NCBI RefSeq assembly: GCF_020179835.1
Contig: NZ_JAIUDA010000003.1
Span: 124,001-188,000 of the forward strand
Reading direction: 5' to 3'
Length of the DNA stretch: 64,000 bases
DNA from: Pantoea sp. alder81
GTDB lineage: Bacteria > Pseudomonadota > Gammaproteobacteria > Enterobacterales > Enterobacteriaceae
Shown here: piece by piece, positions 1 to 64,000 of the stretch
How positions within the stretch are numbered: position 1 is the first letter of the stretch
Layout of the letters: each line of letters opens with the position of its first letter
Program-made: the position numbers and the translations under genes
Notes under the pieces: model-generated
Told to the model about the DNA's origin: nothing
The model's input: only the letters and a program-made list of their open reading frames with translations
The model's database searches: none

Positions 1-413
1 ATGCGATGTACGGCGATATGCCGAACAACTGGACGCCGGAACTGAGTGGGTTGGCGCGTCTGCGCTTCAGTACTAATGCCCTGACGCGCATGCGCTTCTG
101 CTTCCCTAACGGGCAGTTGGATATGATCTGCAAAGAAGCCCCAAACTCTGCTCCACCGCCGCTGAAACCCTGGTTCCTTGTTGCGAGCAAGATCGGTAGC
201 GAATATACGCAGGTGTTTGGCCACTGGGCCTCTCTGGAAGGCAAAGGGACACCTGAACATATCATCGGACTGGATACCGGCTGCTGCTGGGGCGGCACGC
301 TGACGCTGCTGCACTGGGAATCGCAACGCTATTATGTGCAGGCCTCCAACCGTGAAAAGGCGATGGCAGAGAGTGCCGCCAGCGCGCATCCGCCTTTGAG
401 TGACATGCATTAA
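1..413 (+). CDS. apaH: Diadenosine tetraphosphatase ApaH, 3' part only
   Basis: The symmetrical Ap4A hydrolase splits diadenosine tetraphosphate into two ADP. The reading frame is open from the window edge (codons in register with base 3) and ends at TAA 411-413, so only about the last 137 residues are present. The visible part carries the ApaH stretch MYGDMPNNW near the cut edge and the late motifs [14 protein letters not shown] and [12 protein letters not shown], which belong to the metallophosphatase core and its end. The C-terminal tail (after YYVQASNR) differs from E. coli. A strong hairpin follows at 451-479. As in E. coli, apaH converges on folA. The family assignment is certain; the 5' end lies outside the window. 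Confidence 0.95.
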
Positions 414-450
414 AAAAACTCGTCCCATTAAGCGACATGTCATAAACAAA

Positions 451-479
451 AAGCCCCGCAATGTGAGCGGGGCTTTTTT
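451..479. terminator. Bidirectional rho-independent terminator between apaH and folA
   Basis: A 7-bp GC stem (GCCCCGC 453-459 with GCGGGGC 467-473) has a 7-nt loop, with A-rich sequence on the left and six T on the right. It therefore works as a terminator for apaH on the plus strand and probably also for folA on the minus strand. The rest of 414-590 shows nothing gene-like. Confidence 0.85.
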
Positions 480-590
480 CATTCGCTTTAAATAATGATC
501 CTGATATTTCCCGGTCGCTATAAATGGCGACACTACGACGAAATGACACGATGTTCGTAGGTTGCGCACTGATATGCACCGGGACAAGCA

Positions 591-1070
591 TCAACGGCGA
601 TCTAAAATCTCAAAGCAGTAACTGTGTGAATTCTGCGCATCGGCGTCATGGAACTCACTAAAAGTCGACTGCCATTCATCCGGCTCGTAGTCCGGGAATT
701 GCGTATCGCCTTCGACTTCGGCATCAATGTGCGTCAGATACAAACGATCGGCACGCGCCAGCATCTGTTCGTAAACACGACCACCACCGATCACCATCAT
801 CTCTTCCACGTCGCCCGCCGCTTTCACCGCTTCGTCCAGTGAAGTGACCCAGGTGACGCCATCGTGCGTACCCGGCTGGCTGCTCACCACAATATTTAAG
901 CGTCCCGGTAACGGGCGGCCAATGGATTCAAAGGTCAGACGCCCCATAATGACAGGTTTATTCAGTGTGTTACGTTTGAACCAGGCCAAATCCGCTGGCA
1001 GGTTCCATGGCATGGCGTTTTCCATACCAATAATGCGATCGGCTGCCAGTGCTGCGATCAGACTAATCAT
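591..1070 (-). CDS. folA: Dihydrofolate reductase
   Basis: FolA reduces dihydrofolate to tetrahydrofolate with NADPH and is the trimethoprim target. The start chosen is the ATG at 1070, giving 159 residues, exactly the E. coli length. The longer open frame up to 1175 adds 35 residues unlike any DHFR. Visible motifs are [25 protein letters not shown] (active-site Met20 loop, Asp27 in LPADLAW), [19 protein letters not shown] (NADPH site) and [10 protein letters not shown]. The usual E. coli MGRHTWES reads MGRLTFES here. It converges on apaH as in E. coli. The 1071-1325 stretch upstream is noncoding and probably holds the folA promoter; I could not assign clear boxes. Confidence 0.97.
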
Positions 1071-1325
1071 GTTAAAAGACCTACAGGAAAAAAATTGGCG
1101 CAATGATACGTAAAGGCGAAAGTTTCGTCGATAGGCCGACCCCGCTATTTGCGTAAAGCTCCTATGCGACCGCATTTTTGTTATTGGACAGAGTTTTACA
1201 CCGACTTTCCCACCATAGTTGGGAATAGACGCCAGATTAATCCAGTAGAACGCTACAACTCAGGGTGAAATGAGGCTTTGACGTGATGGAGTGTAAAGAA
1301 AACCGCACTGTCTGCGACAAAGAAA

Positions 1326-1347
1326 AACGGCTCCCTTAGGAGCCGTT
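1326..1347 (-). terminator. Terminator of the porin gene
   Basis: A 9-bp perfect stem (AACGGCTCC / GGAGCCGTT) with loop CTTA stands 10 bases after the porin stop and is followed on the minus strand by a run of T. The stem is identical to that of the carAB terminator at 2698-2719. Confidence 0.85.
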
Positions 1348-1357
1348 GACACATCGA

Positions 1358-2500
1358 TTAGAAATCGTAGCGCAGACGCACCAGGTTCATGTTACCCAGT
1401 GATTTGTCGGTGCTTGAGGTGATCACGTATTCGTAATCCACCTGGAAGCCGTAATCGAGTTTGGTGCTGATACCAACGCCATTGTCGATACGCTTGTAGT
1501 TACGTCCATTGACGAACTCCAGACGGTCGCCCATGAAGTAAGGCTGGATAGACTTGACCGCGTACTGATCGATAGCAAATTTGTAGCCAGCGAAGTACTC
1601 TACGCCCCACGCATCATCGGCAAAGTAGTTGTTAACGGTGTTCTTCTTGGTTGGTGAGAAGTTCTGATACCAGCCAGCACCTGCAGACAGCGTCCAGTTA
1701 TCCGGGGTCCAGCTCAACGCGGTACCGTAGATGTTCTGATCGTAGTCTTTGCTTTCACCGGTGCCTGGGTTATGAATATCCGCACGGGTGTAGTTCCACG
1801 CGGTACCCCACGCCAGATCTTTGGTGATGTGATAGTTCACACCCAGTGAGCCGCCACCTTTACGCTTGTAACGCAGGCCGTTGCCCGGCAGGTAGTTGTT
1901 ATCTTCAAACAGGTATGAAGCGTAAACATCAACGTCGCCGAAGGTATTTTTGTACTTCAGCATCTTACGTGAACGGTATGAACCGTCGTAGTCACCGTTG
2001 ATACCGTTGCCCGGTGCCTGAGCTAACATGTCGTAGTCCCAGATATCGGTCTTCGCGCCGACCACATCATAGTAAACGCTGTTCTGTTGACCAAAGGTCA
2101 GCTGACCCCAGGTTTTGCTTTTCAGACCCGTGTAGAGCTGACGACGCGTGGTGTTGTTCTGGCCATCGGCATAGTGGTTATCCCAACCCCACCAGGCCGG
2201 GAAGTTGACGCCCAGCTCGTAGTAGCTGACCCAGCTGATGTCATCAAACAGATAGTAATCAGCGGAGAAACGGAAACGTGAACCGCCATCGTAGCCGTTA
2301 CGTTTGTACGATTGGTCACTCACACCAGCCTGATGCTGGAACTGAGGACGAATACTGCCGCCGACTTTGAAATCCAGACGGCTAAGGGGATCGCCTGCCT
2401 GCGGATCCTGCTTCAGCAGGGTAATTTCCGCCTGGCTGGCGAGAGGCGCAGCAACTAATAACGCAGCCACTGCGCTGAGGGTGAAAGCACGCATTTTCAT
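1358..2500 (-). CDS. Outer-membrane general porin
   Basis: A 380-residue beta-barrel porin. A signal peptide of about 24 residues (cleavage after PLASQA) precedes a mature protein with alternating aromatic/glycine strands (for example FRFSADYYLFDDISW, LTFGQQNSVYYDVVG) that ends in the outer-membrane signature ...VRLRYDF with terminal Phe. It resembles the oligogalacturonate/OmpL-type and classical Gram-negative porins, but I cannot fix the subfamily. The ATG at 2500 is preceded by GGGA at 8-nt spacing; the in-frame ATG at 2494 is too far from it. It sits where E. coli K-12 has cai/fix/kef genes, is monocistronic (own terminator at 1326-1347) and is preceded by a 240-bp noncoding gap. Confidence 0.85.
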   Translation of the reverse strand: MKMRAFTLSAVAALLVAAPLASQAEITLLKQDPQAGDPLSRLDFKVGGSIRPQFQHQAGVSDQSYKRNGYDGGSRFRFSADYYLFDDISWVSYYELGVNFPAWWGWDNHYADGQNNTTRRQLYTGLKSKTWGQLTFGQQNSVYYDVVGAKTDIWDYDMLAQAPGNGINGDYDGSYRSRKMLKYKNTFGDVDVYASYLFEDNNYLPGNGLRYKRKGGGSLGVNYHITKDLAWGTAWNYTRADIHNPGTGESKDYDQNIYGTALSWTPDNWTLSAGAGWYQNFSPTKKNTVNNYFADDAWGVEYFAGYKFAIDQYAVKSIQPYFMGDRLEFVNGRNYKRIDNGVGISTKLDYGFQVDYEYVITSSTDKSLGNMNLVRLRYDF

Positions 2501-2697
2501 TTTTTATATCCCAATTAAGGTGAGCGCTCTATTAATGAGCGTCCGAGATAGTAAGGTGCGCTTGCCGGGATCGTATTTATAAATTTGTGCGAATAATCCG
2601 ACATGTAACCAGTACCGCATCAACTGATAAAAACTATGTCAAATCAATAGATTTTTCACACCTAAGCTTATTCAACCAGCGATAAACAGGCGAAAAA

Positions 2698-2719
2698 AAC
2701 GGCTCCCTGAGGAGCCGTT
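2698..2719 (-). terminator. Terminator of carAB
   Basis: The 9-bp stem AACGGCTCC / GGAGCCGTT with loop CTGA lies about 20 bases past the carB stop, and seven T follow on the minus strand. Its stem is the same as that of the porin terminator at 1326-1347. Confidence 0.85.
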
Positions 2720-2740
2720 ATTAGCCTATCAACTTATTGA

Positions 2741-5700
2741 TTAGCCTTTGATTAGGGCATGCATTTCCTGCACTGAAATGACTTTCTCAGTAGGATCCGC
2801 ATTCAGTGACATCGCGGTAGCAAAACCACCGTTCAGCGTGGTGTCATAATGCACTTTATATTGCAGCGCACTGCGGCGAATCAATTTCGAATCTTCAATC
2901 GCCTGACGACCTGCGGTGGTATTGACGATGTAGGTGTATTCGCCATTCTTCAGACGGTCCTGAATGTGCGGACGACCTTCATGCACCTTGTTAACCAGAC
3001 GTGGGTTAATGCCAGCTTCACCCAGCACCACAGCGGTACCGTGCGTCGCATCCAACTCAAAGCCTAACTTCTGCAGCTTCGCCGCCAGGTCAACGATACG
3101 TTTCTTATCGCCCTCACGCACTGACAGCAGCGCACGACCGGTTTTCTTCATGTTGCTCTGCGCACCCAGCATCGCTTTTGAGAATGCTTCTGCGAAGGTA
3201 CGACCCACACCCATGACTTCGCCGGTAGAACGCATCTCTGGGCCAAGAATCGGGTCAACGCCCTGGAACTTGTTGAACGGCAGCACCACTTCTTTCACAG
3301 AGTAGTAAGGTGGAATCACTTCTTCCGTTACACCCTGCTCGGCCAGCGTTTTACCTGCCATCACGCGTGCAGCCACTTTCGCCAGCGGTACGCCTGTTGC
3401 TTTAGACACGAACGGTACGGTACGCGCGGCACGTGGGTTGACTTCAATCAGGTAAACTTCGTTGTCTTTAACCGCAAACTGCACGTTCATCAAACCACGG
3501 ACGTTCAGCTCAAAGGCCAGTTTCTCAACCTGCTGACGCATCACGTTCTGAATCTCAGTGCTGAGCGTGTAAGCCGGCAGTGAACATGCAGAGTCACCGG
3601 AGTGAACACCCGCTTGCTCGATGTGCTCCATGATGCCGCCAATCAGCACACGCTCACCGTCGCAAATCGCATCGACGTCCACTTCGACGGCATCATCCAG
3701 GAAGCGATCCAGTAACACTGGCGCATCGTTGGAAACAGATACGGCGTTCTGGAAGTAGCGCTTCAGGTCGATTTCGTCGTACACGATTTCCATCGCGCGG
3801 CCGCCCAGTACATAAGAAGGACGCACCACCAGCGGATAACCGATACCCGCCGCTTTCTCAACCGCTTGCTCCAGCGTCGCCACCGTGGCGTTCGCCGGCT
3901 GCTTCAGGCTCAGACGATCCACCGCCTGTTGGAAACGCTCGCGGTCTTCTGCACGGTCAATCGCATCCGGGCTGGTACCAATGACCGGCACACCCGCCGC
4001 TTCTAACGCACGCGCCAGCTTCAGCGGAGTCTGGCCACCGTACTGCACGATAACGCCCTTAGGCTTCTCGATGCGCACGATTTCCAGCACGTCTTCCAGC
4101 GTGACCGGTTCAAAGTACAGACGGTCAGAGGTGTCGTAGTCGGTTGAAACGGTTTCCGGGTTACAGTTCACCATAATGGTTTCGTAACCGTCTTCGCGCA
4201 GCGCCAATGCCGCATGGACACAGCAGTAATCGAACTCGATACCCTGGCCGATACGGTTTGGACCACCACCCAGAATCATGATTTTGTCACGGTCCTGGTT
4301 TGGATTGGCTTCGCACTCTTCTTCATAGGTGGAGTACATGTACGCGGTATCGGTAGAGAACTCCGCCGCACAGGTATCCACGCGCTTGTAAACCGGGTGC
4401 AGGTTGAACTGTTGACGCAGCTTGCGGATTTCGCTTTCCGCCACGCCTGCCAGTGCTGCCAGACGCACGTCTGCGAAGCCTTTACGCTTCAGCGCACGCA
4501 GGAAGTCCGCATTCAGTGAGTTCACACCTTCACGCGCCACCTGCTCTTCCAGACGCACCAGTTCTTCGATTTGCACCAGGAACCAGCGGTCGATGTTGGT
4601 CAGGTTGAACACGCCATCCACCGACATACCGGCACGGAACGCATCAGCGATGTACCAGATACGGTCAGAACCGGCATCTTTCAATTCGCGACGGATACGG
4701 GTTAAGGCTTCGGCATCATCCAGATCCACTTTCGGGTCGAAGCCGTTAGCACCCACTTCCAGGCCGCGCAGCGCTTTCTGCATCGATTCCTGGAAGGTAC
4801 GGCCAATCGCCATCACTTCACCGACAGATTTCATCTGCGTGGTCAGACGGTCATTCGCACCGGCAAACTTCTCGAAGTTGAAGCGAGGAATCTTGGTCAC
4901 AACGTAATCGATTGACGGCTCAAACGACGCTGGCGTACGACCGCCAGTGATGTCGTTCATCAGCTCATCCAGGGTGAAGCCCACCGCCAGTTTCGCCGCG
5001 ACTTTCGCAATCGGGAAACCGGTCGCTTTCGAAGCCAGCGCAGAAGAGCGCGACACGCGTGGGTTCATTTCGATAACAATCAAACGACCATCTTTCGGGT
5101 TAACCGAGAACTGAACGTTCGAACCGCCGGTTTCGACGCCGATTTCACGCAGTACCGCCAGCGAGGCGTTACGCATGATTTGATATTCTTTATCGGTCAG
5201 CGTCTGTGCTGGCGCGACGGTGATGGAGTCACCGGTATGAATACCCATCGCATCGAAGTTTTCGATCGAGCAGACGATGATGCAGTTGTCGTTTTTATCA
5301 CGCACCACTTCCATCTCGTACTCTTTCCAGCCAATCAGCGACTCATCAATCAGCAGCTCATTGGTAGGTGAGAGGTCGAGACCACGCTCGCAAATCTCTT
5401 CGAACTCTTCACGGTTATAAGCGATACCGCCACCGGTGCCGCCCATGGTAAAGGAAGGACGAATGATGCATGGGAAGCCAACGTCTTCGGCCACCGCCAG
5501 CGCTTCTTCCATGGTATGCGCGATACCCGAACGGGCAGTGCCCAGACCGATGCTTTTCATCGCCACGTCGAAACGGCGGCGATCTTCGGCTTTATCAATG
5601 GCATCTGCGGTCGCACCAATCATGGTGACGCCGAACTCAGCCAGCACACCATGACGCTCCAGCTCCAGCGCACAGTTCAGTGCAGTCTGGCCACCCATGG

Positions 5701-5965
5701 TCGGCAGCACCGCATCCGGGCGCTCTTTTTCGATAATTTTGCGTACCACTTCCCAGTGAATCGGCTCGATATAAGTTGCATCGGCCATTTCCGGGTCGGT
5801 CATGATGGTTGCCGGGTTGGAGTTCACCAGAATGACGCGGTAACCCTCTTCACGCAGCGCTTTACACGCCTGCGCACCGGAGTAGTCAAATTCACATGCC
5901 TGGCCGATAACGATCGGGCCAGCGCCAAGGATCAGGATGGATTTTATGTCTGTACGTTTTGGCAT
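2741..5965 (-). CDS. carB: Carbamoyl-phosphate synthase large subunit
   Basis: CarB makes carbamoyl phosphate from ammonia (channelled from CarA), bicarbonate and two ATP, feeding arginine and pyrimidine synthesis. The 1074 residues show the two homologous ATP-grasp halves. The first opens with [19 protein letters not shown] and the second, near residue 550, with [20 protein letters not shown]; an oligomerisation domain and a C-terminal allosteric domain follow. Two ATGs lie in tandem. The second (5965) is 6 nt from the GGAG Shine-Dalgarno and matches the E. coli MPKRTD start, while the first (5968) is only 3 nt away. The gap from carA is 13 bp, so the two form one operon. Confidence 0.97.
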
Positions 5966-5978
5966 CATGGGCTCCTGA

Positions 5979-7127
5979 TTACTTCGCGTTAGAACGGTAA
6001 GCTTCGATCAGTTCGATAAAGTGATCGAACAGTGGCGCCGCATCGTGCGGGCCTGGGCTCGCTTCAGGGTGTCCCTGGAAGCTGAAGGCCGGTTTGTCGG
6101 TGCGGTGGATACCCTGCACAGTCTGGTCGAACAGTGACACATGGGTCACACGCAGGTTGGCCGGTAACTGGCTGTCATCGACGGCAAAACCGTGGTTCTG
6201 CGCGGTAATCATCACGACATTGTTGTCGAGATCTTTGACCGGGTGGTTACCGCCATGGTGGCCGAGTTTCATCTTCACGGTTTTCGCACCGCTTGCCAGC
6301 GCCAGCAACTGATGTCCAAGACAGATACCGAACACCGGAACGTCGGTTTTCAGGAAAGCCTGAATCGCGTTGATAGCGTAATCGCACGGCTCCGGGTCAC
6401 CAGGACCGTTCGACAGGAAGATGCCATCTGGATTCAAAGCCAGCACTTCTTCTGCAGTGGTTTTGGCTGGAACAACCGTTAAACGGCAGCCGCGATCCAC
6501 CAGCATGCGCAGAATGTTGCGCTTAGCGCCGAAGTCATAGGCGACAACATGGAACGGCAGCTCTGCAGCAGTTTTCTGCTCAGGCAAATCACCTTCCAGT
6601 GTCCAGCTACCCTGCTGCCACGCGTAAGTTTCCGCGGTGGTCACTTCTTTCGCCAGGTCCATGCCTTTTAAGCCCGGGAACGCCTGCGCTTTTTGCAGCG
6701 CCAGCGCCGCATCCGGATTATCACCCGCAATAATGCAGCCGCTCTGTGCGCCCTTCTCGCGCAGCAAACGGGTCAGTTTGCGCGTATCGATATCGGCGAT
6801 GCCGACAATGTTATTGCGCTGCAGGTAAGCTGACAGGCTTTCTTCACTGCGGAAGTTGCTGGTGATCAGCGGCAGGTCGCGAATAACGAGGCCTTGAGCA
6901 TGGATTTGGCTGGATTCTTCATCGGCGGCGTTAACGCCAACATTGCCGATATGGGGATAAGTGAGGGTAACGATTTGGCGGGAATAGGAAGGATCAGTGA
7001 GGATTTCTTGATAACCAGTCATTGACGTGTTGAAAACGACTTCCCCCACTGCCGACCCCGTTGCCCCGATGGCCCGACCGTGGAATTGGGTTCCGTCTTC
7101 CAGAACCAAGAGCGCTGACTTAATCAA
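5979..7127 (-). CDS. carA: Carbamoyl-phosphate synthase small (glutaminase) subunit, TTG start
   Basis: CarA hydrolyses glutamine and passes ammonia to CarB. The chosen start is TTG at 7127, 5 nt behind a GGAGG. It gives 382 residues beginning (M)[11 protein letters not shown], the same length and same unusual start codon as E. coli. The in-frame start at 7154 would add nine residues and overlap the ArgR boxes. The C-terminal class-I glutamine amidotransferase domain is visible as [14 protein letters not shown], the nucleophile Cys in [12 protein letters not shown], and the His/Glu pair in [11 protein letters not shown]. Regulation: two ARG boxes lie just upstream and a RutR-type operator further up. 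Confidence 0.96.
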
Positions 7128-7140
7128 AACATCCTCCAGG

Positions 7141-7174
7141 GAATAAACAGTCACAATATTTGCATATTAATTCA
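7141..7174 (-). promoter_or_regulatory. Pair of ArgR operators (ARG boxes) at the proximal carAB promoter
   Basis: On the minus strand TGAATTAATATGCA (7174-7161) and GTGACTGTTTATTC (7154-7141) are spaced about 20 bp centre to centre, the helical spacing of paired ARG boxes. The first is nearly identical to the E. coli carAB box. In E. coli these overlap promoter P2 and give arginine repression; the same arrangement is inferred here. Confidence 0.7.
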
Positions 7175-7406
7175 AAATACATGCCCGAATCAATGCAAAA
7201 TCCGCCTGAATGCTCGAATTTTGGCAAATTGCGCGCATTCTAATGATCGACCTCTGGCTTGTCTACCCTGAGTGGCTGTTTTTTTTGTATTTTTAGGGCG
7301 GTTCAATGCTAAAAACTGAGAAAAGGGATAAAAGAACAGGAAAAGTGAGAAAAATAAACGGTTGCTTAGCGGCGATAATCGTAAAGCCGTGCTACGCCGC
7401 TTAGAT

Positions 7407-7426
7407 TTTTGACCAAATGGTCAAAA
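7407..7426. promoter_or_regulatory. RutR-type operator upstream of carAB
   Basis: A perfect 9-bp inverted repeat, TTTTGACCA-aa-TGGTCAAAA, contains the RutR consensus TTGACCAnnTGGTCAA. In E. coli the uracil-sensing repressor RutR binds upstream of the carAB promoters. The site lies about 280 bp before the carA start. The rest of the 7175-7597 gap holds the presumed pyrimidine-responsive promoter region (no box I can fix) and the dapB terminator. Confidence 0.7.
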
Positions 7427-7521
7427 TTAGCTATTACCTGACAGAAAAATACACACTAACACCAACAAACAAGCACTACGATGACATATGGACGCCAAGC
7501 GTTAATTTATACATAAAATAA

Positions 7522-7543
7522 AGGGCAATGATCACATTGCCCT
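7522..7543 (-). terminator. Terminator of dapB
   Basis: The stem AGGGCAATG / CATTGCCCT with a 4-nt loop is followed on the minus strand by TTTATTTTAT. It lies about 55 bases after the dapB stop. Confidence 0.7.
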
Positions 7544-7597
7544 ATTCAATCAACATCTTACCGATTGAAATAACCACATCACGATGGTTCAAAACAC

Positions 7598-8419
<822 letters not shown>

Positions 8420-8592
8420 TCATTCCTGATACAAATCTATGCATGCAAAGCGTAAACAGGTTAACGATCCGATAACTGTCACGCCACAATAATAAAGGGA
8501 TATAAGAATTTTATGCCAGCCGCTAAACATTATCAGTAAATGCAATCCCATCTGCTGGAAATGGGTTTTATGGCTGGCTGCAGATAAAGAAA

Positions 8593-8612
8593 AGGCCGAA
8601 CAATGTCGGCCT
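8593..8612 (-). terminator. Terminator of the ribF-ileS-lspA-fkpB-ispH operon
   Basis: The 7-bp stem AGGCCGA / TCGGCCT is followed on the minus strand by TTTTCTTT, 24 bases beyond the ispH stop. Confidence 0.8.
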
Positions 8613-8635
8613 GATTTTGTAACGGAAGTCTCCGC

Positions 8636-9589
8636 TTACTGCACGTTACGCACTTCGACGCGCAACTCTTTCGGCACTTCAAACACGATGTTCTCTTCGC
8701 GACCAATCAGCTCAATCGCCGCTTCACCGCCATACTCTTTCAAGCGCTGAATCACCTGCTGCACTAAAATATCCGGTGCCGAGGCGCCCGCTGTGACACC
8801 GATGATCTGCTTGTCTTTGACCCACTCTTCCTGAATGTCATCCGCTGAATCAATCAGCTTCGCCAGTTTGCCCGCACGCTGCGCCAGTTCGGCCAGACGG
8901 TTGGAGTTGGAGGAGTTTTTCGAACCAACCACCAGCACCACTTCCGCATCACGCGCCAGAACGCGTACCGCTTCCTGACGGTTGGTGGTCGCATAGCAGA
9001 TGTCGTCTTTACGCGGGCCGATAATCGCCGGGAAGCGTTGGCGCAGTGCATCAATCACTTCCGAGGTATCATCAACCGACAAGGTAGTCTGCGTCATAAA
9101 ACACAGATTACCTTCATCTTTGACGTTCAGCTTAAACACATCTTCCGGCGATTCCACCAGGTACATGCCACCGTTGGGGTTGTTGTACTGCCCCATGGTG
9201 CCTTCCACTTCCGGGTGACCCGCATGACCAATCAGAATGGCTTCCACACCTTTACGGCTGGCACGCGCCACTTCCATATGCACCTTGGTCACCAGTGGAC
9301 AGGTGGCATCGAACAGCATAGTGAGATTGCGCGCTTTCGCTTCCGCACGAACAGCCTGAGAAACCCCATGTGCGGAGAAGATCAGGATGGCGTTATCTGG
9401 CACTTCGCTGATCTCTTCGATAAAAATCGCACCACGATCGCGCAGGCTGCTCACCACGTAGCGGTTATGCACCACTTCATGACGCACGTAGATTGGCGCG
9501 CCGTACATCTCCAGCGCGCGTTCCACAATACTGATGGCGCGATCCACGCCTGCACAGAAACCGCGAGGGTTAGCTAACAGGATTTGCAT
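8636..9589 (-). CDS. ispH: 4-hydroxy-3-methylbut-2-enyl diphosphate reductase
   Basis: This iron-sulfur enzyme catalyses the last step of the MEP isoprenoid pathway, giving IPP and DMAPP. The start is the ATG at 9589 with GGAGG 6 nt upstream, giving 317 residues. The open frame to 9688 adds 33 residues that merely shadow fkpB. The three cluster cysteines are visible in [25 protein letters not shown] and [10 protein letters not shown], and the conserved HGVS and TQTTLS motifs are present. The gene overlaps the end of fkpB by 20 nt, indicating translational coupling. Confidence 0.97.
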
Positions 9590-10040
9590 CGCTGGCCTCC
9601 AGTACCGGATCAATCTCCAGCACTTCAATTTCAAACTGAATGCGCTGACCGGCCAGTGGATGATTGAAATCGACGGTGATCGAATCACCCGAAATCTCGC
9701 GGATCACACCTGGCATCTCGCTACCACCTCTGCCGCTGAACAGCATAATGGCGCCCACTTCCGGCTCTCCGGCATCGTTAAAGTCACGGCGCGAAAAGTA
9801 CTGAACCAGGTCCGGGCTGATGCCGCCAAAGGCATCATCAGGTGCCAGCGTAAAAGCGTGCTTATCGCCCACTTTACGCCCCACCAACTCCTTCTCCAGC
9901 GCCTCTGACAAGCTGCCATCACCCAGACAGAACAGCGCAGGTTTGCCGTTGGCACGCGTGGATTCGGCCGTTGAGCCATCTTCCAGCTTGAGTGTGAAAT
10001 GCACCAGCAACGCGCTATCGCGCTGTACGGACTCAGTCAT
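9570..10040 (-). CDS. fkpB: FKBP-type peptidyl-prolyl cis-trans isomerase FkpB (SlpA)
   Basis: A 156-residue SlyD-like FKBP, cytoplasmic, acting as prolyl isomerase/chaperone. Signature stretches are [17 protein letters not shown], the insert-in-flap region [16 protein letters not shown], and [14 protein letters not shown] followed by the C-terminal FKBP strand DFNHPLAGQ. The length is close to E. coli (149), with a seven-residue longer tail that runs into ispH. It lies 3 bp after lspA, in the conserved operon order. Confidence 0.94.
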
Positions 10041-10043
10041 TTG

Positions 10044-10547
10044 TTACCCTTTCTCTTTGACCTGTTTGTCTTTCGGGGTGAGGAAACCTTCCAGCACCAC
10101 CAACGCTGCACCAATACAGATGCCGCAGTCAGCGATGTTAAAGGTGGCGAAATGCCAGTCACCAACGTAGAAGTCGATGAAATCCACCACGAAGCCGTGA
10201 TAAGCACGGTCAAACAGGTTACCCAACGCCCCGCCGATAATCAGCGCGTAGGCAATATTGGTTAGTTTGTTACTTGCGCGGTTGCGATACATCATCACCA
10301 CCAGCGCGACCACAATCGCAATCGCGATGCCGGCGAAGAACCAACGCTGCCAACCGCCTTTGTCCGCCAGGAAGCTGAACGCTGCGCCATAGTTATGCGC
10401 ATAGAACAGATTCAGAAACGGAATCAGCGGTTTGGTTTCGTGCAGCATCATGTTGTTCATGATCCACTGCTTGCTGGCGAAATCGATCACGATCACCACC
10501 AGCACCAACCACAGCCAACGCAATCCGGTAGAGCAGAGTTTACTCAT
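10044..10547 (-). CDS. lspA: Lipoprotein signal peptidase (signal peptidase II)
   Basis: An inner-membrane aspartyl protease that cleaves the signal peptide of diacylated prolipoproteins. The 167 residues form four hydrophobic segments (about 10-30, 68-88, 96-115 and 137-157). The two catalytic aspartates are in [14 protein letters not shown] and [14 protein letters not shown]. Its ATG overlaps the ileS stop by one base (TGATG). Its products here would include TssJ and the four FGE-like lipoproteins of the T6SS island. Confidence 0.96.
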
Positions 10548-13366
10548 CAGGCAAATTTCCGCACTTCACCGTTGCCGGCTACGTTGGTGTAACAACGTCC
10601 ACAGACCGCAGCATGCTCCGCATTCTGGCCGACGTCAGTAGTGTAATGCCAGCAGCGCGGACATTTCTCGCCTTCTGCTTTGTGCAGTGCGATTTTCAGA
10701 CCTTTCAGTACTTCGCTCTGCTGTGCCTCATCGCTGGCAGTGGCGTAATCCGCCACCGTTGCGCCGGAAGTCAGCAGCACAAAACGCAGTTCATCGCCCA
10801 GCGCCTGCAGTTTGGCCGCCAGTTCAGCGTCCGCGTACAAGGTCACTGTGGCTTCCAGTGCGCCACCGATACGTTTATCGCTACGTGCCTGCTCGATCAC
10901 TTTGTTGACTTCGCCGCGCACTTTCAGCAGGTCATCCCAGTAAGCGTCGTTCAGTGCTTCGTTATCCGCCAGTCCAAACAGGCCTTCATACCACTCTTCA
11001 GTGAACACATACTTCGCGCGCTCACCTGGCAGGTAGCCCCAGATTTCATCGGCAGTGAAGGACATGATCGGCGCCATCCAGCGCACCAGCGCTTCAACGA
11101 TATGCCACAGCGCGGTCTGGCAGCTGCGACGTGCCAGGCTGTCACCTTTGGCGGTGTACTGACGATCTTTGATCACATCAAGATAGAACGAGCCCATTTC
11201 GATGGAGCAGAAGTGCATCAGACGTTGCACCACTTCATGGAAATCGTAGTTCTCGTAAGACTGCACGATGTCTTGCTGTGCGGCGAGTGCACGACCTACC
11301 GCCCAACGATCCACCACCACCATCTCTTCTGGCTTCACGCAATCGGTCGCCGGGTTGAAGCCCGCGAGGTTTGCCAGCAGGAAGCGTGCGGTGTTACGGA
11401 TACGACGATAGCTGTCAGCAGCACGCTTCAGGATTTCGTCGGACACCGCCATCTCACCGGAGTAGTCAGTTGAGGCCACCCACAGACGCAGAATGTCCGC
11501 GCCCAGTTTGTCCATTACGTCCTGCGGTGCCACGGTGTTGCCGATGGATTTCGACATCTTGCGACCCTGGCCGTCCACGGTGAAACCGTGCGTCAGTACC
11601 TGACGGTAAGGCGCTTTGCCTTTCATCGCCGTCGAGATCATCAGTGAAGACATGAACCAGCCGCGATGCTGATCCGAACCTTCCAGATACATATCCGGCG
11701 TATGGCCGCCAAACTCTGGACGCGCATCCACCACGGAGTAGCTGGTTGATCCTGAATCGAACCACACATCCAGCGTATCCGGCACTTTGACGTAGTGGTC
11801 AGCGTCGTCGCCCATCAGATCGCGCGGATCAAGATCCCACCACGCCTGAATGCCATCCTGCTCAACGCACTTCGCGACTTTCTCCATCAGCTCCAGCGTA
11901 TCCGGATGCAGCTGCTCGGTCTCTTTATGCACGAACAGCGCCATTGGCACGCCCCACGTACGCTGACGTGAGATACACCAGTCTGGACGGTTCGCTACCA
12001 TCGCTTCGATACGCGCCTGACCCCAGTCCGGGATCCACTGCACGCCTTTGATCTCTTTCAGCGACTGTGCACGCAGGCCTTTCTGATCCATGCTGATGAA
12101 CCACTGTGGGGTGGCACGGAAGATGATTGGGGTTTTGTGACGCCAGCAGTGTGGATAGCTGTGCAGCAGTTTCTCAACGTGCAGCAGTGCGCCTTTCTCT
12201 TTCAGCAGCTCAACGATCATGTCGTTGGCTTTGAACACATTCACACCATCCAGCGTTGGATAGGTGCCTGGCAGGAACGCGCCATCCGGACCGACTGGGT
12301 TAGCCGTTTCCAGACCGTATTTCTGGCCGATCACATAGTCATCCGGGCCGTGGCCTGGCGCCGTGTGTACTGCACCGGTACCCGCTTCCAGCGTAACGTG
12401 CTCGCCCAATACGACTTTGGATTGAATCTGCTCGAGGAACGGATGCTGGAACAGCTGCAGCTCAAGTGCCGCACCGTTGCATTCGCCCAGCACTTTCCAC
12501 TCAGCGATGCCCGCGCGCTTCATCACACCCTCAACCATCTCTTTGGCGAGGATCAAGCTGCGGCCTTCGATTTGCAGCAGCTGATATTCGAACTCAGGAT
12601 GCAGTGAGATACCGCGGTTGGCTGGCATGGTCCACGGGGTGGTAGTCCAGATCACCAGAGAAACCGGGCCTTCAGAGGCTGCAATGCCAAACTTCGCGCG
12701 CACCGCATCGGCATCGACGGCGTTAAACATCACGTCGATAGAAGGTGAAGTTTTGTCGTAGTACTCGACTTCTGCTTCAGCCAGCGCTGAACGGCAATCC
12801 ATGCACCAGTGCACTGGCTTCGCGCCTTTGTGCAGGTGGCCGTTGCCGATGATTTTACTCAGCGCACGGATGATGTTGGCTTCAGTTTTGAAGTCCATGG
12901 TCAGGTAAGGACGATCCCAGTCACCCAGCACGCCAAGACGGATGAAGTCTTTCTTCTGGCCTTCAACCTGTTCAGCAGCGTAGTTGCGGCAGGCGGCACG
13001 GAACTCCGCGGCGGTGACTTTCTCGCCCGGCTTACCAATCATCTGCTCAACTTTGTGCTCAATCGGTAAACCGTGGCAGTCCCAACCGGGAACATACGGC
13101 GAGTCATATCCCGCCATGCCTTTCGACTTAACGATAATGTCTTTCAGAATCTTGTTAACGGAGTGACCAATATGAATGCTGCCGTTCGCATAAGGAGGGC
13201 CATCATGCAAAATAAAGGTTTTTTTCCCTTTTTTGGCTTCGCGGATGATGCCGTACAGGTTGTCATCAGTCCAACGTTGCAGCATTCCCGGTTCGCGTTT
13301 GGCCAGATCGCCACGCATCGGGAACCCCGTTTCCGGCAAATTCAGGGTAGATTTATAGTCACTCAT
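10547..13366 (-). CDS. ileS: Isoleucyl-tRNA synthetase
   Basis: A class-I synthetase of 939 residues. It carries the HIGH box in [14 protein letters not shown] (about residue 65), the KMSKS box in [10 protein letters not shown] (about 605), an editing domain between them with the region [13 protein letters not shown], and a C-terminal zinc motif with CPRCW and CGRC. It lies between ribF (27-bp gap) and lspA (1-nt overlap). Confidence 0.97.
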
Positions 13367-13393
13367 CAGATTCTCGGTTCCGTATTTCGGTCA

Positions 13394-14332
13394 TTAAGCC
13401 GGTGCGTTAAGCCCAAAAAATTGGCGGGCCGTCACCACATCTTTCGCAATTTGTTCTTTCAACGCGTCCAGCGAAGCGAAACGCTGTTCGTCGCGAATCT
13501 TCTGTTTCAGCACCACCTCAATGTGGTGGCCATAAAGATTCATATGTGTGTCAAGCAGGTGAACTTCAAGCTGCTGACGCAGACCTTTTACTGTCGGACG
13601 TGTACCAATGTTGGCCACGCCGGCTATAGGCTTGTCGCCAAGGCCTAAAACTTCAACCGCAAACACGCCTTTTACCGGCGTTACTGTGCGGCGTAAGGGA
13701 ATGTTCGCGGTAGGAAAACCAATAGTGCGCCCCAGTGCATCACCGTGCACCACGCGCCCTGAAATGCTGAATGGATGGCCCAGCAGCGCTTCCGCCTGCG
13801 CAAAATCATCCTGTGCCAGTGCCTGACGTACCGCCGTGCTGCTGATACGTGCACCGCCATCACAATAGGTCTGAGTGCTGATGACGTCGAAGCCATACTC
13901 AACACCGGCTTTCTGTAATAACAGGAAATCCCCCTGGCGACCAGCGCCGAAGCGGAAATCATCACCCACTGCGAGGAACTTCACGTTGAGCTTATCGACC
14001 AGCAGTTCGGCGATAAAACTTTGTGCGGAGTGCGCCGCAAAACGGCGATCAAAGCGGACACAGAGCACGGCATCAACGCCCGCCAGCTCCAGATATTTCA
14101 GCTTCTCGCGCAGACGTGTCAGGCGTGCCGGGGCTTTGTCACCGGCAAACAATTCAAGCGGTTGCGGCTCAAACAGCATCACCACCACCGGCAGGTTGCG
14201 TTGTCGTCCTTCAGCAATTAACTCCGCCATCAAGGCCTGGTGGCCGCGATGTACGCCGTCGAAATTGCCAATGGTCAGGACGCAGCCGCGATGCTGCTCT
14301 TTCAGATTATAAATACCGCGGATAAACTTCAT
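13394..14332 (-). CDS. ribF: Bifunctional riboflavin kinase / FAD synthetase
   Basis: RibF turns riboflavin into FMN and then FAD. The 312 residues comprise an N-terminal nucleotidyltransferase with TIGNFDGVHRGHQ and RISSTAVRQAL, and a C-terminal kinase with GRVVHGDALGRTIGFPTANI and the PTVKG region. It is the first gene of the operon running to ispH and is divergent from rpsT. Confidence 0.96.
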   Translation of the reverse strand: MKFIRGIYNLKEQHRGCVLTIGNFDGVHRGHQALMAELIAEGRQRNLPVVVMLFEPQPLELFAGDKAPARLTRLREKLKYLELAGVDAVLCVRFDRRFAAHSAQSFIAELLVDKLNVKFLAVGDDFRFGAGRQGDFLLLQKAGVEYGFDVISTQTYCDGGARISSTAVRQALAQDDFAQAEALLGHPFSISGRVVHGDALGRTIGFPTANIPLRRTVTPVKGVFAVEVLGLGDKPIAGVANIGTRPTVKGLRQQLEVHLLDTHMNLYGHHIEVVLKQKIRDEQRFASLDALKEQIAKDVVTARQFFGLNAPA

Positions 14333-14482
14333 GGCTGACTCAAACCGGTGGAAATCGGCGGATTATACCCTTGAATGGCCTTCAGGTTAACCCGTCTGCG
14401 TGCCTTTCCTGCGTATGGTGCGGCTTAAAGCGCACGCAACCCCTTGCTCAGGCAGGTAATGAAGATTTTTAGTGCGAAATAC

Positions 14483-14511
14483 TGTATTCAGCGGCGTGTT
14501 GCTGGTAGAAT
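14483..14511 (+). promoter_or_regulatory. Possible upstream rpsT promoter (P1)
   Basis: TGTATT and TAGAAT lie 17 bp apart. The -35 is weak, but the -10 stands about 92 bp before the -10 of the stronger promoter, resembling the two-promoter layout known for E. coli rpsT. Confidence 0.4.
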
Positions 14512-14574
14512 CCTGCGCCATCAATTACGTAATCAAGTGCCGTTGCTAAAACGACGCTTATTTGCACAAATCCA

Positions 14575-14603
14575 TTGACAAAAGAAGGCGCAAAAGGCAT
14601 AGT
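14575..14603 (+). promoter_or_regulatory. rpsT main promoter (P2-like)
   Basis: TTGACA (14575-14580) and CATAGT (14598-14603) are separated by 17 bp, about 48 bp before the rpsT start. The rest of the 14333-14650 gap, between divergent ribF and rpsT, shows no other feature. Confidence 0.7.
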
Positions 14604-14650
14604 CCTCGGCCTTTGATTTGTCCATATAGATCACATTTGGGAGTTGGACC

Positions 14651-14914
14651 TTGGCTAATATCAAATCAGCTAAGAAACGCGCCGTAACATCTGAGAAACG
14701 TCGCAAGCATAACGCGAGCAACCGTTCAATGATGCGTACTTTCATCAAGAAAGTATACGCGGCTATCGCAACAGGCGACAAAGCTGCTGCGCAGAACGCA
14801 TTCAACGAAATGCAACCAATCGTGGACCGTCAGGCTGCTAAAGGTCTGATCCACAAAAACAAAGCTGCACGCCATAAAGCAAACCTGGCTGCTCAGATCA
14901 CCAAACTGGCTTAA
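14651..14914 (+). CDS. rpsT: 30S ribosomal protein S20, TTG start
   Basis: An 87-residue, very basic, helical 16S-rRNA binding protein. It begins (M)[17 protein letters not shown] and ends AAQITKLA, like E. coli S20. Translation starts at TTG (14651) with GGGAG about 7 nt upstream; no ATG fits. The UUG start is also used in E. coli, where it is part of S20 translational autoregulation. Confidence 0.97.
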
Positions 14915-14944
14915 TCGCCTGTTAGGTTATCGCTTTGTCGAAAG

Positions 14945-14963
14945 AACCGGCGCTTAGCCGGTT
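14945..14963 (+). terminator. rpsT terminator
   Basis: The stem AACCGGC / GCCGGTT is followed by seven T. The T-run overlaps the stop codon of the convergent nhaR. Confidence 0.85.
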
Positions 14964-14966
14964 TTT

Positions 14967-15869
14967 TTATGCCTGCAATTTGGCATTAAACAGTGCGCTG
15001 AAATCACGATTACAAATGCGCTGTACCGCCGGATGTTGAATCATACGCTCGGCAAAAATCACGTGGTACTCTTCCATGACCGCCTCCAGACGCCCTATTT
15101 CACAAATCGTATCGTCACGATAGATCTCCGCTCCGTATAACGTCGGCGCAACGAAAATCGCGTTGTTCTGCGCACCAAAAGCCTTCATCAGGGCGGCATC
15201 ATCAAACTCGCCAAGAATATCGATCTGCAACCCCTGGCTGTGAATCCAGTTCAGCAGCTTGCGGCCCAGCATCGACCGCCGTCCAGGAATTAACAGGCGA
15301 CGCTGCTCTAAACACGCTGGAAAAGGACGATCAGGCAGCGGGGCGTTGCACCAGAAGCTAATCGGACATTCGCCGAGTTTCACTGAGAACAAACCTTCCT
15401 GCTGAGTAGAGTCGATTGGGCAATCCGATACAATCATATCGAGCTTGTGCTGACTCAGTTGCTCCAACAACATCTCGTGCGTTGACTCGAAACAGCGCAG
15501 ATGAATTTTCTCTTCCGCCACCACGGCCGCTTCAAGCACTTTGCTCACCAGTGGTTTCGATAATGCATCCGCCACCCCCACATCGAACAACAAATGTGAC
15601 TCTTTGCGATAGTTAACGATATCCAGCATCTCCTGGCTGAGCATGAACATGCGATCGGCGTAGCGAAACACCAGCTGCCCGAGTTCATTGGGCACCAAAC
15701 CACGCCCCTGGCGACGGAACAGCACGCCCCCCAGTTGCTCTTCCAGTGCTTTAATCTGCCCCGTCACCGTTTGTGGCGTCAGGCACAGGACATCAGCGGC
15801 GCGCACCACGGAGCCGGTTTTGCACACCTGCCAGAAATAGTAGAGATGATTGAAATTGAGCTGATTCAT
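14967..15869 (-). CDS. nhaR: LysR-type transcriptional activator NhaR
   Basis: The sodium-responsive activator of nhaA (in E. coli also of pga). The 300 residues show an N-terminal winged helix-turn-helix ([18 protein letters not shown], then [17 protein letters not shown]) and a LysR substrate domain with motifs shared with E. coli NhaR ([34 protein letters not shown]). It follows nhaA after a 33-bp gap in the same direction. Confidence 0.95.
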
Positions 15870-15902
15870 TATAAAAAAGGAGGCTTACGCCCCCTTCCCT
15901 GT

Positions 15903-17081
15903 TTATCGCAGTTTGATACGCAGCAGCGTGTAACCAATCACTGCGGACAGCACCGAGCCACTGAGGATACCGAGTTTCGAGAAGGTCACCAGTTGCTCAT
16001 GTGCGGCGTCAAAGGCCAGCGAGCTGATGAAAATCGACATGGTGAAGCCAATACCGCACAGCACACCAATCGCCATGATGTCGCGTATGGCGGTGCCGTT
16101 CGGCAACACCGCCAGCCTCCACTTCACTGCCAGCCAGCAGAACAAGGTAATGCCCAGCGGTTTACCGATCAGCAAGCCGAGGATAATGCCCAGCGGCTCC
16201 GGTGACAGCACATCGCCGAAGGTAATGCCGCTTAAAGAGATACCAGCGTTAGCGAAAGCGAACAGTGGAAGAATCAGCCAGTTCACCCAGGGCATCAAAC
16301 CATGTGCCAGATGTTCTGCAGGCGAATGGCCATCCTTCTCTTCCAGCGGCACGAAGAAGCCCACGATCACCCCTGCCAGCGTGGCATGCACGCCGGATTT
16401 GAGTACCGCCGTCCACAGCACCACACCCACTAGCATGTAAATCGCAATGTTACGCACACCGCAACGGTTTAATATCGCCAGCAATACGATTGCGCCGGCT
16501 GCGACGCTCAGCGACAGCACCGAGAGATCGCTGGTATAGAACAGCGCGATAATCACGATAGCGCCGAGGTCATCGATAATCGCCAGTGCCATCAGGAACA
16601 CTTTCAACGCGGCGGGCACGCGGCTGCCGAGCAGCGCCAGGACGCCTAAAGCAAAGGCAATGTCAGTGGCGGTTGGGATTGCCCAGCCGTTACGAGCGAT
16701 TTCATCAGCATGATTGAAACCGAAGAAAATCAGCCCGGGAACCACCATACCGCCGAGGGCGGCAATTACCGGGAAGATGGCACGGTCGCGACTGGCTAAT
16801 TCACCAATCATCAGCTCACGCTTCACTTCAAGGCCGATTAACAAGAAGAACAATGCCATCAACGCATCATTGATCCACAGCAACAGGTTTTTGCTGATAT
16901 CCAGTGCGCCAAAGCGAATTTGCACCGGCTCAGCGAGGAACGATTGATAACCTTGTGCGGTTTCTGCACTGTTGGCGAGAATCATCGCGGCAACAGCGGC
17001 AAGAATCAGCACGATGCCGTTGCTGGCATCACTCGCGATAAAGCTCTTCAGCAAGCTTCGAATACTACGGGGTTTGTTCAC
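15903..17081 (-). CDS. nhaA: Na+/H+ antiporter NhaA, GTG start
   Basis: An inner-membrane electrogenic sodium-proton exchanger with about 12 helices. The paired aspartates of the ion site are visible in [29 protein letters not shown] and [16 protein letters not shown] are further family motifs. The start is GTG at 17081, 4 nt behind AGGAGG, giving 392 residues (E. coli 388). The longer TTG frame (17102) would include the Shine-Dalgarno itself. It forms an operon with nhaR. Confidence 0.94.
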
Positions 17082-17204
17082 AACTCCTCCTGAGCAGGAC
17101 AATTTTTAGCGGCTAGTTTAGCGGCGTAAATACCTCGTTAAAAGCAGCTTATGTCTCGTTTATGGATCGGGAATACCGATCTATTAAATCACAGACATAA
17201 AAAA

Positions 17205-17226
17205 AGCGGAGAGTTTCCTCTCCGCT
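17205..17226 (-). terminator. dnaKJ terminator
   Basis: The 9-bp stem AGCGGAGAG / CTCTCCGCT with loop TTTC is followed by seven T on the minus strand. It lies 22 bases past the dnaJ stop. Confidence 0.85.
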
Positions 17227-17248
17227 TCATTATGGCTCGCTGACTCGA

Positions 17249-18394
17249 TTAACGGGTCAGGTCGTCAAAGAACTTCTTCACGCCGTCGAAGAAGCTTTTG
17301 GAGCGCGGGCTGTTTTTCTCACCCAATGGGCCACCAAAGCTCTCTTCCAGCTCACGCAGTAAGGCTTTCTGTTTGTCGTTGAGGCTGACTGGGGTTTCCA
17401 CCACCACACGACATAGCAAATCGCCCACCGCGCCACCGCGTACTGACTTCACGCCTTTACCGCGCATGCGGAACAGCTTGCCGGTTTGCGTTTCTGAAGG
17501 CACTTTCAGCTTCACGCGACCGTCCAGCGTCGGCACTTCAATCTCGCCGCCCAGTGCTGCCATCGCAAAGTTGATCGGCACTTCACAGTACAGGTTGTTA
17601 TCTTCACGTTCGAAGATCGGGTGTTTCTTCACCGAGACCTGAACGTACAGATCGCCCGCTGGTGCGCCGTGTTCACCCGCTTCACCTTCGCCGCTCAGAC
17701 GAATGCGATCGCCGGTATCCACACCTGCCGGGATTTTCACCGACAAGGTTTTCTGGCGCTCAACGCGGCCATGTCCATGACAGGCGTTGCACGGATCTTT
17801 GATCACCGAACCGCGACCGTGACAGGTCGGACACGCCTGCTGCACGGTGAAGAAGCCCTGGCGCATCTGCACCTGGCCTGCACCGTGACAGGTCGAACAG
17901 GTCTGTGGCTGCGTACCCGCTTTGGCACCGCTGCCGTGGCAGACATCACACTCTTCCAGGGTAGGAATGCGGATCTCTTTGGTCACGCCGCGTACCGCTT
18001 CTTCCAGCGACAGCTCCATGTTGTAGCGTAAATCGGCGCCACGGGCAGCACGCTGACGGCGTCCACCACCAAAGATATCGCCAAATACGTCGCCAAAGAT
18101 ATCGCTGAAGTCAGCACCGCCGCCGCCAAAGCCGCCGCCACCGAACCCACCACCGCCCATGCCACCCTGTTCGAAGGCTGCATGACCGTACTGGTCATAG
18201 GCCGCACGCTTTTGCGCATCGGTCAGGATTTCGTAGGCTTCTTTAATCTCTTTGAATTTCGCTTCGGCTTCTTTATTGTCCGGATTACGGTCCGGATGGT
18301 ATTTCATCGCCAGGCGCTTGTAGGCCTTTTTGATTTCACGCTCATCTGCGGATTTAGAGACGCCTAAGATCTCGTATAAATCACTCTTAGCCAT
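17249..18394 (-). CDS. dnaJ: Chaperone DnaJ (Hsp40)
   Basis: The co-chaperone that stimulates DnaK ATPase and delivers clients. The 381 residues comprise a J domain (residues 5-70) with the HPD motif in YHPDRNPD, a Gly/Phe linker (about 76-115), four zinc-binding CxxCxGxG repeats ([32 protein letters not shown]) and the C-terminal substrate domains. It lies 103 bp downstream of dnaK with a stable hairpin between. Confidence 0.97.
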
Positions 18395-18417
18395 TTTGTT
18401 CTGCCCTTAACATGATC

Positions 18418-18450
18418 GCACGGGCGTGGAGAGATCTCCTACGCCCGTGC
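18418..18450 (-). repeat. Stable hairpin in the dnaK-dnaJ intercistronic gap
   Basis: Ten-base arms GCACGGGCGT / ACGCCCGTGC enclose a further GGAGA / TCTCC pairing. No T-run follows on the minus strand, so it is not a standard terminator. A role in mRNA processing, stability or reduced dnaJ expression is inferred. Confidence 0.6.
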
Positions 18451-18497
18451 TGGTTTCAACGGCTGTCAGGCCAGCCGTCGCGCCCGGTCAGGGGCAA

Positions 18498-20408
18498 TTA
18501 TTTTTTGTCTTTAACTTCTTCGAATTCAGCGTCGACAACGTCGTCATCTTTCTTCGCTGAAGCGTCGCCAGCGTCTGCTGCGCCCGCCTGGCCTTGCTGC
18601 TGTGCCAGTTCCATCAGTTTGCTTGATACTTCCATCAGAGCCTGCATTTTGGCTTCGATTTCCGCTTTGTCTTCGCCTTTCAGCGCAGTGTTCAGCTCGG
18701 TCAGCGCAGACTCGATCGGTGCTTTGTCTTCAGCAGACAGTTTGTCACCGGCTTCGTCCAACTGCTTACGGGTGCTGTGAGAAATCTGATCACCCTGGTT
18801 GCGGGTCTGAACCAGCTCTTCGAACTTACGGTCAGACTCGGCGTTGGCTTCTGCGTCACGCACCATTTTTTCGATCTCTTCTTCGTTCAGACCTGAAGAA
18901 GCTTTGATGGTGATCTTCTGCTCTTTTCCGCTGTTTTTGTCTTTCGCAGACACGTGCAGGATACCATCGGCATCGATATCGAAGGTCACTTCGATCTGCG
19001 GCATACCGCGCGGTGCAGACTGGATACCGTCTAGGTTGAACTGGCCCAGTGATTTGTTATCACCTGAACGCTTACGCTCACCCTGCAGCACGTGAATAGT
19101 CACGGCAGACTGGTTATCTTCAGCCGTCGAGAACACCTGGCTGTGCTTGGTTGGGATGGTGGTGTTCTTGCTGATCAGCGAAGTCATCACGCCACCCATG
19201 GTTTCGATACCCAGCGACAGCGGGGTTACGTCCAGCAGCAGAACGTCTTTTACTTCACCGGCCAACACGCCGCCCTGAACCGCAGCACCGACAGCAACTG
19301 CTTCATCCGGGTTCACGTCTTTACGTGGCTCTTTACCAAAGAACTCAGTCACTTTGGCCTGAACCATTGGCATACGTGTCTGACCACCGACGAGGATTAC
19401 GTCGTTGATGTCTGAAACAGACAGGCCAGCGTCCTGCAGAGCAACTTTCAGTGGCTCGATAGAACGGGTCACCAGATCTTCAACCAGTGATTCCAGTTTC
19501 GCACGGGTCACTTTGATGTTCAGGTGCTTAGGACCGGTCGCATCCGCCGTGATGTACGGCAGGTTAACGTCGGTCTGCTGAGCAGAAGACAGCTCAATTT
19601 TTGCTTTCTCAGCGGCTTCTTTCAGACGCTGCATCGCCAGCGGATCGTTGTGCAGATCGATGCCCTGGTCTTTCTTAAATTCTGCGACTAAGTAGTTGAT
19701 CAGACGGCTATCGAAGTCTTCACCACCGAGGTGAGTATCACCGTTGGTTGCCAGAACTTCGAAGGTTTTCTCGCCATCAACTTCATCGATTTCGATGATA
19801 GAGATATCGAAAGTACCACCACCCAGGTCATATACCGCGATAGTGCGGTTGCCCTGACCTTTATCCAGACCGTAAGCCAGTGCCGCTGCGGTTGGTTCGT
19901 TGATGATACGTTTTACGTCCAGACCCGCGATACGGCCGGCATCTTTGGTTGCCTGACGCTGCGCATCGTTGAAGTAAGCTGGAACGGTGATAACCGCTTC
20001 AGTTACCGCTTCACCGAGGAAATCTTCCGCGGTTTTCTTCATCTTTTTCAGCACTTCAGCAGAGATCTGCGGCGGTGCCATTTTCTGGCCTTTCACGTCC
20101 AGCCATGCGTCACCGTTATCAGCGCCAGTGATTTTGTACGGCATGATTTTGATATCACGCTGCACTTCTTCGTCCTGGAAACGACGGCCAATCAGGCGTT
20201 TGATCGCGAACAGAGTGTTCTGCGGGTTAGTCACCGCCTGACGTTTAGCCGGCTGACCGACCAGAGTCTCGCCATCTTGTGTATATGCAATGATTGACGG
20301 TGTGGTGCGATCGCCTTCGGCGTTTTCAAGCACACGTGCTTTACCACCATCCATAACCGCAACACATGAATTGGTTGTACCCAAGTCAATACCAATAATC
20401 TTACCCAT
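18498..20408 (-). CDS. dnaK: Chaperone DnaK (Hsp70)
   Basis: The main bacterial Hsp70, 636 residues. The actin-like ATPase domain shows [16 protein letters not shown] (phosphate loop 1) and [16 protein letters not shown]. The hydrophobic linker [15 protein letters not shown] leads into the substrate-binding beta-sandwich and helical lid, and the acidic tail ends [15 protein letters not shown]. It is driven by a sigma-32 promoter at 20530-20560 and is the first gene of dnaK-dnaJ. Confidence 0.98.
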
Positions 20409-20529
20409 CTAAACGTCTCCCACTTAAATTCTTTGTCAATTAGCGTTGTTAGCAGATGTGCGGCCAAGCTGGCCTTTTTCAACTGCTGTGACAGGCTTTT
20501 TTTGCTGCCTGACATCACTCGATGACAAG

Positions 20530-20560
20530 TAAATGGGGCCGCTTCAGAGCGCATCAAGGG
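20530..20560 (-). promoter_or_regulatory. Heat-shock (sigma-32) promoter of dnaKJ
   Basis: On the minus strand the -35 CCCTTGAT (20560-20553) and the -10 CCCCATTTA (20538-20530) are separated by about 14 bp. This matches the RpoH consensus CTTGAAA / CCCCATNT and the E. coli dnaK P1 arrangement. It lies about 120 bp before the dnaK start. Confidence 0.8.
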
Positions 20561-20599
20561 TTAAAACTAAAATAATTTTAAAAAAATGCGGAAAAGAAA

Positions 20600-20617
20600 A
20601 AGGCGCTTACGCGCCTT
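20600..20617 (-). terminator. Terminator of the MFS transporter gene
   Basis: The stem AAGGCGC / GCGCCTT with loop TTAC is followed by TTTTCTTTT on the minus strand, right behind the stop of the transporter. Confidence 0.8.
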
Positions 20618-20620
20618 AAG

Positions 20621-21922
20621 TTAGACATTCACCTGATTGAGCAGCGTCGATCGCTGTTTTTCGCTCTGCAGCCACAGGCCAACCAGCAAGCCAATCAGCG
20701 CCAGCGCCAGCACATACCAGGCCGGTGCCATCGGCGTGAGTTGCATCATCAGCGTCACGCTAATCGGTGTCAGACCACCGAATATCGCATAGGCGACATT
20801 GTAGGAAAATGAGATGCCGGTGAAACGCACCGCCGCAGGGAACGCTTTGACCATCACAAAAGGCACCACGCCCACCACGCCAACACTCAATCCCGCCAGT
20901 CCGTACCAGACAAACAGCATCTCAGGCGAACCACCGAGTTGATGGAAGAAGTTCCAGCTGAAGATGGCCAGCAGCAACGAACCGCCTATCAGCGTTAACG
21001 CCGGGCCAAAGCGATCCACCAGCCAGCCAGCGATGACGCAGCCGAACAGCAACATAATGGTGGCGACGCTATTTGCTTGCAGGCTCAATGCCGCTGGGAT
21101 GCCATGCTGTTTCTGCATCAACGTGGGTGCCATTAAAATCACCACCACAATGCAGGCCGAAAGCAACCACGTCAGCAGCATCGAAATCACAATGCCGCGC
21201 TTATGGCTGGCGAGGATGGTTTGCAGCGGTAGCTTGTCGGATAACGCTTTACGCTCCTGCATCTGCTTAAACACCGGCGTTTCATGCAACCAGCGGCGCA
21301 GATACATCGCCAGCAAGCCGAATAAGCCACCGAGGAAGAAAGGAATGCGCCAGCCGTGATCGCGAATTGCGGCAGGAGAAAGTGTGGTGTTGAGTACCGT
21401 TGCCACCAGCGACCCCAGCAAAATCCCCGCCGTTAAACCCGCCGTCAGCGTGCCGCAGGCGAAACCGATGCGCTTCTCCGGCACATGCTCAGCCACAAAC
21501 ACCCACGCGCCCGGCACCTCGCCACCAATCGCCGCGCCTTGCAGCACGCGCATCAGCAACATCAAAATCGGTGCCGCGATACCAATACTGGCGTAGGTTG
21601 GCAGTGCGCCCATTGCCAGCGTCGGCAGCGCCATCAGCAGAATGCTCAGGCTAAACATCTTCTTGCGTCCGACTTTGTCACCAAAGTGCGCCATCACGAT
21701 GCCGCCCAGCGGACGCGCCAGATAACCGGCGGCGAAAATCGCGAAGGTCTGCACCTGACGCAGCCATTCCGGGATATCCGGAGGGAAAAACAGCTCGCCA
21801 ATCACGGCAGCAAAGAAGACGAAGATAATGAAATCGTAGAATTCCAGCGCCCCGCCGAGGGCAGCCAGCGACAGGGTTTTATAATCCTGGCCGTTGAGAC
21901 GGCGCGTTGTGTGTGCATCCAT
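20621..21922 (-). CDS. MFS metabolite:H+ symporter (MHS family)
   Basis: A 433-residue, 12-helix inner-membrane transporter. The MFS signature between helices 2 and 3 reads GDKVGRKKMF. The N-terminus (SLSLAALGGALEFYDFIIF) and LMRVLQGAAIGGEVPGAWVFVAEH match the ProP/KgtP/ShiA-like metabolite:H+ symporters. The substrate cannot be told from sequence; an organic acid or osmolyte is likely. E. coli has satP (yaaH) and yaaW/yaaI between mog and dnaK, so this is a local replacement. It has its own terminator. Confidence 0.85.
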   Translation of the reverse strand: MDAHTTRRLNGQDYKTLSLAALGGALEFYDFIIFVFFAAVIGELFFPPDIPEWLRQVQTFAIFAAGYLARPLGGIVMAHFGDKVGRKKMFSLSILLMALPTLAMGALPTYASIGIAAPILMLLMRVLQGAAIGGEVPGAWVFVAEHVPEKRIGFACGTLTAGLTAGILLGSLVATVLNTTLSPAAIRDHGWRIPFFLGGLFGLLAMYLRRWLHETPVFKQMQERKALSDKLPLQTILASHKRGIVISMLLTWLLSACIVVVILMAPTLMQKQHGIPAALSLQANSVATIMLLFGCVIAGWLVDRFGPALTLIGGSLLLAIFSWNFFHQLGGSPEMLFVWYGLAGLSVGVVGVVPFVMVKAFPAAVRFTGISFSYNVAYAIFGGLTPISVTLMMQLTPMAPAWYVLALALIGLLVGLWLQSEKQRSTLLNQVNV

Positions 21923-22035
21923 AGTCGTGCGGTATCCAGAGGCAAAGTCAGTATGGTTGTAAAGCTGGAGTTACTATACCGTCAATATTTCGCCACACCA
22001 GTACCGCTGAATTTTATGCCTGAAAACGGCGATTT

Positions 22036-22623
22036 TCAGACGTTTGTCTCACGCCTTGCGCTTTTGGGGCGAAATGCTGCTACCACTGCGGGGTTGGTTT
22101 CCACATATGGCCCTTCCAGCAACTGTAAACAATAAGGTACAGCAGCGAAGATGCCCGGCACTTTTACTGCACCATCTTCCGCTTTCAGCCCTTCCAGTGT
22201 CTCTTTTATGGATTTCGGCTGACCGGGCAGATTGAGGATCAGCGACTGTTTGCGGATCACGCCCACCTGACGCGAAAGGATCGCGGTTGGCACAAACTGC
22301 AGGCTGATTTGACGCATTTGTTCGCCAAAGCCCGGCATTTCACGATCGGCGACCGCTAAAGTGGCATCGGGTGTAACATCGCGGCGCGCTGGGCCGGTGC
22401 CGCCGGTGGTCAACACCAGGTTGCAGAACAGCTCATCGACCAGTTCGCAGATCGCCTGCTCAATCATCGGCTGCTCATCGGGCACCAGGCGGGTTTCGAT
22501 TTCAAACGGTGTGGTGAGCGCGCTAGCAAGCCAGCTTTCCAGCGCCGGAATGCCCTGATCCTGATAAATGCCGTTAGCAGCACGATCGGAAACGGAAATT
22601 AATCCAATACGTAAAGTATCCAT
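22036..22623 (-). CDS. mog: Molybdopterin adenylyltransferase Mog
   Basis: Mog adenylylates molybdopterin before molybdenum insertion (molybdenum cofactor synthesis). At 195 residues it has the same length as E. coli. The MoCF/MPT-binding signature LVLTTGGTGPARRDVTPDAT is followed by ILNLPGQPKSIKETL. The gene lies after talB (123-bp gap) in the E. coli order. Confidence 0.95.
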   Translation of the reverse strand: MDTLRIGLISVSDRAANGIYQDQGIPALESWLASALTTPFEIETRLVPDEQPMIEQAICELVDELFCNLVLTTGGTGPARRDVTPDATLAVADREMPGFGEQMRQISLQFVPTAILSRQVGVIRKQSLILNLPGQPKSIKETLEGLKAEDGAVKVPGIFAAVPYCLQLLEGPYVETNPAVVAAFRPKSARRETNV

Positions 22624-22713
22624 TAAGTTATCGCTGTGGTTGACCGCAATGCGGCAATTGAAGGGGAATGCGAAAAGGATAATACAAAGCGGAAGCGAGG
22701 GGAAAGCGTAAAA

Positions 22714-22737
22714 CCGTGGCGACGGGTGTCGCCACGG
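22714..22737 (-). terminator. talB terminator
   Basis: The 10-bp perfect stem CCGTGGCGAC / GTCGCCACGG with a 4-nt loop is followed by TTTT on the minus strand, 10 bases after the talB stop. Confidence 0.8.
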
Positions 22738-22746
22738 ACTATCACC

Positions 22747-23700
22747 TTACAGCAGTTCGGCGATCATCTTCTCAAGTTTGCCCTGGTCGATGGCAAAGTT
22801 GCGGATACCTTCAGCCAGCTTGGTCACAGCCATTGGATCCTGGTTGTGCTGCCAGAAGAACTCGGCTTCGGTCATTTTAGCTGGACGCGCTTTGACTTCA
22901 CCGGTGTAGCTCAGCTTACGCTCAACAGTCCCTTCGCTCTCGGCCAGCTCTTTCAGCAGGCCCGGAGAGATGGTCAGGCGGTCGCAACCGGCCAGCTCAA
23001 TGATTTCGCCGACGTTACGGAAGCTGGCACCCATTACCACGGTTTCATAACCGTGCTGTTTGTAATAGTTGTAGATTTCCGCCACAGACACCACGCCTGG
23101 ATCTTCATGCGCAGCGTACTCTTTCTTGTCGGTGTTCTGCTTGTACCAGTCGAGGATACGGCCAACGAATGGAGAAATCAGGAACACGCCCGCTTCCGCA
23201 CATGCACGCGCCTGCGCGAAGGAGAACAGCAGAGTCAGGTTACAGTTGATGCCTTCTTTTTCCAGCTGCTCAGCAGCACGGATGCCCTGCCAGGTTGAAG
23301 CCAGTTTGATCAGGATACGGTCGTTGCTGATGCCGGCATCGTTGTACAGTTTGATCAGGCTACGCGCCTTCGCGATGCTCGCTTCGGTGTCGTAAGAGAG
23401 ACGTGCGTCAACTTCAGTTGAGATACGGCCTGGGATCAGTTTCAGAATTTCCAGACCAATGTTGACGGCCAGCTTGTCAGAAACCAGTGCCAGCTGCTCT
23501 TCTTTATTGCTGCTCTGCTGACGTGCCCAGGTGATGGCTTCGTCAATCAGTTTGCGGTATTCAGGGATTTGAGCGGCGTTGAGGATCAAAGAAGGGTTGG
23601 TGGTCGCATCTTGCGGCTGATAAAGCTTCATCGCCGCGATATCACCGGTGTCGGCGACCACAGTAGTCAGCTGACGCAAGGAAGTAAGTTTGTCCGTCAT
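22747..23700 (-). CDS. talB: Transaldolase B
   Basis: A pentose-phosphate pathway enzyme moving dihydroxyacetone units between sugar phosphates. The 317-residue TIM barrel carries the Schiff-base lysine in [19 protein letters not shown], plus [11 protein letters not shown] near the N-terminus and [11 protein letters not shown]. It is of the same class as E. coli TalB, and its position beside mog and yaaA supports talB rather than talA. Confidence 0.96.
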
Positions 23701-23913
23701 GGTTCTCTTTCTCTTAGGTTGACTGTCAGGGTGTAAAAGGCTGTTGGGATAATATCACGCACAATTCAGTGCGCAACATCACGAAGTGCCACATTACGAT
23801 AGCGCTAACAAATGGGAGCGATTTGCCGATCCGTGCAGCTTTTTTGCTACACTCGTCGCAACTCAATTCCCACCAATCCCCTGTAAACAGGCGGGTCAAC
23901 AAGGACAAACACG

Positions 23914-24687
23914 ATGCTGATGGTTATCTCGCCAGCGAAGACACTGGATTTTGAAAGCCCGCTGGCGACTCAGCGCTTTACGCAGTCAACACTGTTAGAA
24001 AAGTCACAACAGCTGATCGATGTTGCGCGCGATCTCTCACCGGCGCAGATCGGATCGCTGATGGGCATCAGCGACAAACTGGCGCATCTGAATGCCGATC
24101 GCTTCAATCAATGGCAGCCGCCCTTCACGCTCGACAATGCCCGTCAGGCGATTCTGGCGTTTAAAGGTGACGTGTATACCGGCTTGCAGGCTGAGACGTT
24201 CAGTGAGGCGGATTTCGATTTCGCTCAGCAGCATCTGCGCATGCTGTCCGGTTTATACGGCGTGCTGCGTCCGCTGGATTTGATGCAGCCTTACCGTCTG
24301 GAAATGGGCATCAAGCTGGCCAACCCGGCAGCGAAAGATCTCTACGGTTTCTGGGGTGATTTACTGACGCAGAAGCTGAATGATGCGATGGCCGAACAAG
24401 GCGATGAGGTGCTGATCAACCTCGCGTCCGATGAGTACTTCAAAGCGGTGAAGCCGAAGCAACTCAACGGTGAGTTGATCAAGCCGGTGTTCCTCGATGA
24501 GAAGAACGGCAAGTTTAAAGTGATCAGTTTCTACGCCAAGAAAGCGCGTGGCCTGATGAGCCGCTATGTGATTCAGAACCGCCTGAGCAAGCCAGAGCAG
24601 CTGAAACAGTTTGATGTCGATGGTTATTTCTTTGTGGCTGATGAGAGCAAGGGTAACGAACTGGTGTTTAAGCGCCGCGAGCAATAG
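23914..24687 (+). CDS. yaaA: Peroxide stress protein YaaA (DUF328)
   Basis: A 257-residue cytoplasmic protein. In E. coli it is OxyR-induced, binds DNA and limits intracellular free iron under H2O2 stress. Family motifs are [16 protein letters not shown] at the N-terminus, [33 protein letters not shown] and [14 protein letters not shown]. The start ATG has AAGGA 8 nt upstream. It is divergent from talB and marks the core-genome side of the T6SS island. Confidence 0.95.
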
Positions 24688-24717
24688 TCTGGCGTGCCAT
24701 TTGGTGCACATGAAAAT

Positions 24718-24740
24718 CAGGTCGCCCCAATGGCGACCTG
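24718..24740 (-). terminator. Distal terminator of the T6SS gene cluster
   Basis: The 9-bp perfect stem CAGGTCGCC / GGCGACCTG is followed by ATTTTC on the minus strand. It lies about 50 bases past the tssE stop and 30 past the convergent yaaA stop. Confidence 0.65.
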
Positions 24741-24790
24741 AACTCATGACCGGCAGTTAACCGTAGCGGCGTGATTTATCACGCTTATCT

Positions 24791-25216
24791 CTAGCGCAAA
24801 TGGCCTTTCTGCCGCAGATGACGTACCAGTACGCGGCCTTCGGGCATAAACTCGGTGCCAAAACGCACCAGTCCCACCTGCTTTAACTCAGCTTCTAACG
24901 TATAGCGCAGATGACCCGGCGTGCGTTGTTCCATCAAGGTCAGCTGCACCTCTTTAAGTCGGGGCTCATATTTCAGCAGTGTGTAGCGCAGGATCGCCAT
25001 CAGCCGATGCGCGGTGGCGGGCAATCCCTGCAGAATCACGCTCATATCCGGCAGGCCATAATCGGGCAGATGCGCCAGCGATCCGGCGCGGCTATTGAGA
25101 ATGCGCTGCATGTTATCCAGCACCGACAGGATCACCTGCTCCCGCTCATCCACCTGATTCAGATCCAACTCCCCCTCAAAGTTGAAGGAGAGCATTTCAT
25201 ACAGCGAAGGATTCAT
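24791..25216 (-). CDS. tssE: T6SS baseplate wedge protein TssE (gp25-like)
   Basis: A 141-residue gp25-family protein that joins TssF/TssG in the baseplate wedge and starts sheath assembly. The visible gp25 features are VILSVLDNMQRILNSRAGS, then LPDYGLPDM, and the C-terminal LRYTLEAELK strand. The start ATG has AAGGA 6 nt upstream. It is the last gene of the T6SS transcription unit, 2 bp after tssJ. Confidence 0.9.
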   Translation of the reverse strand: MNPSLYEMLSFNFEGELDLNQVDEREQVILSVLDNMQRILNSRAGSLAHLPDYGLPDMSVILQGLPATAHRLMAILRYTLLKYEPRLKEVQLTLMEQRTPGHLRYTLEAELKQVGLVRFGTEFMPEGRVLVRHLRQKGHLR

Positions 25217-25218
25217 CG

Positions 25219-25743
25219 CTATTCCTTGTGCTTCAACGCTAAATCGCCATTGCCCAGCACGATCACCCGCGCATCATCAGCATCGAGATCGTCGCGATCC
25301 AGCACCAAACGCCAGCTATTCTTTTGTAAATCAGGCGAGCGGAACAAACCGACTACAGCGACGTATTTGGCTTCTTTATCCATCGGCACATCCAGTGACA
25401 CGCTGCCGCCCGGCATGACGGTGACATCACGTTGCGCCAGCAGGTCGCCTTTTAGCGTGCTGTCCGCCTGGGTTAACAGCGTCTGATAATCGGCTTTATC
25501 GAACGCCTGACGATCCTTCAGCTGATAAACCCGCAGCAGCGTGGCGAGCGGTACATCACCTTCATCGCTGTTAACGCCGCTGCGTGTGGTGAAATCGAGA
25601 TGCAGCGTGGTGATCTTCTTATAGAAGATGGATCGCGTCATTGAAGCCGTGCCTTCGGAAACGCTCTGCGTCAAACCACAACCGCTAAGCAGTGCTGCGC
25701 CAATCATCGTCACTGCCGCGAATTTAAAATTGATAACCGCCAT
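25219..25743 (-). CDS. tssJ: T6SS outer-membrane lipoprotein TssJ
   Basis: A 174-residue lipoprotein that anchors the TssM C-terminus to the outer membrane. The signal peptide ends in the lipobox LLSGC (Cys22). Gly at +2 is compatible with Lol sorting to the outer membrane, in contrast to the Asp+2 lipoproteins at 38.7-42.6 kb. The start is the ATG at 25743 with GAGAGG upstream; the TTG one codon earlier is less likely. Body motifs such as LLRVYQLKDRQAF and KYVAVVGLFR are typical TssJ beta-sandwich strands. It overlaps the tssG end by 20 nt. Confidence 0.9.
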   Translation of the reverse strand: MAVINFKFAAVTMIGAALLSGCGLTQSVSEGTASMTRSIFYKKITTLHLDFTTRSGVNSDEGDVPLATLLRVYQLKDRQAFDKADYQTLLTQADSTLKGDLLAQRDVTVMPGGSVSLDVPMDKEAKYVAVVGLFRSPDLQKNSWRLVLDRDDLDADDARVIVLGNGDLALKHKE

Positions 25744-26812
25744 CAATGGCCTCTCGTTGAACAGGATTAGGAGTCAGTCCCTGGTAGACATCCAGGTTTA
25801 TCGTGATGTTGTCCGGCAGCGATGCTGGCTTGCGTTTGGCGCTGAAGCCCAGAATCGCGCTGCGCCCCAGCTGCACATGGTGGCGCTGCAGCCGGGCATC
25901 GGGCAGTACGCTGTGCGGTAACGTCAGCTGGAGTTTGGCACTGCAGCGCCAGCCAAGGTAAACCCGCAGCAGCACCAGCAGGTCGCTGTGCAGTTGACCG
26001 CCGGGCTGCCAGCCACGCGCTTCTTCGGCATCAGCGGTATAGAGCTTCAACAGCAGTTGGCTGTTGGCATCGACACCGACCTTGCCCAGCACCTGGCGTT
26101 GTGACAGTAAGGTGCGTTGCTGCGGATTAAACCCGGCGGGTTGCGCCAGCGGCACCGATTGCGGCCAGTGGGCGATCACCCGCGCGCGCGTATGCGGGGC
26201 CAGCAGCGTCACCAGCGACTGCACACCTTCTGCGGTACGTGTCGGCAATCGCATGGTGCTAAGGAGCGCAAGAAAGCGCGACATGGGCGTGGCGATCTTA
26301 CGTGCCGATCCCGGAATACCCAGGCCGATCAACCCCAGTAAACACTGTGAGGTGGCATCGCTGCCGCCCGCTTCGTAGCTGGCGGGATAAGAGTATTTGC
26401 GCCAGATGCGATAGAACTGCGTCAGCATGCGGTGGTTAAAAATATCCAGAAAGCCTTCAATCGCCTGATGCCCTTCGCGGCGCTGGGCAATGTCATCGAG
26501 ATAGCGCGTGGGCAGTGGCGAGTCCACGCCGTATAAGCCCAGGAAAGTGGTGCGCACCGAAGGCAACTGATCCGGTGTTTCACCCCACTCGACGCGTTTC
26601 ATCTCACTGCTGGGAAAGCCCATACCCGGATGCGGCCGAAAGCGCAGCGGATCGTTGGCGGGCGATGAAGTCGATCCCAGTGGCGCAGTACCCGCACTGG
26701 CATTTTCCACCAGCTGACAGAAGCGATAAAAATTGGTTTTGTGGATCACCGGCGCGATCCGCGCAATCACCCCGGAATGCGCTGGCTGTGATTCTCTTTC
26801 CATCGCAGGCAT
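25724..26812 (-). CDS. tssG: T6SS baseplate protein TssG
   Basis: A 362-residue baseplate wedge subunit. Recognisable TssG traits are the N-terminal NFYRFCQLVENA, LRFRPHPGMGFPSSEM, the FLGLYGVDSPLPTRYLD motif, and the later ILGFSAKRK. Two starts are possible: ATG 26812 (GGAGG only 3 nt away) and ATG 26803. It overlaps the tssF end by 46 nt and tssJ by 20 nt, so the distal genes are tightly coupled. Confidence 0.9.
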   Translation of the reverse strand: MPAMERESQPAHSGVIARIAPVIHKTNFYRFCQLVENASAGTAPLGSTSSPANDPLRFRPHPGMGFPSSEMKRVEWGETPDQLPSVRTTFLGLYGVDSPLPTRYLDDIAQRREGHQAIEGFLDIFNHRMLTQFYRIWRKYSYPASYEAGGSDATSQCLLGLIGLGIPGSARKIATPMSRFLALLSTMRLPTRTAEGVQSLVTLLAPHTRARVIAHWPQSVPLAQPAGFNPQQRTLLSQRQVLGKVGVDANSQLLLKLYTADAEEARGWQPGGQLHSDLLVLLRVYLGWRCSAKLQLTLPHSVLPDARLQRHHVQLGRSAILGFSAKRKPASLPDNITINLDVYQGLTPNPVQREAIDGGYQF

Positions 26813-28536
26813 CGTCCTCCAGGTTGCAAAATCAAAGTTAACTGATTGAAAAGATGGATATCAGCGTAACGTGCAAAGAACTGATTCAGCATCTCACCAA
26901 ACAAGCAGATATCGCCCTCACCGCTAAAGCCATCACTGTTGAGGGTCACTTCAATATCCACGCCGCGCAGCAAGAAGCCCTGCTCAAAGCGCTGAATCAG
27001 ATGGTGTTTCACTTCCACAATGGCTTCCAGACGGCGACGGTTCATCTCGCTGTCGGTCCAGTCATACAGCGCCAGCGTGCCGCGAAGCACCTCGGCGTTG
27101 TCCATCATGCTCAGGAAGTTTGATCCCAGATGACTCAGAATGCGCCAGTGAAAACGATCTTCTGCCGGGGGGTAACAAGGCAGCGTTGGCGCGCAAAGGT
27201 TTTGCACCCGCAGCGGCACCTGGGTGGTTTGCAATGCGGTATCGAGTAAGGTGCTGCGCAGCGCTTTGCGCGGTAACTGGCCGTTGGTGCCGGTGATGCG
27301 CAGCGACAGGGTTTCACCCGCCTGCTGCTTGTCATCCTCAAACGCGTCGCCACCGAGAATGATCCAGGTATCGTGCAAACCGGATGGCCCGCGTCGGACA
27401 CGCGTGTGGAAATAACGCTCTGGCGCATTGTGCCGCAGCATCCCGCCACGATGGCGGAAGCTGGTGAAAGGCACATACTCCTGCTCGTTAGCACGCTTGG
27501 AGGATCGCACGGAGTCCACCGAGTAAATTTCGGTGTGCCCATCCTGCACGCGCAGTGGTCGCAGCAAGTACTCGTTTTCCAGCCCAGTGATGGTGAGAGG
27601 ATCGGCATCCATCGTGAACAGATTCACCACGGGCACACAGTGCAGGCGGAAGCTGTCGCGGTTAAACGGCAGGTCATACTGCCAGTGCTCGCTCAACACA
27701 ATGTCGATTTCGAACCACGGCAATGAGGCGGGCAGCAGCACCTGTTCGAGGCCATTAAGCGCCACAAACATAAACTTCTCGCGGAAGGTGAAGTATTCCA
27801 GCAGCAGCTGGTAACCGCTAAATGCGGTGTCGCTTTTCGGCCACAGACAATCCTCTGAGTCAAAGCCCTTTGGCGAAAAATATCCGTCCAGTCGACGGCG
27901 ATCTGGCACTGGCTGGCCGGGGTAGCGCAGATAAATCGCGTGGGTTTGTCGGGTCAATGCCAGGTGCAATGCAGACGCTACGGGCGTATCGGCATTGAGA
28001 TAGAGCGGCAAAGCGCTCAGATCCACTTCGCGCCAGTCGGCTAAGGCGCTGCAATCAAAACGCAGACGGATCATTGAACGTCCATCCGCCTCGGTTTGGA
28101 GTGAGGCATCGCTCAGCGTCAGCGGATTGATGGTCATGGGTTGCGTGGTGCGATAACGACAGCGCGTCCCTTTGCTGCCCACTGGTTGCGACATCACTTC
28201 AAAGCCGCTGTCGAGTGTTTCACTGACTTTCATCGCCCGGTGCTGCGGCGCCAGTTCAACAATCGACAGAGACGGAATGGTGCGCAGATAGTGCGGCCAC
28301 AACAGGCTGACCAACCCTTCGGTGAGTTCTGGCAGGTCATCATCCAGCTTCTCTCTCAGGCGGCCCATCAAAAAGGCAAAGCCCTCAAACAGACGTTCCA
28401 CGTAAGGGTCGCGGTCACCCACTTTGTCCAGATTCAGCATCGCGGCACGATCGGGATGCGCCTGGGCAAACTCGTGTGCAGCCTCTTTCAGATAACGCAT
28501 TTCCGCTTCGTAGTAGCGCAGCGTTAAGTCATCCAT
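26767..28536 (-). CDS. tssF: T6SS baseplate protein TssF
   Basis: A 589-residue VasA/ImpG-family protein forming the (TssF)2-TssG wedge. The N-terminus is classic: LTLRYYEAEMRYLKEAAHEFA, DPYVERLFEGFAFLMGRL, and LVSLLWPHYLRTIPS. Late motifs include FHWRILSHLGSNFLSM. It lies 25 bp after tssA. Confidence 0.94.
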   Translation of the reverse strand: MDDLTLRYYEAEMRYLKEAAHEFAQAHPDRAAMLNLDKVGDRDPYVERLFEGFAFLMGRLREKLDDDLPELTEGLVSLLWPHYLRTIPSLSIVELAPQHRAMKVSETLDSGFEVMSQPVGSKGTRCRYRTTQPMTINPLTLSDASLQTEADGRSMIRLRFDCSALADWREVDLSALPLYLNADTPVASALHLALTRQTHAIYLRYPGQPVPDRRRLDGYFSPKGFDSEDCLWPKSDTAFSGYQLLLEYFTFREKFMFVALNGLEQVLLPASLPWFEIDIVLSEHWQYDLPFNRDSFRLHCVPVVNLFTMDADPLTITGLENEYLLRPLRVQDGHTEIYSVDSVRSSKRANEQEYVPFTSFRHRGGMLRHNAPERYFHTRVRRGPSGLHDTWIILGGDAFEDDKQQAGETLSLRITGTNGQLPRKALRSTLLDTALQTTQVPLRVQNLCAPTLPCYPPAEDRFHWRILSHLGSNFLSMMDNAEVLRGTLALYDWTDSEMNRRRLEAIVEVKHHLIQRFEQGFLLRGVDIEVTLNSDGFSGEGDICLFGEMLNQFFARYADIHLFNQLTLILQPGGRCLRWKENHSQRIPG

Positions 28537-28561
28537 GTAAACCTCATTGGTTCTTGTCGTA

Positions 28562-30157
28562 TCAGGTGTTAAACAGCACCGCTGCCTGCACCGGGTCGAT
28601 GGCGACCAGGCCCGCTAGCAGTGCGTCGATTTGTCTTGATAGCGCAGCTTTATCTCCTTCGCTGCGTTGCAGTTTCAGGCGCAACAGCTTTAGCAGACGT
28701 GCTTTCACCTCAAATAGCAGCGTGGGTTCCCACTGCTCCAGACGCAGCGACTGATCGCTCCGATCCAGCTCGCTCAACAGATGCTGTGCCATATCATTTT
28801 TGCCGCATGACTCCGCCACGCGCGCCATTAGCAATCGCTGCAACCAGCGCTCGCGACGTGTGCTGACCTCCGGCGCGTCACTGATCCAGCGCAGCGCCGC
28901 ATCCAGGCCATCGCTATCGGCACGGGTCAGCGCCTCTTCTTCCAGCGCGGCGATGTCATAACCCGCGCCGCTGCTGACCACGCGCGTTTCCGGCTGCCAG
29001 CGCGGCTGATTACCCTGCACGTGCTGGGCAATCCACTGGCGCGTGGTGTCATCCGCGAAGGCGGTGCCATCGTTGAAGCGTTGATTTTCCAGCTCGGGTA
29101 AACGTTCAAGGAACATGCCGAGGTCGCGTTTGGCGATTTCCGCCCACTGCGAATAAGGATGGCCAGATTTACTCAGCGCCTGATTGGCATACCAGTGCAG
29201 ATCCAGCCAAAAGTGATTCACGCCTTCGATAAACATGCGTTCCACCTGCTCCAGCAACTCCATCCAGCTCTGTTGCAGATGCAGGCGTTTCAACTGGGCG
29301 CGAAGTTCGCTACGCGGCGGGATCAGGCGTGTATTGCCGCTGCTATCCTGTGCCGGAAGTTGATGCACCGTATCCCAACGCACGCTGCGCATCATGCGTG
29401 AACTGGCTAGCCAGCCCTGCGGTTGGTCGCGCAGGTAACGGGTCAGTTCTCGCGCCTGATCGATCAGATCACGGCCCGACTGAATCCGGGTCACGGCAAC
29501 CGGTGCACTCTGCACTGCCGCCGCCGATGACTCCGTGGTGGGTGCCCCCTGCGGGCTTTGCTGGCTGGCACCGCCCGCCAGTTGCAGACGGGTTTCCAGC
29601 ATTTTGACCAGCCCATCCAGATCGGGCTGATTGGTGACATCCCACGTTGCAAACTGGCTGTTGAGCAGACCGAGGGCGGCGATGGCTTGTTCAATTGCCT
29701 CACGATTGGCCTCGGGAAACAGCGAAAGGCTGTCCTGTACTTTGCTCCCCGCCAACCACTCCAGCGCGGCCTTACGGCTTTTGCCTCTGGCCGGCAGCAG
29801 TTGCTCACCGAAGTTTGCCACCAGACCCGACAGCAGCGTGATGCCTGCCGCCAGTCCGGCATCGCCCTCCTGATGCAATCTCGCCCAGCAGTAATAGGTG
29901 GCGACACGGACATCCTTGCACTGTTGCGTCAGCTGTTTTTCTGCCAGCTGGGCGATCAGTGCGGTATCCACGCCAGAGAGTTTGTTGACCTCTTCGCGCA
30001 TTAGCTGGAAATCATCTTCATACGAAGGATCTTCACCAACGGGAGAGGATGCGCTAATGGGCTGCAGCCACGGCTGCCACGCTGCAAGCTGCTGTTGCGC
30101 CTGTTGATCGGCATCGCGCTGCCCGAAGCAGCGTTGAATCAGTTTTTGTAACATCAT
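28562..30157 (-). CDS. tssA: T6SS cap/baseplate-associated protein TssA (long, VasJ-type C-terminus)
   Basis: About 531 residues. The N-terminal ImpA domain (roughly residues 30-130, with PVGEDPSYEDDFQLMREEVNK) defines TssA, which recruits tail components and caps the growing tail. A variable Gln/Ser/Ala-rich linker near residue 210 is followed by a C-terminal VasJ-like region (RWLQRLLMARVAESCGKND), placing it among the long TssA proteins. The start is uncertain: ATG 30157 is preferred over a TTG at 30196, and neither has a clear Shine-Dalgarno. Confidence 0.85.
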   Translation of the reverse strand: MMLQKLIQRCFGQRDADQQAQQQLAAWQPWLQPISASSPVGEDPSYEDDFQLMREEVNKLSGVDTALIAQLAEKQLTQQCKDVRVATYYCWARLHQEGDAGLAAGITLLSGLVANFGEQLLPARGKSRKAALEWLAGSKVQDSLSLFPEANREAIEQAIAALGLLNSQFATWDVTNQPDLDGLVKMLETRLQLAGGASQQSPQGAPTTESSAAAVQSAPVAVTRIQSGRDLIDQARELTRYLRDQPQGWLASSRMMRSVRWDTVHQLPAQDSSGNTRLIPPRSELRAQLKRLHLQQSWMELLEQVERMFIEGVNHFWLDLHWYANQALSKSGHPYSQWAEIAKRDLGMFLERLPELENQRFNDGTAFADDTTRQWIAQHVQGNQPRWQPETRVVSSGAGYDIAALEEEALTRADSDGLDAALRWISDAPEVSTRRERWLQRLLMARVAESCGKNDMAQHLLSELDRSDQSLRLEQWEPTLLFEVKARLLKLLRLKLQRSEGDKAALSRQIDALLAGLVAIDPVQAAVLFNT

Positions 30158-30241
30158 GATGGTGTTTAATCTGAAGAGGTGGATAGCGGCTCGCAAACCG
30201 CCGCGTTCGTTGATAACCGCTCGTGCAGACGATGGCGGCGA

Positions 30242-30811
30242 TTATGATGACGCGCTGCTGTCAGGATTGGGCGCTCTGATATGGTGACGCGTAGCCAGCA
30301 TCACTCTGACCAGAAACACAACAAGCAGCAGTAAGCCTGCCAGCATCACTAATTCGCCGGAAAACGACAGCATGCGCGCATTTTCAGGGTGTTGTGGATC
30401 ATAGTAGAGGGTGACACGATTGCCGCGTTGAACGCTGACGAGCCAACTGTAATTACTCGTTTTGACACGCCGGAGCTGACCGTCTGCCGAGCGATATTCC
30501 ACAATCGGGATACGAGTGACGCGCTCTGAGCCAAAGTAACAGACGCCATTTTCGCAGGAGTAATCGCCGTCGCTTTTTGTCTTCCAGCGCGTCCTTTCAA
30601 TGTAATCGACAATCACACCTTCGGTTTTCTGCCAGTACATCATTTGGTGCCATGAGTGCCAAAGCCCCCTCAAGCCAAAAAAGCTGAAAAACACGATGCC
30701 TATCAGTGCGCCAAAAAAGATCCCGCGCATAATGCGCAGATCTATACGCTGCTCGCGCTGCTTCCGCTTTAGCCACTTACGGCGCACACGTTTTCTTGTG
30801 GATTTGTTCAT
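30242..30811 (-). CDS. DUF3592-like two-helix membrane protein inside the T6SS operon
   Basis: A 189-residue protein with a very basic N-terminus (residues 1-27), a transmembrane helix at about 28-48, an extracytoplasmic beta-rich domain and a second helix at about 153-173. The domain has the DUF3592 pattern: QKTEGVIVDY, then PIVEYRSADGQLRRV, then GNRVTLYYDPQHPENA. The middle loop contains two cysteines (SCENGVC), a possible disulfide in the periplasm. It sits 3 bp after tssM and before tssA, so it is co-expressed with the membrane complex, but no T6SS role is established to my knowledge. Confidence 0.7.
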   Translation of the reverse strand: MNKSTRKRVRRKWLKRKQREQRIDLRIMRGIFFGALIGIVFFSFFGLRGLWHSWHQMMYWQKTEGVIVDYIERTRWKTKSDGDYSCENGVCYFGSERVTRIPIVEYRSADGQLRRVKTSNYSWLVSVQRGNRVTLYYDPQHPENARMLSFSGELVMLAGLLLLVVFLVRVMLATRHHIRAPNPDSSASS

Positions 30812-30814
30812 GGA

Positions 30815-33800
30815 TTACAAAAAGATCTGCTGAGGTAATCGGAATCCTTTCAGCGCCAGCAGCGCTAACGGGCCGGAACCGGCTTCAGTGCGAAGAATGT
30901 AATTCAACGGCAAGCCATCCTGTGCGGCGAAGGTCAACTGATAGCGGCTGCTATCGAGTTGCTTCACCGTGGCGCGATCCAGCAAGCGAATCAGCCCCCA
31001 GCTTCCCTGATAATCGGCATACTGGCGACTCCCGGCGTTAACACTCGACCAGTTAAGCAATACGCCAGGCTTGAAGACATTGCCCGGCCAGCTCACCGCG
31101 CTCCAGCTCTCCATCTGGTTGAAATATTTGATGTCCTGTCCATCAATGGTGATGTCGGTCTGTACTACATTGCGTGAAGGGCGTGCCATCAGCTCAAATC
31201 GCATTCCCGCATCACCGCTGGCAAACAGAATGTCAGAAAGCGCACTGAGTTGGTTCACCGCTTTCAGGAAGTCCGGGTTGATTTGCATGCCCTGGCTGTT
31301 GATGGCATCCGGCACCCACTGGTTGCCTTCTTTGTGCAATACACCGCTCAATCGCGATTTGATAAAGGCATCGATACGCCCGGTGTCACTGCGCAGGTAT
31401 TTCGCCAACAGCGGCAGGGAGGCATCACTTTGGGTGGCATTAAACGGATAGCGCCCGGCAAATGACTTCTCCCACTCGCTGACAATCGATTGCTGCCACT
31501 GGCTATTCAGACTTTCCGAAGTCGGTGACAGCACCTGCTGCCAGGCCTGCTCCAGCGGACGCACAAAGACATTGTCACCAAAGCCATTCCACTCCTGACC
31601 GAGGCTGGCTGACATCAGACTGCCGTAATCACGGGTGTCTGCCAAATCCCCCGATTTCCCCTGAAACACGCTTTGAGCAAGTGACTGCGCCATGGCCTGC
31701 GGATCGGCCGCGTTGGTAATCTGCTGCAGTTTCAGACGTACACGATTCACACGCGTCATAAAGGTTTGCAAGCTGAGGTTATTGTTGCCCTGCCCGCCCG
31801 CATCGCCCTTGCTTAGCGCAAACAGCGGTCCAAACGTGGCTGCCAACGGTTCTGGCAACGTGGTTGGCGCTTTGCCTGCGGCGTCATCGGCGCTAAACAG
31901 TGTCTTATTGTCAGGAGCCAGCGCTTCACCCGCTCTTGCCTGGTACTGCACGGTACTCATCAACGCCACCAGTGGGGACTGGCGCGCATCGGTCATCAAT
32001 GTCATCTGGTCAATGGCATCAGCGAGGTTCTCCGCACTGTTCCAACGCAGGCTGTTGAGGAAATGCTGCCAGGCATCCGCGTAATCAATGAAGTAGCGCT
32101 GAGTGAGTCTCGCTTGTAGCGCCTGAGGCGACAAGTCATCCGCTGCTGCCGCGGTGTTATCACTCAGCACCCAATCGAAGGCTTCCCGACGCTGATCGAC
32201 CAGTTTGGCAATAGCAGCCTTCACTTGTTGATCCCAGGCCTGGCGCGTAAACACCCCTGGTACGACGTCATCGGTGGTGAACAGTGCGGCGGCATCAGTA
32301 TCGCCAACCATCTGGTTCAGAGTCATGTCGCTGAAGGCAGGAACGAGCTGATGCATCATCTGCTGATACAGCTTGTCTTCCAGACTACGTGCTGCAGTGG
32401 TGCGTAATAAGGTGCGACGCGCTGCGCTAATTTGACTGGCATCGGGTGTGATACGCCACGCCGGATGCTGCGGCAGATTCTGCGCATAGAAGCCATACAA
32501 CGCCGGTGCGCTGCTGCGCCACAAGCCTGCATCAACTTCTGCACGTTCAGGCCAACTGCTCAATAAGGTCTTACTGAGAAACGCTGCATCACTCTTTTCT
32601 GGATGCGCCATCATCAGTAACGCTTTGAGATGGTTGTAATCACTGCGGCTAGCCACTTTTGGCATCGCGGCAAGTTGTTGCTCAAGATGGGATGCGGTGG
32701 CATCGCGCATCAATTCATTGTTACTGCGTGCATACCATGGCCAGATCGCGGCCAGTTGCTGGCGACTGCTATCGAGGCCAAAGCGTTGATACCAGGGTGC
32801 GCCCTGCGCGGCTTGATATTGCAAACGGGCAATCTGCTGCTGTAGTGCCAGCTGATGCAAAATATGCTGGTCCAATGAAGAATGAGGCTTCACCGCAGCC
32901 TGAGCCAGTAACTGGCTGCTGTTTATTTGATGGCGATTGGTGAGATAAGCGCCTAATGTGCCTGCGCCCCATAGCGCCGCTAAACTGATCACACCCCACT
33001 GTGCGGCTTTTTCCCACGCGACACCTAATCGACGAGCACTGCGATGAGGCACATCCGCCAACAGACTCTGCCAGCTGCCATTGGCTAACCAGCTATGAGC
33101 AGCCAGTGTGTGAGGGGTGGTTTGTGGCAGACTGAACATCACGCCTGCCAGTGGCAAGCTGTGTGGCCCTGCCAGCAACGGCTGCAAGCTTTGTTTCAAA
33201 CGCTGTGCACCGCTGCTCGCTAATTGCTGCGCCAGACGCAGCAGAAAATCGTGACTGTTATTCTGCATGATCTGCTGCATGCCATGGCGGCTAAGCTGCG
33301 GCGTCAAAGCTTGCAGCCCCTCACCCAGCGATTCCGGCGATGCGTTGTGAGCCAGCAAACAGCCTACCGGCTGGGTAATGCGTGCATCCTGCTGCCAATG
33401 GCTCTGCTGCACCTCCCACAGATAAAACGGTAGCTGCCAACCCAGGGCGCGATAGTGCTGGTGCAACTGGCGGCATACCGCATCAACCTGTGCCGACTGA
33501 CGAGCCAGCTGATCGTCACTTACCCAGATCACCGCATCCAGCGGCTGGCGACGTAGCTTGCGTAGCGCGGCAATCTTGTCACTATCTGGTGCTGCTGTAG
33601 CGCTGCCCCCCCAAATCAGCACATTGCCCTCACCCTCCAGCCACTGCTGCTGTATCAACCCCGGCAACAGCTGTTCTACGTGCTGGCTTTCACCCAACAC
33701 CATCAGCAGTTGGACACGACGTCCCCAGTTGCGGCCATAGCGGTAGTGAAGGTGCTGCTGCAGTTCACTCAGCGTTCCTGTGGGTCGCACACCTTCTGTG

Positions 33801-34039
33801 GCATGATCAGGTGTAAAGCGGTTGAAAAAATCGAGGGATGCCAGGCGAGATAAACCGAAGAGATTTAAACCATCGGCAATAATGATCAGCAGACATATCA
33901 CCAATAACCCCAGACTGGCTTTAATTCTTTGGTTATCGTCGGTCAACGACACGAGCGGATTAGCCATCCAAATGGCGCAGCCACCAATAACTAACAAACA
34001 CAGAATTAAAATCCATGTGCTTAGGCGTCTTATCTTCAT
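30815..34039 (-). CDS. tssM: T6SS membrane-complex protein TssM (IcmF family)
   Basis: A 1074-residue inner-membrane protein spanning the periplasm to reach TssJ. There are two N-terminal helices (about 8-28 and 41-62), a cytoplasmic domain, a third helix (about 348-367) and a long periplasmic region. The periplasmic part shows IcmF/DUF1215-type motifs (for example SAENLADAIDQMTLM) and a C-terminal beta domain (YQGSWGLIRLLDRATVKQ). The cytoplasmic domain has no Walker A: the expected GxxGxGKS position near residues 112-124 reads LMVLGESQHVEQL. TssM variants without a P-loop are known in other enterobacteria. It lies 3 bp before the DUF3592 gene. Confidence 0.92.
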   Translation of the reverse strand: MKIRRLSTWILILCLLVIGGCAIWMANPLVSLTDDNQRIKASLGLLVICLLIIIADGLNLFGLSRLASLDFFNRFTPDHATEGVRPTGTLSELQQHLHYRYGRNWGRRVQLLMVLGESQHVEQLLPGLIQQQWLEGEGNVLIWGGSATAAPDSDKIAALRKLRRQPLDAVIWVSDDQLARQSAQVDAVCRQLHQHYRALGWQLPFYLWEVQQSHWQQDARITQPVGCLLAHNASPESLGEGLQALTPQLSRHGMQQIMQNNSHDFLLRLAQQLASSGAQRLKQSLQPLLAGPHSLPLAGVMFSLPQTTPHTLAAHSWLANGSWQSLLADVPHRSARRLGVAWEKAAQWGVISLAALWGAGTLGAYLTNRHQINSSQLLAQAAVKPHSSLDQHILHQLALQQQIARLQYQAAQGAPWYQRFGLDSSRQQLAAIWPWYARSNNELMRDATASHLEQQLAAMPKVASRSDYNHLKALLMMAHPEKSDAAFLSKTLLSSWPERAEVDAGLWRSSAPALYGFYAQNLPQHPAWRITPDASQISAARRTLLRTTAARSLEDKLYQQMMHQLVPAFSDMTLNQMVGDTDAAALFTTDDVVPGVFTRQAWDQQVKAAIAKLVDQRREAFDWVLSDNTAAAADDLSPQALQARLTQRYFIDYADAWQHFLNSLRWNSAENLADAIDQMTLMTDARQSPLVALMSTVQYQARAGEALAPDNKTLFSADDAAGKAPTTLPEPLAATFGPLFALSKGDAGGQGNNNLSLQTFMTRVNRVRLKLQQITNAADPQAMAQSLAQSVFQGKSGDLADTRDYGSLMSASLGQEWNGFGDNVFVRPLEQAWQQVLSPTSESLNSQWQQSIVSEWEKSFAGRYPFNATQSDASLPLLAKYLRSDTGRIDAFIKSRLSGVLHKEGNQWVPDAINSQGMQINPDFLKAVNQLSALSDILFASGDAGMRFELMARPSRNVVQTDITIDGQDIKYFNQMESWSAVSWPGNVFKPGVLLNWSSVNAGSRQYADYQGSWGLIRLLDRATVKQLDSSRYQLTFAAQDGLPLNYILRTEAGSGPLALLALKGFRLPQQIFL

Positions 34040-34042
34040 TTT

Positions 34043-35230
34043 TTATCCCTGCTGATATTCGCGTATTACACCGCTATGAGCCGTTTTATCCTGGAGCATG
34101 ACCAATTGGGGTTGATGAGTTGCATTAAATTGCTCACTAGCACAGATCAGCAACATGTTGCCTGCTGCAGATAACGGCTTACCCAATGAACGATCGAGAT
34201 GGTGAGTATTTTTTTCATTAATTAAATATCCGTCCTGATTCAGCCTCACAACCGCATCGACTTCCGCTTCTTGAGACAGCTGGCTTAACCAGACAAAGAA
34301 GGGCTGCTGTTGGCTGATATGACCCCACAATAGCGATTCAGGCAAAGCATCCTCTGACTGTTGCCAACGATTAGGTCGATGAATGGCAGCGACAGGTTTC
34401 AGGTGCTGAGGCTGTTTAATGTGAGGTAATGCGATTAATGCTGCACTCACCACTTCGCTGCTTTCGGCCACTGGCGAGAGCTGCAGCTCAATTTCAATCG
34501 ATAACACCAGCGAAGCGCTGATACCGCCATCCAGCCAGCTATCGATCCACATCAGACCGTCGCCCTGATGGTCAATTACAACGTCATTAAAAGGCAATTG
34601 GAGTTGTTTTAGCGTTCGGCCCACAGCGGCACGCATTGCCATATCACCCACCGTTTCGTTATGCCTGACACGCACATAACAAGGCTCAGTAAAACGTTGA
34701 GTATCAAGGGAAGCTAAGACCTGTTTTAGGTGTAACGTTAACTGCTCACCATAGTAATGCGAGTCGTCTGTTGTCACAGAGGGTAAAAATAAACGAACAC
34801 TTAATGGCTTACCTACAGCCTCTATAAAGATTGGTTTTAATTCAGGCTGTTGAGTTGACAGCAATTTCACTAAGTTATGGTTCGCCAGCGGCGTATGATA
34901 TGCAGTGTCGAGTAATAAAACCGGTTGTTGACCATGATCAATTAAAGCGGCCTCAGTGGCATTACGTACTCCATTCCACTGCTCAGCATATTCCCTTTGA
35001 TTCTCATAACGGCGTAATCGCAGGCTAAAAACAATGACGCCAATTACCAATGGAGCAATGAGTATAAATATTTTTAACTGCGGCGAAAGTGATGAGAATA
35101 AGTGAGGGTGATATCTTTGCACCAATCCTATCAATAGTGTAATCAGTAACGGGAGTACAACTCCCTTTTTTTGCTTTGGCCTTAGGGGTATCGGCTTGGG
35201 TTCAGGCAACTCATTAAGATTCACAGGCAT
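34043..35230 (-). CDS. T6SS-linked membrane protein of unknown family
   Basis: A 395-residue protein I do not recognise. It has a proline-rich N-terminus (LPEPKPIPLRPKQKK), two transmembrane segments at about 24-38 and 53-71, and then a cytoplasmic domain of about 320 residues. It lies 3 bp upstream of tssM in the same operon, immediately downstream of the effector block. Stretches such as DTAYHTPLANHNLVKLL and CYVRVRHNETVGDMAMRAAV give no family to name. The position suggests a membrane-complex accessory protein; this is inference. Confidence 0.6.
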   Translation of the reverse strand: MPVNLNELPEPKPIPLRPKQKKGVVLPLLITLLIGLVQRYHPHLFSSLSPQLKIFILIAPLVIGVIVFSLRLRRYENQREYAEQWNGVRNATEAALIDHGQQPVLLLDTAYHTPLANHNLVKLLSTQQPELKPIFIEAVGKPLSVRLFLPSVTTDDSHYYGEQLTLHLKQVLASLDTQRFTEPCYVRVRHNETVGDMAMRAAVGRTLKQLQLPFNDVVIDHQGDGLMWIDSWLDGGISASLVLSIEIELQLSPVAESSEVVSAALIALPHIKQPQHLKPVAAIHRPNRWQQSEDALPESLLWGHISQQQPFFVWLSQLSQEAEVDAVVRLNQDGYLINEKNTHHLDRSLGKPLSAAGNMLLICASEQFNATHQPQLVMLQDKTAHSGVIREYQQG

Positions 35231-35246
35231 AATAGTATCTAATTTT

Positions 35247-35300
35247 TAGCACCGGGTAGCGAGTAGTAAAAATCACCACTTTCCATAAGGGTAAGTTTTT
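35247..35300 (-). repeat. Copy 1 of the repeat covering the 3' end of the DUF2931-like genes
   Basis: The sequence starting TAGCACCGGGTA and running through the gene 3' ends (ATCACCACTTTCCATAAGGG) recurs at 36181-36234 with few differences, including bases after the stop codon. Conservation beyond the coding region points to a segmental duplication, not a shared protein motif. Confidence 0.75.
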
Positions 35301-35917
35301 CCCTCTACAAATTTTTTGGCCGCAGCAGACAATTTATAGCCTCCTTTATAGGCCCCAAAATTTTTACAGAAGGTCAAATCATTTCCATTTACCGTTTCTC
35401 CTTCGGCAATCTGAATATTTTCACCACCATTAATATCTGGCGTATTGAACCAAGCGCGAACCTTACCCTCAGGAGCAACGCCGATAACCATATTATTTCG
35501 ATAATAATCACCTAAGGGCGTCGCTATGGGTTGACGCATCAACTTCCAAACCTCAGATGGAAATTCCAGGGTTGTCTGATAAACTTTTTTATCTACAAAA
35601 GATTTCCAGCATATTTGCATCCATTGCGGTGGCATCTTGCCTTTGTTAGCTATAGCAGTACTCCTCAGTATAATCTTTCTCCAGGCGTTGACACTCATAC
35701 TGTCCGCAGTCGTGAGATCAGGCGCGTAGTTTTGATTTAAATATCCATCAGTATCAAGAAATCGTACATAGGTCACTTGGGCAGGAAGATAGCTTGGATA
35801 CACAAATACATATGTCCATTCGTCGTAAGGTAATGGCGGATTTTTTGGTGCAGCAGAACAAGTATAGCTAAAGATTATAGTACAATAAAAAACATTCAAC
35901 TTAAGGGACACGCTCAT
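35273..35917 (-). CDS. DUF2931-like periplasmic protein, copy 1 (probable lipase immunity protein)
   Basis: A 214-residue protein with an N-terminal hydrophobic export signal (about residues 1-22, possible cleavage around SYTCSAA). The core is close to the second copy at 36207: WTYVFVYPSYLPAQVTYVRF, TTADSMSVNAWRK, IANKGKMPPQWMQICW, and the final GKTYPYGKW. DUF2931-type proteins often accompany DUF2235 T6SS lipases. It follows a decayed copy of the effector 3' end rather than an intact effector, so it may be an orphan immunity gene. Confidence 0.65.
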   Translation of the reverse strand: MSVSLKLNVFYCTIIFSYTCSAAPKNPPLPYDEWTYVFVYPSYLPAQVTYVRFLDTDGYLNQNYAPDLTTADSMSVNAWRKIILRSTAIANKGKMPPQWMQICWKSFVDKKVYQTTLEFPSEVWKLMRQPIATPLGDYYRNNMVIGVAPEGKVRAWFNTPDINGGENIQIAEGETVNGNDLTFCKNFGAYKGGYKLSAAAKKFVEGKTYPYGKW

Positions 35918-35920
35918 TAA

Positions 35921-36175
35921 TTACAGCCTCCCACCATTAAGATCAGAACAAGATCTCTTCCATTGTTCACCGGGGCGATCTACAAACCAAATGATTTATA
36001 GGCTTTTACTGTCCCCCGTAATTTCCATCTTACTGTTGAGCATTACACTGTTCCAGTTACGGCGCAGAGAATAGACTTTCAAAAAGGTTCATATCCTCAC
36101 AAGAAAGTTCGGTTACATAACCACCTTAACGAATCGCTCCTTACTGACTTAATAGCATTACAAATATGGAAAGTA
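35921..36175 (-). pseudogene. Decayed duplicate of the 3' end of the PAAR-DUF2235 effector gene
   Basis: Reading the minus strand in shifted frames gives GGYVTELSCEDMNLFESLFSAP, then, after a frameshift, NWNSVMLNSKMEITG...SKSL-stop-IIWFVDRPGEQWKRS..DLNGG. This lines up with the end of the intact effector (GGKATEFTQSEINAIAKEYVHCSANWN, VIVNKSGEII, LIGFVNRPCDNWKRAIYDINGN). At least one frameshift and several in-frame stops are present, so it is not translated as an effector. The remnant ends at TAA 35921, directly before DUF2931 copy 1, mirroring the intact effector-immunity junction. Confidence 0.8.
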
Positions 36176-36180
36176 TTATT

Positions 36181-36234
36181 TAGCACCGGGTATCGAGCAG
36201 AGAAAATCACCACTTTCCATAAGGGTGGGTTTTT
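36181..36234 (-). repeat. Copy 2 of the repeat covering the 3' end of the DUF2931-like genes
   Basis: Counterpart of 35247-35300: the sequence starting TAGCACCGGGTA and the final codons of the DUF2931-like gene are shared, marking one edge of the duplicated unit. Confidence 0.75.
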
Positions 36235-36845
36235 CCTCTGATAGCAGAAAGTAATTCTTGAGAAGATGGATATCCGTCTTTAAACGCCATTTTATTCTTG
36301 CAAGTCGTCAACTTACTGTCACTTACCGTTTTAACTTCACCAATTAGAATATTATTCTCACCGGGCATGTTAAACCAGGCTCGAACTTTTCCACCAGGGG
36401 CTAAACCAATGACCATATTATCATGATAATATGGCCCCATTGAGGCGGGTACTGGCGTGCGCATCATAGACCAAACCTTTGGCGGAAATTCGATTGTTGT
36501 TTGATATACTTTTTTATCCACCAACGAATCCCAGCAAAACTGCATCCATTGCGGTGGCATCTTTCCCTTATTAGAAATGGCAGATCGACGACGAATATCG
36601 CGCCTCCATGAATTGACGCTTTCTCTGTCCTCAGTAGTTAAATCAGGCAACGGATTAGTGTTCAGATAGCCATCTGTATCAAGAAACTGTACAAATGTTA
36701 CTTCTGCAAATAATGCTTTTGGATAAACGAAAACATAGCTCCAGTTTTTGTACGGTAGTGGTGGATTTTTTTCTTTAGCGTAAGAGAATGAAACCCACAG
36801 CATCAATAAATAATAAATCGGCACTCTTGGCAAAAATTTAGTCAT
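36207..36845 (-). CDS. DUF2931-like periplasmic protein, copy 2 (probable immunity to the adjacent lipase)
   Basis: A 212-residue protein with a Sec signal peptide (cleavage likely after VSFSYA). It shares with copy 1 the motifs WSYVFVYPKALFAEVTFVQFL, SNKGKMPPQWMQFCW and the C-terminal GKTHPYGKW. Its ATG overlaps the effector stop (ATGA), the coupling expected of an effector-immunity pair. A periplasmic location fits protection against a phospholipase acting on membranes from the periplasmic side. Confidence 0.7.
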   Translation of the reverse strand: MTKFLPRVPIYYLLMLWVSFSYAKEKNPPLPYKNWSYVFVYPKALFAEVTFVQFLDTDGYLNTNPLPDLTTEDRESVNSWRRDIRRRSAISNKGKMPPQWMQFCWDSLVDKKVYQTTIEFPPKVWSMMRTPVPASMGPYYHDNMVIGLAPGGKVRAWFNMPGENNILIGEVKTVSDSKLTTCKNKMAFKDGYPSSQELLSAIRGKTHPYGKW

Positions 36846-38677
36846 TGAAGATTCCCGTTAATATCATAAATTGCTCTTTTCCAATTATCGCAAGGCCTAT
36901 TGACAAATCCAATTAATTCCGATGCTTTAACTGCATGAATTATTTCACCACTTTTATTGACTATGACCGCATTCCAATTAGCAGAACAATGTACATACTC
37001 TTTAGCAATAGCATTAATTTCACTTTGAGTGAATTCCGTTGCCTTGCCGCCATATCTAGCTGCTTTAGAGAGCATCATAGCCTTTTCAAGACAAGTGGTT
37101 AAATTTTCAGGCACACTAAATCTTGGTGAAACTGCACTAACGAAGCAAGCACCCGCATCCTTTGCGGCATCTAACATCACATGCAAAGAGATATTTGATA
37201 ATGAGTTCTTTACCTCGCGCTTTAACGTGATGGCAGAACCCATCCTCTTTTTTCTTCCGCGTTGGTTTTCAGGTACAAGTTGATCCTGCCAGCTATGAAT
37301 TTCAATGTCATTATCGATGGTGAGTGGATATATAGCGGAGTATTTTTCAAGTTCCAACAAGGCTTCACTTGATTTTTTAAATGATTTTGAATCTTTGACA
37401 TCCCGTTCGATATCTTCCGTGGTAAATTCAGGCCGCGAAAGAAACACATTACTTTCCTCTAAAGGATTATAGCCTCCACCAATGTCTGAGTGCACACCGG
37501 GGAGTGATATCTCTGGATAGGAAGGTTTAATGCTGTTAAGAGAAAAATTATATCGACATTCATGCATAGCAGTAATTTGAAACACTTTATCTGCAATACC
37601 AATGGGTAAATAAAGATCTACACTTCCATTTTTATTATCATGTGGGCTAAAGCCATCTGAGATTGTGCCAATCGCGGCGACTGTATCAAAAAGCCCCAGG
37701 AATCGGCATTTATCAATGGGTAATGCCGTGCTTCCTTTATAATTATTTTCATTCAGGATTGCACTAAACATTCTCTTTATGTCTTGATCATGCTTAAAAA
37801 CACGATTCGCGAAGTGACGCGCTGCCGCAGCACCTCGGCTAAAGCCGAAAATATCGAATTTAATCTCATTTATCACTGCGGAAGGATTCTCGTTGAAAAA
37901 TACCTTTAGCGCAGCACTGATCAAATCAATAGCAAAATCAGTGTTTCCTACAACACCCGTTTCTAGCAAGCCAATAGCCATGCCAATTTTGTTATCACCT
38001 TGGCTATTTCTTGTTCCAATACCGGGGACATAAATGCCAAGTTGGCTATCACCATTGGGTTGAGGGCTTACATCATAAAGTTCATGCAAATAAGAAACAT
38101 TTGAAAAATACCCGTCATAGCTCGTCCTGCCAAAATCACCCGGTTTGCCAAATTCATCTGCCCGACATTGCTTCGCTATTGATATTGCCTCTTCATCACT
38201 AAATCCTTCATCTGCTGCGCTGCAATTCTCAAGCCGATCACGAGTATTTTCAGCATTGTTACCTGTCCCATCAAAAAATACGCCAATGACCAATGTAATG
38301 GCGTCAACTCCAGATTTCGGCTTTTTACTTGCTTGCGCATGCTGTTCAGGTTCACCTTCTTTCACCGCAGAAGATGCCAATGTTGTTTTTGATGCCTGCC
38401 CAGGTGAAATCACAGTATGATTGGAGCAGCCGCAGGTAACAGCACTGCCATGAACAGCAAAAGGAATGCCGTTCACTTTGGTGCCCGCCATTCCAGCACC
38501 TGTTGTAATAGTACCGGTCTGCTTACAAGCTGGGCACCAGACTTTATCCCCCTCACGTGCGACTGGCGTGCCATGCACAGTATGGTTTTCCAGCCCCTCA
38601 AGAATTACACCTCCGGTGCTGGTCTTGTCGCCTTTTAACGCTACCGGTTTGCCATTTAATGTAGGTCTGTTCGCCAT
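36842..38677 (-). CDS. PAAR-domain T6SS effector with DUF2235 (Tle1-like) lipase domain
   Basis: A 611-residue 'evolved' PAAR protein. The PAAR spike tip spans about residues 1-90 (GDKTSTGGVILEG, CPAC, VHGSAVTCGCSNHT) and is followed by a charged linker. The DUF2235 alpha/beta hydrolase begins at about 125 with VFFDGTGNN. The probable catalytic triad is Ser280 (GFSRG), Asp331 (LGLFDTV) and His396 (PGVHSDIGGGY). By family this is a Tle1-type phospholipase delivered on the VgrG tip into the rival's periplasm. The start is ATG 38677 with AAGGA 8 nt upstream; the longer frame to 38734 is rejected. DUF2931-like genes follow directly. Confidence 0.88.
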   Translation of the reverse strand: MANRPTLNGKPVALKGDKTSTGGVILEGLENHTVHGTPVAREGDKVWCPACKQTGTITTGAGMAGTKVNGIPFAVHGSAVTCGCSNHTVISPGQASKTTLASSAVKEGEPEQHAQASKKPKSGVDAITLVIGVFFDGTGNNAENTRDRLENCSAADEGFSDEEAISIAKQCRADEFGKPGDFGRTSYDGYFSNVSYLHELYDVSPQPNGDSQLGIYVPGIGTRNSQGDNKIGMAIGLLETGVVGNTDFAIDLISAALKVFFNENPSAVINEIKFDIFGFSRGAAAARHFANRVFKHDQDIKRMFSAILNENNYKGSTALPIDKCRFLGLFDTVAAIGTISDGFSPHDNKNGSVDLYLPIGIADKVFQITAMHECRYNFSLNSIKPSYPEISLPGVHSDIGGGYNPLEESNVFLSRPEFTTEDIERDVKDSKSFKKSSEALLELEKYSAIYPLTIDNDIEIHSWQDQLVPENQRGRKKRMGSAITLKREVKNSLSNISLHVMLDAAKDAGACFVSAVSPRFSVPENLTTCLEKAMMLSKAARYGGKATEFTQSEINAIAKEYVHCSANWNAVIVNKSGEIIHAVKASELIGFVNRPCDNWKRAIYDINGNLQ

Positions 38678-38705
38678 CGTTAATGTCCTTATTTGAGAAG
38701 GGAAT

Positions 38706-39650
38706 TTAATTAATGGGAGATGAACTGTTAACAACGCAACGGAAAGTCATAGCGAGGGGTAAATCTCCATCATTATCAGGGCTCATGTTAGTTCTAACCA
38801 CAACAACTCCCCGACCCGGACCTGATATTTCATCTCCACGTATCACTTTGGTATGCTTACCATCGTAATTTTTCCACGTTGGATTTTCAGGGCCTTGAGG
38901 ATCATTTTTCGCTGAGTGTTGATAATAATCTGGATCATACCAATCTTTAACCCACTCAAATCCATTCGTACCCATATCATATAATCCGATTGGATTTGCT
39001 GGATAACTCCCTACTGGTAAAGCACTCAGAGACCCAATAGTTATGTTGTTTTTCTTAGCCCAAACATCTCGATCTTTGGATGTTGCAACATTATTTTTTT
39101 CTCCATTAACATGCCATTTTCCATCATCAGTTGGTACAACCAGATATTTCCCCTTACTACGAGCCGCATATTCCCACTGAGCTTCAGTGGCTAATGAAAT
39201 CGGCAATTTTGATACTCCTGCCAGCCATTCACAATATCCATTTGCTTCGTACCAGTCAGCATGAGCTGGCATATTTGGTATTTTATTCAACGAGTCCCAT
39301 TCACTTTGCATCACAGAATCTTGTCGATTTTTTTTACCGGCCTGTTTCAAGTAGTATTGAAACTTTGAGTTAGTAACTTGATATTTACTTATTGAATATG
39401 AACTAAGCTCTACTTCATGCAATGGCTTACTATCTTTCTTAGCGTCTAAAGGTAAATGTTCATCATAATGTTCAACGCCGAAGTCTCCCATCATGAACGA
39501 CCCACCGTTGATGTATACAAAATTCGACTTTACTTTATTAATGAAAGTTGACTTAGCAATCTCTTCTTGCGTGGTTGAATCTAAAGAAAAATTATCACAT
39601 CCACTCAAAGTCAATAAGCAGACAAATGGGACACATAAGCGAACTATCAT
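38706..39650 (-). CDS. FGE/SUMF1-fold inner-membrane lipoprotein, paralogue 4 (subfamily 1)
   Basis: A 314-residue lipoprotein (lipobox LTLSGC) with Asp at +2, the Lol-avoidance residue, so it is expected to stay in the inner membrane facing the periplasm. The body has the formylglycine-generating-enzyme fold: GGSFMMGDFG, SKYQVTNSKFQYYL, LATEAQWEYAAR, GLYDMGTNGFEWVKDWYD and terminal TFRCVVN. The segment RGDEISGPGRGVVVVRTN stands where true FGE has its CxxxxC copper-binding cysteines, so catalysis is not expected. It is most like paralogue 2 (40687). It is the last of four in tandem and lies 28 bp before the PAAR effector. Confidence 0.75.
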   Translation of the reverse strand: MIVRLCVPFVCLLTLSGCDNFSLDSTTQEEIAKSTFINKVKSNFVYINGGSFMMGDFGVEHYDEHLPLDAKKDSKPLHEVELSSYSISKYQVTNSKFQYYLKQAGKKNRQDSVMQSEWDSLNKIPNMPAHADWYEANGYCEWLAGVSKLPISLATEAQWEYAARSKGKYLVVPTDDGKWHVNGEKNNVATSKDRDVWAKKNNITIGSLSALPVGSYPANPIGLYDMGTNGFEWVKDWYDPDYYQHSAKNDPQGPENPTWKNYDGKHTKVIRGDEISGPGRGVVVVRTNMSPDNDGDLPLAMTFRCVVNSSSPIN

Positions 39651-39691
39651 TATCTTTACCCATGAAAGGCTGACATCATAACTTTAAAAAA

Positions 39692-40648
39692 TCATTGCAC
39701 CGGAGATGGACTATTTACAACACAACGAAATGTAAATGACATTGGCAAATCACCATTATTATCTGGTGACTCATTCGATCTACTAACTGTTATCCCTTTA
39801 CCTGGATTAGAAAGGTCAATATTCCTAACTACCTTGGCGTATTTACCATTGTAATTTTTATAAGTAGGATTTTCAGGTCCCTGAGGATTTTTCACTGGAG
39901 AGTGGCTGTAATACTTTGGGTCATACCAATCTTTGACCCACTCCGATCCATTACCTGACATATCAAAGAGACCTAATGGATTTGGGGGGTATCTATTTAC
40001 AGGCATGGTAGTCAGCGACCCAAAAGAGAGGTTATTCATTTTAGCCCATTCTTTTCTGTCCCTCGTAGTGGCAATATTAATGCCTCGACCATCACTTCCA
40101 ACTTTCCAGGTTCCATCATCAGTTCCTACTACTCTGTATTGACCTTGACTTCTTGCCGCGTACTCCCATTGAGCTTCTGTCGCTAATGAATATGGCAGAT
40201 GAGTGATATTTGATAGCCAAGTACAATATTTTTCTGCCTCATACCAATCAGCATGAGCAGGCATATTTTTTATTTTATTAAGACCATCCCAGTCTCTTTG
40301 AATTATAGTGTTTTTAGTTTTCGTTATTGGCAATCCATTCTCTTTGAGAAAATACTGGAATTCTTTATTAGTTGTTTTATATTTCGAAATTGAAAAACCA
40401 TCTAGCTCTACATAATGTAATGGCTTGCTGTCGCTATTGGCATCAAGAGGAAGATGTTCTTTATAATGTTCAACGCCAAAATCACCCATCTGGAACGTCC
40501 CTCCCTCGACGTATACCAGATTTGAGTTTACTTCAGAAGTGAATGTTGAAATCGCAAGCTCTTTTTTCTTCATTGAATCTGATGAAAAATCGTCACATCC
40601 AATTAATGAAAGCAAAACGGTTAAGTGAATAGACAATCTCATCATCAT
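39692..40648 (-). CDS. FGE/SUMF1-fold inner-membrane lipoprotein, paralogue 3 (subfamily 2)
   Basis: A 318-residue lipoprotein (lipobox LSLIGC, +2 Asp) with the same FGE-like body: GGTFQMGDFG, LATEAQWEYAARSQG, GLFDMSGNGSEWVKDWYD and FTFRCVVN. Subfamily-2 markers shared with paralogue 1 (41675) are WDGLNKI, DGRGINI, YPPNPLG, PGKG and the terminal PVQ. Three ATGs in a row open the gene; the first (40648) has GGGG 6 nt upstream. The catalytic cysteine pair of FGE is missing. Confidence 0.75.
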   Translation of the reverse strand: MMMRLSIHLTVLLSLIGCDDFSSDSMKKKELAISTFTSEVNSNLVYVEGGTFQMGDFGVEHYKEHLPLDANSDSKPLHYVELDGFSISKYKTTNKEFQYFLKENGLPITKTKNTIIQRDWDGLNKIKNMPAHADWYEAEKYCTWLSNITHLPYSLATEAQWEYAARSQGQYRVVGTDDGTWKVGSDGRGINIATTRDRKEWAKMNNLSFGSLTTMPVNRYPPNPLGLFDMSGNGSEWVKDWYDPKYYSHSPVKNPQGPENPTYKNYNGKYAKVVRNIDLSNPGKGITVSRSNESPDNNGDLPMSFTFRCVVNSPSPVQ

Positions 40649-40686
40649 TTATTACCCCAAGTAATAAGCACTCCTTATTTAATACA

Positions 40687-41634
40687 TCACTGCACGGGAA
40701 TTATGGAGTTAACAACACACCGAAATGTATTTGCTATTGGCAGACGACCATTGTTATCTGGTGATTTATTATTTCTCACCACCGACTGGCCTCGCCCTGG
40801 CCCTGATACTTCATCTCCTCTCATTACCTTAGAATGTTTTCCATAGGGATTTATCCAAGTCGGTGTGTCCGGCCCTTTAGGATCTTTCTTGGCAGAATGT
40901 TTATAATAGTCAGGGTCATACCAGTCACTTACCCATTCAAATCCATTACTACCCATGTCATATAAACCCAATGGGTTAGCTGGATATCGTCCTACAGCTA
41001 TTGCGCTAAGCTCCTCAACTGCTATCCCGTTTTTCTCAGCCCAGTTTGAACGGTCTCTGTCAGTAGGGACGTTAACCCCCTTAAGACCATCGACTTTCCA
41101 GGTCCCATCATTTGTCGGAACTACCAAGTATTTTCCCCGACTACGTGCCGCATACTCCCATTGAGCCTCAGTAGCGAGTGAGAAAGGCAATTTCGACTCT
41201 TTTGCAAGCCAACCACAGTAATTATTAGCCTCATACCAATCACCGTGGGCTGGCATGTCACCAATTTTATTTAAAGAATCCCATTCCTCTTGCATCGCTG
41301 GGGAATCTCGCATTTTCCCTCCTGATTGTTTTAAATAAAATTGATATTCAGAATTCGTAACTTGGTATTTACTAATTGAGTAACTGCTTAATTCAACTTC
41401 ATGAAGTGGCTTACTGTCTTGATTCAAGTTTAGGGGTAAGATTACTTTGTTATGTTCAACCCCGAAGTCTCCCATCATGAACGTTCCACCCTTTACGTAT
41501 ACCAGGTTCGACTTTACTTTATTAATGGAAGTTGACGTAGCAATATCTTCCTGCGCGATTGAACCTGAAGAAAAATCATCACATCCACTTAAAGCTAATA
41601 AGCAGATAAATATAACACATAATCGCATAATCAT
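40687..41634 (-). CDS. FGE/SUMF1-fold inner-membrane lipoprotein, paralogue 2 (subfamily 1)
   Basis: A 315-residue lipoprotein (lipobox LALSGC, +2 Asp). It pairs with paralogue 4: both have WDSLNKI, GEVSGPGRG/GDEISGPGRG-type segments, YLVVPT and DMGSNGFEW. One difference from all the others is the replacement of the usual HYDEHLPLD-type loop by HNKVILPLN. The genes before and after lie 38-41 bp away. Confidence 0.75.
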   Translation of the reverse strand: MIMRLCVIFICLLALSGCDDFSSGSIAQEDIATSTSINKVKSNLVYVKGGTFMMGDFGVEHNKVILPLNLNQDSKPLHEVELSSYSISKYQVTNSEYQFYLKQSGGKMRDSPAMQEEWDSLNKIGDMPAHGDWYEANNYCGWLAKESKLPFSLATEAQWEYAARSRGKYLVVPTNDGTWKVDGLKGVNVPTDRDRSNWAEKNGIAVEELSAIAVGRYPANPLGLYDMGSNGFEWVSDWYDPDYYKHSAKKDPKGPDTPTWINPYGKHSKVMRGDEVSGPGRGQSVVRNNKSPDNNGRLPIANTFRCVVNSIIPVQ

Positions 41635-41674
41635 TTTTAATCCATGAAAGACAGAAACCCCTATAAATGAAAAT

Positions 41675-42637
41675 TCATTGCACTGGATGCGGGCTATTTA
41701 CTACACATCGAATAGTATAGGAAATTGGTAAATGGCCATTATTATCAATAGTTCGACTTTTTCTGGTTATGGTCGTTCCTTTTCCTGGATCCGAATATGA
41801 TATACCTCTTGCAACTTTCATTGATTTCCCTTCGAAATTTTTATATTTACTCTCTTTAGGCCCCTGAGGATCTATCTTTGATGAGTACTTATAATAGTTG
41901 GGATCATACCAATCCTTTACCCACTCATAACCATTACCCGACATATCATAAATACCGAGTTGGTTCGGTGGATAAATCCCTACTGGTAAAGCAGTTAATG
42001 TTTTCAATGAAATATCGTTTTTTTCGGCCCATAACTTCCTATCAATTAATGTCGAAAAGTTTATGCCCCTTCCATCTTTATCAACTTTCCATGTCCCATC
42101 ATTTGTTCCTACTACTAGAAATTTTCCTCTGCTACGAGCCGCATACTCCCATTGAGCCTCAGTAGCCAAAGAAAACGGTAAATTGGTTACCTTAGCTAAC
42201 CAGCTACAATATTGTTCGGCTTCGGTCCAGTCAGCATGTGCTGGCATGTTATTTATTTTGTTTAGCCCATCCCAACCTTTTTGATTAATTAGATCACCTG
42301 CTTTTCTTAACGTTAAATTTTCATAGCGAAGAAAATATTGAAACTGTTCATTAGTTGTTTTGAACTTCGCAATTGAATAGCTACTTAACTCAACTTCGTG
42401 TAATGGTTTACTGTCACTATTACTATCAATAGGTAAGTGTTCATCCAAATGCTCAATACCAAAGTCCCCCATTTGAAACTTCCCCCCCTGAACATATACA
42501 ACATTCTCTTTAATGTTTTTCGTAAATTTTGATATTGAATCGTTTTTGCTCTTCGCTCCTTCATCACGCATTGAATTATTATCACACGAAACCAATAAGA
42601 ATGAAGATATAACAAACAGTTGCAAATTAATTTTCAT
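41675..42637 (-). CDS. FGE/SUMF1-fold inner-membrane lipoprotein, paralogue 1 (subfamily 2)
   Basis: 320 residues from ATG 42637, preceded by AGGGG. The longer frame to 42670 would bury a complete lipoprotein signal (MKINLQLFVISSFLLVSC) and overlap the effector gene, so it is rejected. Lipobox LLVSC has Asp at +2. It has the FGE-like body with GGKFQMGDFG, WDGLNKINNMPAHADW, DGRGINF, DMSGNGYEWVKDWYD and terminal IRCVVNSPHPVQ. It starts 7 bp after the 752-residue effector candidate, making it the prime candidate for its cognate immunity protein. Confidence 0.75.
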   Translation of the reverse strand: MKINLQLFVISSFLLVSCDNNSMRDEGAKSKNDSISKFTKNIKENVVYVQGGKFQMGDFGIEHLDEHLPIDSNSDSKPLHEVELSSYSIAKFKTTNEQFQYFLRYENLTLRKAGDLINQKGWDGLNKINNMPAHADWTEAEQYCSWLAKVTNLPFSLATEAQWEYAARSRGKFLVVGTNDGTWKVDKDGRGINFSTLIDRKLWAEKNDISLKTLTALPVGIYPPNQLGIYDMSGNGYEWVKDWYDPNYYKYSSKIDPQGPKESKYKNFEGKSMKVARGISYSDPGKGTTITRKSRTIDNNGHLPISYTIRCVVNSPHPVQ

Positions 42638-42644
42638 TTCACCC

Positions 42645-44903
42645 CTAAACATTATATGTCCTTTTGTCATTTAGTGGATTAAAAGAATTTCCATTTGGAT
42701 AATATGGATTGGAATTAGTATTAAGGAAATACTCTTGAGTATTATTCATCACCAGAGCATAACCCCATGAAATATTTGTTTTAATTCTTGCGTAGATTTG
42801 ATCAAGTTCATTTGTGAGGCTTAATTCTAAATCATCGAATTCATTAGACCGGTTCCATGATTCGTCAAGAAATGCGCGAATTTCTTGTTCGACCTCATTA
42901 ATGGTGATTCCTATTATAGTAGAACCGTCATAAGTTCGATGTTGCATAATTTGGTTCCATTCACTTTTAGTTTGTATGCTGTGAAGAATGTTTATTATAG
43001 CTTTCTTTCGTGATGCATAAATTTCAAACATTGGCCCATAGGTTTTATGATCAAAATGATCATAAAACCCATGTCTAGTTAATAGGTAAAGAAGTATCCC
43101 CTTTGCTTCTGGCGTGTAATCAAGCAAATTCAATGGGTTGGAATTTATATTGTCAGCCAACTGATTTCTCTTTCTTGAGGAAGAAATTCCATTCTCAGCA
43201 TCAGTTATCACCGACGAAACATAACTGTTAAACTTATCATTAACATCTTCAACATCATCTACAAATTTATTTACCTCCTCATAAACGTTGTCCTTAAACT
43301 TAGACACTTGTAAAACACATAAGCGTGTAAAAGTTTTAAATGCATCTTCTGCAATAATTTCCAAATAGTGGTAGTTCAAGGCAAAGAGTTGATATATTAA
43401 CCATGAAGCAAAATTCTTAAAATGCTCATACCCCACTTCACAAATAAATGCCCCTTTAGCTCCAAGCCCAAAACAGAGACTAGCAGCAATTTTGAAGCAG
43501 AATTTGCCGTTGATGAAGTCACACTGGAAAGTAGCTCCTGCCCCTAACCCCGCCAAACCAGCAATACTACTGCCAATGGTGCAAAAATCGACATACTCAG
43601 CAGCAGCTTTTTTATCATCAGCGCTGGCATGGCGCTGATCGAGGGAGGACAATGGTTCTAACCATTGCATGCTGCCTTTCAAAAATGCCTCGGCACGAGC
43701 ACCACCAAAAGCTTCAGCGTTAATACTGACGCCTTCATCATTTTCATTCATTTGCTTTTGGAATTTTGCTCCAGTGGTTCTTCTTTCACTAAAACGCGGC
43801 AGCTTGTCACTTTTCTTACCTGTAAGAACCTGCTTAATACCGTCTTGACTCATAAAAGTGGTGACTTGCAACTGTGCTTCAGCCTGAACCGAAGCGCCTA
43901 CAAAGCCAACCAAGTCTGTATTCAGAATCAACCTGAGCATGCCCATATCGATGGGTGAACTGGATTCTGGTTCATATTTCAGTGGCCAACCTACCCGGTC
44001 GGGGTAAAAGTACTTAGCGTTAACTGTTCCGGAAGCGACATTAACAACGGCGCTGGCTTCCCCTTTATAACTTACCTTGCCATTATTGGGGTCCCATTTG
44101 CCTGACATTCCAACATTTGAAGTGAAGCGTAAAAATTGTGCGCCTGCCGAAATATCAATGCTGTGTGGTTTTCCATTTTCGTCACTGCCAAGACAATCGT
44201 TCCAACTTCCGGCCCACTCGACAAGCGTTTTGTCTATATCGATAAAATCAGCAGGTTTTGGCAACTTAACATCTTGTTTTTTTGGCTTAGGTATTTTTAA
44301 ATCGGTTAGTTGCTTACGTAGTTTTTTTAAGTCAACTCGCCCGTTCTGATAAATGCTTTCACCTGCTGATGTTCTGTCTTTACCACTAATTTTTACGTTA
44401 TGTCGTTTCCCTGTACCGAGATCGTCATAATAGGTTTTCTGCACATAAACATATCGACTCCCTGCCAATGCTCGGCCACCTCGGTTTGAAGTCCCTTTGA
44501 TGGGGATTAGCTCAACCACATCTTTATAGCCCGCACCTTTAGAAGCAAAATCACCTATACGTTTATTTAGTGCTTTTTGAGTGGACGCTAATTCATCCTG
44601 TGCTTTTTGCACCGCCTTTTCAGCCTCAGACAATTGACTTTTCTTGTCTGGTTGAGCGTATAACAAACCATACTTTTCAATGAGTGAGGAGTAATTTTCA
44701 TTCGCTTTGTGGTGATCATCTACACACAATAATAAATCAGTCCAGTGCTCATCAAACTCATGGCTAGCGGACTCTGCCAATAAAACCAATTCTTCAGTAT
44801 CCGGTTGAAAATAAAGCAACGTCGATTCATGTTCTACTTGAACGGCACTGTTTTCACTTTTATTTAACTGCCCTTCCGCCGCTGGCGTGGCTTTATCTGT
44901 CAT
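42645..44903 (-). CDS. VgrG-linked effector candidate of unrecognised family
   Basis: A 752-residue protein encoded 17 bp behind vgrG. There is no signal peptide. Residues 88-118 are a likely coiled coil. About 250-310 is beta-rich (AQFLRFTSNVGMSGKW, ASAVVNVASGTVNAKYF). Two glycine/alanine-rich hydrophobic stretches lie at about 440-458 (TIGSSIAGLAGLGAGA) and 468-489 (FCFKIAASLCFGLGAKGAF), with a further hydrophobic helix near 499-510. The C-terminal 240 residues are helical and acidic. I see no nuclease, lipase or peptidoglycan-hydrolase motif. The hydrophobic centre, plus putative inner-membrane immunity lipoproteins next door, suggests a membrane-active toxin; this is inference. Base composition is markedly A+T-rich compared with vgrG. 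Confidence 0.6.
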   Translation of the reverse strand: MTDKATPAAEGQLNKSENSAVQVEHESTLLYFQPDTEELVLLAESASHEFDEHWTDLLLCVDDHHKANENYSSLIEKYGLLYAQPDKKSQLSEAEKAVQKAQDELASTQKALNKRIGDFASKGAGYKDVVELIPIKGTSNRGGRALAGSRYVYVQKTYYDDLGTGKRHNVKISGKDRTSAGESIYQNGRVDLKKLRKQLTDLKIPKPKKQDVKLPKPADFIDIDKTLVEWAGSWNDCLGSDENGKPHSIDISAGAQFLRFTSNVGMSGKWDPNNGKVSYKGEASAVVNVASGTVNAKYFYPDRVGWPLKYEPESSSPIDMGMLRLILNTDLVGFVGASVQAEAQLQVTTFMSQDGIKQVLTGKKSDKLPRFSERRTTGAKFQKQMNENDEGVSINAEAFGGARAEAFLKGSMQWLEPLSSLDQRHASADDKKAAAEYVDFCTIGSSIAGLAGLGAGATFQCDFINGKFCFKIAASLCFGLGAKGAFICEVGYEHFKNFASWLIYQLFALNYHYLEIIAEDAFKTFTRLCVLQVSKFKDNVYEEVNKFVDDVEDVNDKFNSYVSSVITDAENGISSSRKRNQLADNINSNPLNLLDYTPEAKGILLYLLTRHGFYDHFDHKTYGPMFEIYASRKKAIINILHSIQTKSEWNQIMQHRTYDGSTIIGITINEVEQEIRAFLDESWNRSNEFDDLELSLTNELDQIYARIKTNISWGYALVMNNTQEYFLNTNSNPYYPNGNSFNPLNDKRTYNV

Positions 44904-44920
44904 CTGCAGTCCCTGCCCTG

Positions 44921-47443
44921 TTATTCAAAAAAGAGGTTAATTTTTTGTTGTTCCAGACCAAAATGTGATTGCGTATAGCCTTCAGCATCTGTCACACCGC
45001 GAACCACCGTTCCATCCTCGCTTTCAATACGATAAGGAACATGGGTTTTTGGCTGTTTCGAGGTTTTATCAATTACCTGGAATCGCTCACTCATCGGGTT
45101 CTGGAACTCAGGATCAGCAACTGTCATGGGTTGTAGCGCTTGCTCGAGTGATGCCGAGCCACCCCAACTGAGGTTGTCATTCTTGATATTGACGGCGCCA
45201 GGCGCACCCAACTCAATTGATCCATCTTTGATTTTGATATAAGCACCGCCGTTACTGACCAGCGTAATGCCCTGCGCAGCGTTAAGCGTGATTTCTCCAT
45301 TCACACTGTTGATGCTCATCGCCTGATCAGACTGCAACTGCATCGTGCCGGTTTGTGCCTGAATCGCCACCGGGCCACGAGCCGCAAAGATTTTAATGCC
45401 CATTTTTTGGGCAAACAGGCTAATTGCCTCGCCTGCTGCGACGGTAAAGCGCTTCATAATGCTGAAGTCAGCATTGGCTCCGGCGGTGGTTGTGAGATTT
45501 TGACCTGCTGTCATTTGCATATGCTGCGGTGTGGTTACCGCCACACCTGCTGGCGCGCTGGCGAGCAATGCCGAACCACTTAACTGGTTCAGTTCTGCTT
45601 GTAAGGCTTGTTGAGCCTCAATATCGGGCGTATCTGCGCCCGAAGTACCGACGCTCTGTGCCAACGCCTTTGCCAGGGCTAAAGCATTGTTCAATTGCGC
45701 AATTGCCGCCTGCATATCCAGAGCGTTACCTTGCCCTTTGGGTTGACCATCCGCACTAATAAACAGCCCTTTCCCCGCACGAATCGCGCCCCAGCTGTCA
45801 CTGCGTAGTTCAAAGCCTTCGCCACGCTGGGTGCGTTCACCATCCACCAAGTGGCCAAGGTTCAACTGGCTCTTGCCGCCGTAGTCGGTGGAGAGTTTGA
45901 TGTGCTCTTTGCCGCGCTCATCTTCCATGCGCAGCTTGTTGTTGGCCGGGGTGCGAATCACGTTGCGCTTGTGGTTGGCGGCGCTGACGTGATCTTCATT
46001 GCGCGAGTCGTGCAGCGCATAAGCGATATAAGGACGATCGGGATTGCCCGCTTCGAAGGCGATCGCCACTTCGGTGCCCGCGATCAGCGGCATATGCCAA
46101 CCGTAAGTATCGCCGCTGTACGGTTTTGCCAGACGCACCCACAGGCTTTCGTAACCGGTTTTCCACTGTGTCAGGTCGAAGTCAAACTTCACCTTGTAAC
46201 GACCGCTCTCATCCAGATGCGCGTAGGTGTCATTTTCAGTCACGCTAGTAACGCGTGCCTGCAAGGTCCCGGCGATGGTGGGTCGTTTGAGCACTTGCGG
46301 GCGATAGCCCACGGTTTCGCTGTAGGGAATGCCTTGCCAGCTGAGCGTAAACGACGCGTCACGTCCGCCTTGAGCGCTAATCGCAGTGATCACCACGCCC
46401 GCGGTAAACAACGGTGGCACATCGCCGATGATTTCCAGCATCTGCCCCGGTTGCAGTGTAGCCGCGTTGCTGGCACCGCTCAGTTGATGCTGCGCGTTGA
46501 GCAAACGTTCGTGGCGCAAGCGGGCATAAAAGGCACCGGTTTCTGTTTCGGCGTCCTGCTGCGCGCCTTGCGTCAGGTAGTTATCGCTGTAGCGATAGAC
46601 TTCGCCGTAAGCGGTGCTGTCGGCACCGGCATCACCATCGGTGAGCAGGCTGTTTTGCGCATCGCGATAGTTGTAATCTTTGACTTTGACCGCCTGGCTC
46701 ACCACCTGATGGCTGCTGCTGAGCTTCCACACCGATTCGGTGGCGCCATCGTTCATGCCAGAGAGTGCACGCAGCGGCAATGACACATCAAACTGATAGA
46801 ACTGCTGGTCGTCAGCGAAAATCACGATCTCTTGCTGCATGCGGCTATCGGCTTCAAAGCGATACCAGATACCCACTTCAGACAGCAGACGCTCGATAAA
46901 CGCCAGATCCGATTCTTGCCACTGCATCACCTGCTCGCGACGCGGATAAGTGCCACGCAGTCGGAATTCAAACTGCCAGCCTTCAAACTGGTGATTATCA
47001 CGCAGGATCTGTTCAACGATCTCCGGCACCGACTGGTTCTGGAAAATCGCCGGACGGCTGGCATTGCCCAGCAGCGCCAGCCGTGGCTCCAGCGTGGCCT
47101 GATAGCGGGTCTCATCCAGCGATGAAGAGAGGCGCTGGAACTGAGTGATCACGCCATGCACGATGCGCGGTGATTCCATGCTCGGCAGAGAAAAGCCCGC
47201 TAGTTGCATACCCGGCGCATTGAAACTGAAGCTGGCGTTTTTCAGCAGCATCTGTTGTGGCGTAATGCCGCTGTCGAGGCTGCTAAAAATGATTTCATAA
47301 CCATACAGACGACTCAGCGCTTCATCCCCTTTAAAGGATTCCACATCCAGCGCCGCTGCACCGCCCTCCACCTTGAGGTTATAACGGTTCATCGAGCCAC
47401 TTAAGGTCTGGCCGATTTTTGTCGCGATATCTGCCAGCGCCAT
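44921..47443 (-). CDS. tssI: T6SS spike protein TssI/VgrG with transthyretin-like tail
   Basis: An 840-residue trimeric spike. The N-terminal gp27-like part (LYGYEIIFSS, WQESDLAFIERLLSEVGIWYRFE) is followed by the gp5 OB-fold (GRYKVKFDFDLTQWKTGYESLWVRL) and the DUF2345 beta-helix near 600-760 (ITLNAAQGITLVSNGGAYIKI). The last about 70 residues form a transthyretin-like domain (PYRIESEDGTVVRGVTDAEG), a type known to load effectors such as Tle1. Its ATG overlaps the clpV stop by one base. Both cargo modules lie downstream in the same direction. Confidence 0.93.
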   Translation of the reverse strand: MALADIATKIGQTLSGSMNRYNLKVEGGAAALDVESFKGDEALSRLYGYEIIFSSLDSGITPQQMLLKNASFSFNAPGMQLAGFSLPSMESPRIVHGVITQFQRLSSSLDETRYQATLEPRLALLGNASRPAIFQNQSVPEIVEQILRDNHQFEGWQFEFRLRGTYPRREQVMQWQESDLAFIERLLSEVGIWYRFEADSRMQQEIVIFADDQQFYQFDVSLPLRALSGMNDGATESVWKLSSSHQVVSQAVKVKDYNYRDAQNSLLTDGDAGADSTAYGEVYRYSDNYLTQGAQQDAETETGAFYARLRHERLLNAQHQLSGASNAATLQPGQMLEIIGDVPPLFTAGVVITAISAQGGRDASFTLSWQGIPYSETVGYRPQVLKRPTIAGTLQARVTSVTENDTYAHLDESGRYKVKFDFDLTQWKTGYESLWVRLAKPYSGDTYGWHMPLIAGTEVAIAFEAGNPDRPYIAYALHDSRNEDHVSAANHKRNVIRTPANNKLRMEDERGKEHIKLSTDYGGKSQLNLGHLVDGERTQRGEGFELRSDSWGAIRAGKGLFISADGQPKGQGNALDMQAAIAQLNNALALAKALAQSVGTSGADTPDIEAQQALQAELNQLSGSALLASAPAGVAVTTPQHMQMTAGQNLTTTAGANADFSIMKRFTVAAGEAISLFAQKMGIKIFAARGPVAIQAQTGTMQLQSDQAMSINSVNGEITLNAAQGITLVSNGGAYIKIKDGSIELGAPGAVNIKNDNLSWGGSASLEQALQPMTVADPEFQNPMSERFQVIDKTSKQPKTHVPYRIESEDGTVVRGVTDAEGYTQSHFGLEQQKINLFFE

Positions 47444-50088
47444 TATGCGTTCTCCCCATGCTGTGCCGTCAGGCTCAGGGTGATGCCGGTTTCATCATCA
47501 AATCCCAGCGTCAGGTGCGTTGGTTTCTCCTGCTGCGCCAGTTGCAGCAGCAGCGTTTGCGACAGCACCGGCAAAATCTGTTGGTTCAGCAAGCTGTCAA
47601 TGTTGCGCGCGCCGCTGTCCGGCAGCAGACAAGCGCTGACCAGCGTGTCATACAGGCTCTCTTCGATGTGGCACTGCAGGCCGTAGTGACGTTGCAGCCG
47701 TTTGGCGACCTGCCCCAGTTTGATACTGACGATTTCACGCAGCGCCGGGGCATCGAGTGGGCGATAAATCACCGTCTGGAATCGCGCCAGCAGCGCAGGC
47801 TGGAAGTGATCGCGCAGGATCGGATGCAGCAGTTCATTAACGTTGCTGGCCGGAGCTTCGGGTTGCTGCTCCAGCAGTGCCATCAGCGCATCGCTGCCGA
47901 GATTGGAGGTCATTAAAATCACGGTGTTGCGGAAGTCGATTTCACGCCCCTCGCCATCGCGCATCACGCCACGATCGAACACCTGATAAAAGAGATTGAG
48001 GACATCGCGGTGCGCTTTTTCCACTTCATCCAGCAGAACCACGCTGTAAGGACGCTTGCGTACCGCTTCGGTGAGAATGCCCCCCTGGCCGTATCCTACG
48101 TAACCCGGAGGTGACCCTTTCAGCTGCGATACGGTGTGCGCTTCCTGATACTCCGAGAGGTTGATGGTGATCAGCGCACGTTCGCCACCAAACAACGTAT
48201 CAGCCAGCGCCAGCGCCGATTCGGTTTTACCCACGCCGCTTGGTCCCACCAGCAGGAATACCCCCAGCGGACCGTTTTCTGCCGTCAGGCCGGTTTTCGC
48301 GGCTCGCAGACGCTGAGCAATCGCGTGCAATCCGGCATCCTGGCCGATCACCCGTTTGCCCAACTGCTGTTCCAGTTCAAGCAGGTTGGTCTGTTCATCT
48401 TTCAGCAAACTGCCCAGCGGTACGCCGGTCCAGTCGGCAATCACTTCTGCCACACTGCGCGCATCCACATCCAGCGACAGCAGTGGCGCGTTGCCCTGTA
48501 GCGTGCTGAGTTGCTGCTGCAAATCGCCTAAGGTTGCGCCCTGCTCCGACTGCTGGCGGGCCGTCAGTATCTGCTCTGCCAGCGCTTTTTCCTGCTGGAA
48601 GCGCAGTTCGAGTGCGGAACATTGTGTTTGCAGCGCGCGGCGTTGTTCCGCCAGTGTGGTCAGGCGCGTGGCATCACCTTGTGGATGGAGTGCCAGATCG
48701 TCCTCAATCGCCTGTTGTTCCATCGCCAGTGCGGCGAGCTGCGCCTGCAACTGCATCAGCGCTTCCGGCTGCGTGTCGAGGCTCATGCGCACGCGCGCAC
48801 TGGCGGTATCCAGCAGATCCACCGCCTTATCCGGCAGTTGGCGGGCAGTAAGATAGCGGCGCGACAGCGTCACTGCCGCCTGAATCGCCGCATCCTGAAT
48901 GTGTACGCCATGATGTTGCGCATAGCGAGATTTCAGGCCACGCAGCATCAGGGTGGCGTTAGCGTCGTCCGGCTCATCCACTTTGACCATCTGAAAACGA
49001 CGCTCCAAAGCGGCATCGCGTTCGAAATACTGTTTGTACTCTGACCAGGTGGTGGCGGCGATGGTACGCAGTTCGCCTCGCGCCAGCGCAGGTTTCAGCA
49101 GGTTAGCGGCATCCGCGCCGCCCGCCTGGTTGCCCGCTCCAATAATGGTGTGGGCTTCATCAATAAACAGCAGCACCGGTTCAGGTGACTGCTGGACGGC
49201 ATCAATCACGCTCTTCAGGCGCTGCTCAAACTCCCCTTTCACCCCCGCGCCTGCCTGCAAAATACCCAGGTCGAGGGTGCGCAGCGAGACCCGCTTCAGG
49301 CTTTCCGGCACGTTGCCCTCGGCAATGCGCAGCGCCAGTCCTTCTACCAACGCGGTTTTACCCACACCCGGCTCGCCGACCATAATCGGATTGTTTTTGC
49401 GGCGGCGAGAGAGGATATCGATCATCTGGCGGATTTCATTATCGCGGCCCAGAACCGGATCGATGTTGCCCGCGCGCGCCTGTGCGGTGAGGTCGTGGGT
49501 AAACTTGTTCAGTACCTGCTGCAGCGCTTCAGATAAGGTCTGTTTGCCGTTCAGCGCGGGTTGAGCACGGTCATCCGCCAGCACCCGGTCATTCTCTGCC
49601 AGCGCCTGCTGTTCGGGACGCTCTTCTGACTGGGCATCCAGCAGTGGACGCAGTCGCTGCAGTTGGGTAGCGCTCAAACTGAGCAGCGGCCAGGCCTGTT
49701 GCGCGTGCAGCCAGGCCGGTTGGGTGATCAACGCCTGCAACAGATGTGCAGAGCGAATCGATGTCGCATTCTCTTCCAGCGAGGCCACCAGCCAGGCGGA
49801 TTGCAGCAAACCACTGAGCGCGGAAGAGAGCTGAGGACGCTGAGTGACGCTGTGCGGCAAGGTCTCAAGATGGCTGAGCAGCGATTGCCACAGCCCATCC
49901 AGATCCCACTCATAGCGGCGGGCTACGGTGACGATATCGCCTTCACCGCTTTCCAGCAGTTTCAACAGCCAGTGCTCCACGGTAATTTCCCGGTGTGCGC
50001 GGGTTTGGCAGAGCGCGGCGGCGGCGTCCAGCGCCCGGGCGCAAAAGGGGTTTAGTCGGCGAAGTAAAGCAGGTGAAGAGATATCCAT
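47443..50088 (-). CDS. tssH: T6SS sheath-recycling ATPase TssH/ClpV
   Basis: An 881-residue AAA+ unfoldase that disassembles contracted TssB-TssC sheaths. The N-terminal Clp-N domain (1-150) is followed by AAA1 with Walker A GEPGVGKT (238-245) and Walker B LLFIDEAH, a coiled-coil middle domain (about 440-515), and AAA2 with Walker A GPSGVGKT (about 615-622) and VVLLDEVEKAH. It lies between hcp and vgrG in the operon. Confidence 0.95.
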   Translation of the reverse strand: MDISSPALLRRLNPFCARALDAAAALCQTRAHREITVEHWLLKLLESGEGDIVTVARRYEWDLDGLWQSLLSHLETLPHSVTQRPQLSSALSGLLQSAWLVASLEENATSIRSAHLLQALITQPAWLHAQQAWPLLSLSATQLQRLRPLLDAQSEERPEQQALAENDRVLADDRAQPALNGKQTLSEALQQVLNKFTHDLTAQARAGNIDPVLGRDNEIRQMIDILSRRRKNNPIMVGEPGVGKTALVEGLALRIAEGNVPESLKRVSLRTLDLGILQAGAGVKGEFEQRLKSVIDAVQQSPEPVLLFIDEAHTIIGAGNQAGGADAANLLKPALARGELRTIAATTWSEYKQYFERDAALERRFQMVKVDEPDDANATLMLRGLKSRYAQHHGVHIQDAAIQAAVTLSRRYLTARQLPDKAVDLLDTASARVRMSLDTQPEALMQLQAQLAALAMEQQAIEDDLALHPQGDATRLTTLAEQRRALQTQCSALELRFQQEKALAEQILTARQQSEQGATLGDLQQQLSTLQGNAPLLSLDVDARSVAEVIADWTGVPLGSLLKDEQTNLLELEQQLGKRVIGQDAGLHAIAQRLRAAKTGLTAENGPLGVFLLVGPSGVGKTESALALADTLFGGERALITINLSEYQEAHTVSQLKGSPPGYVGYGQGGILTEAVRKRPYSVVLLDEVEKAHRDVLNLFYQVFDRGVMRDGEGREIDFRNTVILMTSNLGSDALMALLEQQPEAPASNVNELLHPILRDHFQPALLARFQTVIYRPLDAPALREIVSIKLGQVAKRLQRHYGLQCHIEESLYDTLVSACLLPDSGARNIDSLLNQQILPVLSQTLLLQLAQQEKPTHLTLGFDDETGITLSLTAQHGENA

Positions 50089-50245
50089 AATAGTCCCGTC
50101 CTATGGCAAAAAATCGGGGCATTCATCGTGTTGCGCCATGGCTACCGCACGACCGAGGATCGTTCGTTGGGGTAGAACAGCTAGTTGTGCGATGAATCCA
50201 GTCACTGACGCATTGATGTCAATGAGGTACGTAACAGCAGAACAG

Positions 50246-50263
50246 GCGCCCCACGCAGGGCGC
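50246..50263 (-). terminator. Possible partial terminator or processing hairpin after hcp
   Basis: The stem GCGCCC / GGGCGC with a 6-nt loop lies 25 bases past the hcp stop and is followed on the minus strand by a moderately T-rich stretch (CTGTTCTGCTGTT), not a clean T-run. The 199-bp gap to clpV is the largest inside the structural part of the cluster, which would suit strong hcp expression with partial read-through. Confidence 0.35.
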
Positions 50264-50287
50264 ACTGAGATTACTCACGCAGCGGCA

Positions 50288-50779
50288 TTACGCCTGTGCG
50301 CGCTCATTCCAGGAATCGGAGTGAATGATGTTGCCGTCTTTGTAAGTCCAGATAACTTTTTCATAGCGCAGCTCAACCACTTCCAGGTGGTTGTGCTTCT
50401 CTTTGGCGGGATCTTTGATGTCATGCATCAGCGGAGCCACTTTCACCACCTTCACGTTTTCCAGCTTGGTGTTGAAATACTCTTTTTCCTGACCGGCATC
50501 GTCGATTTTGTACCATTTGAATTCAGCCGATTTCAGGGTCTGGCCTGAGGTCACCGCCTTATAGAGATACGGGGTTGAAGAATCGACTTCTTTAGTAAAC
50601 ACTAACGGCGCGTGCACGCGGGTTCCGGTCAGCTTGCCAGTGTTGTTGTCCGTTGGGATGTACAGCGCATGGTCCAGTGCCACGACTTCGACGCTGCCTT
50701 CACGGTTCTGTACAGTAACGGAACCTTTGATATCAGCACCGCCGTCGTCCTTCAGCCAAAGGTATGCTGGAATAGCCAT
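50288..50779 (-). CDS. hcp: T6SS inner-tube protein Hcp (TssD)
   Basis: A 163-residue tube subunit that forms stacked hexameric rings and is released with effectors. The start is ATG 50779, with AGGAG 6 nt upstream and the typical opening MAIPAYLWLKDDGGADIKGS; the longer frame is rejected. Other family stretches are HAPLVFTKEVDSSTPYLYKA and the C-terminal LRYEKVIWTYKDGNIIHSDSW. The gene lies 16 bp after the OmpA-domain gene. Confidence 0.96.
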   Translation of the reverse strand: MAIPAYLWLKDDGGADIKGSVTVQNREGSVEVVALDHALYIPTDNNTGKLTGTRVHAPLVFTKEVDSSTPYLYKAVTSGQTLKSAEFKWYKIDDAGQEKEYFNTKLENVKVVKVAPLMHDIKDPAKEKHNHLEVVELRYEKVIWTYKDGNIIHSDSWNERAQA

Positions 50780-50795
50780 GATTAACTCCTGTTGT

Positions 50796-52493
50796 TTATG
50801 GGTTTTTGTCACCTGATGGCGACGAGAGTGATAAGTCTGATTGCCGTGCAGCTGGCTGGCAGGCCGCTGCGTTCGGTACCAGACTGATCTCAACCCTGCG
50901 GTTAGCAGCCCGCCCCGCAGAGGTTGTATTGGTGGCGACCGGCCGCGTTGCACCATATCCCTGAATCGCAAAACAGGTTTCAGGGATATCGCTGGTGGCG
51001 ATCATCCAGTCGCGCACGGCGGCCGCACGCGCCAGCGAAAGTTGCTGGTTAGCGCGCGTATCGCCGGTACTGTCGGTATGCCCGGTGACTAACACCATCC
51101 AACCGGGCTTCGCTTTAACATCCATCAGGGCATCCACCAGCACTTTGGTCGATCCCGTTTTCAATGCGGATTTCCCCACCTCGAACAGCGACATGCTGTC
51201 CAGACGCACCAGACGTGGCGCCTCTTTTACGGCAGGTTTAGCCGGGGGAACGTAGCCGCGAATCTCTGCCATAACCGGCGGATAGAGCTGCTCTCCGGGA
51301 TAGAGCCCCAGGGCTAAGTGCAGAGGTGCGCCATTACGCTGAAATTTCTCCAGCAGCCGTGCATCGGTCTGTAACTGGTTTAATGCCGGGACTTTTATCG
51401 CCGTATTGGTCATGGCAATTGCACGATAACGCGCGACGTCACTGGCGATGGCGCGTAGCAGACGATGGTTATTCCACGATGAGCACGCCAGCGCGATCAC
51501 GCTAAACAGCGTCACCAACGCCAGGGCATACACGGCGGCGCGCTGAGGGGGTGAGTAGCCACGACGCACTGGCAGTTGAGCCAGGAGAAAGTCGGGGAAG
51601 CGGCCATGGCGGGAAGCCGTATCGGTTGCCAGCGCCCGCAGCGTGGTGCGTTGCTGCAACCACTGCTGCCACAAGTTACGCGGAACCGCTGCCACCTCGG
51701 GCTGCCAGCTCATCGCCATCGCGTGCAGATGCAGTGGCGCACTGGCTTGCTCAGTGCCACTGAACTGCGGCAGAACCTGCTCACGCAGCCAGGCGATCTG
51801 GCTGCTTAGCATCACGCCCTGTGCCAGTCGCGAGGCTTTTTCACTGTCATCTGCATTCGCTACCCAGCGGCTAAGTGACGTACCCTGTTGCTGCTCATCC
51901 CACACGCGCACGCCCGGTTCTGCGGCCTCCACGCTAAACCACGGCGAAGGCGCGCCCTGTAGCAGACAAGCCAGCATCGCGGGTAGCGCATGGCCACTGT
52001 GTTGTGCACAGCGTTGTACCTGAAAACGAAATTCTCGCAGCTGTGCCGCCAGTACCGGATGGTCATGATGCTGCTCGGGTTGCAGCACCAGCAGCGCGCT
52101 CAGTTGTGTGCTCCAGCCGGGACGTATCGCCAGCAGCATCTCGCTGTAGTGCGCCAGTTGATCCGGCTGAGGAATGAGGATGTAGCATCCCTGCGCGGTT
52201 TCACGCACCGGTTCGCGAGCAAACAGCGCCTCTGCGCCTTCGCCCACGGTGAGCACCACCGGCAGACGATAGTCTGCATCCGGCAGTGCAGCGACCAGTT
52301 GTTCTCCCAAAGGCGCATGACGCAATGCCTGAGCGGCACGACCTGTGCGCCACCAGGCAATGGCCGCGACCAGCCCGGCCGCCACCGCACCTGCCCAGGC
52401 CGCACTTCGGCTCACAGGCAGGAAAACCACGCAGATAATCAACGCAGCCAGGCAGCTCATCAGCCATAGCGTGCGTTTCAAGAGGATACTCAA
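50796..52493 (-). CDS. T6SS-associated OmpA/MotB-domain membrane protein, TTG start
   Basis: About 565 residues. There are two N-terminal hydrophobic segments, a cytoplasmic part, another helix (AAVYALALVTLFSVIALA) and a C-terminal OmpA-like peptidoglycan-binding domain (GHTDSTGDTRANQQLSLARA, then GYGATRPVATNTTSAGRAANRRVEI). It probably tethers the membrane complex to the cell wall, the job done elsewhere by TagL or by a TssL-OmpA fusion. The start is read as TTG 52493 with AAGGAG 6 nt upstream; a GTG at 52532 would overlap tssL. In other systems TssL and the OmpA domain are one protein; here they are separate adjacent genes. Confidence 0.8.
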   Translation of the reverse strand: MSILLKRTLWLMSCLAALIICVVFLPVSRSAAWAGAVAAGLVAAIAWWRTGRAAQALRHAPLGEQLVAALPDADYRLPVVLTVGEGAEALFAREPVRETAQGCYILIPQPDQLAHYSEMLLAIRPGWSTQLSALLVLQPEQHHDHPVLAAQLREFRFQVQRCAQHSGHALPAMLACLLQGAPSPWFSVEAAEPGVRVWDEQQQGTSLSRWVANADDSEKASRLAQGVMLSSQIAWLREQVLPQFSGTEQASAPLHLHAMAMSWQPEVAAVPRNLWQQWLQQRTTLRALATDTASRHGRFPDFLLAQLPVRRGYSPPQRAAVYALALVTLFSVIALACSSWNNHRLLRAIASDVARYRAIAMTNTAIKVPALNQLQTDARLLEKFQRNGAPLHLALGLYPGEQLYPPVMAEIRGYVPPAKPAVKEAPRLVRLDSMSLFEVGKSALKTGSTKVLVDALMDVKAKPGWMVLVTGHTDSTGDTRANQQLSLARAAAVRDWMIATSDIPETCFAIQGYGATRPVATNTTSAGRAANRRVEISLVPNAAACQPAARQSDLSLSSPSGDKNP

Positions 52494-52503
52494 CGGCTGC
52501 TCC

Positions 52504-53166
52504 TTAGCCCTGTGATTCCTGTAACCAGTCACTCAATGACTGTTGAAGCTGGTAATGCAGGCCAAACCACACCACGGCAACGATGACCACCGCGCTCGCT
52601 GCCCAGAACCATAGCGAACGGCCACGCCACAGTCCTGTAGAACGGCGGCCAACGTGGACGAGGATCGGGGTCTCTTCTGCTACATCAAACGGCGGCACTC
52701 GCGCAGCAAGTTCGGCGATCAGCGCCTGACGCTCCTGCTGCGGCTGATTCCGATAGCGCCCCTGAAAGCCGAGCATTAGCACGCGATGGAAGCAGCTCAG
52801 CACCAGTGGGTTTGGCGCGGGCTGCGCCAGCACCTGCCGCATACGCTGATAGAGCAGCTCGCCACCTTGCAGCGTATTGAAGAAACGCGCCTGCAGTGGT
52901 GTCCGCATCCAAAAGGCATAGCCGTTGTCGTTTAGCGGGCGATTGAGCACCGTCTCATCCAGCAGCACGCATTGCGCGTAGGCAATGTGGTCGCTGTCTT
53001 CGCTGGCAATCCCCTGCCCGGCCAGACGCTGGCGTGTCTGTTCAACCAGTTCAACGCCGCGCTGATAGAGCGCTTCGCCCTCTTCCGCCACATCGCCGTT
53101 ACGCAGGGCAACCACCAGCAGCCAGCTGTCGCGCAGCAGTTCATCAATGGAGAGTGGTTGTTTCAT
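52504..53166 (-). CDS. tssL: T6SS membrane-complex protein TssL (DotU family)
   Basis: A 220-residue tail-anchored inner-membrane protein. The cytoplasmic hook domain shows IAYAQCVLLDETVLNRP and FFNTLQGGELLYQRM, and the single transmembrane helix near the C-terminus (WFWAASAVVIVAVVWFGL) is followed by a short periplasmic tail. It has no OmpA domain of its own. It overlaps the tssK end by 4 nt (ATGA). Confidence 0.93.
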   Translation of the reverse strand: MKQPLSIDELLRDSWLLVVALRNGDVAEEGEALYQRGVELVEQTRQRLAGQGIASEDSDHIAYAQCVLLDETVLNRPLNDNGYAFWMRTPLQARFFNTLQGGELLYQRMRQVLAQPAPNPLVLSCFHRVLMLGFQGRYRNQPQQERQALIAELAARVPPFDVAEETPILVHVGRRSTGLWRGRSLWFWAASAVVIVAVVWFGLHYQLQQSLSDWLQESQG

Positions 53167-54512
53167 GAGCGCAGCACCGCATAGAGTTCTAATTTAACGC
53201 CCGGCAGCACGCCCGGAACGTAAATGGCACAACTGCCGGCCGTGAGCATCGCGACCGCAGAGGGATGCGCCAGATCCAGCGCAAAGTATTGATTCTCCAG
53301 CCGCAGTGGAATCGCTGCTGGCACGTGGCTAAGCGGAATGAGCGGTACACCGTTCAGTGCGCCATTGATGATGTTGTTCACTTCATCTGGCGTACCGATC
53401 TTGCACAGCGGCGGGAACTGGCTCTGCAGCTGATGCGCAGGCAAGTCGGAACGCACGGAGAGGTAGAAATCAGCCTCTTCACGCAGGCGACTATCGGTCA
53501 GCTGGGCGCGCCACTGATTCTCACGCACCAGCTCCAGCTCCACGGCCACCACGCGGGATGGCAGGCTCGCTTCCAGCAACGTGCTGATCAGGGTAAACAG
53601 CGGGGGAAAGACTTCGGCTGGCCTGGCGTGGTCATAACGCGGGATGGCATCCATGTCGTGCTCCAGCGAAAAGGTCAGCATGCTGCCCGCCAGCTTGACC
53701 AGTTCGCGATAAACCAGTTCAGGATGGATCATCGGTGAGGCTTCAAAATCCACCAGTACCGGTTCGTAAGTATTGAGCGCATTCAACAGCCAGAACAGGG
53801 AAACATCCGCCACGGCAAAATCAGCCATGCGCTGATTATTCTCGCGGCGCATGCCCATCAAGCGCATGCGTTTGGCACGCAATTGCGCGACGCGCAGACT
53901 CAGTTGATCCTGCAATAGCTCACTGCCACCAAACGCCAGCAGTGGCGGGATAAACGCGTTGTCGATCTGCCATCCGTTCTGGCCATCACGCTGCAAACGC
54001 ACCAGTGGACAGGTGAAGTATTCGTCATTGTTATCGATGTCAAAACGCAGCGAGAGTGCGTAACGCTCAACGGCAATCGACTCTTGCTCATTGCCGAACA
54101 CATCCTGCACCGATACCCACTCCTGCTGGTAACGCAGCGGGCGCTCGGAAGCTTGCGTACCGGTCTGGCAGTTGCCGCCATTAGCGTGTTCCAGTGGCAG
54201 CGCCAGCAGCACCGTGACCTGATTGCAGTCCGCGGGAATCGCCCGCTGCAGATCCACCGCCGCAGGCAGCGAATCGGCACGATCGCTGTCAATCAGGGTG
54301 CCATCCTGCAAACGCACCGCCAGATGTTGTGCATTCAGGCGATTAACGCGCAGCGCCTCCCCATCGAAGCGCGCATTCAGCACGCCCCACGGGTGTGTCA
54401 GACTCAACTGTGCAATGCACTGGTTGGTGAGCGCTTCCCAGCGCGCCTGTTGCTGGAACTGATGCGGCGCAAGAAATGCGCCTTCAATCCACAGCGGGCG
54501 TGAAACCTTCAT
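53163..54512 (-). CDS. tssK: T6SS baseplate-membrane connector TssK
   Basis: A 449-residue trimeric adaptor linking the baseplate to the TssL/TssM complex. The N-terminal family signature PLWIEGAFLAPHQFQQQARW is clear, as are YFTCPLVRLQ, FWLLNALNTYEPVL and the shoulder/neck region. It lies 14 bp after tssC. Confidence 0.94.
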   Translation of the reverse strand: MKVSRPLWIEGAFLAPHQFQQQARWEALTNQCIAQLSLTHPWGVLNARFDGEALRVNRLNAQHLAVRLQDGTLIDSDRADSLPAAVDLQRAIPADCNQVTVLLALPLEHANGGNCQTGTQASERPLRYQQEWVSVQDVFGNEQESIAVERYALSLRFDIDNNDEYFTCPLVRLQRDGQNGWQIDNAFIPPLLAFGGSELLQDQLSLRVAQLRAKRMRLMGMRRENNQRMADFAVADVSLFWLLNALNTYEPVLVDFEASPMIHPELVYRELVKLAGSMLTFSLEHDMDAIPRYDHARPAEVFPPLFTLISTLLEASLPSRVVAVELELVRENQWRAQLTDSRLREEADFYLSVRSDLPAHQLQSQFPPLCKIGTPDEVNNIINGALNGVPLIPLSHVPAAIPLRLENQYFALDLAHPSAVAMLTAGSCAIYVPGVLPGVKLELYAVLRS

Positions 54513-54526
54513 TGTTGCTCCCTGAC

Positions 54527-56059
54527 TTACGCTTTCGCCTTCGGCATTTGAGAAACCAGCGACAAGTTGACATCCAATCCTTCAACCTGGAAATGCGGTA
54601 CTGCGTACAGTTTGACGCGGAAGAAACCGGGGTTATCTTCGATGTCTTCCACCGTCACCCGGGCTTCACGCAGCGGATGCGATGCCTGCAGATCGTCCGA
54701 GGGATCGGTCATCTCCGTGACCAGGGTGTTAATCCAGTTATTCAGCTCCAGCTCCAGCATGCGGCGATCTTTGGTGGTGCCGATGTTTTCCCGTTGCAGC
54801 AGCTTGAGATAGTGCGCGATGCGCGACAGCAGGAAAATGTATGGCAGACGCGCATTGATGCGGCTGTTAGCCGTGGCTTCATCGGTGTCATACAGCGCCG
54901 GTTTCTGCGCCGAGTTTGCCGAGAAGAAGCAGGCGTAATCGCGGTTTTTGTAATACGACAGCGGGATAAAGCCGAGATTAGCGAACTCAAATTCGCGCGT
55001 TTCCGGAATCATCACTTCGGAAGGGATCTTCACCTGATTGCCGGTGCCGAGGTCGTAAAGGTGAATCGGCAAATCCGTCACCGCGCCGCCCGCTTGTGGA
55101 CCGCGAATCTGTACACACCAGCCGTTATTCACAAAACTTTTCACCATGTTAGCGGCAAACGCAAAAGAGGCGTTGCTCCACAGGTAGCTGTCGTGATCCG
55201 GGCCTTTCACCTCTTCCACGTAGTTGAAACTGCGCACGGGCACAGTATCCGGGCCATAAGGCAGGCGCCCTAACACGCGTGGCAGGGTCAGACCGATGTA
55301 GCGCGCATCGTCGCTGTCACGGAATGACTTCCACTTGATGTATTCCGCACGGTCAAAGTAGTTAGCGATATCTTTGATGCCCGCCACTTCTTCCATGGTC
55401 GCTTTGCCGAAGAAGGCAGCACCCACCGACGCCACAAACGGCATATGCGCCGATGCCGCCACTTTGGAGATGTTACGCAACAGCGCAATATCCTGCGGGC
55501 TACGATCAAACTCATAGTTGGCGATGGTAGAACCAATCGGCTCGCCGCCCGGCGTGTCGTATTCCTGGGTGTAGGTATGGTGATAGAAACCGCTCTGCAC
55601 GATCTCTGGCGCGTCTTCAAAGTCCAGACGCAAGTCGTCTTTCGAGACATCCAGCACTTCAATCTTCACGTTCTGACGGAAGTCAGTACGGTCCACCAGG
55701 AACTTCAAACCGCGCCACGCAGATTCCACTTTCTGGAATTCCGGATGATGCATTACCGCATCCAGCTGGCGGCTAATTTGGTTATCCAGTTCGCTGATGT
55801 GATTATCGAGCAGCGTCTTATCCAGACGTTCGACTTTCTGCGATGACTGCTTGAGCAGATTGAGGAAGACGCTGACGGCGGCGGTCACGCGCTCATCGGC
55901 AGAGGTATCTGCCAGCGCATCATTATCCTGGAATGCGTCAATGCCGTTCAGCTGGCTGACAGGGTTGAGGTTGATCTTCTCGAAAAGCGACTGATAGACA
56001 CCACCCTCCAGCGTTTCATGGCCTGGACTGGCGGTCGCCTGAGTTTCTCGTTGTGACAT
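54527..56059 (-). CDS. tssC: T6SS contractile sheath large subunit TssC
   Basis: A 510-residue partner of TssB in the sheath. Family motifs are SELDNQISRQLDAVMHHPEF-type N-terminal helices, ESAWRGLKFLVDRTDF, TFGEV-equivalent region IGSTIANYEFDRSP, and NYFDRAEYIKWKSFRDSDDARYIGLTLPR. It lies 27 bp after tssB. Confidence 0.95.
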   Translation of the reverse strand: MSQRETQATASPGHETLEGGVYQSLFEKINLNPVSQLNGIDAFQDNDALADTSADERVTAAVSVFLNLLKQSSQKVERLDKTLLDNHISELDNQISRQLDAVMHHPEFQKVESAWRGLKFLVDRTDFRQNVKIEVLDVSKDDLRLDFEDAPEIVQSGFYHHTYTQEYDTPGGEPIGSTIANYEFDRSPQDIALLRNISKVAASAHMPFVASVGAAFFGKATMEEVAGIKDIANYFDRAEYIKWKSFRDSDDARYIGLTLPRVLGRLPYGPDTVPVRSFNYVEEVKGPDHDSYLWSNASFAFAANMVKSFVNNGWCVQIRGPQAGGAVTDLPIHLYDLGTGNQVKIPSEVMIPETREFEFANLGFIPLSYYKNRDYACFFSANSAQKPALYDTDEATANSRINARLPYIFLLSRIAHYLKLLQRENIGTTKDRRMLELELNNWINTLVTEMTDPSDDLQASHPLREARVTVEDIEDNPGFFRVKLYAVPHFQVEGLDVNLSLVSQMPKAKA

Positions 56060-56086
56060 AGTTAGCTCCTTGCTGATAACGGACGT

Positions 56087-56581
56087 TTACGCTTTCGGTG
56101 CCAGTGCGGCCAGCTCTGCGCGCAGCTCATCACTGAGTGCTTCGTCTTTGAGAATGTTTTCCAGCTCGCGGCGGAACGTGGCGTTATCCAACAGGTTGGA
56201 TTTCAAATCGCGTAGCAGATTGCGCATCGAGAGCAGCGCACGCAGTTGAGGAATTTGGCGGGCAACCTGCTCGGGTTCAAAATCAGCCATCTCTTTAAAA
56301 TCCAGCTTGACTGACGCTTCACTGCCATCAGCCGCCAGCGTATCGGCAACGGTGAGATTCACCTTCGGGTTGTACTCCGCCAGTACCTGGTTGAAGTTGT
56401 TTTTGTTAATCGAGATTTTTTCACGTTCTGAAACGGCGCGATCGTCCTGACCGTTGCTGTAATCCCCCACCACCATCAGCTTTAATGGCAATTCCACTTT
56501 TTTCTGCGCACCACCGGTGTGCAGATCCAGTTTGATATTGACGCGTGCTGCGGGTACTTCGTCCTGAAAGCTATTAGCCAT
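56087..56581 (-). CDS. tssB: T6SS contractile sheath small subunit TssB
   Basis: A 164-residue first gene of the cluster. The start is ATG 56581 (opening MANSFQDEVPAARVNIKLD) with an AGG-containing ribosome site 7 nt upstream; the open frame to 56644 is not TssB-like. Further motifs are KVELPLKLMVVGDYSNG, REKISINKNNFNQVL and LDFKEMADFEPE. Everything from here down to tssE is on the same strand. Confidence 0.95.
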   Translation of the reverse strand: MANSFQDEVPAARVNIKLDLHTGGAQKKVELPLKLMVVGDYSNGQDDRAVSEREKISINKNNFNQVLAEYNPKVNLTVADTLAADGSEASVKLDFKEMADFEPEQVARQIPQLRALLSMRNLLRDLKSNLLDNATFRRELENILKDEALSDELRAELAALAPKA

Positions 56582-57294
56582 GTGAATACCTAATTTTGTC
56601 TTTTGACCGAGCGCGTCCCTGACGGAATTAAGTCGCCATGTCATTGAAGAAAGAAAAAGTATCCGGCTCTACCGTTAGAGTGAGCAGGTAATGCTATGAC
56701 CTAGCGGTGATAGCCGAAATCGTTGAGGGGTGAACTTTAACCAGATTGAAGGATGCTGTCTGTGGTCGGAGGAGGACGACCTGTTACAGAATGTGAAAAA
56801 AAATAAGTAACAGGTTTTCTTAATTAATTTGTCGTAGCGCCAAGGATAACGAGAGATCCATTAGAAACGAAACGGCAAAAACACAAGAAATCATTTTTAC
56901 ATTTAGTAACATTCTAGTCAGATATGGAAAAAACCCTTAAAAATGAGATCATTGTAATATTAGTCTATATATAATCACTAAGTGAAAGCGATTTAACATT
57001 AGAATAAACATTAGGATTTATCTGCATTCCATAACAAAAAAGCGTTCTGAAGCACGCATTTAATGGCCCTTATATTAAGATTTACTAATCAAAATTTCAC
57101 TTATGCTCTGCTTGCCCGATAGTTTCTTTAGTTACTAAAAATGATTTTTGTCCTTATTTGCACGTGTGGCTACCTGCAAATAGAGCAATAGTTAAGATTA
57201 ACTAAAGCGATCATGCTAAGCCAATTTCCAGTCTGATAATGTAAATAAACATGTAACTCCGCTAATTCTCGTCGTTGTGATTGAAAGAAATACA
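56582..57294. other. A+T-rich upstream region of the T6SS cluster
   Basis: About 700 bp without a credible gene, strongly A+T-rich from about 56800 to 57290 and crowded with TATA-like and A-tract sequence. It must contain the promoter for tssB. Several possible -10 boxes exist, but no convincing -35/-10 pair and no RpoN (-24/-12) element could be fixed. Silencing by H-NS-type proteins would be expected from the composition. Confidence 0.5.
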
Positions 57295-57300
57295 AAAAAA

Positions 57301-57326
57301 AGCCCGCCGAAATAAATCAGCAGGCT
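57301..57326 (-). terminator. Terminator of thrLABC
   Basis: On the minus strand AGCCTGCTGA and TCGGCGGGCT pair over 10 bp with two G-U pairs, and seven T follow. It lies 24 bases beyond the thrC stop. Confidence 0.85.
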
Positions 57327-57349
57327 TTTTGCAGCAAACGGAACGGGGA

Positions 57350-58636
57350 TTAAGCTTTCATCAAGAACTTACGCAGTTCAGCAAAGTCCGCCGTCATATT
57401 ATGCGACAGCAGTGGCAGCTCAGCGCGCTCTGCCAGCTCTGGCGGCAGCGGCAGTTCCTGACCCAGAATCTCGTCCACGCTCTCTTTGAACTTGGCCGGA
57501 TGCGCGGTGCCGAGGAACAGGCCGAACTCGCCTTCCTGCAGATTGTCACGCAGCATGCGATAGGCAATCGCCGCGTGCGGCTCAGAGATGTAGCCAATTT
57601 CTGCCAGCTCACGCATGGTGGCTTTGGTGGTCTCATCCGATACCGCACCCGACACCAGATCGGTCAGGCGCCAGGTTTTACGACGGAACAGCTCTTCGAC
57701 GCGCGGCCAATTGTTAGGCTGGCTAACGTCCATGGCGTTCGACAGGGTTGCCACTGTCGCATTTGGCAGCCATTCGCCCTTATCAAGGAAGCGTGGCACG
57801 GTGTCGTTAGCGTTGGTGGCAGCGATAAAACGCTTGATCGGCAAGCCGAGGGATTTCGCCAGCAGGCCAGCTGTCAGGTCGCCAAAGTTACCGCTTGGTA
57901 CTGACACCACCAGCTGATTACGCTGCTCTTGCGGCAGCTGCGCCACCGCTTCGAAGTAATAGCAGATCTGCGCCAGCAGACGGCTGATGTTGATTGAGTT
58001 CGCTGAGTTCAGGCCAATCGCCTTCTTCAGCTCTTCATCGTCAAACGCCTGCTTCACCAGCGCCTGGCAGGCATCGAAATCGCCTTCCACTGCGATGGTT
58101 TCAATATTGCCGCCCAGCGTACAGAACAGTTTCTCCTGCAGCGGGCTGATTTTGCCCTGCGGATAGAGAATCACCACGCGCACGTTTTCCATGCCGTAGA
58201 ACGCATGGGCCACGGCTGCACCGGTGTCGCCTGAGGTCGCGGTCAGAATGGTGATCTGCTCATCGGCACCCGACACATAAGAGAGCATCTGCGCCATAAA
58301 ACGGCCGCCGAAGTCTTTGAACGCCAGGGTTGGGCCATGGAACAGTTCGAGGCAGGCCACATCAGCACTGACTTTCGCCACCGGCGCCGGGAAAGCAAAG
58401 GCGTTTTTCACGCGCTCAGCCAGCTGGTGTGCAGCCACTTCATCACCAATATAGGCAGAGAGGATTTTGCTGCTGCGGCTGACGAAATCCATCTCCAGCA
58501 TCGCATCGATGTCGGTCAGTTCGAATTCCGGCAGTTCGAGCGGGAAGAACAGCCCTTGCTGCGAGCCGAGGCCCTGTTTAACGGCCTGAGCAAAACTAAC
58601 CTGCTCGTTGTGATCCTTAAGGTTGTAGAGTTTCAT
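57350..58636 (-). CDS. thrC: Threonine synthase
   Basis: A PLP enzyme turning phosphohomoserine into threonine, 428 residues. The PLP lysine lies in GPTLAFKDFGGRF. TATSGDTGAAVAHAFYG and VPSGNFGDLTAGLLA form the cofactor phosphate and substrate loops. It is the last gene of the thr operon, 3 bp after thrB. Confidence 0.97.
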   Translation of the reverse strand: MKLYNLKDHNEQVSFAQAVKQGLGSQQGLFFPLELPEFELTDIDAMLEMDFVSRSSKILSAYIGDEVAAHQLAERVKNAFAFPAPVAKVSADVACLELFHGPTLAFKDFGGRFMAQMLSYVSGADEQITILTATSGDTGAAVAHAFYGMENVRVVILYPQGKISPLQEKLFCTLGGNIETIAVEGDFDACQALVKQAFDDEELKKAIGLNSANSINISRLLAQICYYFEAVAQLPQEQRNQLVVSVPSGNFGDLTAGLLAKSLGLPIKRFIAATNANDTVPRFLDKGEWLPNATVATLSNAMDVSQPNNWPRVEELFRRKTWRLTDLVSGAVSDETTKATMRELAEIGYISEPHAAIAYRMLRDNLQEGEFGLFLGTAHPAKFKESVDEILGQELPLPPELAERAELPLLSHNMTADFAELRKFLMKA

Positions 58637-58639
58637 GCG

Positions 58640-59569
58640 TTATCCCAAGTTACGTGCGCCAGCCGTATCAAGACGGCAGATATGGACGAAGCCTTCATCG
58701 TTCTGCAGATAGTGCTGGCTCAGCCAGTCTGCCATCCGCTGTGCCGTTGCCATCTCGTTGCAAACGGCGAAAAGTGTCGGGCCGGAGCCCGAAATACCGC
58801 AAGCCAGTGCGCCGATATCGGCCGCCGCTTTACGCGCGTCGGCAAAGCCTGGCAGCAGCTTGGTGCGGTAAGGTTCGGCAATCACATCCTGCATCAGTTT
58901 AGCTGCCAGCAGCGGCTGACGGGTATGACAGGCGTGAATAAAGCCGGATAACAGGCGGCCATGCTTGATGGCATCTTCTTTGCGGTACTGTGCAGGCAGA
59001 ATCGCGCGCGCTTCTGCGGTCGAGACTTTGATGCCCGGATACGCCATCACCCACAGCCAGTCTTCAAAGCACGGCACCTCCTGACTGATGATCCCGTTCT
59101 CTTCAATCATCAGCTGCACACCGCCGAGGAAGCATGGCGCGACGTTATCAAAGTGCACGCTGCCGGAGATACGCCCTTCCAGTTCGCCCATCAAGGCCAA
59201 CAGTTCGGTATCGCTCAACGGCTTGCCGCAGAACTCGTTCATCGCCATCAAACCGGCCACCACCGAGCAGGCGCTGGAACCCAGGCCTGAACCGATCGGC
59301 ATGTTCTTTTCCAGCGTCATCGCCACCGGAACCTGTTTACCAATCGCCTGGCAGAAACGTTCCCAGCACTGATAAACGATGTTCTCTTGCGGATTGGTGG
59401 GCAGCTTGCTGACAAAGCGCCCGGTGTTCACCAGGCTGAAGCTGTCGGCCGCTTCGACTGATACGCAGTCACCCAACAGGGTGCCATCCACCGGCGAAAC
59501 CGCCGCGCCCAGCACATCAAAGCCGACGCTGACGTTACCTATCGAGGCCGGTGCATAAATTTTTACCAT
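58640..59569 (-). CDS. thrB: Homoserine kinase
   Basis: A GHMP-family kinase phosphorylating homoserine, 309 residues. The GHMP ATP loop is [17 protein letters not shown], with [15 protein letters not shown] at the N-terminus and [11 protein letters not shown] near the end. The second of two ATGs (59569) is chosen: it is 7 nt from GGGAG and gives MVKIYAPAS, as in E. coli (310 residues). The first ATG overlaps the thrA stop. Confidence 0.96.
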
Positions 59570-59571
59570 CA

Positions 59572-62034
59572 TCAAACTCCCAACTTCCACGACAGTGTAC
59601 GCAGCAAGTCAGCAAATACGCCGGCCGCTGTGACATCATTCCCCGCGCCGTATCCACGCAGAACCAGCGGGATCGGCTGATAATAGCGGCTGTAAAACGC
59701 CAGCGCGTTCTCGCCGTTCTTCACTTTGTACAGCGGATCGTTACCGTCCACCGCATCGATTTTCACTTTGCAGACGCCGCCTTCTTCAATGGCGCCCACG
59801 AAGCGTAACACTTTACCTTCATCACGCGCTTTGGCAACGCGGGCGGCAAAGGCATCGTCCAGTTCCGGCAGGCGCGCCATAAACTGCTCAACGTCGGCGA
59901 TGTCAGTGAGTTCAGCGGGCAGCAGCGGCTCAATCTCGATATCGCTCAGCTCCAGCTGATGGCCCGCTTCACGCGCCAGAATCAGCAGCTTGCGCGCCAC
60001 GTCGGTGCCCGAAAGATCGTCTCGCGGATCCGGCTCGGTGAAGCCCATCTCACGCGCCGTTTTGGTGGCTTCCGACAGCGAAACGCCTTCATCGAGCTTG
60101 CCGAAAATAAAGGAGAGCGAACCGGAGAGGATACCGGAGAATTTGATCAGCTCGTCACCGGCATTCAGCAGATTTTGCAGGTTTTCGATCACCGGCAGGC
60201 CAGCACCGACGTTGGTGTCATAAAGGAACTTACGACGCGACTTGGCCGCGGCCGCACGCATCTGCTGATAGTAATTCCACGACGAGGTGTTGGCCTTTTT
60301 GTTCGGCGTCACCACGTGGAAGCCTTCGGCAAGGAAATCGGCATACTGATCGGCAACCGCCTGGCTGGAGGTACAGTCCACAATCACCGGGTTCAGCAGG
60401 TGATACTCTTTCACCAGACGCATCAGACGGCCCAGATTAAACGGGTCTTTAGCTTCACTCAGCGCGCCTTTCCAGTTGCTGAGATCGATGCCGTGCACGT
60501 TGGTTAACAGCGCGCGCGAATTGGCGATGCCGCACACGCGCAGGTCGATATGCTTCTCTTTCAGCCACGCTTGTTGACGATGCAGCTGCTCCAGCAACGC
60601 CGCGCCGACACCGCCGACACCGACCACGAACACTTCGATCACCTGATCGGTGGCGAACAACATCTGATGTACCACGCGCACGCCGGTGGTGACTTCATCA
60701 TTGCTCACCACCACAGAGATGGAACGCTCAGAGGAACCCTGTGCAATCGCCACGATATTGATGTTGGCACGCGCCAGCGCCGAGAAGAATTTGGCGGAGA
60801 TACCGCGCAAGGTGCGCATGCCATCGCCGACCACAGAAATCACCGCCAGCTGCTCCAGCACATCGAGCGGATCCAGCAGGCCATCTTTTAACTCCAGATA
60901 GAACTCTTCTTCTAATACGCGGCGGGCACGAGCCTGCTCGCTTTGCGGTACGCAGAAGCTGATGCTGTATTCGGAAGAGGATTGGGTGATCAGCACCACC
61001 GAGATACCGGTGCGCGACATCGCGGCAAACACACGCGCCGCCATGCCGACCATGCCTTTCATGCCAGGGCCGGAGACGTTGAACATCGCCATGTTGTTGA
61101 GGTTAGTGATGCCTTTAACCGGGTTCTCATCCAGCTCGCCCTCGCCACCGATTAAGGTGCCGGGCGCTTGCGGGTTGGCGGTATTTTTGATCAGGCAAGG
61201 AATCTGGAACTGGGCAATCGGCGCGATGGTACGTGGATGCAACACTTTCGCACCGAAGTAAGAGAGCTCCATCGCTTCCTGATAGGACATCGACTTCAGC
61301 AGTCGTGCATCCGGCACCTGGCGTGGATCGCAGGTATAAACACCGTCAACATCAGTCCAGATTTCACAGCAGTCCGCACGCAAGCAGGCTGCCAGCACCG
61401 CTGCCGAGTAGTCAGAGCCATTACGGCCCAGCACCACCAGTTCGCCCTTCTCGTTACCGGCTGTGAAACCGGCCATCAGGATCATGTGATCGGCAGGGAT
61501 CTGGCTGGCGGCAATGCGGCGGGTGGATTCGGCGATATCGACCGTGGATTCGAGGTAGTGACCAACGGCCAGCAGTTTCTCCACCGGATCGATCACCGTG
61601 ACTTTATGGCCGCGCGCCTGCAGCAGCGCTTCCATAATGGCGATAGAGAGCTTCTCACCACGGCAGATGATGGCGGCATTCACCGCATCCGGGCACTGGC
61701 CCAGCAGGCTGATGCCGTGCAGCACTTGTTTCAGCTGGGCAAATTCCAGCTCGATGCGGGTTTTTAGTCCATCATAATCGAAGCCCGGCTGAGCCTCCGC
61801 CAGGCCCTGCAGCAGATCGGCAAAAATACGTTCGGCATCGCTGATATTCGTCAGTGCGTCCTGACCGCTGATGGTTTTCTCAATCATCGCCACCAGATGA
61901 TTGGTGATTTTCGCTGGCGCAGAGAGCACCGTGGCAACCTGTCCCTGTTGCGCGTTGCTTTCCAGAATATCTGCCACGCGGAGAAAACGTTCCGCATTGG
62001 CTACTGAGGTTCCGCCGAATTTCAGCACTCGCAT
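59572..62034 (-). CDS. thrA: Bifunctional aspartokinase I / homoserine dehydrogenase I
   Basis: An 820-residue fusion doing the first and third steps of threonine synthesis. The N-terminal aspartokinase starts [20 protein letters not shown] domains lie near 320-460 ([15 protein letters not shown]). The C-terminal homoserine dehydrogenase shows the Rossmann loop [14 protein letters not shown] and [17 protein letters not shown]. In E. coli this enzyme is inhibited by threonine. It is preceded by the thrL leader and attenuator. Confidence 0.98.
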
Positions 62035-62061
62035 GATTGAAGCTCTCCTGAATTTTTGCCG

Positions 62062-62093
62062 AAAAAAAAGCCCGCACTGTTTAGGTGCGGGCT
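62062..62093 (-). terminator. thr operon attenuator (leader terminator)
   Basis: The stem AGCCCGCAC / GTGCGGGCT (62069-62077 with 62085-62093) is followed by eight T on the minus strand, between thrL and thrA. Ribosome stalling on the Thr/Ile codons of thrL would prevent this hairpin from forming, as established for E. coli. Confidence 0.9.
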
Positions 62094-62118
62094 TTTTTCT
62101 TTGTTTTTCCTGTATGCG

Positions 62119-62190
62119 TCAGCCCGCACCGTTACCTGTGGTAATGGTGGTGGTAATAATAATTGTGGTGTTCAGGCTGAGATTACGCAT
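62119..62190 (-). CDS. thrL: thr operon leader peptide
   Basis: A 23-residue peptide reading MRNLSLNTTIIITTTITTGNGAG. It has eight Thr and five Ile codons... of which the block TTIIITTTITT is the sensing stretch. The C-terminus GNGAG matches E. coli ThrL, but the N-terminus differs (MRNLSLN against MKRIS). It serves transcription attenuation by threonyl- and isoleucyl-tRNA supply. By direct count of the peptide there are seven Thr and four Ile; use these lower counts. Confidence 0.92.
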   Translation of the reverse strand: MRNLSLNTTIIITTTITTGNGAG

Positions 62191-62233
62191 TTAGATTTTT
62201 CTGTCTGTCTTTGTCTTGTCCGTCTGCCTTCCA

Positions 62234-62262
62234 GAATTAAAGCAAAGGGCACGTTAAGTCAA
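62234..62262 (-). promoter_or_regulatory. thr operon promoter
   Basis: On the minus strand TTGACT (62262-62257) and TAATTC (62239-62234) are separated by 17 bp, about 45 bp before thrL. The -35 is the same hexamer as in E. coli. Confidence 0.7.
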
Positions 62263-62339
62263 CGAATTTGTCTTAGCCACAGTTTAGCCACTGCTGCGCA
62301 GAGTTCGGTTTCTGCGCACAAATCATATCGGGATCGTTC

Positions 62340-62367
62340 GACAGATCGCCCTGTTTCCCGATCTGTC
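62340..62367. repeat. Inverted repeat between yjtD and the thr promoter
   Basis: Perfect 9-bp arms GACAGATCG / CGATCTGTC enclose a 10-nt loop, 25 bases past the yjtD stop. There is no T-run on either side, so if it terminates yjtD it does so weakly; a protein-binding site is also possible. Confidence 0.45.
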
Positions 62368-62391
62368 ACTATTAAAACCGATATTCACCGA

Positions 62392-63081
62392 TTATTTATC
62401 TATAAGTTTTTTTTCTACGTCGTGCAGCAGGCGATGCAGCATGGCGCTATCGCGCTGCTCAAGCAGGCCGATACGCTGATCGATCCAGTCCGCCATTTTG
62501 GCATCATCGCTGACATCCAGCTTCACCAGTAGTTGATGGAAGCGTTCGCGCAGCGCCTGCAGCTGATGTTCGTTGGCCACTTCTTTCACTTCTGCCGCCA
62601 CCTGATTCAGCGCCGACAGCTGATAGCAGTACACCATCACTGCCTGCCCCAGGTTGAGCGAAGGGTAATCATTGGCCATCGGAATGCCGGTCAGTAAATC
62701 GACCTGATCCAGCTCTTCATTGGTTAAGCCACTGTCCTCACGTCCAAACACCAGCGCGATACGACTCAGCCACTGACGTTTCTCCTGCAGGATGGTTTCT
62801 ACCTGTTCGGGCGTGGCGTAGTAGCGAAACTTCGCACGACTGCGTGCCGTGGTGGCGACCGAGAAATCGACATCGGCCAGCGCCTCACTCAGCGTGGCGT
62901 AGGTTTTGACGTTATCAAGAATCTCCCCGGCACCGTGTGCAACGCGACGCGCAGCCGGGTCTTGCCAGGCGTCACTGGCGACAATGCGCAGTTCGCTAAA
63001 ACCCATGGTTTTCATGGCACGAGCGGCCGCGCCGATATTTTCCGGACGGGCGGGTGAGACTAGGATCAGGGGGAAATGCAT
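62392..63081 (-). CDS. yjtD: Putative tRNA/rRNA methyltransferase YjtD (SPOUT, TrmH/TrmJ-like)
   Basis: A 229-residue SPOUT-class methyltransferase. The three SpoU motifs are visible: LVSPARPENIGAAARAMKTMG, ALVFGREDSGLTNEEL, and IPMANDYPSLNLGQAVMVYCYQL. It is the orthologue by position and sequence of E. coli YjtD (LasT), next to thrL and arcA. The C-terminal helical part (about 165-229) resembles TrmJ. The RNA target is not known. Confidence 0.85.
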   Translation of the reverse strand: MHFPLILVSPARPENIGAAARAMKTMGFSELRIVASDAWQDPAARRVAHGAGEILDNVKTYATLSEALADVDFSVATTARSRAKFRYYATPEQVETILQEKRQWLSRIALVFGREDSGLTNEELDQVDLLTGIPMANDYPSLNLGQAVMVYCYQLSALNQVAAEVKEVANEHQLQALRERFHQLLVKLDVSDDAKMADWIDQRIGLLEQRDSAMLHRLLHDVEKKLIDK

Positions 63082-63690
63082 GATTTTTCCATCGAACTGT
63101 TAACAACTCGCCCTATGTTGGCATGCAGTGGCAAAAATACCAACCGCAGGGGCAAGAGAAAATAAGATGTTAAGGATGTTAAAAGAGGATAAAAGCCATG
63201 GGGAGAAGATATTGTGGGATATAACTAAAATTTCCACGCTTATTTAATATAAATCTATTGTTTTTCATATTATTAAAATATTATTTCCTGCAGGTTTTAG
63301 TTTTACCGTTATGCAGCCAAAATGTAGCAAAAATGCTGCTTTTTGTGAGCTAAGCTGGCATTCCTGGAGAAGTTTTTCATAAAAGTGTTAACGTGCTACA
63401 CTTGCATTTGATATAAGTCAACGAAGCGTTGTTTTTATGCTTATCGGTTGTTGTTGGTGCTGTTAGGTTGCTGTTAATACGGTTAGGATAAGCGCCATTC
63501 CGATACCCACGGGGCACGCAAATATTCATCCTGACTGGCTGAGCTAACACTGAAGTTGACATAGATGGATGGTGTATTCCGAAGATTATTTCGTACACCG
63601 GTTGCGTAAGGCACGCTGTTTTGATGAACAGTAAACGCAGCCATCGTACGCCCTGTTTTCGATTTGTTGGCAAATTTTAGGTAGCGAAAC
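63082..63690. other. Intergenic region between yjtD and arcA
   Basis: About 600 bp between divergent genes. The yjtD half is A+T-rich. The arcA half is the expected long leader of arcA. E. coli carries the small yjjY here on the yjtD strand; the open frames at this place show no convincing similarity to it, so I do not call one. An FNR-like site lies at 63408-63421. Confidence 0.5.
63408..63421 (+). promoter_or_regulatory. FNR-like site upstream of arcA
   Basis: TTGAT-ATAA-GTCAA differs from the FNR consensus TTGATnnnnATCAA at one base. It lies about 270 bp before the arcA start. In E. coli, anaerobic activation of arcA by FNR is established; its use here is inferred. Confidence 0.45.
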
Positions 63691-64000
63691 ATGCAGACCC
63701 CGCACATTCTTATCGTTGAAGACGAACTGGTCACGCGTAACACCCTCAAAAGTATTTTTGAGGCGGAAGGTTACGTGGTCTATGAAGCCACCGACGGCGC
63801 CGAGATGCATCAGGTTTTGACGGAAAATGACGTCAATCTGGTGATCATGGATATCAACCTGCCAGGCAAAAACGGTTTGCTGCTGGCACGCGAATTGCGT
63901 GAACAAGCAAACGTTGCGCTGATGTTCCTGACGGGTCGTGATAATGAAGTGGATAAAATCCTCGGCCTGGAAATTGGCGCCGATGATTACATCACCAAGC
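63691..64000 (+). CDS. arcA: Response regulator ArcA, N-terminal part only
   Basis: The aerobic/anaerobic redox regulator phosphorylated by ArcB. The 103 codons up to the window edge cover the receiver domain. They begin [19 protein letters not shown] (acidic pocket E10/D11), the phospho-acceptor Asp is in [13 protein letters not shown] (Asp54), the conserved Thr is in MFLTGRD, and [15 protein letters not shown] sequence stands at the edge. A TAGG ribosome site lies 9 nt upstream. The DNA-binding domain lies beyond the window. Confidence 0.96.

Follow-up and report, generated by a model that had tools for sequence, protein, structure and literature searches.

An array of four FGE-domain lipoprotein genes beside a VgrG-linked effector candidate in the T6SS cluster of a Pantoea-like genome

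Introduction

FGE-like proteins have reportedly been recognised as a T6SS immunity family through the Tsi3/Tse3 pair of Acinetobacter baumannii, in work from 2021 by Lopez and colleagues. A. baumannii Tse3 is tabulated as a protein of 1001 amino acids with no conserved domain, a GXSXG motif and a function listed as unknown (PMC6833914, Table 1). The available part of a study of Vibrio cholerae describes arrays of immunity genes that arise by sequential effector displacement (Kirchberger et al., 2017; PMC5361080). The T6SS clusters of Pantoea and Erwinia are known to contain vgrG islands, and the words sulfatase, sulphatase and formylglycine have no occurrence in the main text of the paper that describes them (De Maayer et al., 2011; PMC3235180).

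Here we describe four FGE-domain lipoprotein genes that adjoin vgrG and an effector candidate inside the T6SS cluster of a Pantoea-like genome, within a stretch of 64,000 nucleotides that was analysed as a whole and is called the window below. FGE-like immunity proteins and displacement arrays have each been described already; the window array looks like a clear new example of both that kind of antidote and that kind of array, and would bring the two together within a single protein family.

Results

A sequence-only reading of the window had placed four tandem FGE lipoprotein genes behind a VgrG-linked effector candidate, and both observations were borne out: the four minus-strand ORFs were all recovered, each with PF03781 and a lipoprotein signal, and the candidate, EFF752, lies 17 bases after a gene that matches VgrG families (Table 1). 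From vgrG through EFF752 to the last lipoprotein gene a single orientation is shared. The gaps within the array are 38-41 bp, and no effector remnant was found when one was sought in them. The longest ORF of F1 spans 41675-42670, and its likely lipoprotein start (MKINLQ) at 42637 is the one chosen in the sequence-only reading; the PAAR-Tle1 ORF has a TTG start and an ATG at about 38677. The effector and immunity genes have a GC content of 36-42%, as against 55-60% for vgrG, tssM and clpV, a deviating-GC island at vgrG within a core T6SS locus like those reported in the available text on Pantoea and Erwinia (PMC3235180).

Table 1. Positions in the window of the vgrG-linked module and of the module downstream.
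Feature	Positions	Strand	Family match or other evidence
vgrG (T6SS tip; opens the effector module)	44921..47443	-	TIGR01646 and TIGR03361 above cut-off; Phage_GPD, T6SS_Vgr, DUF2345
EFF752, effector candidate, 752 aa	42645..44903	-	No family above cut-off in Pfam and NCBIfam scans
F1, FGE-domain lipoprotein, array position 1; probable cognate immunity protein	41675..42637	-	PF03781, E 1.4e-34; CDN after lipobox
F2, FGE-domain lipoprotein	40687..41634	-	PF03781, E 1.2e-32
F3, FGE-domain lipoprotein	39692..40648	-	PF03781, E 2.2e-38
F4, FGE-domain lipoprotein; firm sister of F2	38706..39650	-	PF03781, E 2.4e-34
PAAR fused to Tle1-like phospholipase domain; second, separate effector module	36842..38734	-	PF05488, E 1.8e-17; PF09994, E 1.6e-16
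DUF2931 protein; candidate immunity to the Tle1-like effector	36207..36845	-	PF11153, E 1.6e-27
Second DUF2931 protein; candidate immunity to the Tle1-like effector	35273..35917	-	PF11153, E 4.7e-31

Among the candidates scored, 141 are homologues of EFF752 at E <= 0.001. Of the 120 effector homologues listed, 99 were taken into one set after mainly short or redundant ones had been removed by eye. Close alleles are nearly identical from residue 1 to about residue 505 and variable thereafter. Thus P0002 and P0003 share 98-99% identity with EFF752 over residues 31-480 but only 58% and 50%, respectively, over residues 521-735, and among 4950 effector pairs an N-terminal identity of at least 85% was combined with a C-terminal identity of at most 65% in 14 cases and the reverse in none. 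Judged from these comparisons, the C-terminal 250 residues or so are swapped between close alleles on a nearly unchanged N-terminal part, which points to a junction near residue 505 where the conserved part of the effector gives way to an allele-specific one. An AF2 model of residues 488-752 (pLDDT 81, pTM 0.84) predicts an all-helical structure.

F1-F4 match the FGE-sulfatase family PF03781 (E 1.2e-32 to 2.2e-38) at 114-133 bits, the cut-off being 23.3, and at the N-terminus of each protein a lipoprotein signal runs to a Cys-Asp pair (CDN or CDD). Aspartate occupies position +2 in 113 of 120 close FGE homologues and five lack a lipobox match; we confine this statement to the close homologues because the lipobox pattern is noisy in more distant FGE proteins, many of which go unmatched. 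FGE and PvdO chains rank first among the structurally solved relatives, and proteins with this fold serve elsewhere as enzymes of the formylglycine or PvdO type or as TagR-like sensors, so that F1-F4 might be regulators or enzymes rather than antidotes. Catalytic FGE has a closely spaced pair of active-site cysteines, Cys336 and Cys341 in the human enzyme. Such a pair is absent from F1, in which the only cysteines after the lipidated one, C155 and C322, are 167 residues apart, and exactly two cysteines lie beyond residue 45 in all 120 homologues; F1-F4 also score only 68-78 bits with the NCBIfam PvdO equivalog, the cut-off of which is 500. TagR belongs to a threonine-phosphorylation pathway and is encoded with the kinase-phosphatase pair PpkA/PppA, and neither the Ser/Thr kinase nor the phosphatase was present among the 20 proteins of one scan or the 10 of another. 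Strict linkage to a single family of effectors, moreover, would be expected of neither role. On these scans, the cysteine pattern and the PvdO score we rejected both, and regard either as very improbable.

The linkage itself was followed from both sides. Searches made with the effector only matched 27 non-window genomes, in all of which an FGE gene adjoins the effector relative; two of these (G720 and G735) were excluded because they had themselves served as search centres on account of an FGE match, which leaves 25 of 25, and the FGE gene was likewise present in six of six plasmid records reached by the effector search. Single-sequence searches give lower bounds: the genus search missed the effector of G341, which a profile found, and this genome is for that reason not in the count. 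The effector is sparse, occurring in 1/368 non-window genomes of the class sample, 2/294 of the order sample and 1/60 of the genus. When the search started instead from FGE proteins, an effector was adjacent at 25 of the 35 best loci versus 4 of 45 weaker ones, a split that was set at 35 after the list had been viewed; the other ten best loci had no effector relative within the fetched stretch. At the level of sequence the link between the FGE array and the 752-residue effector is strong, and it lends good support to the proposal that the genes make up an immunity array following a VgrG-linked effector.

This proposal also agrees with the Tsi3/Tse3 family, in which an FGE-domain protein is again encoded next to a T6SS effector. 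An EFF752 relative occurs in 17 of 149 Acinetobacter genomes, always with an FGE neighbour (17/17), and 15 of the 17 relatives are ORFs of 905-1006 amino acids, which fit Tse3 in size as it is tabulated, the comparison being one of sizes. The window differs from these systems in its shorter effector, in having four immunity genes of three or four divergent types, and in that its immunity genes follow the effector co-directionally, whereas effector and immunity genes are convergent at the 17 Acinetobacter loci.

How the array came about is a separate matter. The sequence-only reading had sorted the four genes into two alternating subfamilies and ascribed the resulting 2-1-2-1 order to tandem duplication of a two-gene unit, F1-F2 being copied to F3-F4. 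Most of the motifs it listed do separate the genes as described: within the array, WDGLNKI, DGRGIN, YPPN, DMSGNG and PGKG are confined to genes 1 and 3, and WDSLNKI, YLVVPT, DMGxNGFEW and SGPGRG to genes 2 and 4, while PVQ, listed as a mark of genes 1 and 3, also ends gene 2. YPPN and SGPGRG are frequent among outgroup homologues (58/115 and 37/115) and say little about grouping; WDGLN and DGRGIN (each 0/115) do hold some signal and, being common to F1 and F3 only, leave some room for paired copying. The trees did not show the topology that would join neighbours, (1+2) and (3+4). In a 31-row tree the F2 and F4 groups form one clade with support of 100/99 and F1 groups with F3 at 81/65, but a 61-row tree, for which 46 homologues were chosen by eye from the 120 FGE proteins listed, does not resolve the F1/F3 pair, and the AU test rejects neither a single clade holding all window types (p 0.08) nor a placement of F3 with F2/F4 (p 0.28).

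A single duplication would make both pairs equally old, and the unequal depths of the two therefore count against it: F2 and F4 are 71% identical with a tree path of 0.48, F1 and F3 59% with a path of 0.87, a difference that unequal rates could mimic. By identity F3 is no closer to F1 than to F4 (61%). Each window FGE also has its own close relative elsewhere, at 85-98% identity as against 54-71% to its array neighbours: P0122 for F1 (97%), P0124 and P0123 for F2 (93% and 92%), P0125 for F3 (85% overall) and P0121 for F4 (98%). The N-terminal 50 residues or so of F3 are a mosaic, with 32-36% identity to P0125 over residues 1-50 and 48-60% to F2 and F4. Among the arrays compared, moreover, the two with four whole copies (L031 and L146) do not alternate. 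Copying of a two-gene unit is therefore not established and in our judgement unlikely; the F2/F4 pairing is firm, and that of F1 and F3 is weak.

Related loci resemble, in several respects, the V. cholerae arrays as the available part of their description presents them (PMC5361080). There too, the immunity genes resemble their counterparts in other strains more closely than they resemble one another. A displaced effector 3' end is found here at a locus of the same genus (L147), ordered vgrG, effector, FGE, effector 3' remnant, FGE, where the remnant matches the full effector near-perfectly for its first 208 residues or so and then diverges, and the two FGE proteins are 61% identical. Orphan immunity genes are represented by two same-genus genomes, G349 with four FGE ORFs (L146) and G337 with three, two of them short (L148), in neither of which did a profile that finds both G341 copies detect an effector relative at E <= 1e-5 genome-wide. 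The V. cholerae arrays mix immunity types, whereas the window array belongs to one family, FGE, and its F2/F4 pair resembles a duplication or a close allele pair.

The FGE type appears to differ along with the C-terminal allele of the effector. P0125, of F3 type, and P0002 both carry the name Candidatus Pantoea formicae and lie on contigs of equal size (257732), and P0124, of F2 type, and P0003 likewise lie on contigs of equal size (33409); from these sizes and the one shared organism name, the two FGE proteins appear to be paired with the two effectors, and further FGE genes may be present on the P0002 and P0003 contigs. Over 52 effector-FGE pairs (the window, the two equal-size-contig pairs and 49 loci), the partial correlation of FGE distance was 0.42 with the C-terminal part (505-735) and 0.27 with residues 301-490, values reached in none of 1000 permutations, the loci not being mutually independent. 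Because residues 301-490 also correlate, co-inheritance explains part of the signal. Locus duplicates, loci with partial genes or N, and L129 were left out of this set; at L129 an apparent three-FGE fusion protein of 1003 amino acids was dropped, since an assembly gap of N had been read through.

All four FGE proteins might instead neutralise the same EFF752 and merely raise the dosage of the antidote, as would suit one family in one apparent operon and has parallels in several arrays with copies 80-92% alike (L013, 81-87%; L021, 86-92%; L131, 80%). The divergence of the window copies noted above argues against this, as do their four-fold sites, only 36-48% of which are identical between copies (27/75 to 37/77), and the relatives of F2 and F3 that seem to accompany other effector alleles; we consider generic dosage quite improbable here. 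Of the two roles that the sequence-only reading offered for the subfamilies, protection against the allelic toxins of rivals is the one favoured by the apparent shift of FGE type with the C-terminal allele, and recognition of different parts of one toxin found no support.

Discussion

The most probable reading is that F1 is the cognate antidote of EFF752 and that F2-F4 are mainly immunity proteins to sister alleles, accumulated by sequential displacement, with F2 and F4 an older duplication or allele pair. The locus would then be a Tse3/Tsi3-type T6SS effector-immunity module carrying an immunity gene array. EFF752 would be carried on VgrG into the periplasm of a rival. F1, encoded directly behind it, would bind the variable C-terminal domain on the periplasmic side of the inner membrane and block the effector; a lipoprotein signal with Asp at +2 predicts inner-membrane retention in Enterobacterales, and the inner membrane is the likely site of action of this effector family, which is tabulated without a known activity. 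The FGE fold would serve in this as a binding scaffold and not as an enzyme. F2, F3 and F4 would have lost, or never possessed, an effector of their own at this locus, having been displaced downstream or gained when a new C-terminal end and its immunity gene recombined behind the conserved 5' part, and they would shield the cell from kin that retain older alleles. The sisterhood of F2 and F4 is not predicted by displacement alone and would derive from one older duplication or pair of alleles.

We more tentatively raise the possibility that the family acts as a lookup table, each FGE subtype being the private antidote to one C-terminal allele, and that the effector ends in an undescribed toxin domain, which would act at the inner membrane, where the Asp+2 signal of the antidotes places them. 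If so, the array records alleles that the ancestors of the cell carried or met. Since one family is involved and the alleles are near-identical for about 500 residues and then different, it is directly testable which residues of the FGE scaffold and of the C-terminal 250 or so decide who protects against whom.

A second effector module, lying outside the FGE array, follows it downstream. The 5' end of the PAAR-Tle1 ORF overlaps F4, and the FGE lipoproteins could on that ground be taken as immunity to this phospholipase and not to EFF752. A PAAR-Tle1-like ORF of more than 300 amino acids was, however, seen in only two of 58 loci (L001 and L003) within the fetched stretches, a count that would miss a distant Tle1, and in both of these the Tle1-like gene has DUF2931 neighbours of its own. 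We rejected this alternative as extremely improbable, the linkage following EFF752. In the available part of a report on V. cholerae (PMC13133936), DUF2931 proteins are the immunity proteins of Tle1, and the downstream module of the window consists of the same gene types, with two copies of DUF2931.

The FGE array within its T6SS cluster

The window is part of contig 28 in a genome of 5.64 Mb, and carries on its minus strand a T6SS cluster flanked by thrABC-type genes (57350-62034) and a yaaA-type gene (23914-24687). The cluster runs in the order TssB, TssC, TssK-type protein, DotU, OmpA-domain protein, Hcp, ClpV and VgrG, followed by the effector modules and, 3' of these, by IcmF/TssM, TssA-type, TssF, TssG, TssJ and gp25-type genes. 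The four FGE genes exist as the sequence-only reading had claimed, each encoding a PF03781 domain far above cut-off together with a lipoprotein signal, and the order vgrG, EFF752, F1-F4 likewise places the array behind the VgrG-linked effector candidate. The two motif classes described for the array are real overall, save that PVQ, assigned to the first and third genes, is also present in gene 2; YPPN and SGPGRG are frequent in outgroups, and WDGLN and DGRGIN are not. The GC content of the effector and immunity genes is 36-42%, against 55-60% in vgrG, tssM and clpV, a likeness to the vgrG islands of deviating GC reported in Pantoea and Erwinia (PMC3235180).

Features of the effector region (window coordinates)
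Feature	Position	Strand	Remark
vgrG	44921-47443	-	first gene of effector region
EFF752	42645-44903	-	752-aa effector candidate between vgrG and F1
F1-F4	38706-42670	-	FGE array 3' of EFF752
PAAR-Tle1	36842-38734	-	3' of F4
two DUF2931 genes	35273-36845	-	3' of PAAR-Tle1

FGE genes accompany the effector in other genomes

Searches with the effector alone as query recovered relatives in five genome samples: 3/295 genomes of the order, 2/61 of the window's genus and 2/369 of the class (the window's own included in each), 6/249 of the genus of P. ceruminis and 17/149 of the genus of A. halotolerans. An FGE gene adjoins the effector relative in all 27 non-window genomes matched in this way, and in 25/25 after removal of G720 and G735, two search centres that had been chosen through an FGE match. 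The same holds by profile for 6/6 plasmid records with an effector relative, three of which bear this out in their own annotation, the other three being unannotated. The proposed genomic link between FGE genes and this effector family is thus upheld. Viewed from the FGE side, among the best 80 loci listed in the genome scan, the effector adjoins in 25 of the 35 best as against 4 of the 45 weaker. A PAAR-Tle1 ORF resembling that of the window occurs in 2 of 58 loci listed (L001 and L003), both with DUF2931 genes. At a Hafnia alvei T6SS locus (L007, 4713-10843) an FGE gene lies near a PAAR gene; the fetched stretch holds no EFF752 relative, and a different 737-aa ORF stands 3' of its VgrG-like ORF.

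The effector C terminus is exchanged between alleles

EFF752 shares 97% identity with an effector from Pantoea sp. EA-12; with an effector from Candidatus Pantoea formicae the figure is 84%. Compared in 50-residue blocks with its alleles P0002 and P0003, EFF752 shows 92-100% identity up to residue 500 and 34-64% beyond, the last two residues aside, and the run of mismatches that marks this change starts at residue 508. Among the 4950 pairs formed by 100 aligned effectors, a like N part combined with an unlike C part in 14 and the reverse in none. P0002 appears to be paired with the F3-type protein P0125, co-location here being deduced from contigs of equal size, 257,732 bases, and a common organism name, and P0003 with the F2-type P0124, deduced only from contigs of equal size, 33,409 bases. 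For FGE distance, a set of 52 effector-FGE pairs that takes in related loci gave a correlation of 0.80 with the C part (residues 505-735) and of 0.77 with residues 301-490; the partial correlations were 0.42 and 0.27, respectively, and 0 of 1000 permutations reached either. Members of the effector family are often named 'ATPase' in public records. Neither Pfam nor NCBIfam finds an ATPase domain in the window's effector, and the name is probably a misannotation.

Origin of the array

The sequence-only reading had explained the alternating classes by tandem duplication of a single two-gene unit. Protein identities within the array are 55% (F1-F2), 59% (F1-F3), 54% (F1-F4), 59% (F2-F3), 71% (F2-F4) and 61% (F3-F4), and four-fold sites look saturated (27/75 identical in F1-F3, 36/91 in F2-F4). 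In a 61-row tree F2 and F4 group with support of 100/100 and F1 and F3 stand apart in an open fork; in a 31-row tree F2+F4 (100/99) are joined by a path length of 0.48 and F1+F3 (81/65) by one of 0.87. Each protein is closer to a relative from another source than to its array neighbours (F1-P0122 97%, F2-P0124 93%, F3-P0125 85%, F4-P0121 98%). Moreover, F3 (39692-40648) looks mosaic: its residues 1-50 are 48-60% identical to F2 and F4 as against 32-36% to P0125 from P. formicae, and the remainder is 88-100% identical to P0125, as if some 50 N-terminal codons of F2/F4 type had been recombined onto it. Duplication of a single two-gene unit is therefore not established. F2 and F4 may have arisen by a single duplication, or they may be closely related alleles.

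Other arrangements of these genes are found in the window's genus. L147 (5408-10803, genome G341) contains vgrG, a full effector and an FGE gene, after which come an effector copy truncated at its 5' end and another FGE gene. Over about 208 residues the truncated copy, a 3' remnant, matches the full one near-perfectly; beyond them the two differ, from a point that alignment places near residue 533 of EFF752, and we read this locus as a displacement fossil. In G349 the T6SS cluster has an array of four FGE ORFs (L146, 8052-11687), and in G337 three FGE ORFs, one whole gene and two short pieces (L148, 8370-10161). The effector profile finds no relative genome-wide in either at E <= 1e-5; the same profile recovers both effector copies in G341. 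On this pattern L146 and L148 appear to be orphan immunity arrays.

FGE-like T6SS immunity has already been published (Lopez 2021). A sequential-displacement model of immunity arrays is set out for V. cholerae (PMC5361080), and the observations above, namely exchanged C-terminal alleles, an effector remnant (L147) and effector-less arrays, bear its marks; the model is also named for a few A. baumannii loci in a second study (PMC6833914). An FGE-fold gene is described in PMC13340143 too, in a poly-immunity cluster different in kind from the window's array. A search covering part of the open-access literature turned up no account of a divergent FGE array made up of a single family, which does not prove that none exists.

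Proposed mode of action

Cys-Asp stands at the lipidation site in 113 of 120 close FGE homologues, the next residue being mostly Gln (51) or Asn (47). Under the +2 rule of Enterobacterales, Asp after the lipidated Cys leads to inner-membrane retention, and the FGE lipoproteins are therefore predicted to be held in the inner membrane. The formylglycine-generating enzyme has a cysteine-based active site. Beyond the lipidated residue the FGE proteins contain only two Cys, far apart; this site is therefore absent and the fold likely serves as a scaffold. The exchanged effector end is predicted to be an all-helical domain (pLDDT 81, pTM 0.84, 22 sequences), and we infer that F1 would bind this C-terminal domain of EFF752 at the inner-membrane face. 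The variable stretches of the FGE proteins, at about residues 101-125 and 251-300 in F3 numbering, would be expected to face it. The killing activity may lie in the helical domain itself or else in the hydrophobic, Gly-rich residues 441-490, with the helical end in that case setting specificity only.

Neighbouring genes

Directly 3' of the FGE array lies a second effector module (35273-38734), comprising PAAR-Tle1, in which a PAAR domain is joined to a Tle1-like phospholipase domain, and two tandem DUF2931 proteins, themselves a candidate paired immunity set. Further 3', a 395-aa protein (34043-35230) has no Pfam or NCBIfam match. Its relatives directly precede TssM in many related T6SS loci, for example L001-L004 and L130-L132, marking it as a putative unnamed, conserved component of this T6SS type.
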